A stretch of DNA of 64,000 nucleotides from Pseudideonella sakaiensis (lineage in GTDB: Bacteria; Pseudomonadota; Gammaproteobacteria; Burkholderiales; Burkholderiaceae_C). The notes under the pieces were generated by a model. The model was given only the letters and a program-made list of their open reading frames with translations, did not search any database and was not told the origin of the DNA. The stretch is from contig NZ_BBYR01000047.1 of the NCBI RefSeq assembly GCF_001293525.1, positions 1-64,000 of the forward strand, read 5' to 3'. Positions 1 through 64,000 of this stretch are shown one piece after another. Each line of letters opens with the position of its first letter. The first letter of the stretch is position 1. The position numbers were made by a program, and so were the translations under genes.

Positions 1-653
1 TCGATCACGCCGATGATCTCGGCGATGCGCGCCGCGCTGGCGTGGATCTCGGCCATGCGCGCCGTCATCTGCTGCGTCGCCTGGCTGCCGCGGGTGGCGA
101 TCTCGCCGGAGGCCTGGGCCAGCGAGCGCGCCTCGGCGGTGGCGCGCGCATTGCCGCGCACGCTGTCGGCCAGCCCGGCCATCGCGCTGGCGGTCTGCTC
201 CAGCGCGGCCGCCTGGCGCTCGGTGCGCGCCGACAGGTCGCCATTGCCGCTGGCGATCTCGCGCGACGCGGTGGCCACCCCGTCGACGTTGCCGCGCACC
301 TCGAGGACGATGCCGCGCAGCTTCTTGCGCATGCCGTTCAGCTCGCCGCGCAGCCAGGCGATCTCGTCGCGCCCGGGGGACTCGACCTTGGTCTCCAGGT
401 CGCCCTGCGCGATGCGGATCACCGACTGCACCGTCGGCTCGATGGTCGCGCGCACGCTGCTCGCGATCAGCAGCCCGGCCGCGCTGCCGAACACCAGGCC
501 GCCCAGCGCCAGCGCGGCGATGAGCCGCGCGGCCGGGCCCGCGGGCAGCGACTGCAGCGCCAGCGCGAGCAGCGCCGCACACAGCGCGACCAGCACGCCG
601 AAGCCGACGCCGACCCGGCGCACGAGGCTGTAGCGCCGAACCCACTCCACCAT
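1..653 (-). CDS. methyl-accepting chemotaxis protein, N-terminal part (cut by left edge)
   Basis: The ATG at 653 opens a frame that runs off the left edge after about 217 residues. Residues about 14-36 and 44-67 are two hydrophobic membrane segments separated by only a few residues, so there is essentially no periplasmic sensor domain. A HAMP domain follows (about 67-118, with the core AQGDLETKV and DEIAWLRGELN). The start of the MCP signalling coiled coil comes next (SGNGDLSARTERQAAALEQT, about 136-155, then MTARMAEIHASAARIAEII). Receptors of this type relay signals to CheA/CheW from the inner membrane; without a ligand domain this one probably senses a cytoplasmic or membrane state. The C-terminal hairpin and methylation region lie outside the window. 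Confidence 0.9.
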   Translation of the reverse strand, partial: MVEWVRRYSLVRRVGVGFGVLVALCAALLALALQSLPAGPAARLIAALALGGLVFGSAAGLLIASSVRATIEPTVQSVIRIAQGDLETKVESPGRDEIAWLRGELNGMRKKLRGIVLEVRGNVDGVATASREIASGNGDLSARTERQAAALEQTASAMAGLADSVRGNARATAEARSLAQASGEIATRGSQATQQMTARMAEIHASAARIAEIIGVI

Positions 654-806
654 GGCCGTCTCCTTCCACCCGGGAACCGTCTGCGCGGCTGCCGGCCCGA
701 TTGCAGAGACCTTCATTCTCGGCCGGTGCCGGCCGATCTGGATGCGGGTTGTTCCGGGCCCTCGAGAAATCGCCGGGACGGGCGCCGGCCGGCCCCGGGG
801 GGGCTC

Positions 807-2270
807 TCAACCGCCGGTGGTGTTCGGGTCGCGCCAGGCGCGCTCGAAGGGCAGCCGCCACGCATGCGGCGCGATCAGCTGGTGCACCGGCTTCGGGCCC
901 CAGGAACCAGGCTCGTACAGGCGCACCGGCGGCGGGTTCTCCAGCAGCGGCACCGACACCTCCCACAGCCGCTCGATGCCCTCGGCGGTGGTGAAGAGGG
1001 TGCGGTCGCCGCGCATCGCGTCCAGGATCAGGCGCTCGTAGGCCTCGAGCACCTCGCCGGCCAGGTCGGTGTCCTTCATCGCGAACTGCAGGCTGAGCTT
1101 GTCCAGCCGCATGCCGGGGCCCGGGCGCTTGCCGTAGAAGGACAGCGACATCTTGGTGGCGTCGGCCAGGTCGAAGGTCAGGTGGTCGGGGCCCTGCGCG
1201 CCGACGCCCGAGCCGGGCGGGAACATGCTCTTCGGCGGCTCGCGGAAGGCGATCGAGATGATGCGCTGGCCCTCGGCCATGCGCTTGCCGGTGCGCAGGT
1301 AGAAGGGCACGCCGGCCCAGCGCCAGTTGTCGATGTGGCAGCGCAGCGCGATGAAGGTCTCGGTGTCGGAGTCCGGGTCGACCCCCTCCTCGCGCCGGTA
1401 GCCGCTGTACTGGCCGCGCACCACGTCGCCCGGCTGGATCGGCAGCATGCTGCGGAAGACCTTGTTCTTCTCCTCGCCGATCGGCTGCGGGTCGAGCGAG
1501 GTGGGCGGCTCCATCGCCATGAAGCCGAGGATCTGGAACAGGTGGGTGACCACCATGTCGCGGTAGGCGCCGGTCTGCTCGTAGAAGCCGGCGCGCTTGC
1601 CCAGGCCCAGCGTCTCCGGCACGTCGATCTGCACGTGGTCGATGAAGTTGCGGTTCCAGATCGGCTCGAACAGGCCGTTGGCGAAGCGGAAGGCGAGGAT
1701 GTTCTGCGCCGGCTCCTTGCCGAGGAAGTGGTCGATGCGGAAGATCTGCGCTTCCTCGAAGACCTCGTGCAGGCGCTGGTTCAGCGAGCGGGCGCTGGCC
1801 AGATCGGTGCCGAAGGGCTTCTCCATCACGATGCGCGCGCCGTCCACCAGCCCGGCCTCGCGCAGCAGGTGCACCGCCGGCAGCGCCGCGTTCGGCGGCA
1901 CGCTGAGGTAGTGCAGCCGGCGGCTCTCGCGGCCGATGGCCTGCTCCGCGCGCTCGACGGCGGCGCGCAGCGCGGGCGCGCCGGCCGACAGCGGCACGTA
2001 GTCCAGGCCGGCGGCGAAGGCCTGCCAGTCGGCCTCGGACACCTTGCGCGCGGAGAAGTCGCCCAGCGCCTGGCGCGCGATCGCGCGGAAGCCATCGGCG
2101 TCCAGGTCGTCCAGCGACACGCCGATCACGCGACAGCCGGGGATGAAGCCGGACGACGCGAGGTGGTAGAGGCCGGAGATCAGCTTGCGCCGCGCCAGGT
2201 CCCCGGTGGCGCCGAACAGCACCACGACCTGCGGATAGCGGGGGCCGACGCCGGGGGGGATCTTTGCCAT
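807..2270 (-). CDS. zwf: glucose-6-phosphate 1-dehydrogenase
   Basis: This enzyme oxidises glucose 6-phosphate to 6-phosphogluconolactone with NAD(P)+, the first step of the oxidative pentose phosphate and Entner-Doudoroff routes, in the cytosol. The N-terminal nucleotide-binding motif GATGDLARRKL is present, as is the substrate-binding and catalytic motif RIDHFLGKE near residue 190. VPFYLRTGKRM lies further downstream. I chose the ATG at 2270 (487 residues, the usual family length) because AGGA lies about nine bases upstream; an in-frame ATG 17 codons earlier gives an arginine/proline-rich extension untypical of the family. It stands alone here, with no pgl or edd beside it. Confidence 0.95.
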   Translation of the reverse strand: MAKIPPGVGPRYPQVVVLFGATGDLARRKLISGLYHLASSGFIPGCRVIGVSLDDLDADGFRAIARQALGDFSARKVSEADWQAFAAGLDYVPLSAGAPALRAAVERAEQAIGRESRRLHYLSVPPNAALPAVHLLREAGLVDGARIVMEKPFGTDLASARSLNQRLHEVFEEAQIFRIDHFLGKEPAQNILAFRFANGLFEPIWNRNFIDHVQIDVPETLGLGKRAGFYEQTGAYRDMVVTHLFQILGFMAMEPPTSLDPQPIGEEKNKVFRSMLPIQPGDVVRGQYSGYRREEGVDPDSDTETFIALRCHIDNWRWAGVPFYLRTGKRMAEGQRIISIAFREPPKSMFPPGSGVGAQGPDHLTFDLADATKMSLSFYGKRPGPGMRLDKLSLQFAMKDTDLAGEVLEAYERLILDAMRGDRTLFTTAEGIERLWEVSVPLLENPPPVRLYEPGSWGPKPVHQLIAPHAWRLPFERAWRDPNTTGG

Positions 2271-2345
2271 CGGGGGTGTCCTGGGGAGGGGCCGGGGGAA
2301 TCGAAGCAAGCGGCGGGCCACGGCGCGCGGCCGGGCCGGCCGCCG

Positions 2346-2978
2346 TCAGAGCTCGTCGAAGGGCCGCGCCTCGGCCACGGCCGCCGGCGCCTCGATCGCG
2401 AAGCGGTCCCGCGTCGTGACGTAGTAGCTGGCGCCGAAGCGGCCGACCGGGTGGTAGTCCTGCAGGCGCACGCGCCAGGCCTGCTCGTCCACCAGCCCGT
2501 CGCGCACCGCCAGCCAGCGCACGCGGCCGATGAAGACGTAGCGGCTCGGCGTCTCCATCGTCTCGTGCAGCACGCACTCGAAGGCCACCGGCGCCTCGGC
2601 GATGCGCGGCGGCGCGACGCTGCGCGACGGGCAGGCGCTCAGCCCGGTGTGCGCGAGCTCGCTGACCTGCGGCGGCAGCGCCTCGCCGCAGGCGTGCATC
2701 TGCGCGCTCATCGCCTCGTCGGTCAGGTGCACCACGAACTCGCCGCTGCGCAGGATGTTGGCCGCCGTGTCCTTCAGCCGACCGTCGTGCAGGCGGTTGA
2801 TGCTGACGAAGACGATCGGCGGGTCCTCGCCGACCATGTTGAACATGCTGAACGGGGCCGCGTTCACGGTGCCGTCGGCGCCGAGCGTGGTGATCAGCGC
2901 GATCGGCCGCGGCACGATCAGGCTGGCCATCAGCTTGTAGCGCTCGTAGGCGCCGAGGGTCTCGAAGTCGATGTCCAT
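2346..2978 (-). CDS. flavin reductase-like domain protein (DIM6/NTAB family)
   Basis: This 210-residue protein has the FMN-binding split-barrel pattern of the flavin reductase-like family. LIVPRPIALITTLGADG lies near the N-terminus, followed by NAAPFSMFNMVGEDPPIV and then a region ending in a tyrosine-rich segment (FGASYYVTTRD). Members bind FMN and either reduce flavin for a partner monooxygenase or act as FMN-dependent oxidoreductases of unknown substrate. The start at 2978 places the conserved MDIDFETL segment at the N-terminus. It lies 75 bp upstream of zwf on the same strand and may be cotranscribed with it. No partner monooxygenase is adjacent, so its substrate cannot be given. Confidence 0.8.
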   Translation of the reverse strand: MDIDFETLGAYERYKLMASLIVPRPIALITTLGADGTVNAAPFSMFNMVGEDPPIVFVSINRLHDGRLKDTAANILRSGEFVVHLTDEAMSAQMHACGEALPPQVSELAHTGLSACPSRSVAPPRIAEAPVAFECVLHETMETPSRYVFIGRVRWLAVRDGLVDEQAWRVRLQDYHPVGRFGASYYVTTRDRFAIEAPAAVAEARPFDEL

Positions 2979-3033
2979 GCGGGATTCTCGCCGCCGTCGG
3001 CGACGTGCCCGGTGCGCTGCGGTCCTGCCCGCG

Positions 3034-5307
3034 TCAGGGGGAGGCGCGCGGGGCCGCCGCCGACGCGACCGACGCGGCCGGCGCGACCACCGGCGCGGCC
3101 TGCGGCAGCTCGGGCGCTGCCGCGTCGGGCAGCCCCCAGCGCCACGCGGCGAGGCCGAGCGCGAGGGCCACGCCGGCCGGCACCAGCGCCCAGCCCCACC
3201 GGCGCCGGGGCGCCCCGGGCTCGGCCAGCAGCCGGCGTGCATGCTGCGGCAGCACCGCGCGCTGCGACAGCGAGCCGCCCAGCCGCACGTCCACCCGCAT
3301 CCGGCCGTTGATGGCCCAGCCGCTGGCGTCCAGCAGCGGGCCGAGGCTGCGCTGGCGCAGCTTCAGCCAGGCGATCAGCATGCTGGGGCCGGAGATCGCC
3401 AGCACGATGCCGCCGAGCGCCAGCGGGATCCACCAGCCCAGCTCGACGAAGGTGCCGAACACGCCCACCAGCACCGCGCTCAGGCTGCCGAGCGCGACGC
3501 CGAGCGCGGCCACCGTGCCGACGTCGATGCGCGAGCGCAGCGCGGTCGGCGCCGCCGCGCCGCCCGCGGCCGGCGCCTTGCCGACCGCCGCGACACGCCC
3601 CGCCAGCGCCGACATGCCGGCGCTCTGCACGCCCTCGCTCGCCGCGGCGCGCTTGGCCACCTGCTCCTCCACCATGCGCAGGAACTTCTTGTACGGCGAC
3701 CAGAAGGCCTGCAGGATGCTGGTCGGGTTCTCGATCACCTTGGTGACGGTAGCATCCCAATCCAGGCCCTGGCGGTCGTAGAAGACGCCGTTGCGGCCGG
3801 CGAACAGGAAGTCGGTGTCGCCCGCGGTGACGGCCGACACCACGTGCATCGTGCGGCCGGCGCGCCGGCATTCGCAGTAGACGAGGCAGGCCTTGGCGAG
3901 GCCGGCCACCAGCGCATGCCGCGCCGGGTCGGCGACGCGCACGCTCAGCTCGCAGCTGCGGCCGTCGAGGTAGAGCGTGCCGGCCTGGAAGATCGCGCCC
4001 TCGCGCCGGTAGAAGGCCGCGAAGGACACCATGTTGCGCAGCAGCGTGAGCAGGTCGCGCTGCAGCCGCACCAGCTTCTCGAGGTCGTCGATCAGCGCAT
4101 GCCGGCGGCCGACAAGCTCGGCCTCGTCGAGCCGGGCCGCCAGCCGTTCGCGCAGGGCCGGCTCATCGAACGGGGCGAGGCGCGCGCCGTCCCAGCCGGC
4201 CAGCACGCCCTCCGGCCGGGCCGCCAGCCAGCGCCGGGCCTCGTCGAGCCGCACGCCCAGGCGCTGCCAGTCGTCCTCGCGCAGTTCGCGCGGGGCAGGC
4301 GCGCCCGGGGCGGCCAGCAGCGGGCCCACCACCTGCTCGCGCAGCGTCGCCAGCGCCGCGGCCCACGCCGGGTTGACGCCTTCGACCAGCGGCAGCGGCC
4401 GGCCGGGCGCGACCGGCGCCAGCGGCAGCGCGGCCAGCGCAGGCGCGTCCGCGGACAGCGGCCCGGCCGCCGCCAGCGCGGCATAGTCGTCGAGCGAGGG
4501 ATTCATCGCGGCGACCGCGCGCGCGTCGTAGCCGCCGATGCGCGCACGCGTGAAGTAGTCGTCCACCTTGGCGCGCACCGCCTGCCAGGCGGCCAGCGCA
4601 TCGACCGTGCGCTCGCCGAGCGGCACGCGGGCCGACGCCCCGTCGGCCTCGGCGCGCCACGCGCGCACCGCGGCGGCCTCGGCGAAGAAGGCGTCGGCCG
4701 CCGCGCGGTCGATCGGGGCGTGCTCCGGATCGGTGGCGGGCGCGGCGCCCGCTGGCGCCGACGGCGGCGCATCGGCGCCGGTGCGCGGCGGCTGCGCCGC
4801 CGACCGGGCGGCGATGGCGGCCACCAGGTCGGCCAGCGCCGCGTCGTCGTCGCTCTCGCGCAGCGCCGCGGCCGTCAGCGCGGCGGCACCGGGGGGCAGC
4901 AGGCCCGCGCGCGGATCCAGGTCGGCCAGCGTGACCGCGTCGTCGTCGGGACGGCCCCGTGCGACCAGCACCTCCCGCGCGAGCGCCTGCAGCGCCGCGC
5001 CTTCCGCGTCGTCGACCAGCGACGCGAGCCGCAGCCGGTCGCCGCCGCGCACCAGGTCGTCGGGATCGCGCAGACGGGCGCAGGCCCAGCGCGTCGCCGC
5101 CACCACCTCGGGCGCACGCAGGCGCCCATCGTGGTCGGCGTCGATCAGCGTGAGCGTGCGGGCATCGATCTCCAGGCCCTGGGTCGGGCACGCCAGCGCG
5201 ACCCACAGCTTCTGGTCCAGCTCATGCAGGTGGGCCAGGTCCGCGCCGCTGCGCAGCACCACCTGGTCGACCCCACCCGCCCTGAAAAACGTCCATGCAT
5301 GCGCCAT
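3034..5307 (-). CDS. large EF-hand-containing membrane protein, function unknown
   Basis: This is a protein of about 757 residues that I cannot match to a named family. Near residue 55 is an EF-hand-like calcium loop (DADHDGRLRAPEV) with Asp at loop positions 1, 3 and 5, Gly at 6 and Glu at 12. A long alanine-rich helical region follows. A middle domain contains GRSCELSVRVADPARHALVA and an aromatic segment, AFWSPYKKFLRMVEEQVAKR. Three hydrophobic segments lie near the C-terminus, the first two around VALGSLSAVLVGVFGTFVEL and WWIPLALGGIVLAISG and the third (WGWALVPAGVALALGLAAW) about 40 residues from the end. The start at 5307 was chosen over one 18 codons upstream because that extension is only basic low-complexity sequence. 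The membrane-anchored C-terminus and calcium loop suggest an envelope role, but this is inference. Confidence 0.65.
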   Translation of the reverse strand: MAHAWTFFRAGGVDQVVLRSGADLAHLHELDQKLWVALACPTQGLEIDARTLTLIDADHDGRLRAPEVVAATRWACARLRDPDDLVRGGDRLRLASLVDDAEGAALQALAREVLVARGRPDDDAVTLADLDPRAGLLPPGAAALTAAALRESDDDAALADLVAAIAARSAAQPPRTGADAPPSAPAGAAPATDPEHAPIDRAAADAFFAEAAAVRAWRAEADGASARVPLGERTVDALAAWQAVRAKVDDYFTRARIGGYDARAVAAMNPSLDDYAALAAAGPLSADAPALAALPLAPVAPGRPLPLVEGVNPAWAAALATLREQVVGPLLAAPGAPAPRELREDDWQRLGVRLDEARRWLAARPEGVLAGWDGARLAPFDEPALRERLAARLDEAELVGRRHALIDDLEKLVRLQRDLLTLLRNMVSFAAFYRREGAIFQAGTLYLDGRSCELSVRVADPARHALVAGLAKACLVYCECRRAGRTMHVVSAVTAGDTDFLFAGRNGVFYDRQGLDWDATVTKVIENPTSILQAFWSPYKKFLRMVEEQVAKRAAASEGVQSAGMSALAGRVAAVGKAPAAGGAAAPTALRSRIDVGTVAALGVALGSLSAVLVGVFGTFVELGWWIPLALGGIVLAISGPSMLIAWLKLRQRSLGPLLDASGWAINGRMRVDVRLGGSLSQRAVLPQHARRLLAEPGAPRRRWGWALVPAGVALALGLAAWRWGLPDAAAPELPQAAPVVAPAASVASAAAPRASP

Positions 5308-5468
5308 CCGGCCTCGAGCTCCCTCGCGTCGTCGTCGTTGTCTGCCCCGGCCGCAGCGCATGCCGGCGGCCTCGGGAGGGTGCGACCCCGCGCGGGCGAG
5401 GGAGGTTCACGGAAGACGCCGCGCGGAGGTGTCGGACGAGACGCCGACCGCGCGGCCACGCGGAAGGG

Positions 5469-5825
5469 TCAGATGAAGGGCACGCCGTAGTAGCCGTTCA
5501 CGCTGCGGCCGTAGTCGGTCGTGAAGTCCGGGCGCGCGTCCTGCGCGAAGCGCGGCGCGCCCTGCAGGCGGTCCTTGTCCAGCGGCACGACGTAGCCTTC
5601 CTTGTCGACGTCGTAGTTCAGCATGTCCCAGGGCAGCGGATAGCGGTCGGTGCCCATGCCGAGGAAGCCGCCGAACTCCATCACCGCGTAGCGGACCCGG
5701 CCGCTGCGCTTGTCGATCATCAGCTCCTCGATCGAGCCCAGCTTCTCGCCGGCCTCGTTGTAGACCTTGGTGCCCTCGACGCGGTCGGAGGAGATCACGT
5801 CGCTGGTCAGGGTGGCGGTATTCAT
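5469..5825 (-). CDS. PRC-barrel domain protein
   Basis: This 118-residue protein carries one PRC-barrel: VISSDRVEGTKVYNEAGEKL, then the paired strands of GSIEELMIDKRSGRVRYAVM and EFGGFLGMGTDRYPLPWDML. PRC-barrels occur in the photosynthetic reaction-centre H subunit and RimM, and in many free-standing stress-related proteins of proteobacteria, which this resembles most. GGAG lies just upstream of the ATG at 5825 and supports the start. It has its own upstream region, divergent from the ketopantoate reductase-like gene. The C-terminal tyrosine-rich tail (DFTTDYGRSVNGYYG) follows the barrel. The molecular role is unknown. Confidence 0.85.
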   Translation of the reverse strand: MNTATLTSDVISSDRVEGTKVYNEAGEKLGSIEELMIDKRSGRVRYAVMEFGGFLGMGTDRYPLPWDMLNYDVDKEGYVVPLDKDRLQGAPRFAQDARPDFTTDYGRSVNGYYGVPFI

Positions 5826-6027
5826 CGGGGGTCTCCTTGATTCAAAGGGTGGGAGGGAAAGACTGCCCGCCCTTTATCCCGCCAGGCCCCGGCCGGGGCG
5901 GTCGGCCATCCCCGCCGCTGGCCGTAGGACGGCACGCCGGGCCCGGTCGGGGGCCCGCGCCGGCGCACCCGCCTCCGGTGCGCCGGACCCGCCGCTCGGT
6001 TGGCTCGGCTGCCCTACAGTGCGGCAC

Positions 6028-6939
6028 ATGACGACCCCTTCCCCGATGACGATCGCCGTGATGGGCGCCGGCGCGGTCGGCGCCTACCACGGCGCGCTGC
6101 TCGCGCGCGCCGGCCACGCGGTGACGCTGATCGGCCGGCCCGCCCACGTGGACGCGGTGCGCGCGCACGGGCTGCGCCTGCAGACCGCGACGCTGGACGT
6201 GCAGGTGCCGCTGGCGGCCAGCACCTCGCCCGAGGCCGCGCGCGGCGCCGGCCTGGTGCTGGTGTGCGTGAAGTCCGGCGACACCGAGGCCGCGGCCGAC
6301 GCGCTGCGCCCCCACCTCGGCGCCGACACGCTGGTGCTCAGCCTGCAGAACGGCGTCGACAACGCGGCGCGCCTGCGCGCGCGGCTGGCCCAGCCGGTCG
6401 GCGCGGCGGTGGTCTACGTGGCCACCGAGATGGCGGGCCCGGGCCACGTGCGCCACCACGGCCGCGGCGAGCTGCTGATCGAGCCGGCGCCCGGGGCCGC
6501 GGCGGTGGCTGCGATCTTCACCGCCGCCGGCATCCCGACGACCGTCAGCGAGGACGTGCAGGCCGCGCTCTGGTCCAAGCTGACGCTGAACTGCGCCTAC
6601 AACGCGCTGTCGGCGCTGGCGCGCCAGCCCTATGGCCGGCTGGTGCAGGCGCCCGGCGTCGCGGCCGTGATGCGCGACGTGGTCGCGGAATGCCGCGCGG
6701 TGGCTGCCGCCGAAGGCGTGCGCCTGCCGGCCGAACTCGACGCGAGCGTGGCCGGCCTCGCGGCCACCATGCCCGGCCAGTTCTCCTCCACCGCGCAGGA
6801 CCTGATGCGCGGCCGGCGCAGCGAGATCGACCACCTGAACGGCCTGGTGGTGCGGCGCGGCGAGGCGCACGGCGTGCCGACGCCGGCGAACCGGGTGCTG
6901 CACACGCTGGTGCGGCTGGTGGAGGACGCGGCGGGCTGA
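6028..6939 (+). CDS. 2-dehydropantoate 2-reductase family protein (ApbA/PanE)
   Basis: This is a 303-residue oxidoreductase with the N-terminal Rossmann motif MGAGAVGAYHGALLARAG and the ApbA_C domain. SLQNGVDN, the catalytic-lysine segment ALWSKLTLNCAYNALSAL, and SSTAQDLMRGRRSEIDHLNG are all family hallmarks. PanE reduces ketopantoate to pantoate with NADPH for coenzyme A synthesis. Many genomes carry paralogues acting on other 2-keto acids, and no pan gene is adjacent here, so the exact substrate is uncertain. The ATG at 6028 starts just before the Rossmann strand; longer in-frame starts read through untypical sequence from the divergent promoter region. Confidence 0.88.
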   Translation: MTTPSPMTIAVMGAGAVGAYHGALLARAGHAVTLIGRPAHVDAVRAHGLRLQTATLDVQVPLAASTSPEAARGAGLVLVCVKSGDTEAAADALRPHLGADTLVLSLQNGVDNAARLRARLAQPVGAAVVYVATEMAGPGHVRHHGRGELLIEPAPGAAAVAAIFTAAGIPTTVSEDVQAALWSKLTLNCAYNALSALARQPYGRLVQAPGVAAVMRDVVAECRAVAAAEGVRLPAELDASVAGLAATMPGQFSSTAQDLMRGRRSEIDHLNGLVVRRGEAHGVPTPANRVLHTLVRLVEDAAG

Positions 6940-7014
6940 CAGCGCAGCGGCCCGATCGGCGGACGCCGGGACCCGGGCGACGGCCCCGGCGCGCCGGGCC
7001 CGGGCCGCGTGCCG

Positions 7015-8367
7015 TCAGCCCGCGGCCAGCAGCGCCTCGAGGTCCTCCGCGACGGCGAGCGCGAGCGCGTCGGCGCCGGGCGGCGTGACCACCTGCAGGC
7101 CGAGCGGCGCGCCCTCCGCCGTCGCCAGGCCGGGCACGTTCACGCAGGGCGTGCCGAGCAGGGTCCAGACGCGGTTCAGCGTCGACGGGCCGGTGCTGCG
7201 CGCCGACAGCGGCGGCGCAGCGTCCGGCGCGCTCGGCATCAGCAGCGCGTCCACGCCATCGAAGGCGGCGAGCGCGGCCGGGCGCTCGGCGGCCAGGCGC
7301 TGCCAGGCCGCCGCATAGGCCGCGGCGTCGATGCCGGCGGCCTCGTCGAGGTAGCCGCGCAGCGTCGCGGACATCGCGTCGCCGCGGGCGGCGCGCAGCG
7401 GCCCGAGGCAGGCGCTGGCCTCGCGGCCCTGGATCGCGGCATGCACCTCGAACAGCGCCGGCGCCCACGCGCCGAGCCGCGTCGGCGTCACCGCGTGGCC
7501 CGCGGCGGCGAGCCGTGCGGCGGCCTTGCCGAGCGCGTCCTGCATCGCCGCCGAGGCCTCGTCCCACGGCCGCCCGTCGACGACGGCGATGCGCCAGGGG
7601 CGGCTCGGGTCGGTCCGCGCCCAGCGGCGGCCCGTGAGGGCCTCCAGCAGCCGGCGCGCGCCGTCGACGCGCGCCGCGAACACGCCGACGGTGTCCAGCG
7701 ACCACGAGAAGCAGGCCGTGCCGGCGGTGGGCAGCAGCCCGAGGCTGGGCTTCATGCCGACCACGCCGCAGTAGGCCGCCGGCCGCACCACCGAGCCGCC
7801 CGTCTGCGTGCCCAGCGCGAAGGGCACCAGGCCGGCCGCGACCGCCGCGGCCGAGCCGCTCGACGAACCGCCGGGCGTGCGCCCGGGCGCGCGCGGGTTG
7901 CCGGTCGGCGAGGGCTCGAGGAAGGCCATCTCGGTGGTGGCGCTCTTGCCGACCACCACGCCGCCCGCCTGGCGCAGCGCCGCCACCACCGCCGCATCCG
8001 CCGCGGGCCGGTGGCCGGCGCGCAGCGGGCTGCCGCAGCCGGTGGGCAGGCCGGCCACGTCGATGATGTCCTTCACCGCCACCGGCAGGCCGTGCAGCGG
8101 CCCGCGCGCGGCCGCGGCGCGGGCCTCGGCCGCCAGCGCCGCGGGCTCGGGCCAGGCCGCGAAGGCCTGCAGCCCGGCCGCGTCGGCCACGAGGCGTTCG
8201 CGCACGCCGAGCGCGAGCGCGGCGGTGTCGAGGCGGCCCTCGGCGAGGGCCGCGATGGTGGCGGCCAGCGCGTCGGGCGCGAGCGCGGCGTCGAGCGCCG
8301 GCGCCGAGAGTGGCTGCGGCGCGTCGGACGGGGCGGCGGGGAGCAGGGGGGATGGATCGGTCGGCAT
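7015..8367 (-). CDS. amidase (amidase signature family)
   Basis: This 450-residue protein has the Ser-cisSer-Lys catalytic triad of the amidase signature family. The lysine is in GLPVAVKDIIDVAGLP, the cis-serine in the glycine/serine-rich motif TPGGSSSGSAAAVAAG, and the nucleophilic serine in GTQTGGSVVRPAAYCG. The family hydrolyses C-N bonds in amides, carbamates and allophanate. Nothing in the sequence fixes the substrate. It is on the same strand as the acyl-CoA ligase and Bug protein upstream, separated by 140 bp, so the three could handle one compound (uptake, amide hydrolysis, acid activation), but that is inference. It is not GatA: no gatB or gatC is nearby. Confidence 0.9.
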   Translation of the reverse strand: MPTDPSPLLPAAPSDAPQPLSAPALDAALAPDALAATIAALAEGRLDTAALALGVRERLVADAAGLQAFAAWPEPAALAAEARAAAARGPLHGLPVAVKDIIDVAGLPTGCGSPLRAGHRPAADAAVVAALRQAGGVVVGKSATTEMAFLEPSPTGNPRAPGRTPGGSSSGSAAAVAAGLVPFALGTQTGGSVVRPAAYCGVVGMKPSLGLLPTAGTACFSWSLDTVGVFAARVDGARRLLEALTGRRWARTDPSRPWRIAVVDGRPWDEASAAMQDALGKAAARLAAAGHAVTPTRLGAWAPALFEVHAAIQGREASACLGPLRAARGDAMSATLRGYLDEAAGIDAAAYAAAWQRLAAERPAALAAFDGVDALLMPSAPDAAPPLSARSTGPSTLNRVWTLLGTPCVNVPGLATAEGAPLGLQVVTPPGADALALAVAEDLEALLAAG

Positions 8368-8507
8368 CGCGCGATGCTAGGCGAGACGGCTGCGCCGGCG
8401 CGGCGGAAAGCAAGCCGGGCGGCACGGCGGGGCGCGCGTGGGCCCGCGAGCGCCGGGAGTACCGGGAGTGCTGGGAGCGCCAGGAGCGCCGGGGCGCCTG
8501 GGCGCCG

Positions 8508-10118
8508 TCAGACCACCAGCGCCCGCTTCAGGATCTTGCCGTTGGCCGTCATCGGCAGCGCCGCGAGCACGGTCACCGTGGCCGGGCGCTTGTAGGGCGC
8601 GAGCTGCTCCTGCAGGTGGGCGGCGAGCGCGCCGCGGTCCAGCGCGGCGCCGGGCCGCAGTTCGACGAAGGCCAGCACCTCCTCGTTGCCGTCGCCGGCG
8701 TCGCGGCCCACGACGGCGGAGCGGGCGATCGCCGGGAAGGCGTTCAGCACCGCCTCGACCTCGGCCGGGTAGACGTTGAAGCCGGAGCGGATGATCAGCT
8801 CCTTCAGCCGGCCGACGACGAACAGCGCGCCGTCGGGCCGCAGCTCGCCGAGGTCGCCGCTGGCGTACCAGCCCCCGCGCATCACCGCCGCGGTGGCCTC
8901 CGGGTCGCGGAAGTAGCCGGGCGTGAGGCCGGCGCCACGCAGCCAGATCTCGCCGCGCTCGCCGGCCGGCCGGTCAAGGCCGGTGGCCGGGTCGACGATG
9001 CGCAGTTCGGCGCCGTCGACGCGGTAGCCGGCGGAGGTGTCGCGGCGCCACTCGCCGCGCCGCGTCAGGTGCACCGAGCCGGCGTACTCCGACAGCCCGT
9101 AGCCGTGGTGCAGCGGCTGCCTGAAGGCCGCCTCGACGCGCGCCTTCAGCGCGGCGTCCAGCGGCCCAGCGCCGGTGTAGAGGTAGCGCAGCGACGGCGC
9201 GGCCACCTGCGCCCGCCCCTCGCGGTCGAGGTGGGCGAGCAGGCGCGCATACAGCGCCGGCGGGCCCTGCAGCTGGGTCACGCCCTCGCGGGCCAGCGCC
9301 TCGAGCAGGTCGGCCGGGTCGAAGCCGGCGCGCATCACCAGCGCGGCGCCGGCGTGCAGCGAAGCCATCAGCACCGTGCCCAGGCCGAAGATGTGGGTCA
9401 TCGGCAGGCAGGCATAGGAGCGGTCGTCGGCGCCCAGCGCGCGCGAGGCCGCGGAGACCCGCGCGAAGTGCAGCACGCCCGCATGCGTCATCAGCACGCC
9501 CTTGGGCACGCCGGTGGTGCCGGAAGTGAAAATGATCGCGGCCACCGTGTCGGCCAGCGGCCCGGTCTCCGCCTGCGCCTGCGCACGCGGCGCGCTGCGC
9601 TCGAGCCCGGCCACGGCCGACGGGCGGGCGCCATGCCGCTGCGCATGCGCGCGCGCCGCCTCCGACACCGCACTCGTGAAGTAGGCGACGCGGGCATCGG
9701 CCTTGGCCAGGAAAGCCGCGATCTCGCCCGGTGCCATGCGCGCGTTGACGCCGCAGGACCACGCGCCGACGCGGCTGCAGGCGACGATCAGCGCGACGTG
9801 CTCGGGCGCGTTCTCCGCGACGATCAGCACCCGGTCGCCGCGACCGACGCCGTCGCCGCGCAGCTCCGCCTCCAGCGCATCGGTCATCGCGCCGAGCGCG
9901 GCGAAGTCCAGCGTGCGCGAGGCCGCCGGGGCGCCGTCCTCGCCCGGCCCGGCCGGCAGGTGCACGAAGACCCGCGACGGCGCCTCGCGCACCCAGCGGT
10001 CGAATGCCTCGTGCAGGCGCTGTGCGGGCGCCTGGTCGGATGGGCCCGGCGCGACGAATTGACGACCTTCGTGCTCCGCACTCCGGCATTCGCCCTTGGA
10101 GCGGCCCGGCGCGCTCAT
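8508..10118 (-). CDS. AMP-dependent acyl-CoA synthetase/ligase
   Basis: This 536-residue enzyme is a class I adenylate-forming ligase, activating a carboxylate with ATP and joining it to CoA. The motifs occur in order: AAIIFTSGTTGVPKGVLMTH (phosphate loop), GYGLSEYAGSVH, WYASGDLGELRPDG (the conserved Asp), GRLKELIIRSGFNVYPAEVE (hinge region), and PMTANGKILKRAL with the catalytic lysine at the C-terminus. The acyl substrate is not predictable from these. Its ATG at 10118 overlaps the stop of the upstream Bug gene as ATGA, so the two are translationally coupled and the Bug ligand is a likely substrate candidate. Confidence 0.9.
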   Translation of the reverse strand: MSAPGRSKGECRSAEHEGRQFVAPGPSDQAPAQRLHEAFDRWVREAPSRVFVHLPAGPGEDGAPAASRTLDFAALGAMTDALEAELRGDGVGRGDRVLIVAENAPEHVALIVACSRVGAWSCGVNARMAPGEIAAFLAKADARVAYFTSAVSEAARAHAQRHGARPSAVAGLERSAPRAQAQAETGPLADTVAAIIFTSGTTGVPKGVLMTHAGVLHFARVSAASRALGADDRSYACLPMTHIFGLGTVLMASLHAGAALVMRAGFDPADLLEALAREGVTQLQGPPALYARLLAHLDREGRAQVAAPSLRYLYTGAGPLDAALKARVEAAFRQPLHHGYGLSEYAGSVHLTRRGEWRRDTSAGYRVDGAELRIVDPATGLDRPAGERGEIWLRGAGLTPGYFRDPEATAAVMRGGWYASGDLGELRPDGALFVVGRLKELIIRSGFNVYPAEVEAVLNAFPAIARSAVVGRDAGDGNEEVLAFVELRPGAALDRGALAAHLQEQLAPYKRPATVTVLAALPMTANGKILKRALVV

Positions 10119-11086
10119 TCGATCTCGATCCCCTTGGTGACCGTGGCCCACATCGCGCGCTCCTTCTGCGCCCGCTCGGCCACCAGGCGCGGCGCGCCCG
10201 TCCACAGCTCGTAGCCCAGTTCCTCCAGCCGCGCCTTCAGGTCCGGCTGGGCCAGCGCGCGCGTGATCGCGTCGTTCAGCCGCGCCACGGTGGCCGCCGG
10301 CGTGGCGGGCGCCGCGTAGACCGCATACCAGCCGCCGACCTCGAAGCCCGGCAGGCCGGCCTCCTCCATCGTCGGCACCTCCGGCAGCGAGGGGTTGCGG
10401 CGCGGCGAGGTGACCGCGATCGCGCGCACCTTGCCGGACTGGATGAACTGGCGCGCGCCGCCGACGATGTCGAACATCATCGTCAGCTGGCCGCCGATCA
10501 CGTCGGTCATCGCCGGCGCATTGCCCTTGTAGGGCACGTGCGTCAGCCGGACCTTGCTCTGCAGCGCGAACAGCTCGGCGCTCAGGTGGTTCGAGCCGCC
10601 GATGCCGGCCGAGCCGTAGGTCAGCGCGCCAGGGTGGCTGCGCGCGTGCTCGGTCAGCTCCTTCAGCGTGCGGTACGGCAGCTCCCGGTTGACCACCAGC
10701 ACGTTGTAGTAGCTCAGCACCGGCGCCACCGGCACCAGGTCGCGCGCCGGGTCGAAGGGCATGCGCTTCATCACGTGCGGGCTGATCGTCACCGTCGGGC
10801 TGGCGGCGAACCACAGCAGCGTGCCGTCCGCCGGCCCCTTCGCGACCAGGTCGCCGGCCAGCGTCGCATTTGCGCCCGGCTTGTTCTCCACCACCACCGC
10901 CTGGCCCAGCTCGCGCGCCAGCGCCGGCGCCACCAGGCGCGCGCCCGCATCGACCGGGCCACCCGCGGCATAGCCGACGACCAGCCGCACGGCAGCGCCC
11001 GCGGGCTGGGCCGGCGCCGCAGCGCTCATCACCGCGCCGAGCGCGAACACCAGGGCGGACCGGCGCCCGGGGAGCTGTCGAGCCAT
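10115..11086 (-). CDS. Bug/TctC-family extracytoplasmic solute-binding protein
   Basis: This 323-residue protein begins with a basic N-terminus and hydrophobic stretch ending near AAPAQPAGA, a likely secretion signal. The Bug/TctC pattern follows: RLVVGYAAGGPVDAGAR, VVENKPGAN, HVPYKGNAPAMTDVIGGQLTMMF and LPEVPTMEEAGLPGF. Bug proteins bind small carboxylates in the periplasm and either feed tripartite tricarboxylate transporters or stand alone. No TctA or TctB membrane partner is nearby. It is the first gene of a coupled pair with the acyl-CoA ligase, suggesting that its ligand is an organic acid that is then activated to a CoA ester. Confidence 0.9.
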   Translation of the reverse strand: MARQLPGRRSALVFALGAVMSAAAPAQPAGAAVRLVVGYAAGGPVDAGARLVAPALARELGQAVVVENKPGANATLAGDLVAKGPADGTLLWFAASPTVTISPHVMKRMPFDPARDLVPVAPVLSYYNVLVVNRELPYRTLKELTEHARSHPGALTYGSAGIGGSNHLSAELFALQSKVRLTHVPYKGNAPAMTDVIGGQLTMMFDIVGGARQFIQSGKVRAIAVTSPRRNPSLPEVPTMEEAGLPGFEVGGWYAVYAAPATPAATVARLNDAITRALAQPDLKARLEELGYELWTGAPRLVAERAQKERAMWATVTKGIEIE

Positions 11087-11197
11087 GCTGTCTCCATCGC
11101 CCGGCGATCGCAGGCGTGGCGAGAGCTTCGCCGCTGCGGCCCGGCGCGGCCATCTCGAAATCCGAAAGGGCGGGTTAACCCGCCCGGCCGGCCGGCG

Positions 11198-12196
11198 CTA
11201 CGCCAGCGCGCGCGTGATCGCGTCGAAGTCCGCGTTCTTCAGCGCCGGCGGGTCGGCCTGGCCGACGCCGGGGAAGAACTCCGTCACGCGCAGCACGGCC
11301 GCGTCCTGCTTCGGTGCGCCACCCTTGCTGTAGATGATGGTGACGTTCTGCTGCAGGTAGAAGTGCCAGACGGTGCCTTCGCGCAGGCCGAAGACGCAGC
11401 CCCAGGGCGAGACGGCCAGCACGTCGATGCCGTAGAGCTTCTTGTTCTTGCGGATGAACTTCTCGAGCGCGGCCGCGTTCACCGTGGTGCCGGTGGCCTT
11501 GTCGTTGACGTAGTGGTTCAGGTTGACTTCGGCCAGGTTCGGCTTGTACTGGCCCGACCAGGTGGTGCCGCCGGGGCCGGTGTTCATGCCGCCCATCGCG
11601 CGGCGCCAGAAGTCGGCCGAGTTGCCCGCCAGCTGGCCGGACTTGATCGCCGCCTTGTTGAACACGCCCTTCACGTTGCCGCTGTCGAACAGCTTGCCGT
11701 CGATGCCGGCGTGGTAGACGCTCGGGTGCTGCACGTGGCCGCGCACGAAGACGGAGCAGCCCGACAGCGCCGCGGTGAAGAACAGCCCCGGGTTCGGGAA
11801 GTCCACGTTCGCGGCGTCCTTCAGCATGCCGTTCAGCGCATCGATCTTCAGCGTGACGATGTGGCGCGACTGCCAGGGCAGCCACCAGCAGCCCGGCTTG
11901 ACCAGCCGGTCGCCCGAGGAGACGCCGTCGGCCATCTCGGCCTCGAACGTGAGGGCGCCCTTCTTGGCCACGTCGTTCGAGACGCTGAGCGTGAGGTAGG
12001 CCACGCGCTTGCCGGCCGGCAGCACCTTCAGCTTGGTCCAGTCGGTGTTGGCATCGCCGGTCAGCGCCGGCGCGCCGGTGGCCGTGTTCGGCGGCGTCAC
12101 CGCCACCTGCGACAGGAGCTTCAGCCGGGCCGCGGCGCTGCCGCCGGCCAGGATGACGCGCATCGCATTGATCTCGGCGGCGCTGAACTGCGGCAT
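11198..12196 (-). CDS. uncharacterised 332-residue protein
   Basis: I do not recognise this protein. The ATG at 12196 is supported by GAGGAG about six bases upstream. There is no signal peptide or membrane segment. The sequence is unusually balanced for this GC-rich DNA, with many Asn, Lys, Thr and aromatic residues: WWLPWQSRHIVTLKID, PSVYHAGIDGKLFDSGNVKG, YKPNLAEVNLNHYVN and GTVWHFYLQQNVTIIYSK. The alternating polar/hydrophobic segments suggest a beta-rich soluble fold, possibly duplicated. It sits alone between a Bug gene and the cold-shock gene, with its own upstream region. The lack of low-complexity tails and the good ribosome-binding site argue that it is real. Confidence 0.7.
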   Translation of the reverse strand: MPQFSAAEINAMRVILAGGSAAARLKLLSQVAVTPPNTATGAPALTGDANTDWTKLKVLPAGKRVAYLTLSVSNDVAKKGALTFEAEMADGVSSGDRLVKPGCWWLPWQSRHIVTLKIDALNGMLKDAANVDFPNPGLFFTAALSGCSVFVRGHVQHPSVYHAGIDGKLFDSGNVKGVFNKAAIKSGQLAGNSADFWRRAMGGMNTGPGGTTWSGQYKPNLAEVNLNHYVNDKATGTTVNAAALEKFIRKNKKLYGIDVLAVSPWGCVFGLREGTVWHFYLQQNVTIIYSKGGAPKQDAAVLRVTEFFPGVGQADPPALKNADFDAITRALA

Positions 12197-12498
12197 GGCG
12201 GTCTCCTCACGCATCGACGGTGACGCGGGGCGCAGCTTAGTCCCCGCCGGGGGCCTGCCGCCAGGACTTTCTTCACGGCGCAGGACCCTCACGGCCGACG
12301 CATGACCCTGCCTGCGAAATACCCGCGGGCGGCGCCGCAAAGGGCGTACGATGCCTTGGCGTACTTCCACCTTTTCCGGTCCCTGTGCTCGTCCCGGCCT
12401 CCGGCCGGTCGCGTCGGTCCCTTCGAAGATCTTTTGGCGCGTAGACGCTCGGCGCACTCCTGCGTCACGCCCCCCACCGACCTCGAAAGGCATCCGAC
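12197..12498. promoter_or_regulatory. intergenic control region and cold-shock leader
   Basis: About 300 bases separate two divergent genes. It is expected to hold the promoter of the unknown minus-strand gene and the promoter plus long untranslated leader of the cold-shock gene, whose family is typically controlled by leader RNA structure. Visible elements are a direct repeat GGCGTAC at 12343-12349 and 12358-12364, a pyrimidine-rich stretch after it (CTTCCACCTTTTCC), and GAAAGG at 12485-12490 as the probable ribosome-binding site. I could not identify convincing -35/-10 boxes. An RNA-fold comparison with related leaders would decide whether a thermosensor is present. Confidence 0.4.
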
Positions 12499-12711
12499 AT
12501 GAGCACCCAGACCGGCACCGTGAAATGGTTCAACGAAGGCAAGGGCTACGGCTTCATCGCCCCCGACGACGGCGGCAAGGACCTGTTCGCCCATTTCAAG
12601 GAGATCCAGGGCACCGGCTTCAAGACGCTGACCGAGAACCAGCGCGTGCAGTTCGAGGTCGGCCAGGGCCAGAAGGGCCCGCAGGCGACGCGGATCCAGG
12701 CGATCGCCTGA
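12499..12711 (+). CDS. cold-shock protein (CspA family)
   Basis: This 70-residue protein is a single cold-shock domain: [20 protein letters not shown] contains the RNP1 motif KGYGFI, and DLFAHFKEI is the RNP2 segment (LFAHF where VFVHF is commonest). Such proteins bind single-stranded RNA and DNA and melt RNA secondary structure. The ribosome-binding site GAAAGG lies 8-13 bases upstream. The gene is followed by two strong hairpins, so it is probably transcribed alone. Whether it is cold-induced cannot be read from the coding sequence. Confidence 0.95.
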
Positions 12712-12774
12712 GCCCGCCCGGACCGGCAGCCCGGTGCGCGCGGCGCGTCGGGGCTTCCGGCACACGGCATGACG

Positions 12775-12807
12775 GCAGGCCTGCCGCGAACGACGCGGCA
12801 GGCCTGC
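12775..12807 (+). terminator. 14-bp perfect hairpin downstream of the cold-shock gene
   Basis: GCAGGCCTGCCGCG (12775-12788) and its exact complement (12794-12807) enclose the loop AACGA. It is followed by AAA rather than a T-tract, so alone it is more likely an mRNA 3'-end stabiliser, or part of a double terminator with the next hairpin. Confidence 0.6.
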
Positions 12808-12813
12808 AAAGCG

Positions 12814-12837
12814 AAGCGCGGCCCGGCCGCGCTTTTT
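12814..12837 (+). terminator. Rho-independent terminator of the cold-shock gene
   Basis: AAGCGCGGCC (12814-12823) pairs perfectly with GGCCGCGCTT (12825-12834) and runs into a T5 tract ending at 12837. In practice the innermost bases form the loop. It separates the cold-shock gene from the small gene starting at 12861. Confidence 0.85.
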
Positions 12838-12860
12838 CATTGGCAAGACAGGGGAGCCGC

Positions 12861-13142
12861 ATGAAGAACCTGCAGGATGTCACCGAGCGGATCTGCGAAC
12901 TCAAGGGCAGCCTGATCGCCCTCGACGCCTTCCTCCCCGCACTGGTCGAGACACTGCCCAGCGCCGCCCTGACCCGGCTCCTGCAATCCTTCGACGCCCA
13001 CGCCGAAGCGGCCCGCACCGTGATCCTGCACGCCGACATTTCCGAACTGGTGCTCGCCGCCTTCGAGCGCGACGTGGCGCGCAACCGGGCCCTGCTGTCG
13101 GCAGCGGCCGAGGCGCCGGCGGCCTTGGGCGTGCCGGGCTAG
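12861..13142 (+). CDS. small helical protein, function unknown
   Basis: This 93-residue protein has a clear ribosome-binding site, GGGGAG at 12851-12856, and an ATG at 12861. It is predicted to be almost wholly alpha-helical, with three amphipathic segments (VTERICELKGSLIALDAFLP, AALTRLLQSFDAHAEAARTV and ISELVLAAFERDVARNRALL). It has no membrane segment or recognised motif. A terminator separates it from the cold-shock gene, so it needs its own promoter in the 24 bases between, or depends on readthrough. I do not assign a function. Confidence 0.6.
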   Translation: MKNLQDVTERICELKGSLIALDAFLPALVETLPSAALTRLLQSFDAHAEAARTVILHADISELVLAAFERDVARNRALLSAAAEAPAALGVPG

Positions 13143-13184
13143 CTCGCTTGGCGTGCACGCGGCACGCGCCGCGCCCACGCCGGG

Positions 13185-13490
13185 TCAGACCGCCGATCGC
13201 CCGGGTCGGCCGGACGCCGGCCGACCCGGCCCGCCGCGCTGCTGCTCGCGCAGCATGAACAGATACAACCCCTCCACCTTCTCGCGCGCCCAGGGCGTGC
13301 GGCGCAGGAACTTCAGGCTCGACGACACGCTCGGCTCGTGGCTGAAACAGCGCAGCGGGATGCGCTCGGCCAGGCCGTCCCAGCCGTAGCGGGCCTGCAG
13401 CGCCTCGAGCAGGGCCTGCAGCGTCAGGCCGTGCAGGGGGTTGCGGGGCTGGGGGGTGGGGGCGCCTGGGGCGGGCGCTCGATCGGGCAT
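13185..13490 (-). CDS. VF530 family DNA-binding protein (DUF2132)
   Basis: This 101-residue protein matches the small VF530 family closely: NPLHGLTLQALLEALQARYG, then WDGLAERIPLRCF, then the hallmark PSVSSSLKFLRRTPWAREKV with EGLYLFM. The domain spans about residues 17-80, flanked by Pro/Ala- and Gly/Arg-rich tails that are probably disordered. The family has a helical fold with proposed DNA binding; its cellular role is unclear. It is downstream of the formaldehyde-detoxification pair on the same strand, 164 bp away. Confidence 0.9.
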   Translation of the reverse strand: MPDRAPAPGAPTPQPRNPLHGLTLQALLEALQARYGWDGLAERIPLRCFSHEPSVSSSLKFLRRTPWAREKVEGLYLFMLREQQRGGPGRPASGRPGRSAV

Positions 13491-13654
13491 GGGCGGGCGA
13501 ATGACGTGAAGGTGGGCAGGGGCCCCGTCGGCGGTCAGGACTGGACGGACCGAGGGATTGTCGCGCCCTGCCCCGGAGGCGCTGCCGACCTTGCTGGGCC
13601 GGGCGGCGGCCGACGCCCTGCTGCACTGGCAGCAGGCCCGGCCCCAGCCGCCCC

Positions 13655-14488
13655 TCAGCCCCTCAACGCCGCCGCATGGTGCGCCACGTGCTCGCCGAGG
13701 AAGCTCGCGATGAAGTAGTAGCTGTGGTCATAGCCGGGTTGGCGGCGCAGGGTCAGCGGGTGGCCGGTGGCGGCGCAGGCGGCTTCGAGGAGGTCCGGGC
13801 GCAGTTCGCGGGCGAGGAATTCGTCGGCCTCGCCCTGGTCGACCAGCAGCGGCAGGCGCTCGCGGGCGGTCTTCAGCAGTTCGACGGCGTCCCACTCGGC
13901 CCAGGCGGCGGGGTCGGGCCCGAGGTAGGCGGCGAGGGCCTTGCGGCCCCAGGGGACCTGGCTGGGCGCGACGATGGGCGAGAAGGCGGAGACGCTGCGG
14001 TAGCGGCCGGGGTGGCGCAGCGCGGTGACGAGCGCGCCGTGGCCGCCCATGGAGTGGCCGCTGACGGCGCGCCGGTCGGTGGCGGGGAAGCGGGCCTCGA
14101 CGAGGGCGGGGAGTTCCTCGGCGACGTGGTCCTGCATGCGGTAGTGCGGGGCCCAGGGCGCCTGGGTGGCGTTGACGTAGAAGCCGGCGCCCTGGCCGAG
14201 GTCGTAGGCCGGGTCGTCGGCCACGCCGTCGCCGCGCGGGCTGGTGTCGGGCGCGACGACGATCAGGCCGTGCTGCGCCGCATGCGCCTGCACGTTCGCC
14301 TTGGTGATGAAGTTCTGCTCGGTGCAGGTGAGGCCGGACAGCCAGTAGAGCACCGGGCAGCGGTCGCCGCGCAGCGCGGCGGGCGGCAGGTAGACGCCGA
14401 AGCGGGCCGTCGCGCCGAGCGCGTCGGAATGGAAGCGCCAGACCTCCTGGCTGCCGCCGAAGCTGGCGTGCTGCTCGATGCGTTCCAT
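13655..14488 (-). CDS. fghA: S-formylglutathione hydrolase
   Basis: This 277-residue esterase-D-type alpha/beta hydrolase releases formate from S-formylglutathione, the second step of glutathione-dependent formaldehyde oxidation in the cytosol. LSGLTCTEQNFITKAN and the nucleophile elbow SGHSMGGHGAL are family signatures. DTSPRGDGV and the late His in PGYDHSYYFI complete the active site. It starts 13 bp after the stop of the class III alcohol dehydrogenase gene and so is the second gene of that operon. Confidence 0.95.
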   Translation of the reverse strand: MERIEQHASFGGSQEVWRFHSDALGATARFGVYLPPAALRGDRCPVLYWLSGLTCTEQNFITKANVQAHAAQHGLIVVAPDTSPRGDGVADDPAYDLGQGAGFYVNATQAPWAPHYRMQDHVAEELPALVEARFPATDRRAVSGHSMGGHGALVTALRHPGRYRSVSAFSPIVAPSQVPWGRKALAAYLGPDPAAWAEWDAVELLKTARERLPLLVDQGEADEFLARELRPDLLEAACAATGHPLTLRRQPGYDHSYYFIASFLGEHVAHHAAALRG

Positions 14489-14501
14489 CGCCGGCCCCGC
14501 G

Positions 14502-16971
<2,470 letters not shown>

Positions 16972-16978
16972 TCGTCCG

Positions 16979-16988
16979 GGTTATAACC
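16979..16988. promoter_or_regulatory. palindrome in the divergent promoter region
   Basis: GGTTATAACC is a perfect 10-bp palindrome lying eight bases upstream of the enolase-superfamily gene. The surrounding 70 bases are clearly AT-richer than the neighbourhood, as expected of promoters. A second, overlapping symmetry (ACCAT at 16986-16990, ATGGT at 17003-17007) follows. Either could be the operator of the GntR regulator encoded at 21413; no experiment or comparison supports this yet. Confidence 0.4.
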
Positions 16989-17041
16989 ATAGAAATGAAG
17001 TGATGGTCGATAGTACGTTCATCTGATTAGAGTCCGCAACC

Positions 17042-17832
17042 GTGGATCACCCCGCCTCCCCGTCCGTCCCGCCGATCCTGCGCCGCGCCGCGCCGCGCAG
17101 ATCGCCGCGCCCTGGCTGCTGCTGCTGGCGCTGTGGTACCTGGTCCGCGCCAGCGGCCTGGTCAACCCGGCGCTGGTGCCGGCGCCACACGCGGTCGCGG
17201 CCAAGTTCGTCGAACTGGCGCAGGACCGCCTGGGGCTGGACGTCTGGATGTCCACGCAGCGCGTCTTCCTCGGGGTCTTCCTCGGCGTGCTGGTGGCCGT
17301 GCCCGTCGGCTTCGCGATCGGCTGGTACCGCGGCGTGCGCCGCTTCGTCGACCCGCTGATCAACTTCTTCCGCGCGCTGCCGCCGATCGCGCTGATCCCG
17401 CTGGTGATCGTCTACTTCGGCATCGGCGAGGCCGCGAAGACGGTGATCCTGTTCTACGCCGCCTTCTTCGCCGGGGTGATCGTGATGGTCGAGGGCATCG
17501 GCCAGATCAGCCCGATCTACGTGCGGGTCGCGCGCACCCTGGGCGCGAGCGACCGCGAGATCTTCCTGCGCGTGATCGTGCCGCTGACGGTGCCGCACAC
17601 GCTGACGGCGGTGCGGGTGGCGCTCGGCGTGGCCTGGGCGACGCTGGTGGCCAGCGAGCTGATCGCGGCCCAGCAGGGCCTGGGCGCGCTGATCCAGAAC
17701 GCCTCGTCCTTCTTCCAGCTCGACACCATCTACGTCGGGATCATCTGCATCGGCAGCATCGCGCTGGCGATGGACCTGGCGCTGCGCGCGGCCACGCGCC
17801 GGCTGGTGGCCTGGCAGGACCGCCTGGCATGA
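17042..17832 (+). CDS. NitT/TauT-type ABC transporter permease, apparent frameshift near the N-terminus
   Basis: From residue WLLLLALWYLVRASG onward this is a SsuC/TauC-like inner-membrane permease with about six membrane segments. The cytoplasmic EAA-type loop ARTLGASDREIFLRVIVP contacts the ATPase. The main frame has no ATG, GTG or TTG after its upstream stop at 17011-17013 until a GTG at 17176, which would remove the first membrane helix. A GTG at 17042 begins a plausible N-terminus (MDHPASPSVPPILRRAAPR) in another frame. Both frames meet in CGCCG repeated three times (17081-17095). Loss of one such unit, or gain of one base, would join them. It may be a sequencing error, a true mutation or slippage. 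Its stop overlaps the ATPase start (ATGA). Confidence 0.75.
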
Positions 17833-18692
17833 CCGCGGCCGTCCCTCCTCCTCCCGCCCCCGGTGCCCCGATGACGCGCATCCGCTTCGACCACGTCGGG
17901 ATGGACTTCCCGACCGCCGCCGGCCCGATGACGGTGGTCGACGACGTGACGCTGGACATCGCCCAGGGCGAGTTCGTCTCGGTCATCGGCCCCTCGGGCT
18001 GCGGCAAGACCACGCTGATGAACCTGGTGGGCGGCTTCGGCCGGCCCACGCGCGGCCAGGTGCTGCTCGACGGCCGGCCGGTGACCGGCCCCGGGCCCGA
18101 CCGCGGCGTGATCTTCCAGGAGTACGGCGTCTTCCCCTGGCTGACGGTGCGGCAGAACATCGCCTTCGGCCTGCGGCTGGCAGCGAACCGCCAGCGCAGC
18201 GCCACGCCCGCCGAACGCGACGCCATCGTCGAGCGCTACCTGGGACTGATGGGCCTGGCCGATTTTGCGGACCACCATCCCAAGCACCTGTCCGGCGGCA
18301 TGCGGCAGCGCCTCGCGCTGGCGCGGGCCTACGCGGTGCGGCCCGACTTCCTGCTGATGGACGAGCCCTTCGGCGCGCTCGACGCGCAGACGCGCAGCGC
18401 GATGCAGGACCTGCTGCTGCAGGTGCTGGCCTCCGAAGGCAAGACGGTGCTGCTGATCACGCACTCGGTGGACGAGGCGATCTACCTGTCCTCGCGCATC
18501 GTCGTCGTGACGGCCCGGCCGGCCCGCGTGCGCTGCGTGATCGAGGTGCCCTTCGCCTACCCGCGCAGCGAGGCGGTGCACGAGGACCCGCGCTTCGCCG
18601 CGCTGCGCGCGCAGATCCGCGCGCTGGTGATGCAGGAGTACGCGAACCAGACCGCCCAGCAGGCGCGGCAGGCCGTGCGCCTGTCCGACTGA
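17829..18692 (+). CDS. NitT/TauT-type ABC transporter ATP-binding protein
   Basis: This 287-residue ATPase drives the preceding permease. Walker A is GPSGCGKTT, the Q-loop lies in VIFQEYGVFPWLTV, the ABC signature is HLSGGMRQRLALAR, and Walker B plus D-loop is FLLMDEPFGALDAQT. The switch His is in LITHSVDEA. FPWLTV after the Q-loop is typical of the nitrate/sulfonate/taurine (SsuB/TauB) branch. Its ATG overlaps the permease stop. A second in-frame ATG fourteen codons later (MTRIRF) is an alternative start, since the first 14 residues are proline-rich and lie outside the domain. Confidence 0.93.
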   Translation: MTAAVPPPPAPGAPMTRIRFDHVGMDFPTAAGPMTVVDDVTLDIAQGEFVSVIGPSGCGKTTLMNLVGGFGRPTRGQVLLDGRPVTGPGPDRGVIFQEYGVFPWLTVRQNIAFGLRLAANRQRSATPAERDAIVERYLGLMGLADFADHHPKHLSGGMRQRLALARAYAVRPDFLLMDEPFGALDAQTRSAMQDLLLQVLASEGKTVLLITHSVDEAIYLSSRIVVVTARPARVRCVIEVPFAYPRSEAVHEDPRFAALRAQIRALVMQEYANQTAQQARQAVRLSD

Positions 18693-18733
18693 GCTTCCCG
18701 CGGCCCGGCCGCACGCCCTTCACGGAGACACCG

Positions 18734-19741
18734 ATGACCCTGACCCGCCGAACCCTGATCCGCGCCGGCCTCGCCGGCAGCGCCGCGACCCTGGCCGGCC
18801 TCGCCCCGACGGTGCGCGCGCAGGCCACCACCCGGCTGCGCGTGGGCTACCTGCACACGCCGGCGGTGGACGGGCACATCTGGCTGGGCCAGGCCTCGGG
18901 CGCCTGGGCGCGGCGCGGGCTGGAGCTGCAGCTGACGCAGTTCACCACCGGGCTGGAGCTGTTCCAGGCCATGATCGGCGGCAGCCTCGACGTGCTGTCC
19001 ACCGGGGCCGTGGTCTCGAACTTCCCGGCCCGCGGCCAGGGCAAGGTCTTCCTGGTCAACAACATCGAATACGCGACCGCGCAGCTGTGGGTGCGCGACG
19101 ACGCGGTCAAGACCCTGGCCGACCTGAAGGGCCGGCAGATCTCGACCACCACCGGCACCACCGCGCACGTCTTCCTCGACCGCGCACTGCGCTCGGCCAA
19201 CCTCGACCCGGCGAAGGACGTGCAGCTGGTCAACCAGCGCATGGCCGAGGCGGTGACGGCCTTCGTCTCCGGCGCCGTGCCGGCGGTGGCGCTGTGGACG
19301 CCGTTCGACAACGTCGTCAAGCAGAAGGTGCCCGGCGCGCGCAAGCTGGTCGACGCCTCGGCCTTCTTCCCGCAGGCGGCGATCATGGGCGGCTGGGCGG
19401 CGCGCAACGACTTCTACGACGCCAACAAGCCGGCGCTGGCGGCGCTGATCGCGGCGTGGAGCGAGGTCAACGACCAGCTGGTTGGCAACCTCGACGCGGC
19501 CGCGGAGCAGCTGCAGCGGGCCCAGTACAAGGACGTGCCGCTGGCCGAGTTCAAGGAGTCGATGAAGTTCTCGAAGTACTACACGAGCGCGGAATGGCGC
19601 AGCCGCTATGCCGACGGCACGGTGACCCGCTGGCTGCAGCAGGTGACGGACTTCTTCGCGGTGGCCGGCAACATCGCGCGGCCGGTGCCGGCCAGCGGCT
19701 ACTTCGATCCCCAGCTCTACCTGCAGACCGTCAAGGGATGA
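18734..19741 (+). CDS. NitT/TauT-type ABC transporter substrate-binding protein
   Basis: This 335-residue periplasmic protein has an N-terminal export signal with a near-Tat pattern (TRRTLIRAGLAGSAATLAGL, then cleavage near VRAQA). The periplasmic-binding fold of the SsuA/TauA/ThiY type follows: LRVGYLHTPAVDGHIWLGQA, ELFQAMIGGSLDVLSTG and VPAVALWTPFDN. It lies 41 bp after the ATPase in the same direction and completes this transporter. The family imports alkanesulfonates, taurine, nitrate, thiamine precursors and other small molecules; the ligand here is unknown. The sulfonate island next door makes a sulfonate possible. Confidence 0.9.
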   Translation: MTLTRRTLIRAGLAGSAATLAGLAPTVRAQATTRLRVGYLHTPAVDGHIWLGQASGAWARRGLELQLTQFTTGLELFQAMIGGSLDVLSTGAVVSNFPARGQGKVFLVNNIEYATAQLWVRDDAVKTLADLKGRQISTTTGTTAHVFLDRALRSANLDPAKDVQLVNQRMAEAVTAFVSGAVPAVALWTPFDNVVKQKVPGARKLVDASAFFPQAAIMGGWAARNDFYDANKPALAALIAAWSEVNDQLVGNLDAAAEQLQRAQYKDVPLAEFKESMKFSKYYTSAEWRSRYADGTVTRWLQQVTDFFAVAGNIARPVPASGYFDPQLYLQTVKG

Positions 19742-19778
19742 GCCCCCCTCGCAGCGGCCCGGTACCGGGAGCCGGCCG

Positions 19779-21416
19779 ATGAGCCAGGAGGTCGCCGGCT
19801 GCGACGTGCTGATCGTCGGCGCCGGCTCGGCCGGCTGCGTGCTCGCGAACCGCCTCAGCGCCGACCCCGCCTGCCGCGTGCTGCTGCTGGAGGCCGGGCA
19901 GGCCGCGCGCCACTTCTGGCTGCGCCTGCCGGTCGGCTACTTCCGCGCGATCTACGACCCGCGCTTCACCTGGCAATTCCCGCTCGAGCCCGAGCCCTCG
20001 ACCGGCGACCGGCCGATCGTCTGGCCGCGCGGCAAGGCGCTCGGCGGCTCGAGCGTGATCAACGGCCTGCTATACATCCGCGGCCAGCCGGCGGACTTCG
20101 ACGACTGGGCGACGCAGCACGGCGCCACCGGCTGGGGCTACGAGGACGTGCTGCCGCTGTTCCGCCGCTCGGAGCGCTATGCGGGCGGGGCCAGCCGCTA
20201 CCACGGCGCCGACGGCGAGCTGTGCGTGTCCGACCTGCGCAACGACCACCCGTACTGCGAGGCCTGGCTGGCCGCCGGTGCAGAGGCCGGGCACCCGCTG
20301 ACCGAGGACTTCAACGGCGCGCGCAGCGACGGCCTGGGCCGCTACCAGCTGACGCTGCGCGGCCACTGGCGCTGCGACGCCGCGAGCGCCTTCCTGGCGC
20401 CGGCGCTGGGCCGGCCCAACCTGCGGGTCCTCACCGGGGTGCAGGCCACGCGGGTGCTGATCGAGCACGGGCGGGCGGTCGGCGTCGAATGGCGGCAGGA
20501 CGGCCGCAGCGGCTCGGCACGCGCGGCCCACGAGGTGATCCTCGCCGCGGGCGCGCTGCAGTCGCCACATCTGCTGCAGCTGTCGGGCATCGGGCCGGCG
20601 GCGCTGCTGCGTCGGCACGGGCTGGCGGTGCAGGTCGATGCGCCGGAGGTCGGCGCCAACCTGCAGGACCACTACCAGGCCCGCGTGATCGTCAAGCTGA
20701 AGCGGCCGCTGTCGCTGAACGACCAGGTGCGCAGCCCCTGGGGGCTGGCGCGCATGGGCGCCGAGTGGCTGTTCCGGCAGCGCGGCCCGCTGACCGTGGG
20801 CGCCGGCCAGGTCGGCGGCCTCGCGCGCACCGAGCATGCGCGCGACGGTCGCGCCGACGTGCTGTTCAACGTGATGCCGCTGTCGGTCGACAAGCCGGGC
20901 GACCCGCTGCACCGCTTCTCCGGCTTCTCGGCCTCGGCGGCCCAGTGCCGACCGGCGTCCAGCGGCACGGTGGCGATCGCGAGCGCCGACCCGCTCGCGC
21001 CGCCGCGCATCCGGGCCGGCTACCTCACCGAGCCACAGGACCTGAAGGTCCTGGTGGCGGGGCTGCGGCAGCTGCGCGAGATCTATGCCCAGCCCGCCTT
21101 CCGCGACCTGGTGACGGGCGAGGAGCACCTGCCCGGTGCCGACCTGCAGGACGAGGCGGCGCTGGCCGCGTTCGCGCGCCGCCGCGGCGGCACGGTGTTC
21201 CACCCGACCAGCACCTGCCGCATGGGCGGCGATGCCGCGTCGGTGGTCGACCCGCGCCTGCGCGTGCGCGGCGTCGACGGGCTGCGCGTGATCGACGCGT
21301 CGGTGATGCCGCGCATGGTCTCGACCAACACCAACGCCGCGACGATCATGATCGCCGAGAAGGGCGCGGCGCTGGTGCGCGAAGATGCGGGCCTGGCCAC
21401 CGACCCGTCCCGATGA
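19779..21416 (+). CDS. GMC family FAD-dependent oxidoreductase (choline dehydrogenase-like)
   Basis: This 545-residue flavoprotein oxidises an alcohol to an aldehyde or ketone. The FAD Rossmann motif is VGAGSAGCVLANRLS, GMC signature 1 is PRGKALGGSSVINGLLYIRG, and signature 2 lies in AAGALQSPHLLQLSGIGP. The catalytic His is in VFHPTSTCRMGG, and the C-terminal block RVIDASVMPRMVSTNTNAA carries the second active-site Asn. It follows the ABC genes by 37 bp and overlaps the GntR regulator (ATGA). The cassette therefore reads import, oxidise, regulate. Choline itself is only one of many substrates known for the family. Confidence 0.92.
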   Translation: MSQEVAGCDVLIVGAGSAGCVLANRLSADPACRVLLLEAGQAARHFWLRLPVGYFRAIYDPRFTWQFPLEPEPSTGDRPIVWPRGKALGGSSVINGLLYIRGQPADFDDWATQHGATGWGYEDVLPLFRRSERYAGGASRYHGADGELCVSDLRNDHPYCEAWLAAGAEAGHPLTEDFNGARSDGLGRYQLTLRGHWRCDAASAFLAPALGRPNLRVLTGVQATRVLIEHGRAVGVEWRQDGRSGSARAAHEVILAAGALQSPHLLQLSGIGPAALLRRHGLAVQVDAPEVGANLQDHYQARVIVKLKRPLSLNDQVRSPWGLARMGAEWLFRQRGPLTVGAGQVGGLARTEHARDGRADVLFNVMPLSVDKPGDPLHRFSGFSASAAQCRPASSGTVAIASADPLAPPRIRAGYLTEPQDLKVLVAGLRQLREIYAQPAFRDLVTGEEHLPGADLQDEAALAAFARRRGGTVFHPTSTCRMGGDAASVVDPRLRVRGVDGLRVIDASVMPRMVSTNTNAATIMIAEKGAALVREDAGLATDPSR

Positions 21417-22144
21417 ACCCGCCGCTCGACAACACCCAGGTTCCGCTCTACGTGCAGCTCGCCGCGCTGTTCCGGCAGCGCATCGCCAAGGGCATCTGGC
21501 GCGAGGGCGACCGCCTGCCCTCGCTGGACCAGCTGGTGACGGAATACGGCGTGGCGCGCGTGACGGCGCGGCAGGCGATTGACCAGCTCGCGCGCGAGGG
21601 CCTGGTCTCGCCGCAGCGCGGCCGCGGCACCTTCGTCACCGGCCAGCCGCACAGCGACCGCTGGCTGCGCGTCGAGACCTCGCTGAAGCACCTGGCCGAG
21701 GTCTATCGCGACACCCAGCCGACCATCCTGACGATCGACACCTCCGAGGCCGGCCGCGCACCGCTGCTGAGCGAGGACGATGGCGTCGCGGCACCGCAGT
21801 ACGTCTACATGCGCCGGGTCCACGCGCACCAGGGGCGGCCCTATTGCGTGATCGACATCCACCTGGACGCGGCGATCTTCGCGCGTGACCCGGAGGCCTT
21901 CCGCCAGGGCACGGTGATCCCGCTGCTGACCTCGCTGCCCGGCCTGAAGATCGCGACCGCGCGCCAGGTGCTGACCATCTCGACCGCCGACCTGGAGGTG
22001 GCCCGCCACCTGGGCATCGGCGTGAACGCCCCGGTGGCCGAGGTGCGGCGGGTCTTCACCGGCGCGCGGCGGCGCGTGATCTACGTCGGCCACGTCGTGT
22101 ACCGCGGCGACTTCATCCACCTCGAGATGGACCTGAAGGCCTGA
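21413..22144 (+). CDS. GntR/HutC family transcriptional regulator
   Basis: This 243-residue regulator has an N-terminal winged helix (PLYVQLAALFRQRIAKGIW, then RLPSLDQLVTEYGVARVTAR and LVSPQRGRGTFV) and a C-terminal UTRA effector-binding domain from about residue 90. HutC-type members usually repress the adjacent catabolic operon until its substrate or an intermediate binds. Its ATG overlaps the stop of the GMC oxidoreductase gene, making it the last gene of the transporter operon and a likely autoregulator of the divergent region near 17000. It converges on the HpsP-like gene with a six-base gap. Confidence 0.92.
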   Translation: MNPPLDNTQVPLYVQLAALFRQRIAKGIWREGDRLPSLDQLVTEYGVARVTARQAIDQLAREGLVSPQRGRGTFVTGQPHSDRWLRVETSLKHLAEVYRDTQPTILTIDTSEAGRAPLLSEDDGVAAPQYVYMRRVHAHQGRPYCVIDIHLDAAIFARDPEAFRQGTVIPLLTSLPGLKIATARQVLTISTADLEVARHLGIGVNAPVAEVRRVFTGARRRVIYVGHVVYRGDFIHLEMDLKA

Positions 22145-22150
22145 TCGCCC

Positions 22151-23152
22151 TCAGGGCCGCAGCACGATCTTCGCCGCCGCGCACTGCCCGCGGTCGAGGT
22201 CGACGAAGGCGCCGGGCCCGTCGGCCAGCGGCCGCTCCTCGACCCAGGCCAGGTCGCCGAAGACCCCGCGGTCGAGCGCCGCAACGGTGGCGTTCAGGTC
22301 GGCGGTGGTGTAGGTGTAGGTGCCCAGCAGCGTGATCTCGGCCAGCGTCAGCTTGCGCATGTCGATCTCGCTGGCCCAGTCCTGCAGCCCGATGTGCATC
22401 ACCACGCCGCCGGGCTTGATGGCCGCGAAGGCCTGCTGGCGCGTCGCCTTCGCGCCGACCGCGTCGATCACGAAGTCGAAGGCGGCGTCGGGCAAGGGCG
22501 TGGCACGCGGGTCCACGGCGGCGCAGCCGACGTGCTCGGCGATGGCCTGGCGCCGCAGCGGGTTCAGCTCGGTCATCGTCAGGCCGGCCACACCGAGGTG
22601 GCGCAGCAGCAGGCCCGCCAGCAGGCCGATGGCCCCGCCGCCGATGACCAGCACGCGGCACTCGTGCAGCGGCCGCACGAGCGCACGCATCGAGAGGTTG
22701 ACCGCATGCCAGGCGGTGGCCGCCGGCTCGGTCAGCGCCGCCCGCGTCGCCGGCATCGCCGGCGGCATCGCGATCAGCGACGCGGCCGGGATGCTCATGT
22801 ACTCGGCATAGGCGCCGGGGCGCGTCATGCCGACCATGCTGCGGTGCGCGCACAGGTTGTTGCGGCCCTGCTGGCAGTACTCGCAGCGGCCGCAGACGAT
22901 CAGCGGGTTGCCGGTCCAGCGCGTGCCGACCGCATAGCCGGCCGCGCGCGAGGCCTCGATGCGCCCGACGAACTCGTGGCCCAGCACCAGACCGGGCTGG
23001 CGCCGCGGGTCGTGGCCATGCCAGGCGTGCAGGTCCGAGCCGCAAATGCCGACGGCCTCGATGCGCAGCAGCACCTCGCCGTCCGCCGCCTCGGGCATCT
23101 CGCGGTCGAGCAGCTGCATCTCGCCGGGTTGGGTGTAGACCAGGGCTTTCAT
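22151..23152 (-). CDS. hpsP: zinc-dependent alcohol dehydrogenase, HpsP-like (DHPS dehydrogenase)
   Basis: This 333-residue medium-chain dehydrogenase has catalytic zinc ligands in GICGSDLHAWHG and LGHEFVG. The four structural-zinc cysteines are in CGRCEYCQQGRNNLC, and the NAD loop is IGGGAIGLLAGLLL. The HpsP-like name rests mainly on context. It follows an SDR gene and an HpsN-like gene in the order N-O-P known for 2,3-dihydroxypropane-1-sulfonate (DHPS) degradation, where HpsO and HpsP are proposed to interconvert DHPS enantiomers through the 2-keto form. Sequence alone would allow other polyols. It lies 44 bp after the SDR gene and is the last gene of the operon. Confidence 0.7.
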   Translation of the reverse strand: MKALVYTQPGEMQLLDREMPEAADGEVLLRIEAVGICGSDLHAWHGHDPRRQPGLVLGHEFVGRIEASRAAGYAVGTRWTGNPLIVCGRCEYCQQGRNNLCAHRSMVGMTRPGAYAEYMSIPAASLIAMPPAMPATRAALTEPAATAWHAVNLSMRALVRPLHECRVLVIGGGAIGLLAGLLLRHLGVAGLTMTELNPLRRQAIAEHVGCAAVDPRATPLPDAAFDFVIDAVGAKATRQQAFAAIKPGGVVMHIGLQDWASEIDMRKLTLAEITLLGTYTYTTADLNATVAALDRGVFGDLAWVEERPLADGPGAFVDLDRGQCAAAKIVLRP

Positions 23153-23196
23153 CGGGACGGTGTCCTGCGGGGTCGTGGGGGAGCGGGCTGCGCCGC

Positions 23197-27777
<4,581 letters not shown>

Positions 27778-27856
27778 GGGCGCTCCTGGGAAAGGCGCCT
27801 GCGGCGGCCCGGGAGGGCCGGCCGGCGGGCGCGGGAGGGGTCGGGTCCGTTGCGCA

Positions 27857-28621
27857 TCAGCGCCCCCACCCGGCCTGGATGCGGCGCTCGGCCAGGCCGA
27901 GCGCCAGGTCGATCGCGACGCCGACCAGCCCGATCGCGACCATGCCGGCCATCACCACCGGCGTGAGCACGTTGAGCTGGCCCTGCACCATCATGTAGCC
28001 GACGCCGCTGCCGACCACGATCAGCTCGGCGCCGATCAGCGACTGCCAGCCGATGCCGGCGCTGACGCGCAGCCCCGCGACGATCGACGGCAGCGAGGCC
28101 GGCAGCAGCACCTCGCCGACGATGCGCGGGCCGCTGGCACCCAGCGTGCGCGCGGCCTCGACGAGCCGGCGGTCGACGTACTTCGCGCCGCGGTAGGCAT
28201 TGATCAGGCAGGGCGGGAAGGCGCCCGAGAAGATGACCAGCGTCGGCCCGCCGATGCCGGTGCCGAACCACAGCCCGGCGAAGGGCACCCAGGCGATCGG
28301 CGCGACGAAGCGCAGCGCCTCGAAGAAGGGGCTGACCACGTCGTCCAGCCAGCGGTACCAGCCCATCAGCAGGCCGAGCGGGATGCCGATCGCCGCGGCC
28401 AGCAGGAAGCCGGTGCCGAAGCGCCCGAGGCTGGCCGACAGGTGGCCCCAGAGCGTGGCGCCGGAGTAGGGGTCGTGCGTCAGCTCGACCATGGTGCGCA
28501 GCACCGCCGCCGGGCTGGGCAGGTAGCGCGGCGGGAACAGGCCGCTGGCCGCCAGCACCTGCCACAGCACGAAGAAGCCGGCCAGCCCGGACAGCGAGAG
28601 CAGCAGGTCGCCGCGGGTCAT
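27857..28621 (-). CDS. ABC transporter permease (SsuC/TauC type)
   Basis: This 254-residue inner-membrane permease has about six hydrophobic segments. The first is LLLSLSGLAGFFVLWQVLAA, and the last lies in VAIGLVGVAIDLALGLAERR. The coupling loop is RTLGASGPRIVGEVLLPASL. I chose the ATG at 28621 because it gives the ATGA overlap used throughout this operon; an ATG four codons upstream (28633) is equally possible. Two different permeases in one system suggest a heterodimeric membrane channel, where most sulfonate transporters have a single permease gene. Confidence 0.9.
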   Translation of the reverse strand: MTRGDLLLSLSGLAGFFVLWQVLAASGLFPPRYLPSPAAVLRTMVELTHDPYSGATLWGHLSASLGRFGTGFLLAAAIGIPLGLLMGWYRWLDDVVSPFFEALRFVAPIAWVPFAGLWFGTGIGGPTLVIFSGAFPPCLINAYRGAKYVDRRLVEAARTLGASGPRIVGEVLLPASLPSIVAGLRVSAGIGWQSLIGAELIVVGSGVGYMMVQGQLNVLTPVVMAGMVAIGLVGVAIDLALGLAERRIQAGWGR

Positions 28622-29451
28622 CGGTCGAGCCATGGCATCACCCTGCCTTCCAGGCGCTCCAGCGCCTTCGTCATCGCCGCACCCAGCAGGCCCACCCAGA
28701 CCATCGCGAACAGGATCATGCCGGGGTTGATGTCCAGCGCGGCATTCGCCAGCACCTTGCCGAGGCCGGTGAAGGCCCCGACGAGCTCGGCAGCGACCAG
28801 CGTCATCCACGCGGTCTGCAGCGACAGCCGCAACCCGGTGAAGATCATCGGCAGCGCGCCCGGCACCAGCACCTCGCGCACCAGCTGGTGCGGCCGCGCG
28901 CCGTGCACCCGGGCCGCCTCGAGCAGCGTGGGGTCGACGTTGCGCACGCCGGCATAGGTGTTGATCAGCGCCGGCGTGAAGGCCGAGACCCAGATCAGGA
29001 AGATCTTGGCCGCATCGCCCAGGCCCAGCCAGAGGATGGCCAGCGGGATCCAGGCCAGCGGCGGGATCGGCCGCAGCAGCGAGAAGACCGGGCCGATCAG
29101 CGCGTCCGCGCGCCGGCTGGCGCCCATCAGCAGGCCGACCGGCACGCCGGTGCCCACCGCCACCACGAAGCCCATCAGCACCAGGCGGCAGCTCTGCAGC
29201 ACGTGCTGCCACAGCGTGCCGCCGGCATAGCCGGGCGACTGGACGATCTGCGCAGCAGCCCGGCCCACGTCGGCCGGCGTCGGGAAACGGCCACCGCTGA
29301 CCACGCCCAGGCGCGCCAGCAGGAACCAGCTGCCGAGCGCGAGCAGCAGCGCGACCGTGCCGACGATCAGCCGGCGCCGCCGCGGGCGCGGCCGCGCGCG
29401 GGCGGGAGCGGCCGGCGTCGCGGCCTCGAGGCGGGCGGATCCGGCCGTCAT
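28618..29451 (-). CDS. ABC transporter permease (SsuC/TauC type)
   Basis: This 277-residue permease has a basic N-terminal cytoplasmic tail (RARPRPRRRR) followed by about six membrane segments. The coupling loop is AARVHGARPHQLVREVLVPGALP. It is paralogous in layout to the next permease but clearly divergent, as in FSLLRPIPPLAWIPLAILWL against FEALRFVAPIAWVPFAGLWF. Both of its ends are ATGA-coupled, to the reductase gene before it and the permease after it, so the two proteins should be made in equal amounts and probably form one transporter. Confidence 0.92.
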   Translation of the reverse strand: MTAGSARLEAATPAAPARARPRPRRRRLIVGTVALLLALGSWFLLARLGVVSGGRFPTPADVGRAAAQIVQSPGYAGGTLWQHVLQSCRLVLMGFVVAVGTGVPVGLLMGASRRADALIGPVFSLLRPIPPLAWIPLAILWLGLGDAAKIFLIWVSAFTPALINTYAGVRNVDPTLLEAARVHGARPHQLVREVLVPGALPMIFTGLRLSLQTAWMTLVAAELVGAFTGLGKVLANAALDINPGMILFAMVWVGLLGAAMTKALERLEGRVMPWLDR

Positions 29452-30404
29452 CGCGGCACCTGCGCGAGGTCTTCGAGCAGCAGCAGCATCGCGGTGCAGT
29501 CCTGCTCCTCGCGCCCCCAGGACTTGGCGAGCGCGAACATCTCGCGCGCATAGCCGCCGAGGCCGAGCGGCGCGCCGACGGAGGCGGCCAGGTTCATCGC
29601 GAGGTGGATGTCCTTGTAGCCCATGCGCAGCGGGAAGTCGGGCGTGACGTCGCCGGCCAGCACCTTGTGCGGGTAGTTGGTGTTGAGCTGGCCGCGGCCG
29701 GCCGCGGTGGTGGACAGCACCTTCACCACCGTGGCGCGGTCCAGCCCCAGCTTGGCCGCGAACATCAGTGCCTCGGCGGTCATCACCATCCCCACCATGC
29801 CCATGTAGTTGTTGACGAGCTTGAGCCGGATGCCGCTGCCGCGCGGGCCGACGTGGACGATGGTGTCCGCCAGCGCCTCGAACAGCGGGCGGGCGCGCGC
29901 CACGTCCTCCGTGTCGCCGCCGGCCATCACCAGCGCGCGACCGGCCGCCGCCTCGCGCGGCGTGCGGCCGACCGGTGCGTCGATGCAGCGCAGGCCGGCC
30001 GCGGCCAGTTCGGCGGCGATGCGGTCGGTCTCCAGCGCGTCGCCGGTGCTCATCTCGATCACCAGCGCCCCATCGGCCAGCACCGCGGCGGCGCCGCCGC
30101 GGCCGGCCTCGCCGAACAGCACCTGGCGCGTGTGCGCCGAGGTGGGCAGCATCGTGACCAGCACCGCGGCACCGCGCGCCGCGTCGACGGGATCAGCGAA
30201 CAGCGGGCAGCCGAGGTCCGCGAGGCGCTCGAGCGTGGCGGGCGAGGCATCGCAGCCGCGGCAGTCGGCGCCGGCGCGCACCAGGTTGCGCAGCATCGCG
30301 CCGCCCATCACGCCGAGGCCGACGAAGGCCACCGGGCCGAGCGCGCGCAGGGTGGCCGGATCGGGCCGGGCGGGCGCGCCGCCCGCGGGGGTGGCGGCGC
30401 TCAT
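29448..30404 (-). CDS. NAD-binding beta-hydroxyacid dehydrogenase, sulfolactaldehyde reductase-like (YihU type)
   Basis: This 318-residue enzyme has the cofactor motif VGLGVMGGAMLRNLV, the substrate loop DAPVGRTPREAAAGRALV, and the catalytic lysine in IRLKLVNNYMG. Typical hydroxyisobutyrate dehydrogenases have DAPVSGG; the DxPVGRT form, the NNYM helix and the TAAGRGQLNTNYPHKVLAGD segment resemble E. coli YihU, which reduces sulfolactaldehyde to DHPS. With HpsNOP downstream this gives a coherent C3-sulfonate route. It could instead act on another hydroxyacid. It is coupled to the transketolase C subunit upstream and a permease downstream. Confidence 0.78.
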   Translation of the reverse strand: MSAATPAGGAPARPDPATLRALGPVAFVGLGVMGGAMLRNLVRAGADCRGCDASPATLERLADLGCPLFADPVDAARGAAVLVTMLPTSAHTRQVLFGEAGRGGAAAVLADGALVIEMSTGDALETDRIAAELAAAGLRCIDAPVGRTPREAAAGRALVMAGGDTEDVARARPLFEALADTIVHVGPRGSGIRLKLVNNYMGMVGMVMTAEALMFAAKLGLDRATVVKVLSTTAAGRGQLNTNYPHKVLAGDVTPDFPLRMGYKDIHLAMNLAASVGAPLGLGGYAREMFALAKSWGREEQDCTAMLLLLEDLAQVPR

Positions 30405-31432
30405 CGCGGGGCCTCCCAGAGCGCCTGCAGCCGCGCCGCGATGGCCTCGGCATCCAGCCCGTACTTGCGGAACAGGTAGGGCGTGCTGCCGCCTTCGGCG
30501 AAGGTGTCGCGCACGCCGACGCGGTCGAAGCGGGCGGCCACGCCGGCCTCCATCAGCGCCTCCGCGACGGCCGAGCCGAGGCCGCCGATGATCGAGTGGT
30601 TCTCCGCCGTCAGCACCACGCGGCAGCGGCGCGCCATCGCGACGACGGTCTCGACGTCGAGCGGCTTGATCGTGTGCACGTTGACCACCGCCACCTCGCG
30701 GCCGAGCGGCGCCAGCCGGGCCGCCGCGTCGAGCGCCGGCTGCACCAGCGCGCCGCTGGCGAACACGACGGCGTCGTCGCCGTCGCGCAAGGCTTGCGCG
30801 CGGCCGATCTGCAGCGGCTGCAGCGGCTGCCCGGCCGGCAGCGGCGCGTCGGCACGGCGCAGCCGCAGGTAGACCGGGCCGTCGTGCGCCGCCGCCGCCT
30901 GCACCGCCGCACGCACCTGGGCCGGGCCGCTGGGCTCGACGATCGTCATGTTCGGCAGCGCGCGCATCAGCGCCACGTCCTCGATCGCCTGGTGCGACAC
31001 GCCCAGCAGCGTGGTCAGCCCCGGCAGGAAGCCCACCAGCTTGACGTTGGCGCGCGGGTAGGCCACCTGCATCGCCACCTGGTCGAAGGGCCGGCGCGTG
31101 GCGAAGACGCAGAAGGTGTGCAGGAAGGGGATCTCGCCGCAGCCGGCCATGCCGCCGGCCATCCCCACCATGTTGGCCTCGGCGATGCCGGCGTTGTGGA
31201 AGCGCGCGGGCAGGCGGTCGCGGAACAGGTCGGTCTCGGTGGCGCCGGTCAGGTCCGCGCACAGGCAGACGATGCGTTCGTCGGCCAGCGCCGCCTCGAG
31301 CAAGGCCTCGCCGTAGACGCGCGGCACCGCGCCGCGCGTCGTGAAGTCGGAGACAGTGAGGCCGGCGGCCGCCGCGGGAGCGGTGGCGGTGGCGGTGGCG
31401 GTGGCGGCCAGGGACCGGGCGGGGGCCGTCAT
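30401..31432 (-). CDS. transketolase, C-terminal subunit (pyrimidine-binding and C domains)
   Basis: This 343-residue protein is the second half of a split transketolase. The ThDP pyrimidine-binding domain carries the catalytic Glu in FHNAGIAEANMVGMAGGMAG. The C-terminal transketolase domain follows from about residue 215 (VFASGALVQPALDAAARLAP, VVNVHTIKPLD). The first 20 residues contain an Ala-Thr repeat from a GGTGGC DNA repeat (about 31382-31407). Split transketolases occur in several pathways, including the sulfoglycolytic transketolase route, where one acts on 6-deoxy-6-sulfofructose. It is coupled to the N subunit upstream and the YihU-like reductase downstream. Confidence 0.9.
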   Translation of the reverse strand: MTAPARSLAATATATATAPAAAAGLTVSDFTTRGAVPRVYGEALLEAALADERIVCLCADLTGATETDLFRDRLPARFHNAGIAEANMVGMAGGMAGCGEIPFLHTFCVFATRRPFDQVAMQVAYPRANVKLVGFLPGLTTLLGVSHQAIEDVALMRALPNMTIVEPSGPAQVRAAVQAAAAHDGPVYLRLRRADAPLPAGQPLQPLQIGRAQALRDGDDAVVFASGALVQPALDAAARLAPLGREVAVVNVHTIKPLDVETVVAMARRCRVVLTAENHSIIGGLGSAVAEALMEAGVAARFDRVGVRDTFAEGGSTPYLFRKYGLDAEAIAARLQALWEAPR

Positions 31433-32283
31433 GCCGCCACCTCCGCGGCGTCCAGCACCGCGAGGGCGCGGCGCGTGTCTTCGGGCGAGAGCTTCATGTT
31501 GTGTCCCAGCTGGCCTTCCAGGAAACCGACCCCCTTGCCGACGAGGGTCGTGGCCGCGATCACCGTCGGCCGGTCGCGCGTCGCGTCGGCCTGCGCCAGC
31601 GCGCGCTGCAGCGCGGGGATGTCGTGACCATCCACGGCCAGCGCCTGCCAGCCGAAGGCGCGCCACTTGTCGAGCAGCGGCTCGTGGCGCAGCACCTGGT
31701 CGGTGTGGCCCTCGACCTGCATGAAGTTGAGGTCGATCACGACGCACAGCGACGCGATGCCGTGGGCGCCGGCGTACATCGCGGCTTCCCAGACCTGGCC
31801 TTCCTGCAGCTCGCCATCCCCCAGCACCACGTAGACGCGCGCCGGGCTGCCCCGCCGCCGCAGCGCCAGCGCCATGCCCAGGCCGACCGACGGCCCCTGG
31901 CCCAGCGAGCCGAGCGTGGCCTCGACCAGCGGCCCGAGGCGCTGCGAAACGTTCACCTCCAGCGTCGAGCCGTCCTGCACGTAGCTGTCCAGCCGCGCCG
32001 GATCGATCAGGCCGCGCCGCGCCAGCGCGGCATGGAACAGCGCCGAGTTGTGCGCGGTCGAGAGCAGGAAGCGGTCGCGGTCGGGCCAGCGCGGGTCGGC
32101 GGCGCGCAGCCGCAGCGTCGAGAAGAACAGCGTCGCGAACAGGTCGGCGGCGCCCAGGCCCTGCTGGACATAGCCCTGGCCGAGCGCGCCGACGAGGCGG
32201 ACCACGTCGCGTCGCATCGCGTGGGCGTGGGCGGCGAGGGCCGCGGGATCGTGCGTGCGGGGGTCGTGGTCGGTCGGTGTCAT
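31429..32283 (-). CDS. transketolase, N-terminal subunit (ThDP diphosphate-binding domain)
   Basis: This 284-residue protein holds the transketolase diphosphate-binding domain. LGAADLFATLFFSTLRL, FLLSTAHNSALFHAALARRG and GPSVGLGMALALRRRG are present. The ThDP motif runs from GDGELQEGQVWEAAMYAG to the Asn in CVVIDLN. It is about the length usual for the N subunit of split transketolases, and the catalytic Glu is on the partner encoded next (ATGA overlap). A transketolase moves two-carbon ketol units. Here it would be expected to cleave or rearrange a sulfonated ketose, which is inference from the neighbours. Confidence 0.92.
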   Translation of the reverse strand: MTPTDHDPRTHDPAALAAHAHAMRRDVVRLVGALGQGYVQQGLGAADLFATLFFSTLRLRAADPRWPDRDRFLLSTAHNSALFHAALARRGLIDPARLDSYVQDGSTLEVNVSQRLGPLVEATLGSLGQGPSVGLGMALALRRRGSPARVYVVLGDGELQEGQVWEAAMYAGAHGIASLCVVIDLNFMQVEGHTDQVLRHEPLLDKWRAFGWQALAVDGHDIPALQRALAQADATRDRPTVIAATTLVGKGVGFLEGQLGHNMKLSPEDTRRALAVLDAAEVAA

Positions 32284-32290
32284 GAGGGGG

Positions 32291-33391
32291 TCAGCGTGGG
32301 GTGCGCCGGCGCGGCGCGGTGCGCGGGGCCGGCGCGGCGGCAGGGGTCTCGCGTCGCTCGGCCGGCGGCGCGGTGGTGCCGCGCACCACCAGCTCCAGCT
32401 CGCAGCACAGGTGGTCCGGCTCCAACGGCCGCTCGGCCGCGGCCGCCGCCAGCAGCCGCGCGCCGGCCTGCTGGCCGATCTCGAACGCCGGCACGTGCAG
32501 CGTGGTGATGCCGGGCTTGCAGTGGGCGGCCATCTCGATGTCGTCGAAGCCGGTGATCGAGATCTGCTCGGGCACGCGCAGCTCGCGCCACAGGCATTCC
32601 TGCAGCGCGCCGTAGGCCAGGATGTCGTTGCCGCACATCACGGCCGTCGGCGGCTGCGCGCGCCGCAGCAGCATGGCCATCGCGCCGCGCGCCTCGGCCA
32701 CGGTGTAGGGCCGTTCGATCACCGCGGCGTCGGGCAGCTCGACGCCGCGGCGCGCCAGCGCCCGCCGGAAGCCGAGCACGCGGTCGGCCGCGCGGTCGTT
32801 GTCGCGCGTGATGCCGGCGAGCACGCCGAAGCGGCGGTGGCCGATGTCGAGCAGGTAGTCGGCCATGCGCTCGGCGGCGGCCACGTTGTCCCAGCCCAGC
32901 GTGGGCCAGGCGCTGCCGGCATCGTGGTGGCAGGTGGTGACGAAGGGGATGCGGCGCGCCTGCAGCATCTCGATCACGCCGGGGCCGCGGCGCGTGCCGA
33001 TGAGCATCACGCCGTCGATGCCGCGCTCGATCAGCGCGCGCACCTCGCTGGCTTCGCGCGCCGGCTCGTAGGCGCTGCTGGCCAGCAGCAGCTGGTAGCG
33101 CTGCGCGTTCAGTTTGTGCTGCAGGCCTTCGACGATGCGCGCGAACAGCGCGCTGTCGACCGTGGGCACCACCACGCCCATCGTGAGCGTGCGCCGCAGC
33201 GTCAGCGAACGGGCCGCACCGTGCGGCACGTAGCCCGCCTTCGCGAGCACCGCCTCGGCCTTCGCACGCAGCGCGGGCCGCACCTGGTCGGGGTGGTTCA
33301 GCACGCGCGACAGCGTGGCCGCGGAGATGCCGCTCTGGTCGGCGAGGACCTTCAGCGTACCGGTCGGCAGGGGCGGGGTGGCAGCAGGCAA
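32291..33391 (-). CDS. LacI family transcriptional regulator
   Basis: The helix-turn-helix TLKVLADQSGISAATLSRVL with the hinge segment LAKAGYVPHGAARSL is followed by a periplasmic-binding-like effector domain (TMGVVVPTVDSALFARIVEG through ISITGFDDIEMAAHC). The start is uncertain. A TTG at 33391 gives 366 residues with the HTH near the N-terminus, as usual; a GTG at 33469 is in frame but would place the palindromic operator at 33413-33426 inside the coding region. No strong ribosome-binding site precedes either. It is the first gene of the operon, seven bases before the transketolase N subunit, and probably represses it until a sulfonate intermediate binds. Confidence 0.88.
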   Translation of the reverse strand: MPAATPPLPTGTLKVLADQSGISAATLSRVLNHPDQVRPALRAKAEAVLAKAGYVPHGAARSLTLRRTLTMGVVVPTVDSALFARIVEGLQHKLNAQRYQLLLASSAYEPAREASEVRALIERGIDGVMLIGTRRGPGVIEMLQARRIPFVTTCHHDAGSAWPTLGWDNVAAAERMADYLLDIGHRRFGVLAGITRDNDRAADRVLGFRRALARRGVELPDAAVIERPYTVAEARGAMAMLLRRAQPPTAVMCGNDILAYGALQECLWRELRVPEQISITGFDDIEMAAHCKPGITTLHVPAFEIGQQAGARLLAAAAAERPLEPDHLCCELELVVRGTTAPPAERRETPAAAPAPRTAPRRRTPR

Positions 33392-33412
33392 GGCAGGAAG
33401 AACGGCCGTTCT

Positions 33413-33426
33413 TGAATGCGCATTCA
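33413..33426. promoter_or_regulatory. LacI-type operator, site 1
   Basis: TGAATGCGCATTCA is a perfect 14-bp palindrome with the central CG typical of LacI-family operators. It lies just upstream of the regulator's probable TTG start, so it is well placed to autorepress the minus-strand operon. It matches site 2 at 12 of 14 positions. Confidence 0.7.
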
Positions 33427-33521
33427 GGACTTGCTGCGCATTGCAACACAGCCAACCGTCGATTTCCACCCGATCGAATCAGGGCATTCCCGGGTTCCGG
33501 GCCGATTTCGGCGCAGATCGT

Positions 33522-33551
33522 TTGACAGGGCCCGCCAAAGAAACGACCATT
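33522..33551 (+). promoter_or_regulatory. candidate promoter of the divergent binding-protein gene
   Basis: A perfect -35 box TTGACA (33522-33527) is followed after 18 bases by a weak -10, ACCATT (33546-33551). Operator site 2 starts three bases after it, over the expected transcription start, the classic repressor arrangement. Confidence 0.5.
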
Positions 33552-33554
33552 TTC

Positions 33555-33568
33555 TGAACGCGCTTTCA
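33555..33568. promoter_or_regulatory. LacI-type operator, site 2
   Basis: TGAACGCGCTTTCA repeats the pattern TGAAxGCGCxTTCA of site 1, 142 bases away centre to centre. It lies 44 bases upstream of the binding-protein start, suggesting that one regulator controls both the operon and its divergent binding protein, possibly by looping. Confidence 0.68.
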
Positions 33569-33612
33569 GCTTTCGACCCTTCCCCACACACGCGCGTACA
33601 GGAGACCGCCCG

Positions 33613-34683
33613 ATGCCGACCCCCCGTCCTTCCGCCTGGCGCCGCCGCGTCGTCGCCCTGGCCTGCGCTGCCGGCGTGATGGCCACCGCCGCGGTGCCGG
33701 CCGCCGCCCAGGCGCCGACGCCGATCAAGATCAGCTACCAGATCGCGTACTGGGCGCTGCCGATCTACGTCGCCACCGAGAAGAACTGGTGGGCCGAGGC
33801 CGGCCTGAAGCCGGAGTTCGTGGTCTATCCGGCCGGGGCGCAGCAGATCGCTGGCGCACCCAGCAAGTCCTGGGACGTCGGCGGCACCGGTTCACCGCCG
33901 GCGGTGCTGGGCGCGCAGCGCTACGACATCGTGACCATCGGCATCACCAACGACGAGTCGGCCACCAACGCGGTGGTGGCGCGCAAGGACAAGCTGGCCG
34001 CGATCAAGGCCAACCCGGCGAAGGAGCTGAAGGGCCAGCAGATCCTGCTCAGCCCGAACTCGACCGGCGAGTACGCGACCATGGCCTGCCTGCGCAAGTG
34101 GGGCCTGCAGCGCAGCGATGTGGGCATCGTCACGCTGGCGCCGGCCCAGCTGGTGTCGGCCTACACCGGCGGCAACGGCATGCTGGCGGGCACCTGGGCG
34201 CCGAACACCTACACGCTGAACGAGCAGATCGGCGCCGAGGTGATCTGCAGCGGCAAGGACGCCGGCGCGCTGGTGCTGGGCGCGCTGATCGCGCGCAAGG
34301 AGTTCGCGCAGCAGAACCCGGACGCGGTGGCGCGCTTCCTCGCCGTCTACCTGCGCGCCGTGAACTACCAGAAGAACAACCGCGCCGAGTTCATGGCCTC
34401 GCTGCGCAAGTTCTTCGAGGTCAACGGCATCAAGCTGAAGGACGCCTACCTCTCGACCGAGATGGAACGCCCGATCTACCCGCTGGACGAGCAGCTGCGG
34501 CTGCTGTCGCGCGCATCCGGCCCCTCCACCGCGGACGGCGCCTTCGAGGCGCTGTCGGGCTACCTGAAGAGTGTCGGCACCCTCAGCGAGGTGCCGGACC
34601 CGAAGGGCTACATCACCGACCAGTACCTGAAGGCGCTGGACGCGAACCCGACGCTGAAGGCCTTCGCCAACAAGGCCCAGTGA
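33613..34683 (+). CDS. ABC transporter substrate-binding protein (SsuA/TauA type)
   Basis: This 356-residue protein has a secretion signal (RRRVVALACAAGVMATAAVP, cleavage near AAAQA). The binding fold starts ISYQIAYWALPIYVATEKNW, with GTGSPPAVLGAQRYDIVTIG and SAYTGGNGMLAGTWAPNTYT further on. It is divergent from the operon whose transporter has two permeases and an ATPase but no binding protein, and it shares the operator region, so it is the obvious missing component. AGGAGA lies upstream of the ATG. The ligand is inferred to be the sulfonate degraded by the operon; the sequence alone shows only the family. Confidence 0.9.
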   Translation: MPTPRPSAWRRRVVALACAAGVMATAAVPAAAQAPTPIKISYQIAYWALPIYVATEKNWWAEAGLKPEFVVYPAGAQQIAGAPSKSWDVGGTGSPPAVLGAQRYDIVTIGITNDESATNAVVARKDKLAAIKANPAKELKGQQILLSPNSTGEYATMACLRKWGLQRSDVGIVTLAPAQLVSAYTGGNGMLAGTWAPNTYTLNEQIGAEVICSGKDAGALVLGALIARKEFAQQNPDAVARFLAVYLRAVNYQKNNRAEFMASLRKFFEVNGIKLKDAYLSTEMERPIYPLDEQLRLLSRASGPSTADGAFEALSGYLKSVGTLSEVPDPKGYITDQYLKALDANPTLKAFANKAQ

Positions 34684-34730
34684 GTCCGGCGGGCCCGTGG
34701 CGCGGCCGCTGCCGCCCGCGGGCCGTGCCG

Positions 34731-34768
34731 GGCCCGTTGGCCGGCCGTCGGCGGGCCGGCAACGGGCC
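34731..34768. terminator. bidirectional hairpin between convergent genes
   Basis: GGCCCGTT (34731-34738) pairs with AACGGGCC (34761-34768), and the stem continues inward with GCCGGCC against GGCCGGC across one bulged G. No T-tract follows. It lies between the plus-strand binding-protein gene and the minus-strand Bug gene and probably ends both transcripts. Confidence 0.55.
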
Positions 34769-34773
34769 GCCGC

Positions 34774-35751
34774 TCAGTCGGCCGAGATCTTCGCGCTGAC
34801 GATCAGGCGGCCCCAGCGCTCGACCTCGTTCGCGAGGAAGGTCTGGAAGGCCTTCGCATCGCGGGCATCGACCCGGAAGCCCAGCGTGCGGGCGCGTTCG
34901 CCCACCTCGGGTGCGGCCATGATCTTCACCGCCTCGGCCGACAGCGCGTCGACCACCGCGTCGGGCGTCGAGGCCGGCACCAGCATGCCGGTCCAGCTCT
35001 CGATCGCCAGGCCCGGCATGCCGGCCTCGGCCGACGTGGGCACGTCGGGCAGCGACGGGATGCGCGCGCTGCTGGCCACGGCGAGCGCCCGCAGCTTGCC
35101 GCTCTTGATGTGCGCCATTGACTCCGGGTAGTTGGAGAAGACCACGTCCAGCTGCCCGCCGATCAGGTCCGTCATCGACGGTGCGCCGCCCTTGTAGGGC
35201 ACGTGCTGGATCGAGGTCTTCGCCAGCTCGTTGAACAGCGCCAGCGTCAGGTGCGGCGGGGTGCCATTGCCGCTGGAGCCCGCGTTCAGCTTGCCGCCCT
35301 TGGCCGCGGCCACCAGGTCCTGCAGGCTCTGCAGGCGGCTGCCGGCCGGCACCACGACGACCATCGGCGAGCCCGCCAGCAGCGCCACCGGCCGCAGGTC
35401 CTTCAGCAGGTTGTACGAGGCCTTGGGGTAGAGGGTGTGGTTGATCGCATGCGCCAGCGTGATCGCCAGCAGGGTCTGGCCGTCGCCCGCGGCCTTCGAG
35501 GCCTCGGCCGCGCCGATCTGGCCGCCGCTGCCCGGCTTGTTGTCGATCACGACGTTGAGCTTCCAGCGCTCGCCGAGCTGCTGGCCCACCAGGCGGGCCA
35601 TCACGTCGGTCAGGCCGCCCGGCGGGAAGGGCACGATGTAGCGCAGGGTGCTGCCGGCCTTCGGATAGCCGCCGACCGGGCCCTGGGCCCAGCTCGACAG
35701 GGGAAGCAGGGCCGGCGCCAGGCCGGCCTGCAGCAGCGTGCGTCGTTGCAT
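34774..35751 (-). CDS. Bug/TctC-family extracytoplasmic solute-binding protein
   Basis: This 325-residue protein starts with a signal sequence (MQRRTLLQAGLAPALLPLSS, cleavage near WAQG). The Bug pattern follows: LRYIVPFPPGGLTDVMARLV, VIDNKPGSGGQIGAAEASK, HVPYKGGAPSMTDLIGGQLD and LPDVPTSAEAGMPGL. GGAG upstream supports the ATG at 35751 over one nine codons earlier. It is the last gene of the sulfolactate operon. Tripartite tricarboxylate transporters with a TctC-like binding protein (SlcH) are known with sulfolactate genes elsewhere, so sulfolactate is a reasonable ligand, although no TctA/TctB membrane genes are present. Confidence 0.9.
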   Translation of the reverse strand: MQRRTLLQAGLAPALLPLSSWAQGPVGGYPKAGSTLRYIVPFPPGGLTDVMARLVGQQLGERWKLNVVIDNKPGSGGQIGAAEASKAAGDGQTLLAITLAHAINHTLYPKASYNLLKDLRPVALLAGSPMVVVVPAGSRLQSLQDLVAAAKGGKLNAGSSGNGTPPHLTLALFNELAKTSIQHVPYKGGAPSMTDLIGGQLDVVFSNYPESMAHIKSGKLRALAVASSARIPSLPDVPTSAEAGMPGLAIESWTGMLVPASTPDAVVDALSAEAVKIMAAPEVGERARTLGFRVDARDAKAFQTFLANEVERWGRLIVSAKISAD

Positions 35752-35866
35752 GTCTCGTCTCCAAGTGTCGGCCGGCATGCTGCCCCGGGGCCGGGCATGC
35801 TGCCAGCAGGAAAAGCGTCGATCGATCCCCGAAAAACGTCCGAGGCCGCGCAGGGCCCCGGCGGCT

Positions 35867-36874
35867 TCAGGCCGCGGGCCAGCCGGCCAGCAGCGCGTCC
35901 GGCACCTCGAGGCCCTCGGCCCGTGCCTTCGCGAGCAGCGCCTCGCGCCGTTCGCCGGGCAGGCGCACGCCCTCGTCGCGCAGCATTTCGGCCACCAGCA
36001 CCTCCAGCCGGTCGAGGAAGGCCTCGCGGCCGGCCAGCGCCCCCGGGTCGATGACCAGGAAGGTCTGCCCCAGGCGCGGGCGGTTGCCTTCGTCGACGAA
36101 GAAGCTCGAGGCCTCGAAGCCGTAGTTCGCGCCGATCAGCGCCGTCACCAGCAGCTCGACCACCAGCGCCAGCATCGCGCCCTTGGGGCTGGACACCGCG
36201 CCGATCGGCAGCATCGAGCCGGCCAGGCCGGCCTTCGGATCGGTGGTCGGGCGCCCGTCGGCGTCCAGCGCCCAGCCTTCGGGGATGGGCTGGCCGGCCT
36301 TCGCGGCCACCATCAGCTTGCCGCGCGCGACCTCCGACAGGCTCAGGTCGACCATCAGCGGCAGCGCCGGCGCGCGCCGCGGGAACACCGCGGCCACCGG
36401 GTTGGTGCCGAAGACCGGGTGGCGCCCGCCGGCCGCCGGCATCGCCGACGGCGAGTTCGAGAAGCCCAGCCCCACCAGCCCGGCCGCGGCCACCGGGCGC
36501 AGGTGGTCGACGACCACGCCACAGTGGTGGCTGGCGACGACGCCGACCAGCGCCACGCCGCATTCGCGCGCCCGCGCGATCGCCTCGGCCACGGCCTGCT
36601 CGCAGGCGGGGAAGGCCAGGCCCTCGCGGGCATCGACCACGGCCGTGCCGCCCTTCGCGCGGACCAGCGCGGGCTCCGCCGCACCGTCGGCGCGGCCGTT
36701 GCGCAGGTGGGTCGCGTACTGGGCGACCCGGCTCAGCCCGTGCGAGCCCAGTCCCTGGGCCTCGGCCAGCACCAGCGCCCGCGCGGTGGCGGCCGCCATC
36801 GCGTCACCGGCGCCGGCCGCGCGCAGCGCCGCCGCCACGCGCGCCCGTGCCTCCTCCATCGTCAGGCGTGCCAT
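35867..36874 (-). CDS. comC: (R)-sulfolactate dehydrogenase, ComC-like (malate/L-lactate dehydrogenase family)
   Basis: This 335-residue NAD(P)-dependent enzyme belongs to the Ldh_2 family, not the classical lactate dehydrogenases. LGSHGLSRVAQYATHLRNG, the catalytic His region VASHHCGVVVDHLRPVA, FGTNPVAAVFPR and SSPKGAMLALVVELL are hallmarks. Paired with SlcC, ComC interconverts sulfolactate enantiomers via sulfopyruvate, providing the (R) form for SuyAB. The assignment rests on family plus context; in isolation it could be a malate or ureidoglycolate dehydrogenase. Its ATG overlaps the SlcC stop by one base (TGATG). Confidence 0.8.
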   Translation of the reverse strand: MARLTMEEARARVAAALRAAGAGDAMAAATARALVLAEAQGLGSHGLSRVAQYATHLRNGRADGAAEPALVRAKGGTAVVDAREGLAFPACEQAVAEAIARARECGVALVGVVASHHCGVVVDHLRPVAAAGLVGLGFSNSPSAMPAAGGRHPVFGTNPVAAVFPRRAPALPLMVDLSLSEVARGKLMVAAKAGQPIPEGWALDADGRPTTDPKAGLAGSMLPIGAVSSPKGAMLALVVELLVTALIGANYGFEASSFFVDEGNRPRLGQTFLVIDPGALAGREAFLDRLEVLVAEMLRDEGVRLPGERREALLAKARAEGLEVPDALLAGWPAA

Positions 36875-37797
36875 CAGCCGAGCGCCTCCAGCACGCGCTG
36901 CGCGATCATCGAGGACACGCGTTCGTTGGCCTCGACCGACAGGCCCGCGATGTGCGGCGTCAGCACCAGCCGCGGGCAATCGACGAAGGCCCCGCCACCC
37001 GGCAGCGGTTCGTCGGCGAAGACGTCGACCGCCGCGCCGCCGAGCCGCCCCTCGCGCAGCGCCGCGGCCAGCGCGGGCTCGTCGACGATGCCGCCGCGCG
37101 CGGTGTTGATCAGCACCGCGCCCGGCTTCATCGCCGCGAGGCGCCGGGCATCGAACAGGTGGCGGGTCGAGTCGACCAGCGGCACGTGCAGGCTGACGAC
37201 GTCGGCCTGCGCGACCAGCTCGTCGAGGCCCACCGGCGCCACGCCGGTGTCCCGGTAGACCGGGTGCCCGGCGCCGAGCGCCGCATCGCTGGCGATGACC
37301 CGCATGCCGATGCCCTGCGCGAGCCGCGCGGTGAGCTGGCCGATCGCGCCGAAGCCGACCAGGCCCAGGGTCTTGCCGCCGGCCTCGCGCCCGTTGATGA
37401 GCGCGGGCCGCGGCCAGGCGCCCGCGGCGACCTGCGCGCTGGCCTGGTAGGCGCCGCGCAGCAGCAGCATCGCCGTCGCGACCACGTACTCGGCCACGCT
37501 CAGCGCGTTCGCCCCGGTGGCCGGGATGACCGCGATGCCGCGGGCCTCGCAGCCGGGGACGTCGATGTTGTCCAGCCCCACGCCCAGGCGCCCGACGACG
37601 CGGCAGCGCCCCAGCGTGGCGAGCAGTTCGCCGCGCACCTGGGTGCGGTTGCGCACCACCAGCGCGTCGGCCAGCGCCGCCTGCGCGTGCAGGCGCGCCG
37701 GGTCGTCGACGAGCGTCGGGTCGTAGACCACCTCGTGGCGGGCGGCGAGCTGCGCCACGGCGGGCGCGTCCATGAACTCCGTGATGACGATCTTCAT
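36874..37797 (-). CDS. slcC: (S)-sulfolactate dehydrogenase, SlcC-like (2-hydroxyacid dehydrogenase family)
   Basis: This 307-residue D-2-hydroxyacid dehydrogenase has GRLGVGLDNIDVPGCEARG and the NAD loop TLGLVGFGAIGQLTA. The catalytic Arg is in INTARGGIVDE, Glu in VFADEPLP, and His in LTPHIAGLSVEANERVS. It lacks the ACT domain of SerA, so it is not the serine-biosynthesis enzyme. The N-terminus MKIVITEFMDAPAV and the position beside ComC and SuyAB fit SlcC, which oxidises (S)-sulfolactate to sulfopyruvate. It is encoded 58 bp after suyB. Confidence 0.82.
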   Translation of the reverse strand: MKIVITEFMDAPAVAQLAARHEVVYDPTLVDDPARLHAQAALADALVVRNRTQVRGELLATLGRCRVVGRLGVGLDNIDVPGCEARGIAVIPATGANALSVAEYVVATAMLLLRGAYQASAQVAAGAWPRPALINGREAGGKTLGLVGFGAIGQLTARLAQGIGMRVIASDAALGAGHPVYRDTGVAPVGLDELVAQADVVSLHVPLVDSTRHLFDARRLAAMKPGAVLINTARGGIVDEPALAAALREGRLGGAAVDVFADEPLPGGGAFVDCPRLVLTPHIAGLSVEANERVSSMIAQRVLEALG

Positions 37798-37855
37798 GCA
37801 GCCTTCAAGGTCGAATGCAGCGTCCGCGCGGGGCCGTGCCCCGCGCGGGGCGGTC

Positions 37856-39031
37856 TCACGCGGACTCGAACAGGCGCGTCAGCACGAACTCGCGGTGCCC
37901 CAGCGCCTCGGCCGCCGTCAGCCGGCCGTTCGCGGTGCGCAGCATGCACTCCAGCAGCTTGTCGCCGGCCTGGTCGAGGTTGATCTCGCGCTGCAGCAGC
38001 CCCGAGGTGTCGACGTCGATGTGCTCGCTCATCAGCCGCACGGTGCGCGGGTTCGCGCAGATCTTGATCACCGGCACGATCGGGTTGCCGATCACGTTGC
38101 CCTGCCCGGTGGGGAAGAAGTGCACCGCATAGCCCGAGGCGGCGCACAGCGTGACCATCTCGGCGGCGGCCGACGACGAGTCCATGAACCACAGGCCCGG
38201 GTGGGTCGGCATCTCGGCCTTGTCGATCACGCCGTCGACCGTGCACTTCTTGCCGATCTTCTGGATGTTGCCGAGCGCCTTCTCCTCGATGGTCGTCAGG
38301 CCGCCGGCGATGTTGCCCTTGGTCGGCTGCGAGTCGGACAGGTCGCTGGTCTTGTGGCGGTTGATCATGTCCTGGTAGCGGTTGAACATGAACATGAACT
38401 TGTCGCGCACCTCGGTGGTCTTGCAGCGCTCGGCCACGATCTTCTCGCCGCCGGTGATCTCGGAGGTCTCGCCGAAGCACAGGTAGTTGCCCAGCGGGTG
38501 CAGCTTGTCGAAGGCGTTGCCGACGGTCGGGTTGGCACCGCAGCCGGACGTGGTGTCGCTCTCGCCGCACTTGGTGGAGACCCACAGCTCGTGGATCGGG
38601 CAGACCTCGCGCTGCTTCTCGCTCGCCCACTGGACGAACTCGCGCGCCGCCTTGCTGGCCTTCATGATGGTCTCGTGGTCGCCATGGCCCTCGATGCCGA
38701 AGCCGACCACCGGCTTGCCCGTCGTGGCGATGCCGTCGACCACCTTCTTGGTCCAGCCGTCCTCGATGCCGATCACCACCACGGCGGCCACGTTGGGGTT
38801 GCAGCCCGCGCCGATCAGGGTGCGGAAGTGCAGCTCCAGGTCCGCGCCGAACTGCAGGCGGCCGTAGGGGTGCGGGATCGCCATCGCCCCCTTGATGTTG
38901 TGCGCCACCGCCTCGGCGGCCGCGTTCGACAGGTCGTCGAGCGGCAGGATGATGACGTGGTTGCGCACGCCCACGCGGCCGTTCTCGCGGCGATAGCCCA
39001 GGAAAGTCGTGTCTTTGCTAACGATGCTCAT
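37856..39031 (-). CDS. suyB: (R)-sulfolactate sulfo-lyase, large subunit
   Basis: This 391-residue protein of the altronate/galactarate dehydratase (UxaA) superfamily splits (R)-sulfolactate into pyruvate and sulfite together with Suy[61 protein letters not shown] and [20 protein letters not shown] fit the SuyB branch. SDTTSG and [10 protein letters not shown] differ from the usual sugar-acid dehydratase forms. The cysteines in KCGESD and SGCGAN are candidate iron-sulfur or metal ligands. The start at 39031 gives the usual length; an ATG eight codons earlier (39055) is possible. Context with SuyA, SlcC and ComC makes the assignment strong. Confidence 0.88.
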
Positions 39032-39115
39032 GTCGATGTCTCGATGATTGACCATGGATCAAGCGGCCACCACGGAACCGGCTCCGCCGGGCCGTCGGTG
39101 GCGCCCCCCTGGGGG

Positions 39116-39135
39116 GGAGCGGCGTAAGCCGCTCC
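39116..39135. repeat. hairpin in the suyA-suyB gap
   Basis: GGAGCGGC and GCCGCTCC form a perfect 8-bp stem with a GTAA loop, flanked by runs of G and C (CCCCCC at 39103-39109, G7 after it). Such GC-run hairpins are, as I recall, common dispersed elements in Burkholderiales intergenic DNA. Here it may attenuate or process the suyA-suyB transcript. Confidence 0.6.
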
Positions 39136-39142
39136 GGGGGGG

Positions 39143-39424
39143 TTACCAGCGCTTCGTCTTGATGTTCTGGACGTGTGCGTGCTCGCCCACCTTGATCGGG
39201 GCCACGACCTTGCCCATGTCGATGCCGTACTTCAGCACCGTGTCGCCGACGGCCATGTCCTTCAGCGCCACCTTGTGGCCGATCGGGATGTCCTGGCGGG
39301 CCTGGACCTCGATGGTCCGGTCCTCGTCCATGATCCAGCCGGTCATCGCGGTGCCGGCCTTCACGCCTTCGACGACGACGACGGCGACGGTGTCGTTCGC
39401 ATCGTGCAGAACGAAGTGAATCAT
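39143..39424 (-). CDS. suyA: (R)-sulfolactate sulfo-lyase, small subunit
   Basis: This 93-residue SAF-domain protein is the small partner of SuyB. IHFVLHDANDTVAVVVVEGV, DIPIGHKVALKDMAVGDTVL and YGIDMGKVVAPIKVGEHAHV match the N-terminal domain of altronate dehydratase-like enzymes. The C-terminus HVQNIKTKRW resembles the HNLKTKRW end of that domain. AGGAG lies upstream of the ATG at 39424. It is the first gene of the operon and is separated from suyB by 111 bases containing a hairpin, which might set a different expression level for the two subunits. Confidence 0.88.
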   Translation of the reverse strand: MIHFVLHDANDTVAVVVVEGVKAGTAMTGWIMDEDRTIEVQARQDIPIGHKVALKDMAVGDTVLKYGIDMGKVVAPIKVGEHAHVQNIKTKRW

Positions 39425-39495
39425 CGGGGGGTCTCCTGGGTTGGATGTCGATTCGCGGAGCGGATGTTGAGGGCCGCGGCGCCGAGCGTCAAACG

Positions 39496-39511
39496 GGTCA
39501 TATAGATGACC
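39496..39511. promoter_or_regulatory. candidate GntR operator between suyA and its regulator
   Basis: GGTCAT and ATGACC form a perfect inverted repeat around ATAG. This size and spacing suit a GntR-family dimer. It lies between the divergent suyA (72 bases away) and GntR genes (37 bases away), in the least GC-rich part of that gap. Confidence 0.6.
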
Positions 39512-39547
39512 TGCGTGAGCTGGCTTCCTTCCCGTAGACTGCTGCCC

Positions 39548-40333
39548 ATGCCCCGCCCTGCCCGCGCCGCCGCCCTGTTCGCCGCGATCCCGCCGGAGAC
39601 GGCCGGCATGCCGCTGTACCGCCTGGTCAAGCGCGCGCTGCTGCGGGCGATCGAGGACGGGCGCTGCCGTCCCGGCGCGGCACTGCCGAGCGAGACCGAG
39701 ATCGCCGGCGAGATGGGCGTGTCGATCGGCACGCTGCGGCGCGCCGTCGACGAGCTGGCGGCCGAGCACATCGTGGTGCGGCGCCAGGGCCGCGGCACCT
39801 TCGTCGCGACCCACAACACCGACCGCTTCCTGTTCCAGTTCTTCCACGTCGAGCGCGCCGACGGCCTGCGCGAGGCGCCGCGCGTGGACCTGGTGTCCTT
39901 CGAGCGCACGCGTGCCGACGAGGAGGCCGCCGAGGCGCTGGAACTGCGCGCGGGCGAGCCGGTGATCCAGATGGAGAACCGCCTGCGGCTGCAGGGCGCC
40001 GCGGTGATCTACGACCGGCTGGTGCTGCCGGCCGCGCTGTTCAAGGGCCTGAGCGAGAAGCGCATGCGCGAGCGGCCCGGCACGATCTACCAGTTCTACC
40101 AGTCGGACTTCGGCATCAGCGTGCTGCGCGCCCGCGAGCGCGCCCGCGCGGTGGCGGCGGACCGCCACGCGGTGCGCGTGCTCGGCGTGCCGCCCGGCCA
40201 GCCGGTGATGCAGGTGCGGCGCACCGCGCTGAGCTTCCACGACCGGCCGGTCGAGTACCGCGTCTCGACCATCAACACCGCCCACCACGACTACGTGAAC
40301 CTGCTGTCGCGCCCGGTCGGCAAGCACGATTGA
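39548..40333 (+). CDS. GntR family transcriptional regulator of the sulfolactate operon (SuyR-like)
   Basis: This 261-residue regulator has a winged helix (PLYRLVKRALLRAIEDGRC, LPSETEIAGEMGVSIGTLRR, VVRRQGRGTFVA) and a UTRA effector domain to the end. It is divergent from suyA. GntR-type regulators are recurrent neighbours of suyAB, so it probably represses the operon until sulfolactate or a relative binds. I chose the ATG at 39548; an in-frame ATG at 39506 lies inside the putative operator and is less likely. It converges on the LysR gene across a strong hairpin. Confidence 0.88.
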   Translation: MPRPARAAALFAAIPPETAGMPLYRLVKRALLRAIEDGRCRPGAALPSETEIAGEMGVSIGTLRRAVDELAAEHIVVRRQGRGTFVATHNTDRFLFQFFHVERADGLREAPRVDLVSFERTRADEEAAEALELRAGEPVIQMENRLRLQGAAVIYDRLVLPAALFKGLSEKRMRERPGTIYQFYQSDFGISVLRARERARAVAADRHAVRVLGVPPGQPVMQVRRTALSFHDRPVEYRVSTINTAHHDYVNLLSRPVGKHD

Positions 40334-40349
40334 CCGGGCCGCGCCGCAG

Positions 40350-40387
40350 CGCCCGGCGCCCGCCCGGCCCCGCGCCGGCGCCGGGCG
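40350..40387. terminator. bidirectional hairpin between GntR and LysR genes
   Basis: CGCCCGGCGCC (40350-40360) and GGCGCCGGGCG (40377-40387) form a perfect 11-bp stem with a 16-base loop between two convergent genes. There is no T-tract, so termination may be Rho-dependent or helped by this structure. Confidence 0.55.
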
Positions 40388-40391
40388 CCGT

Positions 40392-41306
40392 TCAGCGCGC
40401 CGCGCGTCGGGCGCGCGGCACGGCCCGCTCGGCGAAGTAGCGCTTGATCGCACCGGTGAAGCGCTCGCGCGCATGGCTCGCGCGCTCCAGCATGCCGACG
40501 TGCCGCTGCACGTCGACGCCGGGCAGGCGCAGCACGCGCAGCGCGCGGTCGCGGCCCCAGTCGACATTGGCCAGCCGCGGCACCACCGAGACGCCGAAGC
40601 CCTGGCGCACGATCTCGACCATCGCCTCCACCGAGTTCAGTTCCATCCCCTCGTGCACGCGCACGCGGCAGGCCGACAGCACCTCGTCGACCAGGCGGCC
40701 GGTCCAGGTCGCGCGGTCGAAGCGGATGAAGGGCGCGGCCGACAGCAGGGCCAGCGCACCGCCGCTGGCATCGAAGCGGGGCACGCGCGGCACGATCAGC
40801 ACCATCGGCTCGGCGTACATCGGGCTCCACACCAGGTTCGACGGCAGCGCATAGGGCGGCTGGGTGACGATCGCGGCGTCCAGCTCGCCGCGCGCGACGC
40901 GGGGCGCGAAGTCGCTCGACAGGCCGGCGAAGAGCTTCACGTCGAGGCGGGGGTTGGCGCCCTTGACGGCCCACAGCGCGTCGGCGAACGCGCCCATCAG
41001 CGCCGAGACCAGCGCGCCCATCACCACCACGCCGGACAGGCCGGCCTCGTCGCCGTCGGTGCCCGCCGCGAGGGCCTCCCAGCGCCGCACCAGTTGCTCC
41101 ACCTCCCCGACGATGCGGCGGCCGGTGGGGTTCAGCACCACCGCGCGGCGCCCGCGGTCGAACAGCGCCTGGCCGAGGGACTGCTCCAGCGCCTGCATCT
41201 GCAGCCCGACGGCGGCCGGGGTCAGGCCGACCTCGGCGGCCGCCGCGGCGAAGCTGCCGTGGCGCACCACGGCCAGGAAGGTCTTCAGGGTTCTCACGGA
41301 GGCCAT
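40392..41306 (-). CDS. LysR family transcriptional regulator
   Basis: This 304-residue regulator has the LysR helix-turn-helix (TLKTFLAVVRHGSFAAAAAE, VGLTPAAVGLQMQALEQSLG) and a two-lobed effector domain. FAPRVARGELDAAIVTQPPY is typical of the effector domain. The C-terminus is basic. It is divergent from the dicarboxylate cluster beginning at 41415, with 108 bases between, which holds an inverted repeat suitable for binding. It most likely activates that cluster in response to its substrate or an intermediate. Confidence 0.93.
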   Translation of the reverse strand: MASVRTLKTFLAVVRHGSFAAAAAEVGLTPAAVGLQMQALEQSLGQALFDRGRRAVVLNPTGRRIVGEVEQLVRRWEALAAGTDGDEAGLSGVVVMGALVSALMGAFADALWAVKGANPRLDVKLFAGLSSDFAPRVARGELDAAIVTQPPYALPSNLVWSPMYAEPMVLIVPRVPRFDASGGALALLSAAPFIRFDRATWTGRLVDEVLSACRVRVHEGMELNSVEAMVEIVRQGFGVSVVPRLANVDWGRDRALRVLRLPGVDVQRHVGMLERASHARERFTGAIKRYFAERAVPRARRAAR

Positions 41307-41316
41307 GGCCGACGAT

Positions 41317-41355
41317 AAAGCAATCCTCGATCTCGAGCGAAGAAAGATTGGCTTT
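41317..41355. promoter_or_regulatory. inverted repeat in the LysR-divergent promoter region
   Basis: AAAGCAATC (41317-41325) and GATTGGCTTT (41346-41355) are imperfect inverted arms either side of a 20-base spacer, eleven bases from the LysR start. The size fits a LysR-type site covering its own promoter. The central CTCGAGATC-like stretch is also symmetric. Confidence 0.45.
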
Positions 41356-41414
41356 CACTTTGCCTTGCCGCTGGCGATGATCCCGGCTTTCGTCTTTCCA
41401 GCCCGGTCCCGCGG

Positions 41415-42134
41415 ATGCAGCCCACGCTCTCGGTCAAGGTCTGGCGCGGCGGCGCCGAAGGCAGCTTCAGCGCCTACGAGGTGCCGCGCCAGACGAGTCA
41501 GACGGTGCTCGACGTCGTCACCCACATCCAGCGCCACCTCGAGCCCTCGCTCAGCTACCGCTTCGCCTGCCGCGTCGGCATGTGCGGCTCCTGCGCGATG
41601 ACCGTCAACGGCAAGGCCTGCTGGACCTGCCGCACCCACGTCGCCAAGGTGGCCGGCGACGGCGGCACGCTGGAGATCGCGCCGCTGTCGAACCTGCCGG
41701 TCATCAAGGACCTGGCGACCGACATGACGTCCTTCTTCGACAAGTGGGCGCGCGCGAAGGGCAGCTTCGCCGGCAGCACCACGCGCCACGAGGACTTCGC
41801 CCGCGTCGCGCCCGACTCGCCCGAGCGCCGCGCCGCCAACGCGGGCATCGAGTGCATCGGCTGCGGGGTCTGCGTGGCCTCCTGCGACGTCGTCGCGTGG
41901 CGGCCCGACTACCTCGGCCCGGCCGCGCTGAACCGGGCCTGGACCCTGGTGAACGACGTGCGCGACACCCAGCGCAGCGAGCGGCTGCGGGCGGTGGCCG
42001 GCGATGCCGGTTGCCACGCCTGCCACACGCAGGGTTCGTGCACCGAGCGCTGCCCGAAGCAACTCGCGCCCACCGTGGCCATCGCGGGCCTGAAGCGCAC
42101 CGTCGCGAAGGCGGCCGTGCGGGGCGAGCTGTGA
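41415..42134 (+). CDS. succinate dehydrogenase/fumarate reductase-type iron-sulfur subunit
   Basis: This 239-residue SdhB/FrdB-type protein passes electrons from the flavoprotein to the membrane. The [2Fe-2S] ligands are in FACRVGMCGSCAMTVNGK with the last Cys in CWTC. The [4Fe-4S] motif is CIGCGVCVASC, and the remaining cluster ligands are in CHACHTQGSC and CTERCPKQLAP. CGSCAMTVNG resembles FrdB more than SdhB. It is the first gene after the LysR regulator, while the flavoprotein is encoded 3.4 kb downstream, an unusual order that differs from normal sdhCDAB. Confidence 0.92.
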   Translation: MQPTLSVKVWRGGAEGSFSAYEVPRQTSQTVLDVVTHIQRHLEPSLSYRFACRVGMCGSCAMTVNGKACWTCRTHVAKVAGDGGTLEIAPLSNLPVIKDLATDMTSFFDKWARAKGSFAGSTTRHEDFARVAPDSPERRAANAGIECIGCGVCVASCDVVAWRPDYLGPAALNRAWTLVNDVRDTQRSERLRAVAGDAGCHACHTQGSCTERCPKQLAPTVAIAGLKRTVAKAAVRGEL

Positions 42135-42523
42135 AGGCCACCGCGGCCATGGCAGCCGCGCCGCGCGAGGACCGGGCCGCCGACGCCATCGCGCAGGCCC
42201 GCCGCTGGTACTGGCAGCGCCTGAGCGCCATGGTGCTGGCGGTGTGCGTCGTCGTGCACCTCGTGACCCTGGTCTACGCGGTGCGCAGCGGCCTCAGCGC
42301 GCAGGCCATCCTCGGGCGCACCCAGGGCCACTGGGGCGTCGGTGCCTTCTACGCGCTGTTCGTCGTCGCCTGCGCGGTGCACGTGCCGCCGGGGCTGGCG
42401 GCGATCGCGCGCGAATGGGGCGGCTTCGGCGAGCGGGCGGCGCTCGGCCTGGGCCGCGCCTTCGGCGTGCTGCTGCTGCTGGCCGGGCTGCGCGCCGTCT
42501 GGGCCGTCGTGGCCCCGGCATGA
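42131..42523 (+). CDS. succinate dehydrogenase/fumarate reductase-type membrane anchor subunit
   Basis: The GTG at 42131 overlaps the stop of the iron-sulfur gene (GTGA), giving 130 residues. An ATG six codons later is an alternative. There are three membrane segments (LSAMVLAVCVVVHLVTLVYA, GVGAFYALFVVACAVHVPPG, and ALGLGRAFGVLLLLAGLRAV). The histidines in VVVHLVT and CAVHVPPG are candidate haem b ligands. Its similarity to named anchors is weak, as usual for these subunits, and the assignment leans on position. Confidence 0.78.
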   Translation: MKATAAMAAAPREDRAADAIAQARRWYWQRLSAMVLAVCVVVHLVTLVYAVRSGLSAQAILGRTQGHWGVGAFYALFVVACAVHVPPGLAAIAREWGGFGERAALGLGRAFGVLLLLAGLRAVWAVVAPA

Positions 42524-42537
42524 GGGAGGGTCGCCGC

Positions 42538-42906
42538 ATGACGAACCTCCCCCGCCGCAACGACTTCCGCGCCCGGGCGCACCCGGCCTGGTGGGCCTTC
42601 CTGGTGCACCGCCTGTCCGGGCTGGGGCTGGCGCTGTTCCTGCCGCTGCACTTCTGGGCCCTCGGCCAGGCGCTGCACGGCGCGGCGGCGCTCGACGGCT
42701 TCCTGCGCTTCGCCGACCGCCCGCTGTTCAAGTTCGCCGAATGGGGGCTGGTGGTGCTGCTCGCGCTGCACCTGATGGGCGGCGTGCGCCTGCTGCTGAT
42801 CGAGTTCGGCCGCCCCGCCGGCCTGCGCAAGGACCTGATCGCGGTGGCCGCCGGCGTCGCCGCCGCGGCCGGCCTCGCCTTCGCGCTGGCCCTGCTGTCC
42901 GGCTGA
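42538..42906 (+). CDS. SdhC-like cytochrome b membrane anchor subunit
   Basis: This 122-residue protein has the SdhC signature WAFLVHRLSGLGLALFLPLH, where HR-SG lines the quinone/haem region. A second conserved His follows in ALHLMGGVRLLLIEFG, giving three membrane segments in all. GGGAGGG precedes the ATG at 42538. With the previous gene it should anchor the iron-sulfur and flavoprotein subunits to the inner membrane and reduce, or take electrons from, quinone. Confidence 0.85.
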   Translation: MTNLPRRNDFRARAHPAWWAFLVHRLSGLGLALFLPLHFWALGQALHGAAALDGFLRFADRPLFKFAEWGLVVLLALHLMGGVRLLLIEFGRPAGLRKDLIAVAAGVAAAAGLAFALALLSG

Positions 42907-42991
42907 CGCGATGCCTTCCGGCGCCCCGCAGCGCCGCCGTTCCCCCAGGCTGCCGCCAGAGCAGCACCGACCCCCCGCCAGGAGACACGCG

Positions 42992-44005
42992 ATGACCCGA
43001 GCCCTCCCCTCCAACGCACTCACCCGCCGCCGCCTGCTGCAGGCGCTGGCCGCCGCGGGGCTGGCCGGCAGCGGCGCCGGGGCCGCCGCGCAGGCCGCGG
43101 CCGACGCCGGCTGGCCGGCCCGCCCGGTGCGGCTGATCGTGCCCTTCGCGCCGGGCGGCTCGACCGACGTGATCGGCCGCATGCTGGCCCAGCAGCTGGG
43201 CGAGATGTGGGGCCAGACGGTGGTGGTGGAGAACCGGGCCGGCGCCGGCGGCAACGTGGGCGCCGACGTGGTCGCGAAGTCGCCCGGCGACGGCTACACG
43301 TTGCTGTTCGCGTCCGGCAGCATCACGATCAACCCGCAGCTGTACAAGAAGATGCCGTTCGACACGCGGCGCGACCTGGTCCCGATCACCAACGTCGCCA
43401 GCGGGCCGATGCTGGTGGTGGTGCCGGACGACTCGCCGGCGCGCAGCGTGAAGGACCTGATCGCGCTGGCCAAGGCGAAGCCGGGCAGCATCAGCTTCGG
43501 CTCGGCGGGCGTCGGCAGCCAGGTCCACCTGGCGGGCGAGAACTTCGCGAACGCGGCCGGCATCGACATCCTGCACGTGCCCTACAAGGGCGAGGCGCCG
43601 GCCTACACCGACCTGATCGCGAAGCAGACGCAGATGATGGTGGGCAACTTCGCGGCCGCGTCGGCGCTGCTCGGCCCGGGCCGCCTGCGGGCGCTGGCCG
43701 TCACCGGCCGCGAGCGCTCGCCGCTGCTGCCCGACGTGCCCACCGTCGCCGAGAGCGGCCTGCCCGGCTTCGAGAACACCGGCTGGTTCGGGCTGCTGGC
43801 GCCGGCCGCCACGCCGCCGGCGATCATCGCGAAGATCCACCGCGACACCGTCAAGGCCATGGCCGGCAGCCAGATCAAGGGCCGGCTCTACGTGCAGGGC
43901 ATGACCCCGGTCGGCAACACGCCGGCCGAGTTCGCCAAGGCCATGGACGACGAAGGCGAGCGCTGGGCGACCGTGGTGCGCAACCGCCGCCTGAGCGCCA
44001 ACTGA
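42992..44005 (+). CDS. Bug/TctC-family extracytoplasmic solute-binding protein
   Basis: This 337-residue protein has a signal with a twin-arginine-like start (LTRRRLLQALAAAGLAGSGA) followed by an Ala-rich cleavage region. The Bug motifs are VRLIVPFAPGGSTDVIGRML, VVENRAGAGGNVGADVVAKS, HVPYKGEAPAYTDLIAKQTQ and LPDVPTVAESGLPGF. GGAGA precedes the ATG. It sits between the membrane anchors and the hydratase genes, so its ligand is probably the dicarboxylate processed by this cluster. No membrane transporter partner is present. Confidence 0.92.
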   Translation: MTRALPSNALTRRRLLQALAAAGLAGSGAGAAAQAAADAGWPARPVRLIVPFAPGGSTDVIGRMLAQQLGEMWGQTVVVENRAGAGGNVGADVVAKSPGDGYTLLFASGSITINPQLYKKMPFDTRRDLVPITNVASGPMLVVVPDDSPARSVKDLIALAKAKPGSISFGSAGVGSQVHLAGENFANAAGIDILHVPYKGEAPAYTDLIAKQTQMMVGNFAAASALLGPGRLRALAVTGRERSPLLPDVPTVAESGLPGFENTGWFGLLAPAATPPAIIAKIHRDTVKAMAGSQIKGRLYVQGMTPVGNTPAEFAKAMDDEGERWATVVRNRRLSAN

Positions 44006-44028
44006 ACCGACACCCGCCCGAACCCACC

Positions 44029-44904
44029 ATGAAGATCGACCTGCAGGCGGTGGAAGACGCCGCCAAGGAGCTGTACATCCGCGCGCTGAAGGTGCTGCCG
44101 CCGGACATCAAGCGCGGCTTCGACCAGCTCGAGGCGCGCGAGACCGACGGCACCGCGCGCCGGGTGCTGGCGACCATGCGCACCAACATCGAGGTGGCCG
44201 AGCGCACCGACAACCTGCTGTGCCAGGACACCGGCGTGCCGATCTACAACCTGCGCATCGGCCGCGGCGTGGAGGTCGACGGCCACGCGCTGAAGCAGGC
44301 GGTGCGCCGCGGCTGCGAGCGCGCCACCCGCGAGTACCCGCTGCGCAGCTCGGTGGTGCACCCGCTGACGCGCCGCAACGAGCACAGCTCCTGCGGCATC
44401 GAGGTGCCGGTGCTGCACATCGACTTCAGCGAGGAACCCGAGCTGCTGGAGATCGAGATGGTGCCCAAGGGCAGCGGCTCGGAGAACAACTCCTTCCTGA
44501 AGATGGCGATCCCGGCCGAGGGCATCGACGCGATCAAGACCTTCGTCGTCGACTGCGTGCTGGCGGCCGGCGGCAAGACCTGCCCGCCGACCATCGTCGG
44601 CGTTGGCCTCGGCGGCACCTCCGACCTGGCGGTGGCGCTGGCCAAGCGCGCCGCGACGCGCGCGCTCGGCAGCCGCTGCAGCGATCCCGACGGCGCGGCG
44701 CTCGAGGAGCAGCTGTCCGCCGCGGTGAACCGCCTGTCGATCGGCCCGCAGGGCCTGGGCGGCGATGCGACCGCGTTCGCGGTGCACATCGAGCTGGCCG
44801 CGACCCACATCACGATGAACCCGATCGCCGTCAACATGCAGTGCCACTCCGCGCGCCGCGCGCGCGCCCGCTTCACGCCGGCCGGCGTGGCCTACGGCCA
44901 CTGA
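44029..44904 (+). CDS. class I fumarase/tartrate dehydratase-like hydratase, alpha subunit
   Basis: This 291-residue subunit carries the three [4Fe-4S] cysteines of the class I hydratases, in LLCQDTGVPIYN, GKTCPPTIVGVGLGG and VNMQCHSARRARA. SGSENNSFLKM and IGPQGLGGDATAFAVHIE are also family motifs. The segment that normally reads NTGxNTP is NEHSSCGIEVPVLHIDF here, with an additional Cys, so substrate contacts may differ from fumarase or L-tartrate dehydratase. The beta subunit follows after 23 bases. It adds water to, or removes it from, an unsaturated dicarboxylate; mesaconate-type or other substituted fumarates are alternatives. Confidence 0.88.
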   Translation: MKIDLQAVEDAAKELYIRALKVLPPDIKRGFDQLEARETDGTARRVLATMRTNIEVAERTDNLLCQDTGVPIYNLRIGRGVEVDGHALKQAVRRGCERATREYPLRSSVVHPLTRRNEHSSCGIEVPVLHIDFSEEPELLEIEMVPKGSGSENNSFLKMAIPAEGIDAIKTFVVDCVLAAGGKTCPPTIVGVGLGGTSDLAVALAKRAATRALGSRCSDPDGAALEEQLSAAVNRLSIGPQGLGGDATAFAVHIELAATHITMNPIAVNMQCHSARRARARFTPAGVAYGH

Positions 44905-44927
44905 GCCGCCCGCGCACGACCCACGCC

Positions 44928-45569
44928 ATGGCCCACCACGAACTCACGCTGCCCGTCGACGAGGCGCAGGTCCGCGCGCTGCGGGTGAACGACACGGTCA
45001 CGCTGCAGCGCACGCTGTACGGCATCCGCGACGCCACGCAGATCCACCTCTTCGACCGCGGCCGCACGACCCGCTTCGACCTGAACGGCCACGCGGTGAT
45101 CCACACCGCGCCGAACGTCCGCCAGGTGCCGCCGAGCGCCGAGCACCCGGCCGGCTATGCGCCGGTGTGCATCGGCACCACCACCTCGGACCGCATGGAG
45201 CGCTTCACGCGCCCGCTGATGACGCGCCACGGCGTGCGCCTGATCGTCGGCAAGGGCGGCCTGCGCGAGGCCTCGGCCGCCGCCTTCGCCGAGCTGGGCG
45301 GTGCCTACCTGGCGATCGTCGGCGGCACGGCCGCGCTGGAGACCACCTGGGTCGAGCAGATCGAGGCGGTCGACCTGGACGACCTGAACCCCGAGTCGCT
45401 GTGGCGCTTCCGCATCCGCGACTTCGGCCCGCTGCTGGTGGCGATGGACAGCCACGGCGGCAGCCTCTACGACGTGGTGCGCACGCAGGCGCAGTCACGC
45501 CGGGAGGCGGTGCTGGCGAGCCTGGGCGTGGCGCCCGCGGGCGATGCCGCGGCGCGGGGCCGGGCATGA
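44928..45569 (+). CDS. class I fumarase/tartrate dehydratase-like hydratase, beta subunit
   Basis: This 213-residue subunit completes the hydratase. It contains LPVDEAQVRALRVNDTVTLQ, the active-site RD in YGIRDATQIHLFDRG, VCIGTTTSDRMERFTRPLM and VRLIVGKGGL, then a C-terminal part with VEQIEAVDLDDLNPESLWRF. The ordinary family has RDxAH where this has RDATQIH, another hint of an altered substrate site. Its stop overlaps the flavoprotein start (ATGA), coupling hydratase and dehydrogenase synthesis. Confidence 0.88.
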   Translation: MAHHELTLPVDEAQVRALRVNDTVTLQRTLYGIRDATQIHLFDRGRTTRFDLNGHAVIHTAPNVRQVPPSAEHPAGYAPVCIGTTTSDRMERFTRPLMTRHGVRLIVGKGGLREASAAAFAELGGAYLAIVGGTAALETTWVEQIEAVDLDDLNPESLWRFRIRDFGPLLVAMDSHGGSLYDVVRTQAQSRREAVLASLGVAPAGDAAARGRA

Positions 45570-47326
45570 CGGCGCGCCCCCCGCTGCGCACGCTGCGCAC
45601 CGACATCCTGATCCTCGGCAGCGGCGGCGCCGGCCTGTTCGCCGCGCTGCACGCGCACCAGGCGGCGCCCGCGCTGTCGATCACCGTGGCCGTCAAGGGC
45701 CTGCTCGGCAAGTGCGGCTGCACCCGGATGGTCCAGGGCGGCTACAACGTCGCGCTGGCGCCGGGCGACTCGGTCGAGCGCCATTTCATGGACACGATCG
45801 AGGGCAGCAAGTGGCTGGCCGACCAGGACCTGGCCTGGACCCTGGTCAGCACCGCGATCGAGCGCATCCACGAGCTGGAGAACGAGCTCGGCTGCTTCTT
45901 CGACCGCAACCCCGACGGCAGCGTGCACCAGAAGGCCTTCGCCGGCCAGACCTTCGACCGCACCGTCCACAAGGGCGACCTGACGGGCATCGAGATCATC
46001 AACCGCCTGGCCGAGCAGGTCTGGGCGCGCGGCATCGACCGGCTGGAGGAGCACCGCGCGATCGAGCTGCTGCCGGCGGACGACGGCAGCGGCCTGGCCG
46101 GCGTGCTGATGATCGACATGCGCAGCGGCGGCTACGTGCTGGTGCAGGCGCGCGCGGTGCTGCTGGCCACCGGCGGCGGCCCGACCATGTACAAGTACCA
46201 CACGCCCTCCGGCGACAAGAGCTGCGACGGCCTGGCGATGGCGCTGCGCGCCGGCCTGCCGCTGCGCGACATGGAGATGGTGCAGTTCCACCCCACCGGG
46301 CTGCTGGCCGGCAGCGGCACGCGCATGACCGGCACCGTGCTGGAGGAGGGCCTGCGCGGCGCCGGCGGCTGGCTGCTGAACGGCGAGGGCCGGCGCTTCA
46401 TGGCGCGCTACGACCCGCGCGAGGAACGCGCGACGCGCGACATCGTTTCGCGCTCGATCGATGCCGAGATGCGCGCCGGCCGCACCTCGCCGAACGGCGG
46501 CGTCTTCCTGCAGATGTCGCACCTCGGGCCGGACCAGGTGCGGCGCCAGTTCAAGGGCATGGTGGAACGCTGCGCGGACTGCGGCTTCGACCTGGCCGGC
46601 GACCGCGTCGAGGTCGTGCCCACGGCGCACTACATGATGGGCGGCGTGGTCTTCGGCGCCGACTGCCGCACGCCGATGCCGGGCCTGTTCGCCGCCGGCG
46701 AGGACACCGGCGGCGTGCACGGCGCGAACCGCCTGGGCGGCAACGGCGTGGCCAACTCGACCGTCTTCGGCGGCATCGCCGGCGACCGGATGGCGCAGTG
46801 GGTGCAGCAGGAGGGCCGCTGGCGCACGCCCGATGCCGCTGCGGTGGAGGCCTCGATCGCGCGCCACGAGCACCCCTTCACGCAGCCGCCGGCCAGCCTG
46901 GAGCCGATCCGCGAGGCGCTGTACGCCTGCATGTGGGACGACGTCGGCATCGTGCGCAGCGCCGAGGGCCTGCAGCGGGCCCTGCACACGCTGGGCGAGC
47001 TCGATGCGGCGCTGGAGCGCAGCGGCGTCGCCGGCGACGACCGCGCCTTCAACCTGAGCTGGCACGACTGGCTGAACCTGAAGAACCTGATCGCGGTCAG
47101 CCGCGTGATCGCGACCTCGGCGCTGGCCCGCGACGACTCGCGCGGCGCGCACTTCCGCCAGGACCACCCCGCCACCGGCGACCTGCCGGGCTCGACCTAC
47201 ATCGTCGTGCGCCAGCAGGCCGGCGCGCTGGCGATGCAGCGCGAGCCGGTGCGCTTCACGCGCGTCGCGCCCGGCGAGAGCCTGATCCGCCCGGCCCCGG
47301 CGCAGGGCCCCGGCACACCCGCCTGA
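45566..47326 (+). CDS. succinate dehydrogenase/fumarate reductase-type flavoprotein subunit
   Basis: This 586-residue flavoprotein has FAD motif ILGSGGAGLFAALHA. Dicarboxylate-binding and catalytic segments are conserved: VQFHPTGLLAGSG, ATRDIVSRSIDAEM, VPTAHYMMGG and GVHGANRLGGNGVANST, and near the C-terminus RGAHFRQDHP. The position that in SdhA and FrdA is the FAD-linking His (SHTxxxQGG) is Cys here (GCTRMVQGG), so FAD is probably not covalently bound through His. It is coupled to the hydratase beta gene. The iron-sulfur and anchor genes at 41415-42906 complete a membrane complex. Confidence 0.9.
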   Translation: MTARPPLRTLRTDILILGSGGAGLFAALHAHQAAPALSITVAVKGLLGKCGCTRMVQGGYNVALAPGDSVERHFMDTIEGSKWLADQDLAWTLVSTAIERIHELENELGCFFDRNPDGSVHQKAFAGQTFDRTVHKGDLTGIEIINRLAEQVWARGIDRLEEHRAIELLPADDGSGLAGVLMIDMRSGGYVLVQARAVLLATGGGPTMYKYHTPSGDKSCDGLAMALRAGLPLRDMEMVQFHPTGLLAGSGTRMTGTVLEEGLRGAGGWLLNGEGRRFMARYDPREERATRDIVSRSIDAEMRAGRTSPNGGVFLQMSHLGPDQVRRQFKGMVERCADCGFDLAGDRVEVVPTAHYMMGGVVFGADCRTPMPGLFAAGEDTGGVHGANRLGGNGVANSTVFGGIAGDRMAQWVQQEGRWRTPDAAAVEASIARHEHPFTQPPASLEPIREALYACMWDDVGIVRSAEGLQRALHTLGELDAALERSGVAGDDRAFNLSWHDWLNLKNLIAVSRVIATSALARDDSRGAHFRQDHPATGDLPGSTYIVVRQQAGALAMQREPVRFTRVAPGESLIRPAPAQGPGTPA

Positions 47327-47384
47327 GCCGGCCCGGCCGGCCCCACGACCCACCCCGCGCGGGGACCCGCAGGAGAAGAAGCCC

Positions 47385-48401
47385 ATGACCCCTTTCGTCC
47401 GCCGCGTCGGTGCAGCCCTCGGGCTGAGCGGCAGCCTGGCCCTGGCCCCGGTGGCCGCCCAGCCCGCCGGCGCAGCGGCCGAGGCCGGCAGCGCCTACCC
47501 CACCCAGCCGGTCTCGCTGATCGTGCCCTTCAGCCCCGGCGGCGATGCCGACGTGGCGGCACGCGCGCTGGTGCTGGGGACCCAGCGCGCGCTCGGCCAG
47601 CCGCTGCTGCCGATCAACCGCGCCGGCGCCAGCGGCGCGATCGGCTCGCTGGCGGTGAAGCAGGCCCGGCCGGACGGCTACACCCTGCTGCTGGCCCGCG
47701 TGGGCTCGCAGGTGGTGCTGCCGGCGCTGCAGCCCACGCTGGCCTACAAGTGGAACGACTTCACGCTGCTCGGGCTGCTGGAGCTCAACCCGGTGGTCTG
47801 CGTGACGCGCGCCGAGTCGCCGCTGCGCACGCTGAAGGACCTGACCGACGCGCTGAAGGCGCGCCCGGGCAAGCTCAACTACAGCACCTCCGGTGCCGGC
47901 ACCATCCTGAACTTCGGCCCGCAGCTGCTGTTCGACCAGCTGAAGCTGGGCAAGGATGCCGCGGTGCAGATCGCCTACAAGGGCGGCGGCGAGGCGGCGA
48001 TGGCGGTCATCGCCGGCGACGTGGACTTCAGCTGCGGCAACCTCACCTCGGTGATCGGCAACATCAAGGGCGGCCGGCTGCGCGCGCTGGTCACCACCAC
48101 GCCGGAGCGGCTGAAGGACCTGCCCGAGGTGCCGACCGCCCGCGAGAGCGGCTACCCGCAGCTCGAGGCCATCGTCGGCTGGAGCGCGCTGTACGGCCCG
48201 CCGGGCATGCCGCGGGCCCTGGTCGACCGCTGGACGGCGCTGCTGGCCGGCGCGGCCGCCGACCCGCAGTGGCAGGCCGCCACCGAGAAGGCCGGCAGCA
48301 TCCCGCGCGTGCTCGGCCCGGCCGAGACCGAGGCCTTCATCGCCGCCCAGTTCGCCGTCTACGAGCGCCTGGGCCGGCAGCTGCAGATCGAGATCAAGTG
48401 A
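47385..48401 (+). CDS. Bug/TctC-family extracytoplasmic solute-binding protein
   Basis: This 338-residue protein has a signal sequence ending near VAAQPAGAAAEAG. The Bug motifs are more divergent than in the other three copies here: VSLIVPFSPGGDADVAARAL, INRAGASGAIGSLAVKQ, IAYKGGGEAAMAVIAGDVDF and LPEVPTARESGYPQL. AGGAGAAG precedes the ATG. The Gly-Gly-Asp-Ala in the ligand loop (PGGDADVA in place of PGGxTD) suggests a different ligand from the Bug protein at 42992, so the cluster may recognise two compounds. Confidence 0.9.
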   Translation: MTPFVRRVGAALGLSGSLALAPVAAQPAGAAAEAGSAYPTQPVSLIVPFSPGGDADVAARALVLGTQRALGQPLLPINRAGASGAIGSLAVKQARPDGYTLLLARVGSQVVLPALQPTLAYKWNDFTLLGLLELNPVVCVTRAESPLRTLKDLTDALKARPGKLNYSTSGAGTILNFGPQLLFDQLKLGKDAAVQIAYKGGGEAAMAVIAGDVDFSCGNLTSVIGNIKGGRLRALVTTTPERLKDLPEVPTARESGYPQLEAIVGWSALYGPPGMPRALVDRWTALLAGAAADPQWQAATEKAGSIPRVLGPAETEAFIAAQFAVYERLGRQLQIEIK

Positions 48402-48426
48402 CCCCCGACCGACGAGGACCCCGAGC

Positions 48427-50061
48427 ATGACCTCCCCCCGCGGCCCGCGCGGCGCCGATGCGCTGGTGCAGGCCCTGCAGACCGCCGGCGTGCGGCGCCT
48501 CTTCACGCTCTCCGGCAACCACATCATGCCGGTCTACGACGCGGTGCTGGGCCGCGGGATCGCGCTGGTCCACACCCGCCACGAGGCCAGCACCGTGCAC
48601 ATGGCCGATGCCTGGGCACGCCTGACCGGCGAGGTCGGCGTCGCGCTGGTGACCGGCGGGCCGGGCCATGCGAACGCCGTGTCGGCGCTGTACACCGCGC
48701 GCATGGCGGAGGCGCCGGTGCTGCTGCTGTCGGGCCACGCGCCGAACGACCAGCTCGGCCTGGGCGCCTTCCAGGAGATGGCGCAGGCGGAGATGGCCGC
48801 GCCGGTCACCAAGGCCGCCTGGACCTGTGCGTCGCCCGACGCGGTGGCGGACGACCTGGCCCGCGCCTTCCGCATCGCCCGCTCGGGGCGGCCCGGGCCG
48901 GTGCACCTCAGCCTGCCGACCGACGTGCTGGAGCGCGCCTTCGCGGGCCGCCAGCCGCCGGCGGCGGCCTTCGAGCCCGAGCCGCAGGCGCTGGACCCGG
49001 CGCTGGCCGACGCGCTGCTGGCCCGCCTGGGGGCGGCGCGCCGGCCGCTGATCCTGGTCGGCGCGGCCAGCATGACGCGCGCCGCGCGCCGCGCCACCGA
49101 GGCGCTGCAGGCGGCCAGCGGCATCCCGGTGATCGGCATGGAAAGCCCGCGCGGCATCGCCGACCCCAGCCTCGGCGACTTCGCCGCGCTGCTGGCGCGC
49201 GCCGACGCCGTGCTGCTGCTCGGCAAGCGCCTGGACTTCACGCTCAAGCACGGCAAGCCGCCCTTTCCGGCCACGGCCGAGGTGCACCAGGTCGATGCCG
49301 ACGAGGCCGAGTTCGCGCGCAGCCGGCGCGCCGTCGGCGACCGGCTGCAGCTCGTCGGGCAGGCCGATGCGGCCAGCGCCGTGCGCACGCTGACCGAGCG
49401 CGCCAGCGCCCGCATCGCCGCGGCGGACTGGCTGGACGAGTGCCGCGCCGCGCTCGCCTTCCGCCCGCCGGCCTGGGACACGCTGGCCGCCGCCACGCCC
49501 GGCCGGCTGCACCCGGTGCAGATGCTGCGCCCGCTGCAGGCCCTGCTCGACAGCCACCCCGACGCGGTGCTGGTCTGCGACGGCGGCGAGATCGGGCAGT
49601 GGGCGATGGCCTGCCTGCGCGCGCCGCACCGGGTCAACAACGGCGTCGCCGGCTCGATCGGCGCCGGGCTGCCGTACGCGCTGGCCGCGCGCTGTGCGCA
49701 GCCCGAGGCGCCCGTGGTCGCGGTGATGGGCGACGGCACGGTCGGCTTCCACATCGCCGAGTTCGACACCGCGGTGCGCCACGGCCTCGGCTTCGTCGCG
49801 GTGATCGGCAACGACGCCCGCTGGAACGCCGAGTACCAGATCCAGCTGCGCGACTACGGCCCCGACCGGCTGCTCGCCTGCGAGCTGCTGCCCACGCGCT
49901 ACGACCAGGTGGCCCAGGCCTTCGGCGGCCACGGCGAGGGGGTGACCGAGGCCGCCGCGCTCGCGCCGGCGCTGGCGCGCGCCGTCGCGAGCGGCCAGCC
50001 GGCCTGCATCAACGTGATGATCGAGGGCGCGCCGGCCCCGACGATCAAGCGGGCCGGGTGA
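48427..50061 (+). CDS. thiamine diphosphate-dependent enzyme (acetolactate synthase/decarboxylase family)
   Basis: This 544-residue ThDP enzyme has the catalytic Glu in THTRHEASTVHMADA-type context (HTRHEASTVHMADAWARLTG). A central domain lies from about residue 190, and the cofactor motif runs from VMGDGTVGFHIAEFDTAV to the ND in VIGNDARWN. It is shorter than typical sulfoacetaldehyde acetyltransferase and lacks an obvious FAD-binding signature of acetolactate synthase. A 2-oxo acid decarboxylase or a C-C lyase is possible; the substrate is unknown. It ends in a GTGA overlap with a TauE/SafE exporter, a coupling that suggests its reaction yields something to be exported. Confidence 0.88.
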   Translation: MTSPRGPRGADALVQALQTAGVRRLFTLSGNHIMPVYDAVLGRGIALVHTRHEASTVHMADAWARLTGEVGVALVTGGPGHANAVSALYTARMAEAPVLLLSGHAPNDQLGLGAFQEMAQAEMAAPVTKAAWTCASPDAVADDLARAFRIARSGRPGPVHLSLPTDVLERAFAGRQPPAAAFEPEPQALDPALADALLARLGAARRPLILVGAASMTRAARRATEALQAASGIPVIGMESPRGIADPSLGDFAALLARADAVLLLGKRLDFTLKHGKPPFPATAEVHQVDADEAEFARSRRAVGDRLQLVGQADAASAVRTLTERASARIAAADWLDECRAALAFRPPAWDTLAAATPGRLHPVQMLRPLQALLDSHPDAVLVCDGGEIGQWAMACLRAPHRVNNGVAGSIGAGLPYALAARCAQPEAPVVAVMGDGTVGFHIAEFDTAVRHGLGFVAVIGNDARWNAEYQIQLRDYGPDRLLACELLPTRYDQVAQAFGGHGEGVTEAAALAPALARAVASGQPACINVMIEGAPAPTIKRAG

Positions 50062-50825
50062 TCGAGGTTGGCGGGGCCGCCTTCGCCGGCTCGGCCGGCG
50101 TGCTCGCCGCCACCGCGGCGATCGTCGCGCTCGCCTACACGGTCTACGGCCTGACGGGCTTCGGTTCGTCGATCGTCGCGGTGCCGCTGCTGGCGCAGTT
50201 CTATCCGCTGCGCTTCGTGGTGCCGATGGTGCTGCTGTTCGACCTCGCCGCCGGCCTGATCCTGGGGTTGCGCAACCGGCACCGGCTGAGCCGGGCGGAG
50301 CTGCTGCGGCTGCTGCCCTGGCTGTGCGTCGGCATGGTCGCGGGCGTGACCCTGCTGGTCCAGGTGCCGGAGCGCGTGCTGCTGGGCGCGCTCGGGGCCT
50401 TCACGCTGCTGTTCGCGCTGTGGAGCCTGCTGAACCGCCGGCCGGTGCGGCCGGTGTCGGCCCGCTGGGCGGCGCCAGCGGGCCTGGCCGGCGGCGCCGT
50501 CACCGCGCTGTACGGCACGGGCGGCCCGATCTACACGCTCTACCTGGCGCGCCGGCTGGACGACGCCGCCGTCTTCCGTGCCACCATCGGGGTGCTCATC
50601 TTCGTCACGGCAGCGATCCGGCTGGCCCTGTTCAGCGGCACCGGCCTGTATGCGCAGCCAGGGCTGCTGGCGCTGGCCCTGGCGATGGCGCCGGCCGCGC
50701 TCGCCGGCTTCCTGCTCGGCAGCCGCCTGCACGCGCGGCTGGACCGGGCGCAGGCGATGCGTGTGGTCTGGTCGCTGCTGATCGTCTCCGGCACCGGCCT
50801 GCTGGTGCGCGCGCTGGGCGGCTGA
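50058..50825 (+). CDS. TauE/SafE family membrane transporter (putative sulfite/sulfonate exporter)
   Basis: The GTG at 50058 overlaps the ThDP-enzyme stop and gives 255 residues with about eight membrane segments. The family's repeated glycine-rich motif is present in both halves: YTVYGLTGFGSSIVAVPLLA near the N-terminus and GLAGGAVTALYGTGGPIYTL in the second half. Members export sulfite, sulfoacetate or other organosulfur anions, though many have unknown substrates. It is last in the dicarboxylate cluster and lies 11 kb from suyAB, whose product sulfite needs disposal. It converges on the asparaginase gene. Confidence 0.88.
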   Translation: MIEVGGAAFAGSAGVLAATAAIVALAYTVYGLTGFGSSIVAVPLLAQFYPLRFVVPMVLLFDLAAGLILGLRNRHRLSRAELLRLLPWLCVGMVAGVTLLVQVPERVLLGALGAFTLLFALWSLLNRRPVRPVSARWAAPAGLAGGAVTALYGTGGPIYTLYLARRLDDAAVFRATIGVLIFVTAAIRLALFSGTGLYAQPGLLALALAMAPAALAGFLLGSRLHARLDRAQAMRVVWSLLIVSGTGLLVRALGG

Positions 50826-50859
50826 GAGGCGCTGGCCCGGGGCGGCTGGCTCCGGGGCC

Positions 50860-50880
50860 GCCCGCCGCGCGCGGGCGGGC
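50860..50880. terminator. GC hairpin between convergent genes
   Basis: GCCCGCC (50860-50866) and GGCGGGC (50874-50880) form a perfect 7-bp stem between the convergent TauE/SafE and asparaginase genes. There is no T-tract, so its role in termination is tentative. Confidence 0.35.
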
Positions 50881-50909
50881 GCGCGCCCGGCGGCCAGGCC
50901 GCGCCTGTC

Positions 50910-51977
50910 TCAGCCGGGGGCCAGCGCCGAGCGCAGCGGCGCCGCGGCGCGCAGGCGGCCCACCTCGAGGCCGTTCCAGTTGCGCAGCACGGGCGCCGCG
51001 AGGCCGTCGACCACCGCGCGCGCCGGCGCGTCGAGCGGCAGCAGGGCGCCCACCAGCGTGGCCATCACCACCTCCGCGGCGCGCGCCTGGCCATCGTCCA
51101 CCTTGACGGCCACGCCGAGGCCGAGCTCGGGCAGCGCGGCGGTGTAGACGCCCTCGGCGCCGACCTTGCAGAACACGCGCTCGCCGAGCGCCTCCATCAG
51201 CCGCGTGTCGAAGCGGCCGCTGCCGGCCACCATGAACGGCGCGGCAGCGACCGCGCGGCGCAGGCGCTGCACGGCGCGCGCGCGGTCGGCATCGAGGCCC
51301 TGCCCGGTGCCGACGCGCGCGAAGGCCAGCGCCAGCGCGCGCAGCGGCAGCGCCCAGGTCGGGATCGAGCAGCCGTCGGTGCCGACCGGCGCGCGCGCCG
51401 GGTCGACGCCGGTCGCGGCCTGCAGCGCCGCGGCCACCTCGCGCATCACCGGGTGGTCCGGCCGCACGTAGCCGGCGGCGCGCCGCCGCACCGCGTCGCC
51501 GTCCGGCCGCCCGGGGGCGCCGCCGGCGGCCAGCAGGCAGGCCACGCAGACGAAGCCGGCGTGCTTGCCGGAGCAGTTGTTGTGGCGCGCGTCGGGCACG
51601 GCGCCGGCGGCCGCCAGCGCGCGCGCGCTGGCCTCGTGCATCGGCCAGTGCGTGCCGCATTCGAGCGCGTCCACGCCCACGCCGGCCTTGGCCAGCATCG
51701 CCGCCGCCGTCGCCGCATGCGCCGGCTCGCCGTTGTGCGAGGCGCAGGCCAGCGCCAGCTCGGCATCGTCCAGGCCGAGCCGGTCGGCGGCGCCGCCCGC
51801 CACCAGCGGCAGCGCCTGCAGCACCTTCACCGCGCTGCGCGGGAACACCGGGCGATCGACGTCGCCGATCGCGAGGCGCAGCGTGCCCCGCGCATCCACC
51901 ACCGCCACCGCGCCGCTATGGGCGGACTCGACCGCGTCGCCGCGCAGCACCTCCACCAGCACCGGTCCGTTCGCCAT
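50910..51977 (-). CDS. asparaginase (Asparaginase_II / Rhizobium-type family)
   Basis: This 355-residue protein is of the thermolabile, Rhizobium-type asparaginase family rather than the E. coli AnsA/AnsB fold. Its motifs are FPRSAVKVLQALPL, LACASHNGEPAHA, the Cys/Asn/Ser/Lys block HNNCSGKHAGFVCVA, GTDGCSIPTWALPL and FCKVGAEGVYTAAL. Members hydrolyse L-asparagine to aspartate and ammonia in the cytosol, using a beta-lactamase-like Ser/Lys arrangement. SGKHAG carries the expected catalytic SxxK-related residues. It appears monocistronic, divergent from the EamA transporter with 79 bases between. Confidence 0.9.
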   Translation of the reverse strand: MANGPVLVEVLRGDAVESAHSGAVAVVDARGTLRLAIGDVDRPVFPRSAVKVLQALPLVAGGAADRLGLDDAELALACASHNGEPAHAATAAAMLAKAGVGVDALECGTHWPMHEASARALAAAGAVPDARHNNCSGKHAGFVCVACLLAAGGAPGRPDGDAVRRRAAGYVRPDHPVMREVAAALQAATGVDPARAPVGTDGCSIPTWALPLRALALAFARVGTGQGLDADRARAVQRLRRAVAAAPFMVAGSGRFDTRLMEALGERVFCKVGAEGVYTAALPELGLGVAVKVDDGQARAAEVVMATLVGALLPLDAPARAVVDGLAAPVLRNWNGLEVGRLRAAAPLRSALAPG

Positions 51978-52056
51978 CCCGCCCTCCCCTCGCCTGCCTC
52001 ACGCGCCGCCGACCCCTTGCCAGCGGCTCGTGACGCTGCGATGACAATCATCGCCC

Positions 52057-52938
52057 ATGCCCCTGACCGCCCTGGCCCTGGTACTCGTCGCCGCGCTGCT
52101 GCATGCCCTGTGGAACATCGTCGCGAAGAAGGCCGAGGGCGGGGCGCCGCTGGTGCTGCTGTCCGCGCTCGGCGTGGCCGTGCTGTGGGCGCCGCTCGGC
52201 CTCTGGGCGGCCTGGGGCACGCTGCCGCACTGGGGGCCGCGCGAGTGGGGCCTGGTGCTGGCCAGCGGCCTGACCCACCTGGCCTACTTCCACGTCTTGC
52301 TGCGCGGCTACGCGGCCAGCGACCTGACGGTGGTCTACCCGGTGGCGCGCGGCACCGGGCCGCTGATCAGCGCCTGCGGCGCCCTGCTGCTGCTCGACGA
52401 GCGCCTGAGCCTGGCGGGTGCGCTGGGCATCGCCGGCGTCACCGCCGGCGTCTTCCTGGTGGCCGGCGGCCCGGGGCTGTGGGCCCAGGCGCACGACCCG
52501 GCGCGGCGCCGCCGCGTGCTGGCCGGCGTCGGCTGGGGCGCCGCCACCGGCGTGCTGATCGCCGGCTACACCCTGATCGACGGCTACGCGGTGAAGGTGG
52601 CGCTGCTGTCGCCGATCCTGGTCGACTACTTCGGCAACCTGCTGCGCCTGCCCTTCATGCTGCCGGCGGCGCTGCGCGCGCGCGCCGATTTCCTCGCGAG
52701 CTTCCGGCGCCAATGGCGGCATGCGCTGCTGATCGCGGTGTGCAGCCCGCTCGGCTACGTGCTGGTGCTGTACGCGGCCACGATGGCGCCGCTGTCGCAC
52801 GTGGCGCCGGCGCGCGAGGTCTCGATGCTGTTCGCCGCGCTGCTCGGCGGCCGGCTGCTCGGCGAGGGCGACCGCGGCTGGCGGCTGGCCGGCGCGGCCT
52901 GCATCGGCCTCGGGGTCGCCGGGCTGGCGCTGGGCTGA
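52057..52938 (+). CDS. EamA/DMT-superfamily transporter
   Basis: This 293-residue membrane protein has about ten hydrophobic segments in two EamA repeats. The first ends near LSLAGALGIAGVTAGVFLVA and the second near RLAGAACIGLGVAGLALG. YPVARGTGPLISACGALLLL and LYAATMAPLSHVAPAREVSM are the paired motifs after helix 3 of each repeat. Such transporters export or exchange metabolites such as amino acids; the substrate is not predictable. Its promoter lies in the short gap shared with the asparaginase gene. Confidence 0.9.
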   Translation: MPLTALALVLVAALLHALWNIVAKKAEGGAPLVLLSALGVAVLWAPLGLWAAWGTLPHWGPREWGLVLASGLTHLAYFHVLLRGYAASDLTVVYPVARGTGPLISACGALLLLDERLSLAGALGIAGVTAGVFLVAGGPGLWAQAHDPARRRRVLAGVGWGAATGVLIAGYTLIDGYAVKVALLSPILVDYFGNLLRLPFMLPAALRARADFLASFRRQWRHALLIAVCSPLGYVLVLYAATMAPLSHVAPAREVSMLFAALLGGRLLGEGDRGWRLAGAACIGLGVAGLALG

Positions 52939-52968
52939 GCGGGCGTGGCGGGTTCGTTCACAGCTTCT

Positions 52969-54069
52969 TCAGCGCCCGAACAGCCCCTTCACCACGCTGC
53001 CCAGGCCCTCGACCAGCCCGCCCACGCTGACGCCCAGCGCCTTCGCCAGCCCGACGGCGATGCGGGTGGACAGGTTCTCCTCGAGCGAGAAGGCCGGGTC
53101 GTCGAGCCGGCCCTCGAGCACGAAGTCGAGCTCGATGCGGCCGCGCTCCTCCATCGCCTTCAGCACCAGCTGCTGCGGTACGCCGGCGACCGTGTCCAGC
53201 ACGCCGCGGCGGCCGAGCGCGAGCTCGGAGAAGCGCACCCGGCCCGGCGCATGCAGCTGCTGGCCGCGCACCGTCGCGTCGACCTGCAGGTCGAGCCGGC
53301 CGCGCTCGACCCCGCCCTCGTTGAGCCGCAGCAGGTAGGGCTGCAGCACGCGCAGGTCGACGCCGTCCAGGCGCAGCGCGAGGCGGGCGTCGCGGGTGGC
53401 GGGCGTCAGCGTGCCGTCCACGTGCACCCGGCCGTCGCGAGCCGCGCCGCCGCCGGCCCCGTGCATCACCGCGTCGATGCGCAGCGGCATCGGCTGGTCC
53501 AGCGCCGGCCAGGCGATCGGGCCGAGCTCGGCCTGCAGGCCGGAGAAGTGCAGCCGGTGCGGCGGGCGCGCGACGCGGGCGTCGAGGAAGTCGAGCGTCG
53601 CACCGTGCAGCGCCAGCGTGCCCACCAGCACCGCCAGCGGCGCCGCGTCGCGCCGCGCGGCCGGGTCGCCGAGCAGCGAGGGCAGCGCGCGCAGGCGGCC
53701 GTCGCGGCCGCGCAGCACCGACAGGTAGGCGCCGTCGACGTCGACGCGCGCGATCTGCCAGCCCCCCTCGCCGCCGGTCAGCGCGCGCCACACCGAGGCC
53801 CACTGCGGCCGCAGCCGCACGCGCTCGGCGCGCAGCTCGTCCTCGGCCGGCCAGGCCTGCGGGCCGCTGCGCTCGGCGCGCAGGCGCAGGCCCTGCAGCT
53901 CGACGCCCTCCCAGCGCAGCTGCAGCGCCGCCAGCGTCGCGCGCGGGCCGAGCGCGCCCAGCACCGCGGCCTCCAGCCGCTGCAGCGCGAGACGCCAGCC
54001 GGCCAGCGCCAGCGCCGCCAGCGCCAGCACGGCCAGGGCGGCGAACAACAGGCGGCGGCGCAGCGGCAT
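52969..54069 (-). CDS. AsmA/DUF748-like envelope protein
   Basis: This 366-residue protein has one N-terminal membrane anchor ([21 protein letters not shown]). A repetitive beta-strand region of AsmA/DUF748 type follows: [33 protein letters not shown]-like strands, [40 protein letters not shown], and near the C-terminus [20 protein letters not shown]. It ends in a Gly/Val-rich amphipathic tail. This family spans the periplasm and several members help move lipids to the outer membrane; this one is short for the family. It converges on the EamA gene. The ATG at 54069 fits the anchor. Confidence 0.75.
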
Positions 54070-54263
54070 CGGGCGATTCTGGCGCAGGCCGGGCGCCGGC
54101 GCGGCGGGAAGGGGCAGGCCGACGCCCGGGCCGGGCGGCCGGGGCGCCTGCGGACCGGGAACGGGCCGGATGCCGGGGCGGGAACGGGCCGGAAGCCCGC
54201 GGACCCGCCGCCGGGAAGCCGTGTCGCGCACGCAGCCGCCGCGGCTGCGTAGCATCGCGGCCC

Positions 54264-55331
54264 ATGCCTGCCCCTGCGACCCCGCGCGCCCCGGCCTCCG
54301 GCGGCCCCGGCCCCGGCTCCGGTCACGCCGCCAGCGCCGGCTCGCGCGACCGTCCGGCCGACCTGCCCCCGCCCGCCGCGCCGATCGACGTCGTCGGCGT
54401 CGACTTCTCGAGCCGTCCGACCCGGCGCAAGCCCATCGTCGTCGCGCGCGGCCGGCTGGACCCGGCGCCCGCCGCGCCCGGCGCTGCCCCCGGCGGCACG
54501 GTGACCCTGCTCGGGCTGCAGCCGCTCGACACGCTGGAGGCCTTCTCCGCGTGGCTGGCGGACCCGGCGCAGGCGCCGTGGGTGGGCGGCTTCGACCTGC
54601 CCTTCGGGCTGCCGCGCGAACTGGTGGAGCAGCTCGGCTGGCCGACCGACTGGCCGGCGCTGATCCGGCACTACGCGGCGCTCGAGCGCCCCGTCATCCG
54701 CGACACCTTCGCGGCCTTCTGCGCCGCGCGGCCGGTCGGCGGCAAGTTCGCGCACCGCCGCTGCGACGGCCCGGCCGGCTCCTCGCCGTCGATGAAGTGG
54801 GTCAACCCGCCGGTGGCCTACATGCTGCACGCCGGCGTGCCGCGGCTGCTCGACGCCGGCGTCGACCTGCCGGGCCTGCACCCCGGGGACCCGGCACGGG
54901 TGGCCCTCGAGGCCTACCCGGGGCTGCTCGCCCGCGAGCTGCTGGGCGCGCGCTCGTACAAGAGCGACGAGGCCGCGAAGCAGACGCCGGAGCGGCTGAT
55001 CGCCCGCAAGGACCTGGTGGACGCGCTGCTGCAGGGCCGCAGCCGCCTCGGCCTGCGCCTGCGCGCGCGCCCGGCGCTGACGGATGCGCTGGTGGCCGAC
55101 GCCAGCGGCGACCGCCTCGATGCCACGCTGTGCCTGCTGCAGGCCGCGTGGTGCGCGCTGCGGCCGGGCTGGGGCCGGCCCGCCGATGCCGACCCGCTCG
55201 AAGGCTGGATCGCGACCGCGGGGCCGGACCCGGCTGCCCCGGTCCCGGCCCCGGCCGCCGTACCCGCACGCGAAGGCGCACGCGCCGGCGCACCGGCCCC
55301 CGCCTCGGCCGCGCGCCGCCGCCGCGCGTGA
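54264..55331 (+). CDS. DUF429 family protein (predicted RNase H-like nuclease fold)
   Basis: This 355-residue protein has a disordered Pro/Ala-rich head (1-40) and tail (from about 315) around a DUF429 core. [34 protein letters not shown] and [13 protein letters not shown], then [12 protein letters not shown] and [14 protein letters not shown], hold acidic residues in the places expected for an RNase H-like metal site (VDFSS, FDLPFG, DRLDA). It is translationally coupled (GTGA) to the Lhr-type helicase that follows, suggesting a joint role in nucleic-acid processing. The catalytic activity of this family is predicted, not established, to my knowledge. Confidence 0.8.
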
Positions 55332-57904
55332 GCCCCGCGGCCGCCGAGGCCTGGTTCCAGTCGCGCGGCTGGACGCCCTTCCCCTTCCAGCGCGAGGTCT
55401 GGCAGGCGATGGCGGACGGGCACAGCGGCCTGCTGCACGCCACCACCGGCAGCGGCAAGACCTACGCGGTCTGGCTCGGCGCGCTGGCGCAGGCAGCGCA
55501 GCGGGGCGCGGCCACGGCAGCGCCCGCGGCCGCCTCCGGCCCGGGTGCGCCCGCCGCCCGGGCCGCCGCAGCGGCCGCGCCGCCGCTGGGCGTGCTGTGG
55601 CTGACGCCGATGCGCGCGCTCGCCGCCGACACCGCGCGCGCGCTGGCGCTGCCGCTGCCGGCGCTCGCGCCGCGCTGGACGCTCGGCCAGCGCAGCGGCG
55701 ACACCCCCTCGGCCGAGCGGGCCCGCCAGGACCGTCGCCTGCCCACCGCGCTGGTCACCACGCCGGAGTCGCTCAGCCTGCTGCTCAGCCGCGAGGAGGC
55801 GCCGCAGGCCCTCGGCGGCGTGCACACCGTGATCGTCGACGAGTGGCACGAGCTGCTGGGCAACAAGCGCGGCGTGCAGGTGCAGCTGGCGCTGGCCCGG
55901 CTGCGCCACTGGAACCCGGCGCTGGTGGTCTGGGGCCTGAGCGCGACGCTGGGCAACCTGGAGGAAGCGCTGGCGGTGCTGCTCGGCCCGGCCGGCGAGG
56001 CCGCGGCCGAGGCCGCCGGCCGCCCTGCCCGGCTGGTGCACGGCCGCATCGACAAGGCGCTGCGCATCGACACCCTGCTGCCCGAGCATCCCGGCCGCTT
56101 CTCGTGGGGCGGCCACCTGGGCGCGCAGATGCTGGGGCCGGTGGTGGCCGAGATCGACGGCGCCTCGACCACGCTGGTCTTCACCAACACCCGCAGCCAG
56201 GCCGAGGCCTGGTACCAGCTGCTGCTCGGCGCGCGGCCGGACTGGGCCGGCGTGGTGGCGCTGCACCACGGCTCGCTCGATGCCTCGGTGCGCCACTGGG
56301 TCGAGGACGGGCTGAAGGCCGGGCGGCTGAAGGCGGTGGTGGCCACCTCGTCGCTCGACCTCGGCGTCGACTTCCTGCCGGTCGAGCGGGTGCTGCAGAT
56401 CGGCAGCCCCAAGGGCATCGCGCGGCTGCTGCAGCGGGCCGGCCGCAGCGGCCACGCGCCGGGCCGCAGCAGCCGCATCACCGTGGTGCCCACGCACACG
56501 CTGGAGCTGGTGGAGGCGGCCGCGGCGCGCGAGGCGGCGCAGGCCGGCCGCATCGAGCGCCGCGAGTCGCCGGAGCAGCCGCTGGACGTGCTGGTGCAGC
56601 ACCTGGTGACGGTGGCGCTGGGCGGCGGCTGGACCGACGACGCGATGTACGCCGAGGTCCGCGGCAGCCACGCCTACCGCGCGCTGAGCCGCGCGGACTT
56701 CGACTGGGCGCGCGCCTTCGTCGAGGGCGGCGGCGGCAGCCTCGCGGCCTACCCGGAGTACCACCGCATCGCCCGGGTCGACGGCGTCTGGCGCGTGCCG
56801 GACCGCGGCATCGCGCGGCGCCACCGGCTCGGGATCGGCACCATCGTCGGCGAGTCGGCGATGAAGGTGCAGTTCGTCAACGGCGCGGTGCTCGGCCACA
56901 TGGAAGAGGGCTTCCTCGCGCGGCTGAAGGCCGGCGACTGCTTCGTGTTCGCGGGCCGGCTGCTCGAGTTCGTGCGCATCCGCGAGATGACCGCCTACGT
57001 GCAGCGCGCGACGCGCCGCAAGGGCCTGGTGCCGAGCTGGGCCGGCAGCAAGATGCCCTTGTCCACCGAGCTGGCCGACGCGGTGCTCGAGCGCCTGGCG
57101 GAGGCCGCCGCCGGCCGCTACGACAGCCCCGAGCTGCAGGCCGCGCGGCCGATGCTGCAGACGCAGGCGCTGATGTCGCGCCTGCCGACGCCGGCGCTGC
57201 TGCTGGTGGAGCAGTTCCGCTCGCGCGAGGGCCACCACCTCTTCGTCTACCCCTTCGCCGGCCGCCAGGTGCACCTGGGCCTGGCCAGCCTGCTGGCCTG
57301 GCGGCTGGCGCGCGACGCGCCCAACACCTTCTCGCTGAGCATCAACGACCACGGCTTCGAGCTGCTGTCGGCCGAGCCGGTGGACCCGGCCCCGCTGCTG
57401 GACGGCCGGCTCTATGCCGAGGCCGCGCTGCTGGACGACATGCTGGCCAGCCTGAACGCGAGCGAGCTGGCCCGGCGGCGCTTCCGCGAGATCGCGCGCG
57501 TCGCCGGCCTGGTGCAGACGGGCTACCCCGGCCAGCCGAAGAGCACGCGCCAGCTGCAGGCCTCGAGCAGCCTGTTCTACGAGGTCTTCCGCCGCTACGA
57601 TGCCGGCAACCTGCTGCTCGGGCAGGCCGAGCGCGAGGTGCTGGTGCAGGAACTGGACGTGCGACGCCTCGCCGCGGCGCTGGCCCGCATGCGCCGCCTG
57701 CCGGCCGAGCACGTGCGGCTCGAGGTCCCGAGCCCGATGAGCCTGCCGCTGATGGTCGAACGATTCCGCGAACAGCTGAGCACCGAGAAGCTCGAGCAGC
57801 GCCTGGCGCGCCTGCTCGACGACATGAACGCGGCCGCCGACCGGCGCGAGGCGGGCGCACCGCCCGCCGCGCGCCGCCGAGCCGCGCGCGGGGTCCGGCG
57901 ATGA
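55328..57904 (+). CDS. Lhr-like DEXH-box helicase (ligase-associated DNA repair type)
   Basis: This 858-residue superfamily 2 helicase starts at a GTG overlapping the DUF429 stop. Motif I is [10 protein letters not shown] (about residue 39), Ia is [15 protein letters not shown] is [10 protein letters not shown] (DEWH), and III is WGLSATLGN. Motif IV lies in [15 protein letters not shown] in [12 protein letters not shown], and VI in [11 protein letters not shown] winged-helix and Lhr C-terminal domain follow. [14 protein letters not shown] is characteristic of the ligase-associated DEXH helicase group, which normally sits with an ATP-dependent ligase, a metallo-beta-lactamase exonuclease and a phosphoesterase; none is in this window. 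An Ala-rich insert lies at residues 60-90. Confidence 0.92.
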
Positions 57905-58290
57905 GGTGGCGCGAGGTCTTCGGCGCCGCGGGCCGCGCGCGGCTGCGCACCGCGGTGCTGGCGCTGTGGAAGCTGATGCGCCACCCCGACACGCCCTGGC
58001 CGCCGAAGCTGGTCGCGCTGCTGGTGCTGCTGTATGCGCTGAGCCCGATCGACCTGATCCCCGACTTCCTGCCGTTGATCGGCCAGCTCGACGAGCTGGT
58101 ACTGATCCCGCTCGGCGTGGCGCTGGCGATCCGGCTGACGCCGCGCGCCCTCTGGGAGGCGCGCTGGGCCGAGGCCGAGGCCGAGGGCGGGCGGGCGCCG
58201 AAGTGGGCCTGGGGCGCGGTGCTGGTGGTCGCCGTCTGGGCGCTGTGCGGCGGGCTGCTGGCCTGGTGGTGGTTCGGGGCCGGACGCTGA
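57901..58290 (+). CDS. YkvA/DUF1232 family membrane protein
   Basis: This 129-residue protein carries the DUF1232 motif [20 protein letters not shown] followed by [22 protein letters not shown]-terminal membrane segment follows ([20 protein letters not shown]). YkvA-type proteins are common, small, membrane-associated and of unknown function. Its ATG overlaps the helicase stop (ATGA), which is notable because it ties an inner-membrane protein to a repair-type helicase and the DUF429 protein in one transcript. Confidence 0.9.
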
Positions 58291-58329
58291 GCGCAGCGCA
58301 GCGCCGCGGCCGCCCCGCGCCCGCCGCGC

Positions 58330-58854
58330 TCAGCGCAGCGGGATCGCGGTCCCGCGGTCGACCGGCACCGCGGTGACGCTGTTCTGCGGCGAGCCCTCGA
58401 TGACGCGCTCGGAGTAGGTCAGGTAGACCAGCGCATTGCGCTTCGCATCGACCATGCGGACGATGCGCAGGCGCTTGAACAGGATCGACTGGCGCTCGCT
58501 GAAGACCTCCTCCTGCTTCGGCAGCGGCTGCGCGAAGGCGATCGGGCCGACCTGGCGGCAGGCGATCGAGGCCTCGGCCTTGTCCTCGGCCAGGCCGAAA
58601 GCGCCCTTCAGCCCGCCGGTCTTGGCGCGCGAGACGTAGCAGGTGACGCCCGACACCTTGGGGTCGTCGTAGGCCTCGACGACGATCTTGTGGTCGGGGC
58701 CGATCAGCTTGAACACCGTGTCCACCTCGCCGATCGGCTCGGCGCCGGCCGAGCAGGCCGCGGCCGCGATGGCCAGCAGCAGGCCGCCGCGGCGCAGGCG
58801 CTGCGCGGCCGGGAGGGGAGCGGGACGGGTCGGGCCGGCAGTGACGGAACGCAT
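58330..58854 (-). CDS. creA: CreA family protein
   Basis: This 174-residue protein has a signal sequence ([16 protein letters not shown]) with a cysteine that could make it a lipoprotein. The CreA domain follows: [79 protein letters not shown] and [20 protein letters not shown]. CreA is a conserved periplasmic protein of unknown function in proteobacteria. It lies 66 bases from the eut genes on the same strand, but no functional link is known. Confidence 0.93.
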
Positions 58855-58918
58855 GGGGGCACGGGGCGGGCGCAGGCGCGCGGTGCGGCCAGTATCCCGC
58901 AGCCGGGCTGCGCCCGCG

Positions 58919-59752
58919 TCAGCGCCCCGGCGGCGATGCCAGCGCCGGCACGCCGCCGTCGGTGGCCAGCAGCGGGAGCTCGCTCTCGTCCTTCAGCCCG
59001 ACGCCGCTCAGGCCGCGCCGCCGCGCCTCGCGCAGCAGCCAGGCGAGGCGCTGCGCGGCCAGCGGCGGCGCGAGGCCGGCCGGGCGGATGTTGGACACGC
59101 AGTTGCGCGCTGCGTCCGTCAGCCCGATCGCCGGGGCCCAGGTGAGGTAGGCCCCGAGGCTGTCGGGCGAGCTGAGGCCGGGGCGCTCGCCGAGCAGCAC
59201 CAGCACCAGCCGCGCGCCGAGGCGCTCGCCGACCTCGTCGCCGAGCGCGACGCGGCCCTGGTGCACCAGCAGCAGCGGCGCCAGCGCCCAGCCCTCGGCG
59301 GCCAGCAGCGGCAGCAGCGCCGACAGCAGCGGCTCGGCCTGGCGGTGCACGGCGAGCGCGCTCAGCCCGTCGGCAACGACGATCGCCAGGTCGACGCGGC
59401 GGCCGTCGGCCTGCGGTGGCGGCAGCTGCTCGTCCGCGCAGGCATCCAGCACCGCGGCACTGGGCGCGTCGAGGCGACGCCCCAGGTCGGGCCGCTGCAG
59501 GTAGGTGCGGCGGTCGGCCGCGGCGCTGCGCAGCTCGACCAGGCCGGGGCCGAGCGGCTGCAGCGCGGCGCGCATCGCCGCCGCATCCAGCGGCAGGTGC
59601 ACGGCGTCGCGCGCCTGCGCATGGGCGGCCTGGAAGGCCAGCTGCGGCGCGGTCGGCTGGCTCACGCCGGCGCGGCCGAGCGCGATGCGCGCGTCGGTGA
59701 AGCGGCGCAGCCCCTCCCAGGGGTTGGGCACCACCGGCGGCACTTCGCTCAC
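58919..59752 (-). CDS. eutC: ethanolamine ammonia-lyase, small subunit
   Basis: This 277-residue small subunit has [60 protein letters not shown], and near the C-terminus [18 protein letters not shown]. It helps bind adenosylcobalamin with EutB. The GTG at 59752 overlaps the EutB stop (GTGA), ensuring equal synthesis. It is slightly shorter than the E. coli protein at the N-terminus, as is usual for the non-microcompartment type. Confidence 0.95.
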
Positions 59753-61161
59753 GCTGCGCCCCCGGGCAGCAGCGGGCGCAGGCCCGGCGCGAGGCCGTCG
59801 TGCAGCCGGAAGCCGGCATCGGCGCGGCTGAAGATCTGCATGCGCGCCAGCCAGGCCTCGAACTCCGGCGCCGGCCGCAGGCCGAGCAGGCGCCGCGCAT
59901 AGAGCGCGTCGTGGAAGGAGGTCGTCTGGTAGTTCAGCATGATGTCGTCGCCGCCCGGGATGCCCATCACGAAGGTGCAGCCCGCGGCGGCGAGCAGGGT
60001 CAGCAGCACGTCCATGTCGTTCTGGTCGGCCTCGGCATGGTTGGTGTAGCAGACGTCGCAGCCCATCGGCAGGCCGAGCAGCTTGCCGCAGAAGTGGTCC
60101 TCCAGGCCGGCGCGCACGATCTGGCGGCCGTCGTAGAGGTACTCCGGCCCGATGAAGCCGACCACCGTGTTCACCACCAGCGGCTCGAAGCGGCGCGCCA
60201 CCGCGTAGGCGCGGGCCTCGCAGGTCTGCTGGTCCACGCCGTGGTGGGCCTGCGCGGACAGCGCGCTGCCCTGGCCGGTCTCGAAGTACATGAGGTTCTG
60301 GCCGACGGTGCCGCGGCCGAGCGAGCGCGCGGCCGCCTGCGCCTCGGCCAGCAGCGCCAGCGAGATGCCGAAGCTGCGGTTGGTGGCCTCGGTGCCGCCG
60401 ATCGACTGGAACACCAGGTCCACCGGCGCGCCGCGCTCGATCGCCTGCAGCGTGTTGGTGACGTGGGTCAGCACGCAGGACTGGGTCGGGATCTCGAGCC
60501 GCGCGATCAGCTCGTCGAGCCGGTGCAGCAGCGTCACCACCTGCGGCAGGTTGTCGGTGGCGGGGTTGATGCCGATCAGCGCGTCGCCGCTGCCGTACAT
60601 CAGGCCGTCGAGGATGCTGGCGGCGATGCCGCTGGCGCTGTCGGTGGGGTGGTTGGGCTGCAGCCGCGTCGACAGCCGCCCGGGCAGGCCGAGGCTGCCG
60701 CGGAAGGCGCTGCGCACCTCGCACTTGCGCGCCACCAGCAGCAGGTCCTGGTGGCGCATCAGCTTGCTGGTCGCGGCCGCCATCTCCGGCGTCAGGCCCG
60801 GGCGCAGCGCCGCGAGCACGGCCGCGTCGGTCTCGTCGCGCAGCAGCCAGTCGCGGAAGTCGCCGACGGTGAGGTGGGCGACCGGCGCGAAGGCCGCGGC
60901 ATCGTGGCTGTCGACGATGAGGCGGGTCACCTCGTCGTGCTCGTAGGGCACGACGGCCTCGTTCAGGAAGTGGCGCAGCGGCAGATCGGCCAGCGCCATC
61001 TGTGCGGCCACGCGCTGCTGCGCGCTCTCGGCCGCCAGGCCGGCGAGCTGGTCGCCCGAGCGCTCCGGCGTGGCCTTGGCCAGCAGGTCCGCCAGCGTCG
61101 GGAAGACGTACTGGCGGCCCGCCACGCTGTGGCGCCAGCCGGGGAGCGGCTTGCCGCTCAC
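59749..61161 (-). CDS. eutB: ethanolamine ammonia-lyase, large subunit
   Basis: This 470-residue catalytic subunit converts ethanolamine to acetaldehyde and ammonia by an adenosylcobalamin radical mechanism. It contains [40 protein letters not shown], the Glu-rich [34 protein letters not shown], and [20 protein letters not shown], followed by [20 protein letters not shown]. The GTG at 61161 overlaps the permease stop. No eutE, eutD or shell gene is present, so acetaldehyde must be handled by enzymes elsewhere. Confidence 0.97.
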
Positions 61162-62558
61162 GTCGACCCGGTCGCGGCCGCGGCGCCCGCCGTCGCCGCG
61201 ACGCCCTCGCGGCGGCCGCGCGTGGCCAGGAAGTAGACGTAGCCGAGCGCCAGGAAGCCGGCGAAGACGGCGGCGATCAGCGCATTGAACCAGGCCATCG
61301 TCGCCAGGCAGACCCCGGCGCCCGCCAGCGCGAAGGCCGGCAGCACCGGGTAGAACGGCGCGCGGAAGGGGCGCTCGAGCGCGGGCTCGCTCGCACGCAG
61401 CTTGAACAGGCTGAGCATGCTGAGGATGTACATCAGGATGGCGCCGAACACCGACATGGTGACGATGTTGGCGGTGAGGGTATTGCCGCCGAGCGTGAGC
61501 CACTCGTCGCTGAAGATCGCCGCGATGCCGACCACGCCGCCGGCCAGGATGGCGCGGTGCGGGGTCTTGAAGCGCGGGTGCAGCACGGCCAGCGGCGCCG
61601 GCAGGTAGCCCTCACGGGCGAGCGCGAAGATCTGCCGCGAGTAGCCCATGATGATGCCGTGGAAGGAGGCCACCAGCCCGAACAGGCCCAGCCACACCAG
61701 CATGTGCAGCCAGCCGCTGGACTCGCCGACGATCAGCTTCATCGCCTGGGGCAGCGGGTCGTTGATGTTGGCCAGCCGGGTCCAGTCGCCGGCGCCGCCG
61801 GCGAACACCATCACGCCGAAGGCCAGCGCCACCAGCGTCAGGATGCCGGCGATGTAGGCGCGGGGGATCGAGCGGCGCGGGTCCTTCGCCTCCTCGGCGG
61901 CCATCGCGACGCCCTCGATCGCGAGGAAGAACCAGATCGCGAAGGGGATCGCGGCGACGATGCCGCCGACGGCCGCGAGGCTGAACTGGTCCTGCCCGGC
62001 CCAGCCGCCCTGCGTGAAGTTCGCCATCGAGAAGCCGGGCGAGACCACGCCCATGAAGACCAGCAGCTCGACCACCGCGACCACCGTGATCACGAGCTCG
62101 AAGGTGGCGGCGATCTGCACCCCCAGGATGTTCAGCGTCATGAACACGAGGTAGGCACCGACGGCGGCCAGCTTCGGGTCGAGGCCCGGGAACTGCACGT
62201 TGAGGTAGGCGCCGATCGCCAGCGCGATCGCCGGCGGCGCGAACACGAACTCGATCAGCACGGCCGCGCCGGCCAGGTAGCCGCCGGTCGGCCCGAAGGC
62301 GCGCCGGCTGTACGCGAAGGGCCCGCCGGCATGCGGGATCGCGGTGGTCAGCTCGGTGAAGCTGAAGATGAAGCTGGTGTACATCGCCGCCACGAAGACC
62401 GTGGTGACGAGGAAGCCGAGCGTGCCGGCCGAGGCCCAGCCGAAGCTCCAGCCGAAGTACTCGCCGGAGATCACCAGGCCGACGGCGATGCCCCACAGCT
62501 GCAGGGTGCCGAGCACGGGTCGAAGGGTGGTGGCCCCGGGGGCCGTGGTGGTCGTCAT
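61158..62558 (-). CDS. eat: ethanolamine permease (APC superfamily)
   Basis: This 466-residue transporter has about twelve membrane segments. [40 protein letters not shown] and [20 protein letters not shown] are typical of ethanolamine permeases of the amino acid-polyamine-organocation family. In position it is the first gene of eat-eutB-eutC, with GTGA coupling to eutB. The ATG at 62558 precedes a short disordered Thr-rich N-terminus. Its promoter lies in the 125 bases shared with the divergent AraC-type regulator. Confidence 0.93.
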
Positions 62559-62683
62559 CGCGTCTGGCTCCTCGCGCAGGACAGGGGACGGCGCGCCGCA
62601 CCCGGGCCCCGGGACGGAACGCTTGTTGCAATGCAGCATGGTAGGAAGCCCCGGAGTGCCGGCGTTATCGGAATTCGGCAGAC

Positions 62684-63721
62684 ATGAGCCCCCTCCCCCC
62701 TGGCCCTTCTGGTGCGCCGCCCCGTGGCCGGGCGGACCTCGCCCCAGGCTGGCGCGCCGGCGAGACGCCGTCGCCCGCGGTGCCCTGCCAGCACCGCGAG
62801 GCCGACGACGCGGACGAGCACGCCGCCCACCTGACCGACTGGGAGCAGCGCTACGACCAGCTCTCGGCCGGCCGCTTCCACGGCGGCCTGACCGAGCTGC
62901 AGCTGCCACAGATGCAGGTCTTCGTCGAGCACACCAGCCATGCGCTGCGCCAGAGCTGCCGGGTCTGGGACGACGCCTTCTGGTTCGGGCTGGCGGCCCG
63001 CGCCGATGGCGCGCCCGCGCGCATCAACGGCCGCCTCGACGCCGGCCCGGGCCTGATGACGCGGCCAGGCGGCACGGACTTCGAGCTGGTCACGCCGGAC
63101 CGGCATGCGATCTACGGCGTGGTGGTGCGCCGGCCCTGGATCGAGGCGGCGGCCGCGGCCCAGGGCTGCGAGGTGGACTGGACGCGGCTGCGCGGGCGCG
63201 AGCTGCTGCCGCTTTCGGCCGTGGCGCGACGCGACTGGCTGGCGCTGCTGGAGCCGCTGCTGGACGGCGCGGCCGCGCTCGCCTGGCACCGCGACAGCGC
63301 GCTGCAGCTGCAGGCGCTGATGCTGTGCCCGCTGCTGGGCGCGCTCGACGGCGCCGAGGTCGACCCCGGCGTGCGCGCCAGCCAGGCGCGGCGCCACGCG
63401 CTGGTGGCCCGGGCCCAGGCGCTGGTGCTGGCGACCCCCGAGCAGCCGCCGTCGGTGCCGCAGCTGTGCGAGCGGCTGCACCTGAGCCGCCGCACGCTGC
63501 AGTACTGCTTCGAGGACGTGCTCGGGCTGAGCCCGCTGCAGGCGCTGCGCGCGCTGCGGCTGAACGGGGCGCGGCGCAGCCTGCGCGAGGCGGCCGCGCG
63601 CGGGCAGGGGGTGCAGGACGTGGCCGCGCAGTGGGGCTTTGGCCACCTCAGCCAGTTCGCCGCGGACTACCGGCGGCTGTTCGGCGAATCGCCGTCGCAG
63701 GCCTTGCGCCGGGCGGCTTGA
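62684..63721 (+). CDS. AraC family transcriptional regulator (EutR-like)
   Basis: This 345-residue protein has a poorly conserved N-terminal sensing half and a C-terminal AraC DNA-binding domain with two helix-turn-helix units. These are SVPQLCERLHLSRRTLQYCF and VQDVAAQWGFGHLSQFAADY, ending in RRLFGESPSQALRRAA. EDVLGLSPLQALRALRLNGA is typical of the EutR group, which activates ethanolamine genes in response to ethanolamine plus adenosylcobalamin. It is divergent from eat. The first 40 residues are Pro/Ala-rich and a later start is possible. Confidence 0.88.
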   Translation: MSPLPPGPSGAPPRGRADLAPGWRAGETPSPAVPCQHREADDADEHAAHLTDWEQRYDQLSAGRFHGGLTELQLPQMQVFVEHTSHALRQSCRVWDDAFWFGLAARADGAPARINGRLDAGPGLMTRPGGTDFELVTPDRHAIYGVVVRRPWIEAAAAAQGCEVDWTRLRGRELLPLSAVARRDWLALLEPLLDGAAALAWHRDSALQLQALMLCPLLGALDGAEVDPGVRASQARRHALVARAQALVLATPEQPPSVPQLCERLHLSRRTLQYCFEDVLGLSPLQALRALRLNGARRSLREAAARGQGVQDVAAQWGFGHLSQFAADYRRLFGESPSQALRRAA

Positions 63722-63743
63722 GCCGCCCCCGGGGCGCGGCCCT

Positions 63744-63772
63744 GCCCCGCCGGGCTCGTGGTCGGGCGGGGC
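63744..63772. terminator. GC hairpin between convergent genes
   Basis: GCCCCGCC (63744-63751) and GGCGGGGC (63765-63772) form a perfect 8-bp stem with a 13-base loop between the AraC-type gene and the DUF3016 gene. There is no T-tract. Confidence 0.4.
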
Positions 63773-63776
63773 CGGC

Positions 63777-64000
63777 TCAGCGCCGCGCGAAGCGCGCGTC
63801 GAACCACTGGTCGAGCATCGCCTTCTCGTAGCGCAGCGGGTCGCTGGACGAGTAGCGGTTGAAGCCGCGCAGGAAGTTCAGGTCGGTCACGCGCTCCTGC
63901 GCGCCGCTGGCCAGGACGTCGCTGCCGCGCGTCAGCGTGAAGCTCAGCGTCATGCGCGGCATCGTGATGTCGCGCACGATGCGCAGGTCCTGCCCGCCGG
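63777..64000 (-). CDS. DUF3016 family protein, C-terminal part (cut by right edge)
   Basis: About 74 C-terminal residues are visible, ending at 63777; the start lies beyond the right edge. LRIVRDITMPRMTLSFTLTR, VLASGAQERVTDLNFLRGFN and SSDPLRYEKAMLDQWFDARF fit the C-terminus of DUF3016, a family of small secreted or periplasmic proteins of unknown function. The signal peptide would be in the missing part. It converges on the EutR-like gene. Confidence 0.75.
   Translation of the reverse strand, partial: GGQDLRIVRDITMPRMTLSFTLTRGSDVLASGAQERVTDLNFLRGFNRYSSSDPLRYEKAMLDQWFDARFARR

Follow-up and report, generated by a model that had tools for sequence, protein, structure and literature searches.

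The locus considered here raises the question of why a split transketolase (TK) should be encoded next to a sulfolactaldehyde (SLA) reductase-like enzyme among genes for the handling of C3 sulfonates, and whether this transketolase might itself release SLA from a larger sulfonated ketol. The window, i.e., the whole stretch of 64,000 nucleotides analysed from contig NZ_BBYR01000047.1 of Pseudideonella sakaiensis, contains an 11-gene run on the minus strand in the order LacI-TKN-TKC-SLAR-permease-permease-ATPase-BVMO-HpsN-HpsO-HpsP, with the TK and SLAR genes near its head. As proposed in the earlier note, positions 29448-32283 of the minus strand comprise exactly three genes with a 4-base overlap at each junction, coding for the TPP-binding N subunit of a split transketolase (TK-N, 31429-32283, 284 amino acids), its C subunit (TK-C, 30401-31432, 343 amino acids) and a YihU-type, sulfolactaldehyde reductase-like beta-hydroxyacid dehydrogenase (SLAR, 29448-30404, 317 amino acids plus Met). 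From TK-N to HpsO the junctions are mostly 4-base overlaps with one 79-base gap, and HpsP follows 44 bases further on. A LacI-family regulator (32291-33469, minus strand; NCBIfam LacI-type matches; GTG start, the true start possibly being downstream) lies 7 bases from TK-N and is 37% identical to the LacI protein adjoining hpsN in Cupriavidus pinatubonensis.

Beyond SLAR, and likewise on the minus strand, the run continues with two SsuC/TauC-type ABC permeases, the first an open reading frame at 28618-29451 that is conserved at L032, L033, L036, L074 and G286, the second at 27857-28633 with NCBIfam TauC/SaoP matches, followed by an ABC ATPase of the taurine/nitrate type (26980-27777; NCBIfam SaoA/TauB matches). 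The subsequent FMO-superfamily or Baeyer-Villiger-type monooxygenase (BVMO, 25271-26983; Pfam FMO-like) reaches 296 bits with an NCBIfam PtlE-like model, which is below cut-off, and has a counterpart of 71% identity at L032 and none found in the L033 cluster. The last three genes code for the DHPS 3-dehydrogenase HpsN (23961-25274; 771 bits to sulfopropanediol 3-dehydrogenase, PDB 8v35, and 79% identity to C. pinatubonensis HpsN), an HpsO-like short-chain DHPS dehydrogenase (23197-23964; 64% to C. pinatubonensis HpsO) and an HpsP-like Zn-dependent DHPS dehydrogenase (22151-23152), which is 62% identical to the protein that takes the place of HpsP in C. pinatubonensis and carries the annotation galactitol-1-phosphate 5-dehydrogenase. 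Divergent from the operon, on the plus strand, is the gene for an NMT1/SsuA-type substrate-binding protein (33613-34683; Pfam NMT1; NCBIfam SsuA_fam 113 bits, below cut-off), conserved at the same five loci as the first permease. Back on the minus strand, a Bug/TctC-type substrate-binding protein (34774-35778; 55% identical to the Bug protein encoded with the hps and suy genes in C. pinatubonensis) is found together with a nearby comC-slcC-suyBA group, consisting of a ComC-like sulfolactate dehydrogenase (35867-36874; NCBIfam L-sulfolactate dehydrogenase 196 bits, below the cut-off of 500), an SlcC-like D-2-hydroxyacid dehydrogenase between comC and suyB (36874-37797; NCBIfam 2-hydroxyacid dehydrogenase matches) and the large and small subunits of sulfolactate sulfo-lyase, SuyB (37856-39055; 86% identical to its C. 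pinatubonensis counterpart and 83-90% to those of the other two genomes with a full cassette) and SuyA (39143-39424; 74% to the C. pinatubonensis counterpart). Relatives of hpsN, hpsO, hpsP and suyAB, as used in HpsNOP-SuyAB DHPS catabolism, are hence all present within one cluster of the window, and with the adjacent ComC- and SlcC-like genes the claim that the neighbours of the transketolase handle C3 sulfonates is borne out.

With respect to the transketolase itself, the best matches come from the split enzyme of Carboxydothermus, TK-N matching its chain in PDB 6yak (225 bits) and TK-C that in PDB 6yaj (235 bits). The window pair shares with this enzyme the two-subunit architecture, the TPP motif GDGE...N in TK-N and the catalytic Glu motif GIAEAN in TK-C. 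The NCBIfam transketolase equivalog yields 227 and 221 bits for the two subunits against a cut-off of 488, which is a weak test as these are single-chain models. The roles of the residues discussed below in sugar-phosphate and ketol binding are established. Using a published list of transketolase active-site residues (PMC8016368), the alignment maps three of the four sugar-phosphate-binding residues of ordinary transketolase to replacements in TK-C (R318 to P37, S345 to A64 and H416 to L136), with only R474 retained, as R190, while two ketol-site histidines of human TK are replaced in TK-N (H37 by Y38 and H110 by N111). In contrast, the Carboxydothermus enzyme has Arg, Ser, His and Asp at its substrate site, residues that are lost in the window pair. 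The C subunit therefore shows no conserved sugar-phosphate site, the presence of which had been named beforehand as speaking against the original proposal, and these replacements, as judged from the alignment, argue against a sugar-phosphate enzyme. They carry no weight, however, in favour of a sulfonated substrate, and were rejected as proof of sulfonate use, because the loss of these residues is common to most of the wider TK family, also outside sulfonate clusters.

The best match of SLAR is the E. coli 3-sulfolactaldehyde reductase (PDB 6sm7, 212 bits), and it scores 257.9 bits with NCBIfam NF012005, below the cut-off of 348. It is about 40% identical to YihU and retains the NNYM motif as well as the PVGRT motif including its arginine, a functional residue of YihU sulfolactaldehyde reductase; it differs from YihU by its placement in a separate clade and by a Gly instead of a Ser after NNYM. 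According to tree and motif, the seven TK-linked SLARs and the SLAR of G286 form one supported clade in which the arginine of PV[GC]R is kept.

TK and SLAR occur in one cluster at seven loci including the window, a count that is partly ascertained since the other six loci were located through TK. Searches based on SLAR in the order and class samples gave two matches outside the window, one in a TK cluster of a genome already known to carry TK-SLAR and the other outside any such cluster. At five of the seven loci (the window, L032, L033, L118 and L120) HpsN, HpsO and HpsP are found in the same cluster, whereas at L036 and L074 the cluster contains only LacI, the ABC transporter, SLAR and TK, and a close SuyB is absent from both genomes. 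Its recurrence in further genomes shows that the arrangement is not due to chance. A single clade of SLAR-linked TKs is rejected by the AU test (p-AU 3.5e-6), and the partnership therefore spans three TK lineages, by either repeated recruitment or ancestral retention. G286 keeps the ABC transporter, SLAR and HpsNOP, and carries E1-VOC-E2 in place of a TK, none of the window type being found there; a related E2 from Lautropia is acetoin-dehydrogenase-like, which by analogy is an alpha-ketol-cleaving chemistry. TK and E1-VOC are not strictly exclusive, because L118 and L120 carry both.

The best explanation for the locus as a whole, which we put forward tentatively, is that the TK pair would function as a thiamine-diphosphate enzyme within a DHPS/SLA operon. 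Its substrate would be an imported or metabolically made alpha-hydroxyketone with a 2-hydroxy-3-sulfopropyl end, R-CO-CHOH-CHOH-CH2-SO3-, where R may be HOCH2-, giving a C5 sulfo-ketose, or another group. Cleavage by TK would release SLA, the R-CO part being handed on to an acceptor bound otherwise than by the classical phosphate site. We infer that TK acts before SLAR and that SLAR works as a reductase, converting SLA to DHPS, which HpsN, with HpsO/P, would then oxidise to sulfolactate, from which SlcC/ComC and SuyAB would yield pyruvate and sulfite. The minimal cassettes at L036 and L074 match what one would expect were TK and then SLAR sufficient. Release of SLA by the transketolase, as the earlier note had it, is plausible and has genomic support in that the TK-SLAR unit is tied to C3-sulfonate genes; the neighbours, however, do not by themselves demand it, as the uptake of DHPS accounts in full for the handling of C3 sulfonates, so that TK is not needed as a source, and HpsNOP with SuyAB already make sense of the cluster as one for DHPS catabolism. 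Also against the proposed release is that no gene in the cluster supplies or marks a larger sulfo-ketol, and the specific suggestion of a C5 sulfo-ketose donor is not supported, with no gene pointing to it and no sulfo-pentose found in the literature searched. A direct action of TK on 3-hydroxy-2-oxopropanesulfonate was set aside, the usual C2-C3 cleavage leaving no aldehyde to depart there.

Alternatively, the operon might serve DHPS degradation only, SLAR being a further, oxidative DHPS/SLA oxidoreductase and TK not producing SLA but taking it as an acceptor for salvage, detoxification or stereochemical recycling. HpsNOP, SlcC, ComC and SuyAB do form a complete DHPS route, HpsO/HpsP make SLA (PMC11131964), and no SLA dehydrogenase is seen in the window cluster, so that SLA could accumulate; moreover, in a TauE/TRAP cluster that lacks TK another YihU-type enzyme adjoins GabD and may work in the oxidative direction. 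We nevertheless consider this unlikely, as the minimal cassettes at L036 and L074 combine TK with SLAR in a cluster devoid of HpsNOP, and as no enzyme is evident that would process the larger sulfo-ketose arising from transketolation of SLA.

TK might also use a non-sulfonated ketol or aldehyde, e.g., of amine or amide origin, and owe its place in the operon to the import of DHPS conjugated to such a group, or to regulation. Its relatives at 56-65% identity adjoin class-III aminotransferases, amidases, penicillin acylase or DMFase-like proteins and show the same pocket losses, and both the window and L032 contain a BVMO. However, a YihU-type SLAR is paired repeatedly with TKs of three lineages, and position 64 of TK-C, corresponding to the phosphate ligand S345, is Ala in 7/7 SLAR-linked TKs and in 0/40 others, which makes this reading rather improbable.

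The earlier note had further stated that sulfoquinovosidase, isomerase, kinase and sulfoacetaldehyde enzymes are missing. For the first three this holds: none was found among the 20 window proteins scanned, including SQ isomerase (SqvD) and SE isomerase (SqwI), and a YihQ model gave no match in the window genome and none above cut-off in seven genomes, although this search is a weak test for divergent enzymes as the E. coli control also fell below cut-off. As to sulfoacetaldehyde, the statement is correct for the window, no SqwF or SqwD being seen in the cluster, and incorrect for the genome, where Xsc is encoded on another contig (G000:C65:9441-11195; 1022 bits, cut-off 676). Of the six other TK-SLAR genomes, four likewise have Xsc above cut-off. 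It is nevertheless very improbable that TK, in the manner of the latter half of the sulfo-TK pathway, releases sulfoacetaldehyde from a C4 sulfo-ketose, with Xsc consuming this product and the SLAR-like enzyme handling it, given the C3-specific neighbours, the location of Xsc on another contig, the absence of any SqwI-like isomerase from the window proteins scanned and the fact that SqwF, in the pathway as known, is a metal-dependent ADH and not a beta-hydroxyacid dehydrogenase (PMC12890257).

The association of TK-SLAR with C3-sulfonate genes is thus genuine and conserved, and apparently undescribed; the literature read describes routes to C3 sulfonates by aldolase, by transaldolase and of the ED type, with no transketolase route among them, and the publications naming a transketolase with hpsN all appear to concern sulfoquinovose. 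The partnership, which recurs in several lineages of bacteria, therefore points to a candidate sulfonate-degrading step that was not found described. In the sulfur cycle both sulfolactate and DHPS, itself a common sulfur compound, serve as abundant currencies, and if TK feeds SLA into HpsNOP/SuyAB, a natural sulfo-ketol may exist that has so far not been looked for. It is conceivable, if somewhat doubtful, that different bacteria share an undescribed sulfonate pathway in which the thiamine-diphosphate-dependent release of SLA from a sulfo-ketol is performed by interchangeable modules, i.e., a split TK in which the phosphate site is lost, an E1/E2 complex resembling acetoin dehydrogenase and, possibly, a BVMO. 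As the repeated unit comprises few proteins, namely the binding protein, SLAR, TK-N and TK-C, the question is directly testable.

Amongst known systems, the SqwGH pathway of Clostridium sp. MSTE9, Acholeplasma and Faecalicatena likewise places a two-subunit transketolase of organosulfonate catabolism beside an enzyme for the released sulfo-aldehyde. There, 6-deoxy-6-sulfofructose is the donor, GAP the acceptor and sulfoacetaldehyde the end product (PMC12890257, PMC11659671), whereas in the window no SQ/SE isomerase was seen and the neighbours are C3-sulfonate enzymes. As SqwGH uses GAP and a phosphoketose, a phosphate-binding site is expected in it, in contrast to the lost phosphate ligands of the window TK-C. 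The sulfofucose pathway of Paracoccus wurundjeri shares the end route from SLA via SL to SlcC/ComC and SuyAB, but its SLA is the product of a KDSGal aldolase that follows an ED-like route, not of a transketolase (PMC12421959). A further related system is the HpsNOP-SuyAB degradation of DHPS in C. pinatubonensis and Roseobacteraceae, with hpsN-hpsO-hpsP, suyAB and the Bug protein 55-86% identical and, in C. pinatubonensis, a LacI gene adjoining hpsN; the annotated cluster of C. pinatubonensis has an MFS transporter and lacks the TK, SLAR, BVMO and SsuABC-type transporter found in the window.

Eleven genes of the window run in the same direction and code for LacI, the split transketolase (TK) subunits TK-N (31429-32283, minus strand) and TK-C (30401-31432, minus strand), a YihU-type sulfolactaldehyde reductase-like enzyme (SLAR; 29448-30404, minus strand), two permeases, an ATPase, an FMO/BVMO, and the dehydrogenases HpsN, HpsO and HpsP (HpsNOP) of the C3 sulfonate sulfopropanediol (DHPS). 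Junctions are 4-base overlaps by default, with four exceptions: a 7-base gap between LacI and TK-N, a 16-base overlap between the permeases, and gaps of 79 bases ahead of the ATPase and 44 bases ahead of HpsP. An SsuA/NMT1-type binding protein (33613-34683) is encoded divergently, followed by Bug, ComC-like, SlcC-like, SuyB and SuyA genes, in that order. Inside the operon, the gene for the Baeyer-Villiger-type monooxygenase (25271-26983) shares 4 bases with hpsN. Adjoining hpsP (17700-22144) are a second ABC ATPase, an SsuA-type binding protein, a GMC oxidoreductase and a GntR regulator.

In the split transketolase of Carboxydothermus, one chain corresponds to TK-N and the other to TK-C. SLAR matches E. 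coli YihU (6sm7) with the PVGRT motif kept, its score lying below the NCBIfam cut-off. HpsN scores 771 bits against the sulfopropanediol 3-dehydrogenase of known structure, and identities to the annotated C. pinatubonensis hps cluster are 79% (HpsN), 64% (HpsO), 62% (HpsP), 86% (SuyB), 74% (SuyA) and 55% (Bug). HpsO and HpsP are reported to convert R- and S-DHPS to sulfolactaldehyde (SLA), and HpsN to convert R-DHPS to sulfolactate (PMC11131964). Given these gene identities and enzyme roles, the window appears to encode a route from DHPS to pyruvate and sulfite.

Scanning 84,980 species genomes with a TK-C alignment yielded 43 loci, which were compared after gene calling; since TK was the route to every TK-SLAR locus besides the window, counts of adjacency carry this ascertainment. 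The full cassette (SsuABC-type transporter, SLAR, TK, HpsNOP) is present in the window, L032 and L033, and L032, from a genome of the same family (G047), is identical in make-up. The window-type monooxygenase is kept in L032, and none was seen in L033. Both these genomes encode SuyB at 83-90% identity; in the other four TK-SLAR genomes no close SuyB was found, only relatives at 30-34%. TRAP-transporter versions in L118 (Azospirillum) and L120 (Lautropia) comprise SLAR, TK, HpsNOP, a fused E1, a VOC protein and a second SDR, with an additional E2 in Lautropia. In L036 and L074 a minimal unit of divergent LacI, two permeases, ATPase, binding protein, SLAR, TK-N and TK-C is flanked by unrelated genes. 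At the thresholds used this SLAR type is rare, being found in 2 of 399 genomes of the order, 1 of 369 of the class, namely the genome of the window, and, for the Azospirillum class, 1 of 385 (that search's reference genome, in a TK cluster).

The SLAR-linked TKs fall in three separate places of the TK tree, and a single clade was rejected. Their SLARs form one supported clade together with that of G286, a genome from another family of the same order matched at 72% in the SLAR search. The partnership reflects either repeated recruitment or an ancestral state with frequent loss. The G286 cluster comprises permeases, SLAR, LacI, a binding protein, HpsNOP and an ATPase, then E1, VOC and E2; no TK was found in it, and a TK search across the order (E <= 1e-80) matched three genomes, G286 not among them. 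On contig C12 of G286 (L127 10522-19397; L128 78-4081), the acetoin-dehydrogenase-like E1, the VOC protein and E2 follow the DHPS/SLAR/SsuABC cassette where TK would be. E1 and VOC are close to their L118/L120 counterparts (61-76%). In Lautropia, E2 is an acyltransferase of the acetoin-dehydrogenase type, scoring 251 bits against a cut-off of 307. Acetoin dehydrogenase complexes convert an alpha-hydroxyketone to acyl-CoA and an aldehyde. This chemistry and the exchange of TK for E1/E2 suggest, without proving it, that TK and E1/E2 share one type of ketol substrate near SLA.

The roles of the mapped transketolase active-site residues are well established. With human transketolase as reference (residues listed in PMC8016368), TK-C of the window has R318 replaced by P37, S345 by A64, H416 by L136 and D424 by L143, R474 being kept as R190, and TK-N has H37 replaced by Y38 and H110 by N111, with H77 and H258 kept. 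Family-wide, H37 is Y and R318, H416 and D424 are lost; position S345 is A, P, S, G or Q, and H110 is N in nearer members. Owing to this loss of canonical pocket residues, the split TKs of this family do not look, by sequence, like ordinary sugar-phosphate enzymes; the loss is not a specific mark of sulfonate clusters. Only TK-C position 64 and TK-N M263 passed a near-discriminating filter for SLAR-linked TKs, Ala at position 64 being, as a post hoc observation, present in 7/7 of these and 0/40 others.

The earlier note proposed that a C5 sulfo-ketose is cleaved by TK to SLA. The minimal L036 and L074 cassettes are most simply read in the direction of that proposal, with TK first cleaving a ketol and setting SLA free, which SLAR would then reduce; the identity of the donor does not stand with it, as the C5 sulfo-ketose finds support neither in genes nor in the literature. 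As a rival, catabolism might be confined to DHPS, with TK consuming SLA. Alternatively, the TK substrate might be non-sulfonated like that of its relatives, as related TKs are linked to aminotransferases and amidases. In L077 (8991-16791; Variovorax paradoxus VAI-C plasmid), L080 and L081, a related split TK accompanies a class-III aminotransferase and a GntR regulator, L077 also containing amidases and a penicillin acylase; these neighbours suggest an amine- or amide-derived substrate for this branch. In Rhodobacteraceae (L051-L055), genes for a mandelate-racemase-type dehydratase and an FMO-like monooxygenase come after the TK pair; the cluster facing them contains a sulfatase, FGE, a tripartite transporter and another, distant split TK pair. 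A C4-to-C2 route is a further rival; since Xsc is encoded elsewhere in the genome, the argument from missing sulfoacetaldehyde enzymes does not hold for the genome as a whole. The acetolactate-synthase-type TPP enzyme at 48427-50061 of the window, with Bug-type binding proteins alongside, matches the Xsc model weakly (204 bits, under the cut-off of 676). YihU-like reductases on Methylobacterium and Paracoccus plasmids (L124, L130) adjoin a pair of short proteins of the thiamine-diphosphate type that may be the subunits of a sulfopyruvate decarboxylase.

Of the three open-literature papers naming both transketolase and hpsN, none has a title or abstract on a TK in a C3-sulfonate operon. In the same literature, which leaves most subscription papers outside its scope so that absence is no proof, the transketolase known from sulfonate catabolism acts on sulfofructose only.

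Follow-up and report, generated by a model that had tools for sequence, protein, structure and literature searches.

A complex II-like dehydrogenase and class I hydratase cluster with a probable role in 3-sulfopropanoate degradation

Sulfolactate is handled in bacteria by a system of SlcC, ComC and SuyAB with a TauE exporter (PMC12421959). The known entries into this system are DHPS, sulfolactaldehyde and cysteate. Another sulfonate, 3-sulfopropanoate, is a bacterial product (PMC11489063, 2024). HpfXYZ of Enterococcus gilvus and the homotaurine route of Cupriavidus necator both form it (PMC11489063), and it arises from sulfoquinovose/DHPS fermentation and from homotaurine use. A thesis, as cited in PMC11489063, describes its degradation via sulfoacrylate and sulfolactate; degradation genes are not given in the papers searched. 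No published genes emerged from our literature searches, which paired sulfosuccinate with sulfolactate or looked for sulfoacrylate. Roseovarius nubinhibens ISM is a reported user of 3-sulfopropanoate, and Cupriavidus necator H16 reportedly makes it as a by-product. The genes described here would consume the metabolite that HpfXYZ and the C. necator route produce.

The window, the whole 64,000-nucleotide stretch of Pseudideonella sakaiensis DNA analysed, carries a ten-gene cluster at 41415-50825. All ten genes lie in the order described in the sequence-only reading, and a LysR regulator gene diverges from them.

40392-41306, minus strand: divergent LysR regulator (LysR matches; LysR proteins 45-68% identical at the same place in many loci)
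41415-42134, plus strand: SDH-like iron-sulfur subunit, SdhB (three clusters; TIGR00384 188 bits, cutoff 88)
42131-42523, plus strand: membrane anchor 1, SdhD-like (weak TIGR02968 and NF010073 matches; position kept in orthologous loci)
42538-42906, plus strand: membrane anchor 2, SdhC-like cytochrome b556 (TIGR02970 58 bits, cutoff 52.3; Pfam Sdh_cyt)
42992-44005, plus strand: Bug/TctC solute-binding protein (Pfam TctC 256 bits)
44029-44904, plus strand: HydA, class I hydratase alpha, proposed 3-sulfoacrylate hydratase (Fumerase 286 bits; NF004885 295.8, cutoff 276)
44928-45569, plus strand: HydB, class I hydratase beta (Fumerase_C 93 bits)
45566-47326, plus strand: flavoprotein, proposed 3-sulfopropanoate dehydrogenase subunit (FAD_binding_2 262 bits; Succ_DH_flav_C 94 bits)
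47385-48401, plus strand: second Bug/TctC solute-binding protein (Pfam TctC 143 bits)
48427-50061, plus strand: ThDP enzyme (TPP_enzyme N, M and C domains; closest solved structures are 2-hydroxyacyl-CoA lyases)
50058-50825, plus strand: TauE/SafE (TSUP) protein, a probable sulfite exporter (Pfam TauE 100 bits)

The HydB and flavoprotein genes share a real 4-base overlap, in line with the translational coupling proposed earlier, and the SdhB/anchor and ThDP/TauE junctions overlap as well. The arrangement is not due to chance, since the identical ten-gene order recurs in Polaromonas sp. CG9_12 (L015) and in a further genome (G200, locus L141), and dozens of genomes have its core. Directly upstream, at 34774-40333, lies a divergent sulfolactate gene set that the sequence-only reading had not included. 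Its position beside the cluster changes how the cluster is interpreted.

39506-40333, plus strand: GntR regulator, SuyR-like (HutC/PhnF-type GntR matches; adjoins SuyAB in orthologous loci)
39143-39427, minus strand: SuyA, sulfolactate sulfo-lyase small subunit (galactarate dehydratase N-terminal match; 74% identity to SuyA of the C. pinatubonensis hps-suy cluster)
37856-39055, minus strand: SuyB, sulfolactate sulfo-lyase large subunit (85.9% identity to the protein beside hpsNO in C. pinatubonensis; 66% to P. versutus)
36874-37797, minus strand: SlcC-like D-2-hydroxyacid dehydrogenase (57% identity to the P. versutus homologue beside ComC)
35867-36979, minus strand: ComC-like Ldh-family dehydrogenase (top match NF040650 L-sulfolactate dehydrogenase, 195 bits, under its cutoff of 500)
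34774-35778, minus strand: Bug-type solute-binding protein of the sulfolactate set (54% identity to the Bug protein beside SuyAB in C. pinatubonensis)

SuyB is orthologous to the protein of the C. pinatubonensis hpsNO-suyAB cluster; its homologues split into those of at least 60% identity and those of about 40%, with a gap between. SuyAB and SlcC/ComC-like genes are adjacent in the window, and also in many orthologous loci, as in the described system. The difference is the SDH/hydratase module, which we propose as a new entry into sulfolactate metabolism. Against this, SuyAB here could serve a DHPS pathway only, because hpsN/O/P homologues are present at 22154-25271.

We consider it probable that the cluster degrades 3-sulfopropanoate, with a complex II-like dehydrogenase acting first and a [4Fe-4S] hydratase of class I second. 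A sulfonated succinate analogue would pass through the chemistry of succinate, fumarate and malate. The flavoprotein, iron-sulfur subunit and two anchors would form a membrane-bound enzyme that oxidizes 3-sulfopropanoate to 3-sulfoacrylate and passes the electrons to quinone (step 1). HydAB would add water, giving 3-sulfolactate (step 2). The SlcC/ComC pair would interconvert the sulfolactate enantiomers via sulfopyruvate (step 3), SuyAB would cleave (R)-sulfolactate to pyruvate and sulfite (step 4), and TauE/SafE would export the sulfite (step 5). What we infer is the substrate and its intermediates, the direction and stereochemistry of the reactions, and the transport. If this is true, many genes annotated as "succinate dehydrogenase" or "fumarate hydratase" belong to the organosulfur cycle in Burkholderiales (including planktonic Polynucleobacter), Methylobacterium, roseobacters, Rhodococcus and haloarchaea, and the question is directly testable in culturable strains. 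Clusters of this kind occur in the culturable hosts Methylobacterium radiotolerans JCM 2831, Paracoccus versutus, Polynucleobacter campilacus, Parapusillimonas granuli and Rhodococcus jostii RHA1.

The subunits were compared with E. coli TtdAB, SdhA and FrdA and with canonical SdhA sequences from control loci. Like complex II (SdhABCD) and fumarate reductase, the cluster encodes a flavoprotein, a three-cluster iron-sulfur subunit and two anchors. The catalytic Arg/His set is kept: H242, E255, R258, R286, H354 and R399 (E. coli SdhA numbering) are present in 89/89 flavoprotein orthologues. Unlike complex II, the FAD-linking His (H45) is replaced by Cys in 89/89, and the substrate-site Thr (T254) by Glu in 89/89, with a neighboring six-residue insert in the substrate loop that bears R/K. 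The cluster Cys ligands of SdhB are invariant in 76 homologues, and an extra Cys200 lies at the third cluster in 75 of them. The hydratase genes are interspersed among those of the dehydrogenase, and the 89 flavoproteins form a clade separate from canonical SdhA. A canonical sdhA is present separately in all 20 flavoprotein genomes checked, and the P. sakaiensis genome has its own canonical sdhA apart from the cluster, as well as a FumA-type fumarase. Because sdhA exists outside the cluster in the sampled genomes, and no orthologue among the 89 has the FAD-linking His or the substrate-site Thr, the cluster is not TCA machinery. This bears out the earlier proposal that an SDH-type enzyme and a class I hydratase form a pathway separate from the TCA cycle. 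The P. sakaiensis genome also carries a second flavoprotein paralogue (L145).

Two features of the flavoprotein sit less easily with 3-sulfopropanoate oxidation. One is Glu254, at a site that would bind an anionic substrate. The other is the missing His. Known SDHs oxidize succinate less well once the FAD-linking His is lost, which makes the reverse direction conceivable; complex II enzymes known to lack covalent FAD retain fumarate reduction better than they retain succinate oxidation. The complex would then be a sulfoacrylate reductase, using sulfolactate-derived 3-sulfoacrylate as an electron acceptor or detoxifying it, and the Cys in 89/89 orthologues fits such a role. However, the named hosts are largely aerobic bacteria, SuyAB and the exporters suggest that the sulfonate is desulfonated and used for carbon, and the Cys might itself carry FAD. 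We therefore regard reductive operation as very improbable.

HydAB resembles the two-subunit class I fumarases and the L-tartrate dehydratase TtdAB. Both Fumerase domains are present, the three Fe-S Cys are invariant in HydA, and the catalytic Asp, His and Arg positions are kept. It differs in the carboxylate-binding motif of HydB, where GPTT is GTTT in 64/64 clade-1 orthologues. HydA scores above the cutoff of the NF004885 fumarate hydratase model, which counts against a sulfonate substrate, whereas HydB falls under every curated cutoff of the group. The HydA score could mean that the module acts on an unsulfonated diacid of the succinate, tartrate, methylsuccinate or itaconate type, with incidental sulfonate neighbors; diacid transport typically involves Bug, Tct and DctA proteins. 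The conserved substitution of the substrate-site Thr and the separate canonical sdhA in 20/20 genomes argue against such a substrate, as does the gene context described below, and we consider it improbable.

Linkage was scored in 48 clade-1 loci of at least 15 kb and 24 loci of the second hydratase clade (clade 2), counting sulfonate and sulfite genes within about 10 kb. In the long clade-1 loci we found SuyAB in 29/48, ComC in 31/48, SlcC in 19/48 and TSUP in 26/48. At least one such gene occurred in 43/48, compared with 0/19 canonical sdhA loci from flavoprotein-bearing genomes (p ~2e-12). The TSUP family was also present in 12/24 clade-2 loci, so the exporter family is a recurrent neighbor of the cluster. 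SuyB was found in 10/12 flavoprotein genomes versus 28/287 other genomes of the family (p ~2e-8), in 5/11 versus 10/387 others in a phylum sample (p ~1.5e-5), and in 11/11 sampled genomes having a clade-1 hydratase. The flavoprotein loci L068, L079 and L090 have no hydratase, SuyAB or exporter genes nearby. Gene content, conservation, linkage to and co-occurrence with SuyAB, and the altered active-site residues are direct observations. The conserved co-occurrence that the sequence-only reading had suggested looking for thus recurs across loci and genomes and supports a sulfonate pathway with sulfite export, a context unlike that of tartrate or malate use. Recurrent linkage, SuyB co-occurrence in three samplings and the lack of such genes at canonical sdhA loci are hard to reconcile with an unsulfonated diacid. 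The recurrent SuyAB and exporter context also led us to drop methylsuccinate/mesaconate and tartrate as substrates; methyl-succinates, once named the conservative option, leave both SuyAB and the exporters unexplained.

Sulfosuccinate was the speculative substrate of the sequence-only reading, with sulfite released directly on hydration. The complex would form sulfofumarate. Hydration at the sulfonated carbon would then give sulfite and oxaloacetate, whereas hydration at the other carbon would give sulfomalate, to be processed by SuyAB or the dehydrogenases. The general sulfonate context agrees with this, and so do the transporters: DctA, a C4-dicarboxylate carrier, is encoded in 7/48 long clade-1 loci, and clade-2 loci have Tct or TRAP systems. 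Surfactants supply sulfosuccinate, but a synthetic surfactant is unlikely as the main substrate in the freshwater and marine plankton lineages that carry the cluster. Direct release to oxaloacetate would leave SlcC, ComC and SuyAB unnecessary, reaching sulfolactate takes an additional decarboxylation, and GabD, a beta-hydroxyacid dehydrogenase and MmsA, which adjoin clade-2 loci, stay unexplained. With 3-sulfopropanoate fewer assumptions are required, since hydration then yields the very substrate of SuyAB. The sulfonate part of the earlier claim therefore holds, whereas sulfosuccinate is an unlikely substrate and direct release is less well supported: clade 1 has no need of it, as desulfonation falls to SuyAB. 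Hydration at the sulfonated carbon is left as an option for clade 2 alone. Clade-2 loci are usually without SuyAB and sometimes lie beside a malonate-semialdehyde dehydrogenase gene, and their hydratase may act on this sulfonate-bearing carbon instead of the one hydrated in clade 1.

Plasmids extend the association. Among 72,556 plasmid records, some of them near-duplicates, 18 carry the flavoprotein and 13 carry SuyB at 60% identity or more, with 6 common to both. Rhodococcus jostii pRHL1 has the flavoprotein, clade-1-type HydAB, SlcC, ComC and SuyAB within about 25 kb. HydAB is absent from two haloarchaeal plasmids, which carry a UxaA (SuyAB-like) pair, TauE, the flavoprotein and SdhB together with an ArgH/fumarase-superfamily lyase. 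This unrelated lyase takes the hydratase slot; it also matches XcbC of coenzyme M synthesis, at 260 bits. Taken together, these loci allow a broader, tentative reading as a complete set for 3-sulfopropanoate mineralization. A complex II relative, its FAD-linking His replaced by an invariant Cys, would desaturate the sulfonate. One hydratase clade would yield sulfolactate for SuyAB, the alternative clade would hydrate the sulfonate-bearing carbon to give malonate semialdehyde and sulfite spontaneously, and haloarchaea would hydrate with the fumarase-superfamily enzyme.

Cleavage of an oxo product by the ThDP enzyme, suggested earlier, is not supported as a core step, as the gene is missing from about half of the loci. 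Desulfonation by Xsc, acting on sulfoacetaldehyde, was likewise rejected: just 6/12 flavoprotein genomes have a true Xsc, and the cluster ThDP enzyme scores 204 to 208 bits against an Xsc cutoff of 676. It is therefore given no pathway step. As for genes upstream of 3-sulfopropanoate in homotaurine use, an omega-aminotransferase is encoded close to the cluster in Polaromonas (L015) and in marine loci L082 and L088, an occurrence too generic and rare to count.

Ten genes stand at 41415-50825 in the order given by the sequence-only reading, with overlaps at three gene junctions. The observation holds, and its significance is greater than that reading could tell, having overlooked a second, divergent gene set directly upstream. 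The relevant features are as follows.

22154-25271 (minus strand): homologues of HpsN, HpsO and HpsP (79, 63 and 62% identical to those of Cupriavidus pinatubonensis)
34774-40333: GntR, SuyA, SuyB, SlcC-like dehydrogenase, ComC-like dehydrogenase, Bug protein
41415-50825 (profile search): iron-sulfur subunit of SDH/FRD type, two membrane anchors, two Bug/TctC proteins, HydA and HydB (separate genes that together supply both class I fumarase domains), SDH/FRD/NadB-type flavoprotein, ThDP enzyme, TauE/SafE protein

The host genome (6.1 Mb, 227 contigs) separately carries a canonical sdhA, as was found in 20 of 20 genomes checked, and a FumA-type fumarase. The ten genes are therefore an additional module. 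The window SuyB is 86% identical to a protein adjoining hpsN and hpsO in C. pinatubonensis; for this species PMC12890257 describes SuyAB as the (R)-sulfolactate sulfo-lyase. The Hps homologues mark the window as an organosulfonate region; by homology, a DHPS oxidation set is also within it.

Linkage was examined around 80 flavoprotein orthologues, with flanks of at most 10 kb, to which 18 plasmid records and genome samples were added. Orthologues from Pseudomonadota share roughly 63-82% identity; for Rhodococcus and the haloarchaea the figure is about 50%. The hydratases form two clades with alpha subunits only about 35% identical; clade 1, the window's type, precedes the flavoprotein gene and clade 2 follows it. 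Counts were restricted to the 48 clade-1 loci that span 15 kb or more. SuyAB is present in 29, ComC in 31 and SlcC in 19. Loci with one or more sulfonate or sulfite genes number 43, versus 0 of 19 canonical sdhA loci in the same search of flavoprotein-bearing genomes. The exporter family (TSUP) recurs as well (26 of 48). The ThDP enzyme gene occurs in 24 of 48 clade-1 and 5 of 24 clade-2 long loci. Rhodococcus jostii pRHL1 holds clade-1-type HydAB, flavoprotein, SlcC, ComC and SuyAB inside about 25 kb.

Genome-wide, SuyB accompanies the flavoprotein in 10 of 12 genomes versus 28 of 287 others (family sample) and in 5 of 11 versus 10 of 387 (phylum sample), significance serving only as a guide because related genomes are not independent. 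By hydratase type, SuyB is found in 11/11 clade-1 and 2/10 clade-2 genomes. The two loci lie far apart in genomes G017 and G200, so the co-occurrence is not merely operon proximity. The module very probably belongs to organosulfonate catabolism. The loci of some flavoprotein relatives lack both hydratase and SuyAB genes, and the family may therefore hold other activities too. Nine betaproteobacterial loci (L032, L038, L039, L059, L061, L062, L063, L073, L081) have a type I sulfatase-like gene between anchors and Bug.

Sulfolactate, 3-sulfoacrylate and 3-sulfopropanoate are the sulfonate analogues of malate, fumarate and succinate. Combined with four predicted enzyme activities, these analogies give a gapless route from 3-sulfopropanoate, the probable cluster substrate. 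The SDH-like complex would oxidize it to 3-sulfoacrylate (step 1), which the fumarase-like hydratase would convert to sulfolactate (step 2). The SlcC/ComC pair would racemize sulfolactate (step 3) and SuyAB would cleave it to pyruvate and sulfite (step 4). The main pathway offers no step for the ThDP enzyme. The SlcC/ComC-SuyAB-TauE part is described in PMC12421959, and a passage in PMC11489063 citing a thesis supports the intermediates; we infer their assignment to these genes. The literature searched yielded no description of genes for 3-sulfopropanoate degradation, and known enzyme kinds would here serve, as variants, in such a pathway.

Residue roles established for complex II and class I fumarases were used to compare active sites. 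Across 89 aligned flavoproteins (E. coli SdhA numbering), His242, Glu255, Arg258, Arg286, His354 and Arg399 are kept in all. Also in all 89, the FAD-linking His45 is Cys (window Cys52, codon 45719-45721), Thr254 is Glu, and a six-residue insert containing Arg or Lys directly precedes position 254. A cysteinyl-FAD bond at Cys52 is conceivable. In 75 of 76 iron-sulfur subunits an additional Cys precedes the third cluster (Cys200 in the window; Cys200-Cys213 at 42012-42053), and this fourth Cys may make that cluster [4Fe-4S] in place of [3Fe-4S]. HydB reads GTTT (64/64) where fumarase 7xky and TtdB read GPTT. Such changes favour a substrate that is neither succinate nor fumarate, without naming it.

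Clade-2 loci contain sulfate exporters (PSE), sulfite dehydrogenases and TRAP or Tct transporters. A CoA-acylating (methyl)malonate-semialdehyde dehydrogenase occurs there in three lineages (Pseudomonas MPC6, Cupriavidus P-10, G439) and GabD in two (NT-25, G181). Clade-2 hydration at the sulfonated carbon would release sulfite and malonate semialdehyde, which MmsA could use. Sulfosuccinate, the speculative substrate of the sequence-only reading, would explain neither GabD nor MmsA and would require an additional decarboxylation to reach SuyAB, although dicarboxylate carriers favour it. The linkage upholds the sulfonate part of that proposal; sulfosuccinate itself is unlikely, and 3-sulfopropanoate is the likelier substrate. 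In genome G344, clade 2 has hpsNOP and the gene for a sulfopyruvate decarboxylase subunit as neighbours; sulfolactate may therefore be a product of clade 2 as well, with desulfonation by other means. About 11 kb from the clade-2 cluster of Sulfitobacter sp. THAF37 lies a 3-sulfinopropanoyl-CoA desulfinase gene (L130:24394-25566; 635 bits, cutoff 600).

Independent evidence comes from two plasmids of haloarchaea, on which flavoprotein and iron-sulfur subunit are accompanied by a UxaA pair, TauE and a fumarase-superfamily lyase annotated as ArgH; the Haloarcula plasmid also has a ComC-type dehydrogenase. HydAB is absent from both loci, its slot occupied by the unrelated lyase. This lyase scores above the ArgH cutoff but also matches XcbC with 260 bits; XcbC belongs to the same superfamily and serves in coenzyme M synthesis, at the phosphosulfolactate/sulfoacrylate step. 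The archaeal UxaA shares only some 35% identity with SuyB, making its activity less certain. The 'argininosuccinate lyase' genes (L137:10194-11696, L190:8275-9777) adjoin flavoprotein, UxaA pair and TauE; their annotation may be wrong, the products being instead hydratases or lyases in the sulfonate pathway.

Within the window, a Baeyer-Villiger-type flavin monooxygenase gene (25430-26992, minus strand) lies between the hps genes and an ABC transporter. The ABC transporter genes belong to region 26980-34683, possibly another sulfonate pathway, together with genes for an SsuA-like binding protein and a LacI regulator and a split transketolase (30401-32283). A beta-hydroxyacid dehydrogenase from this region has sulfolactaldehyde 3-reductase as its best match, at 258 bits against a cutoff of 348.
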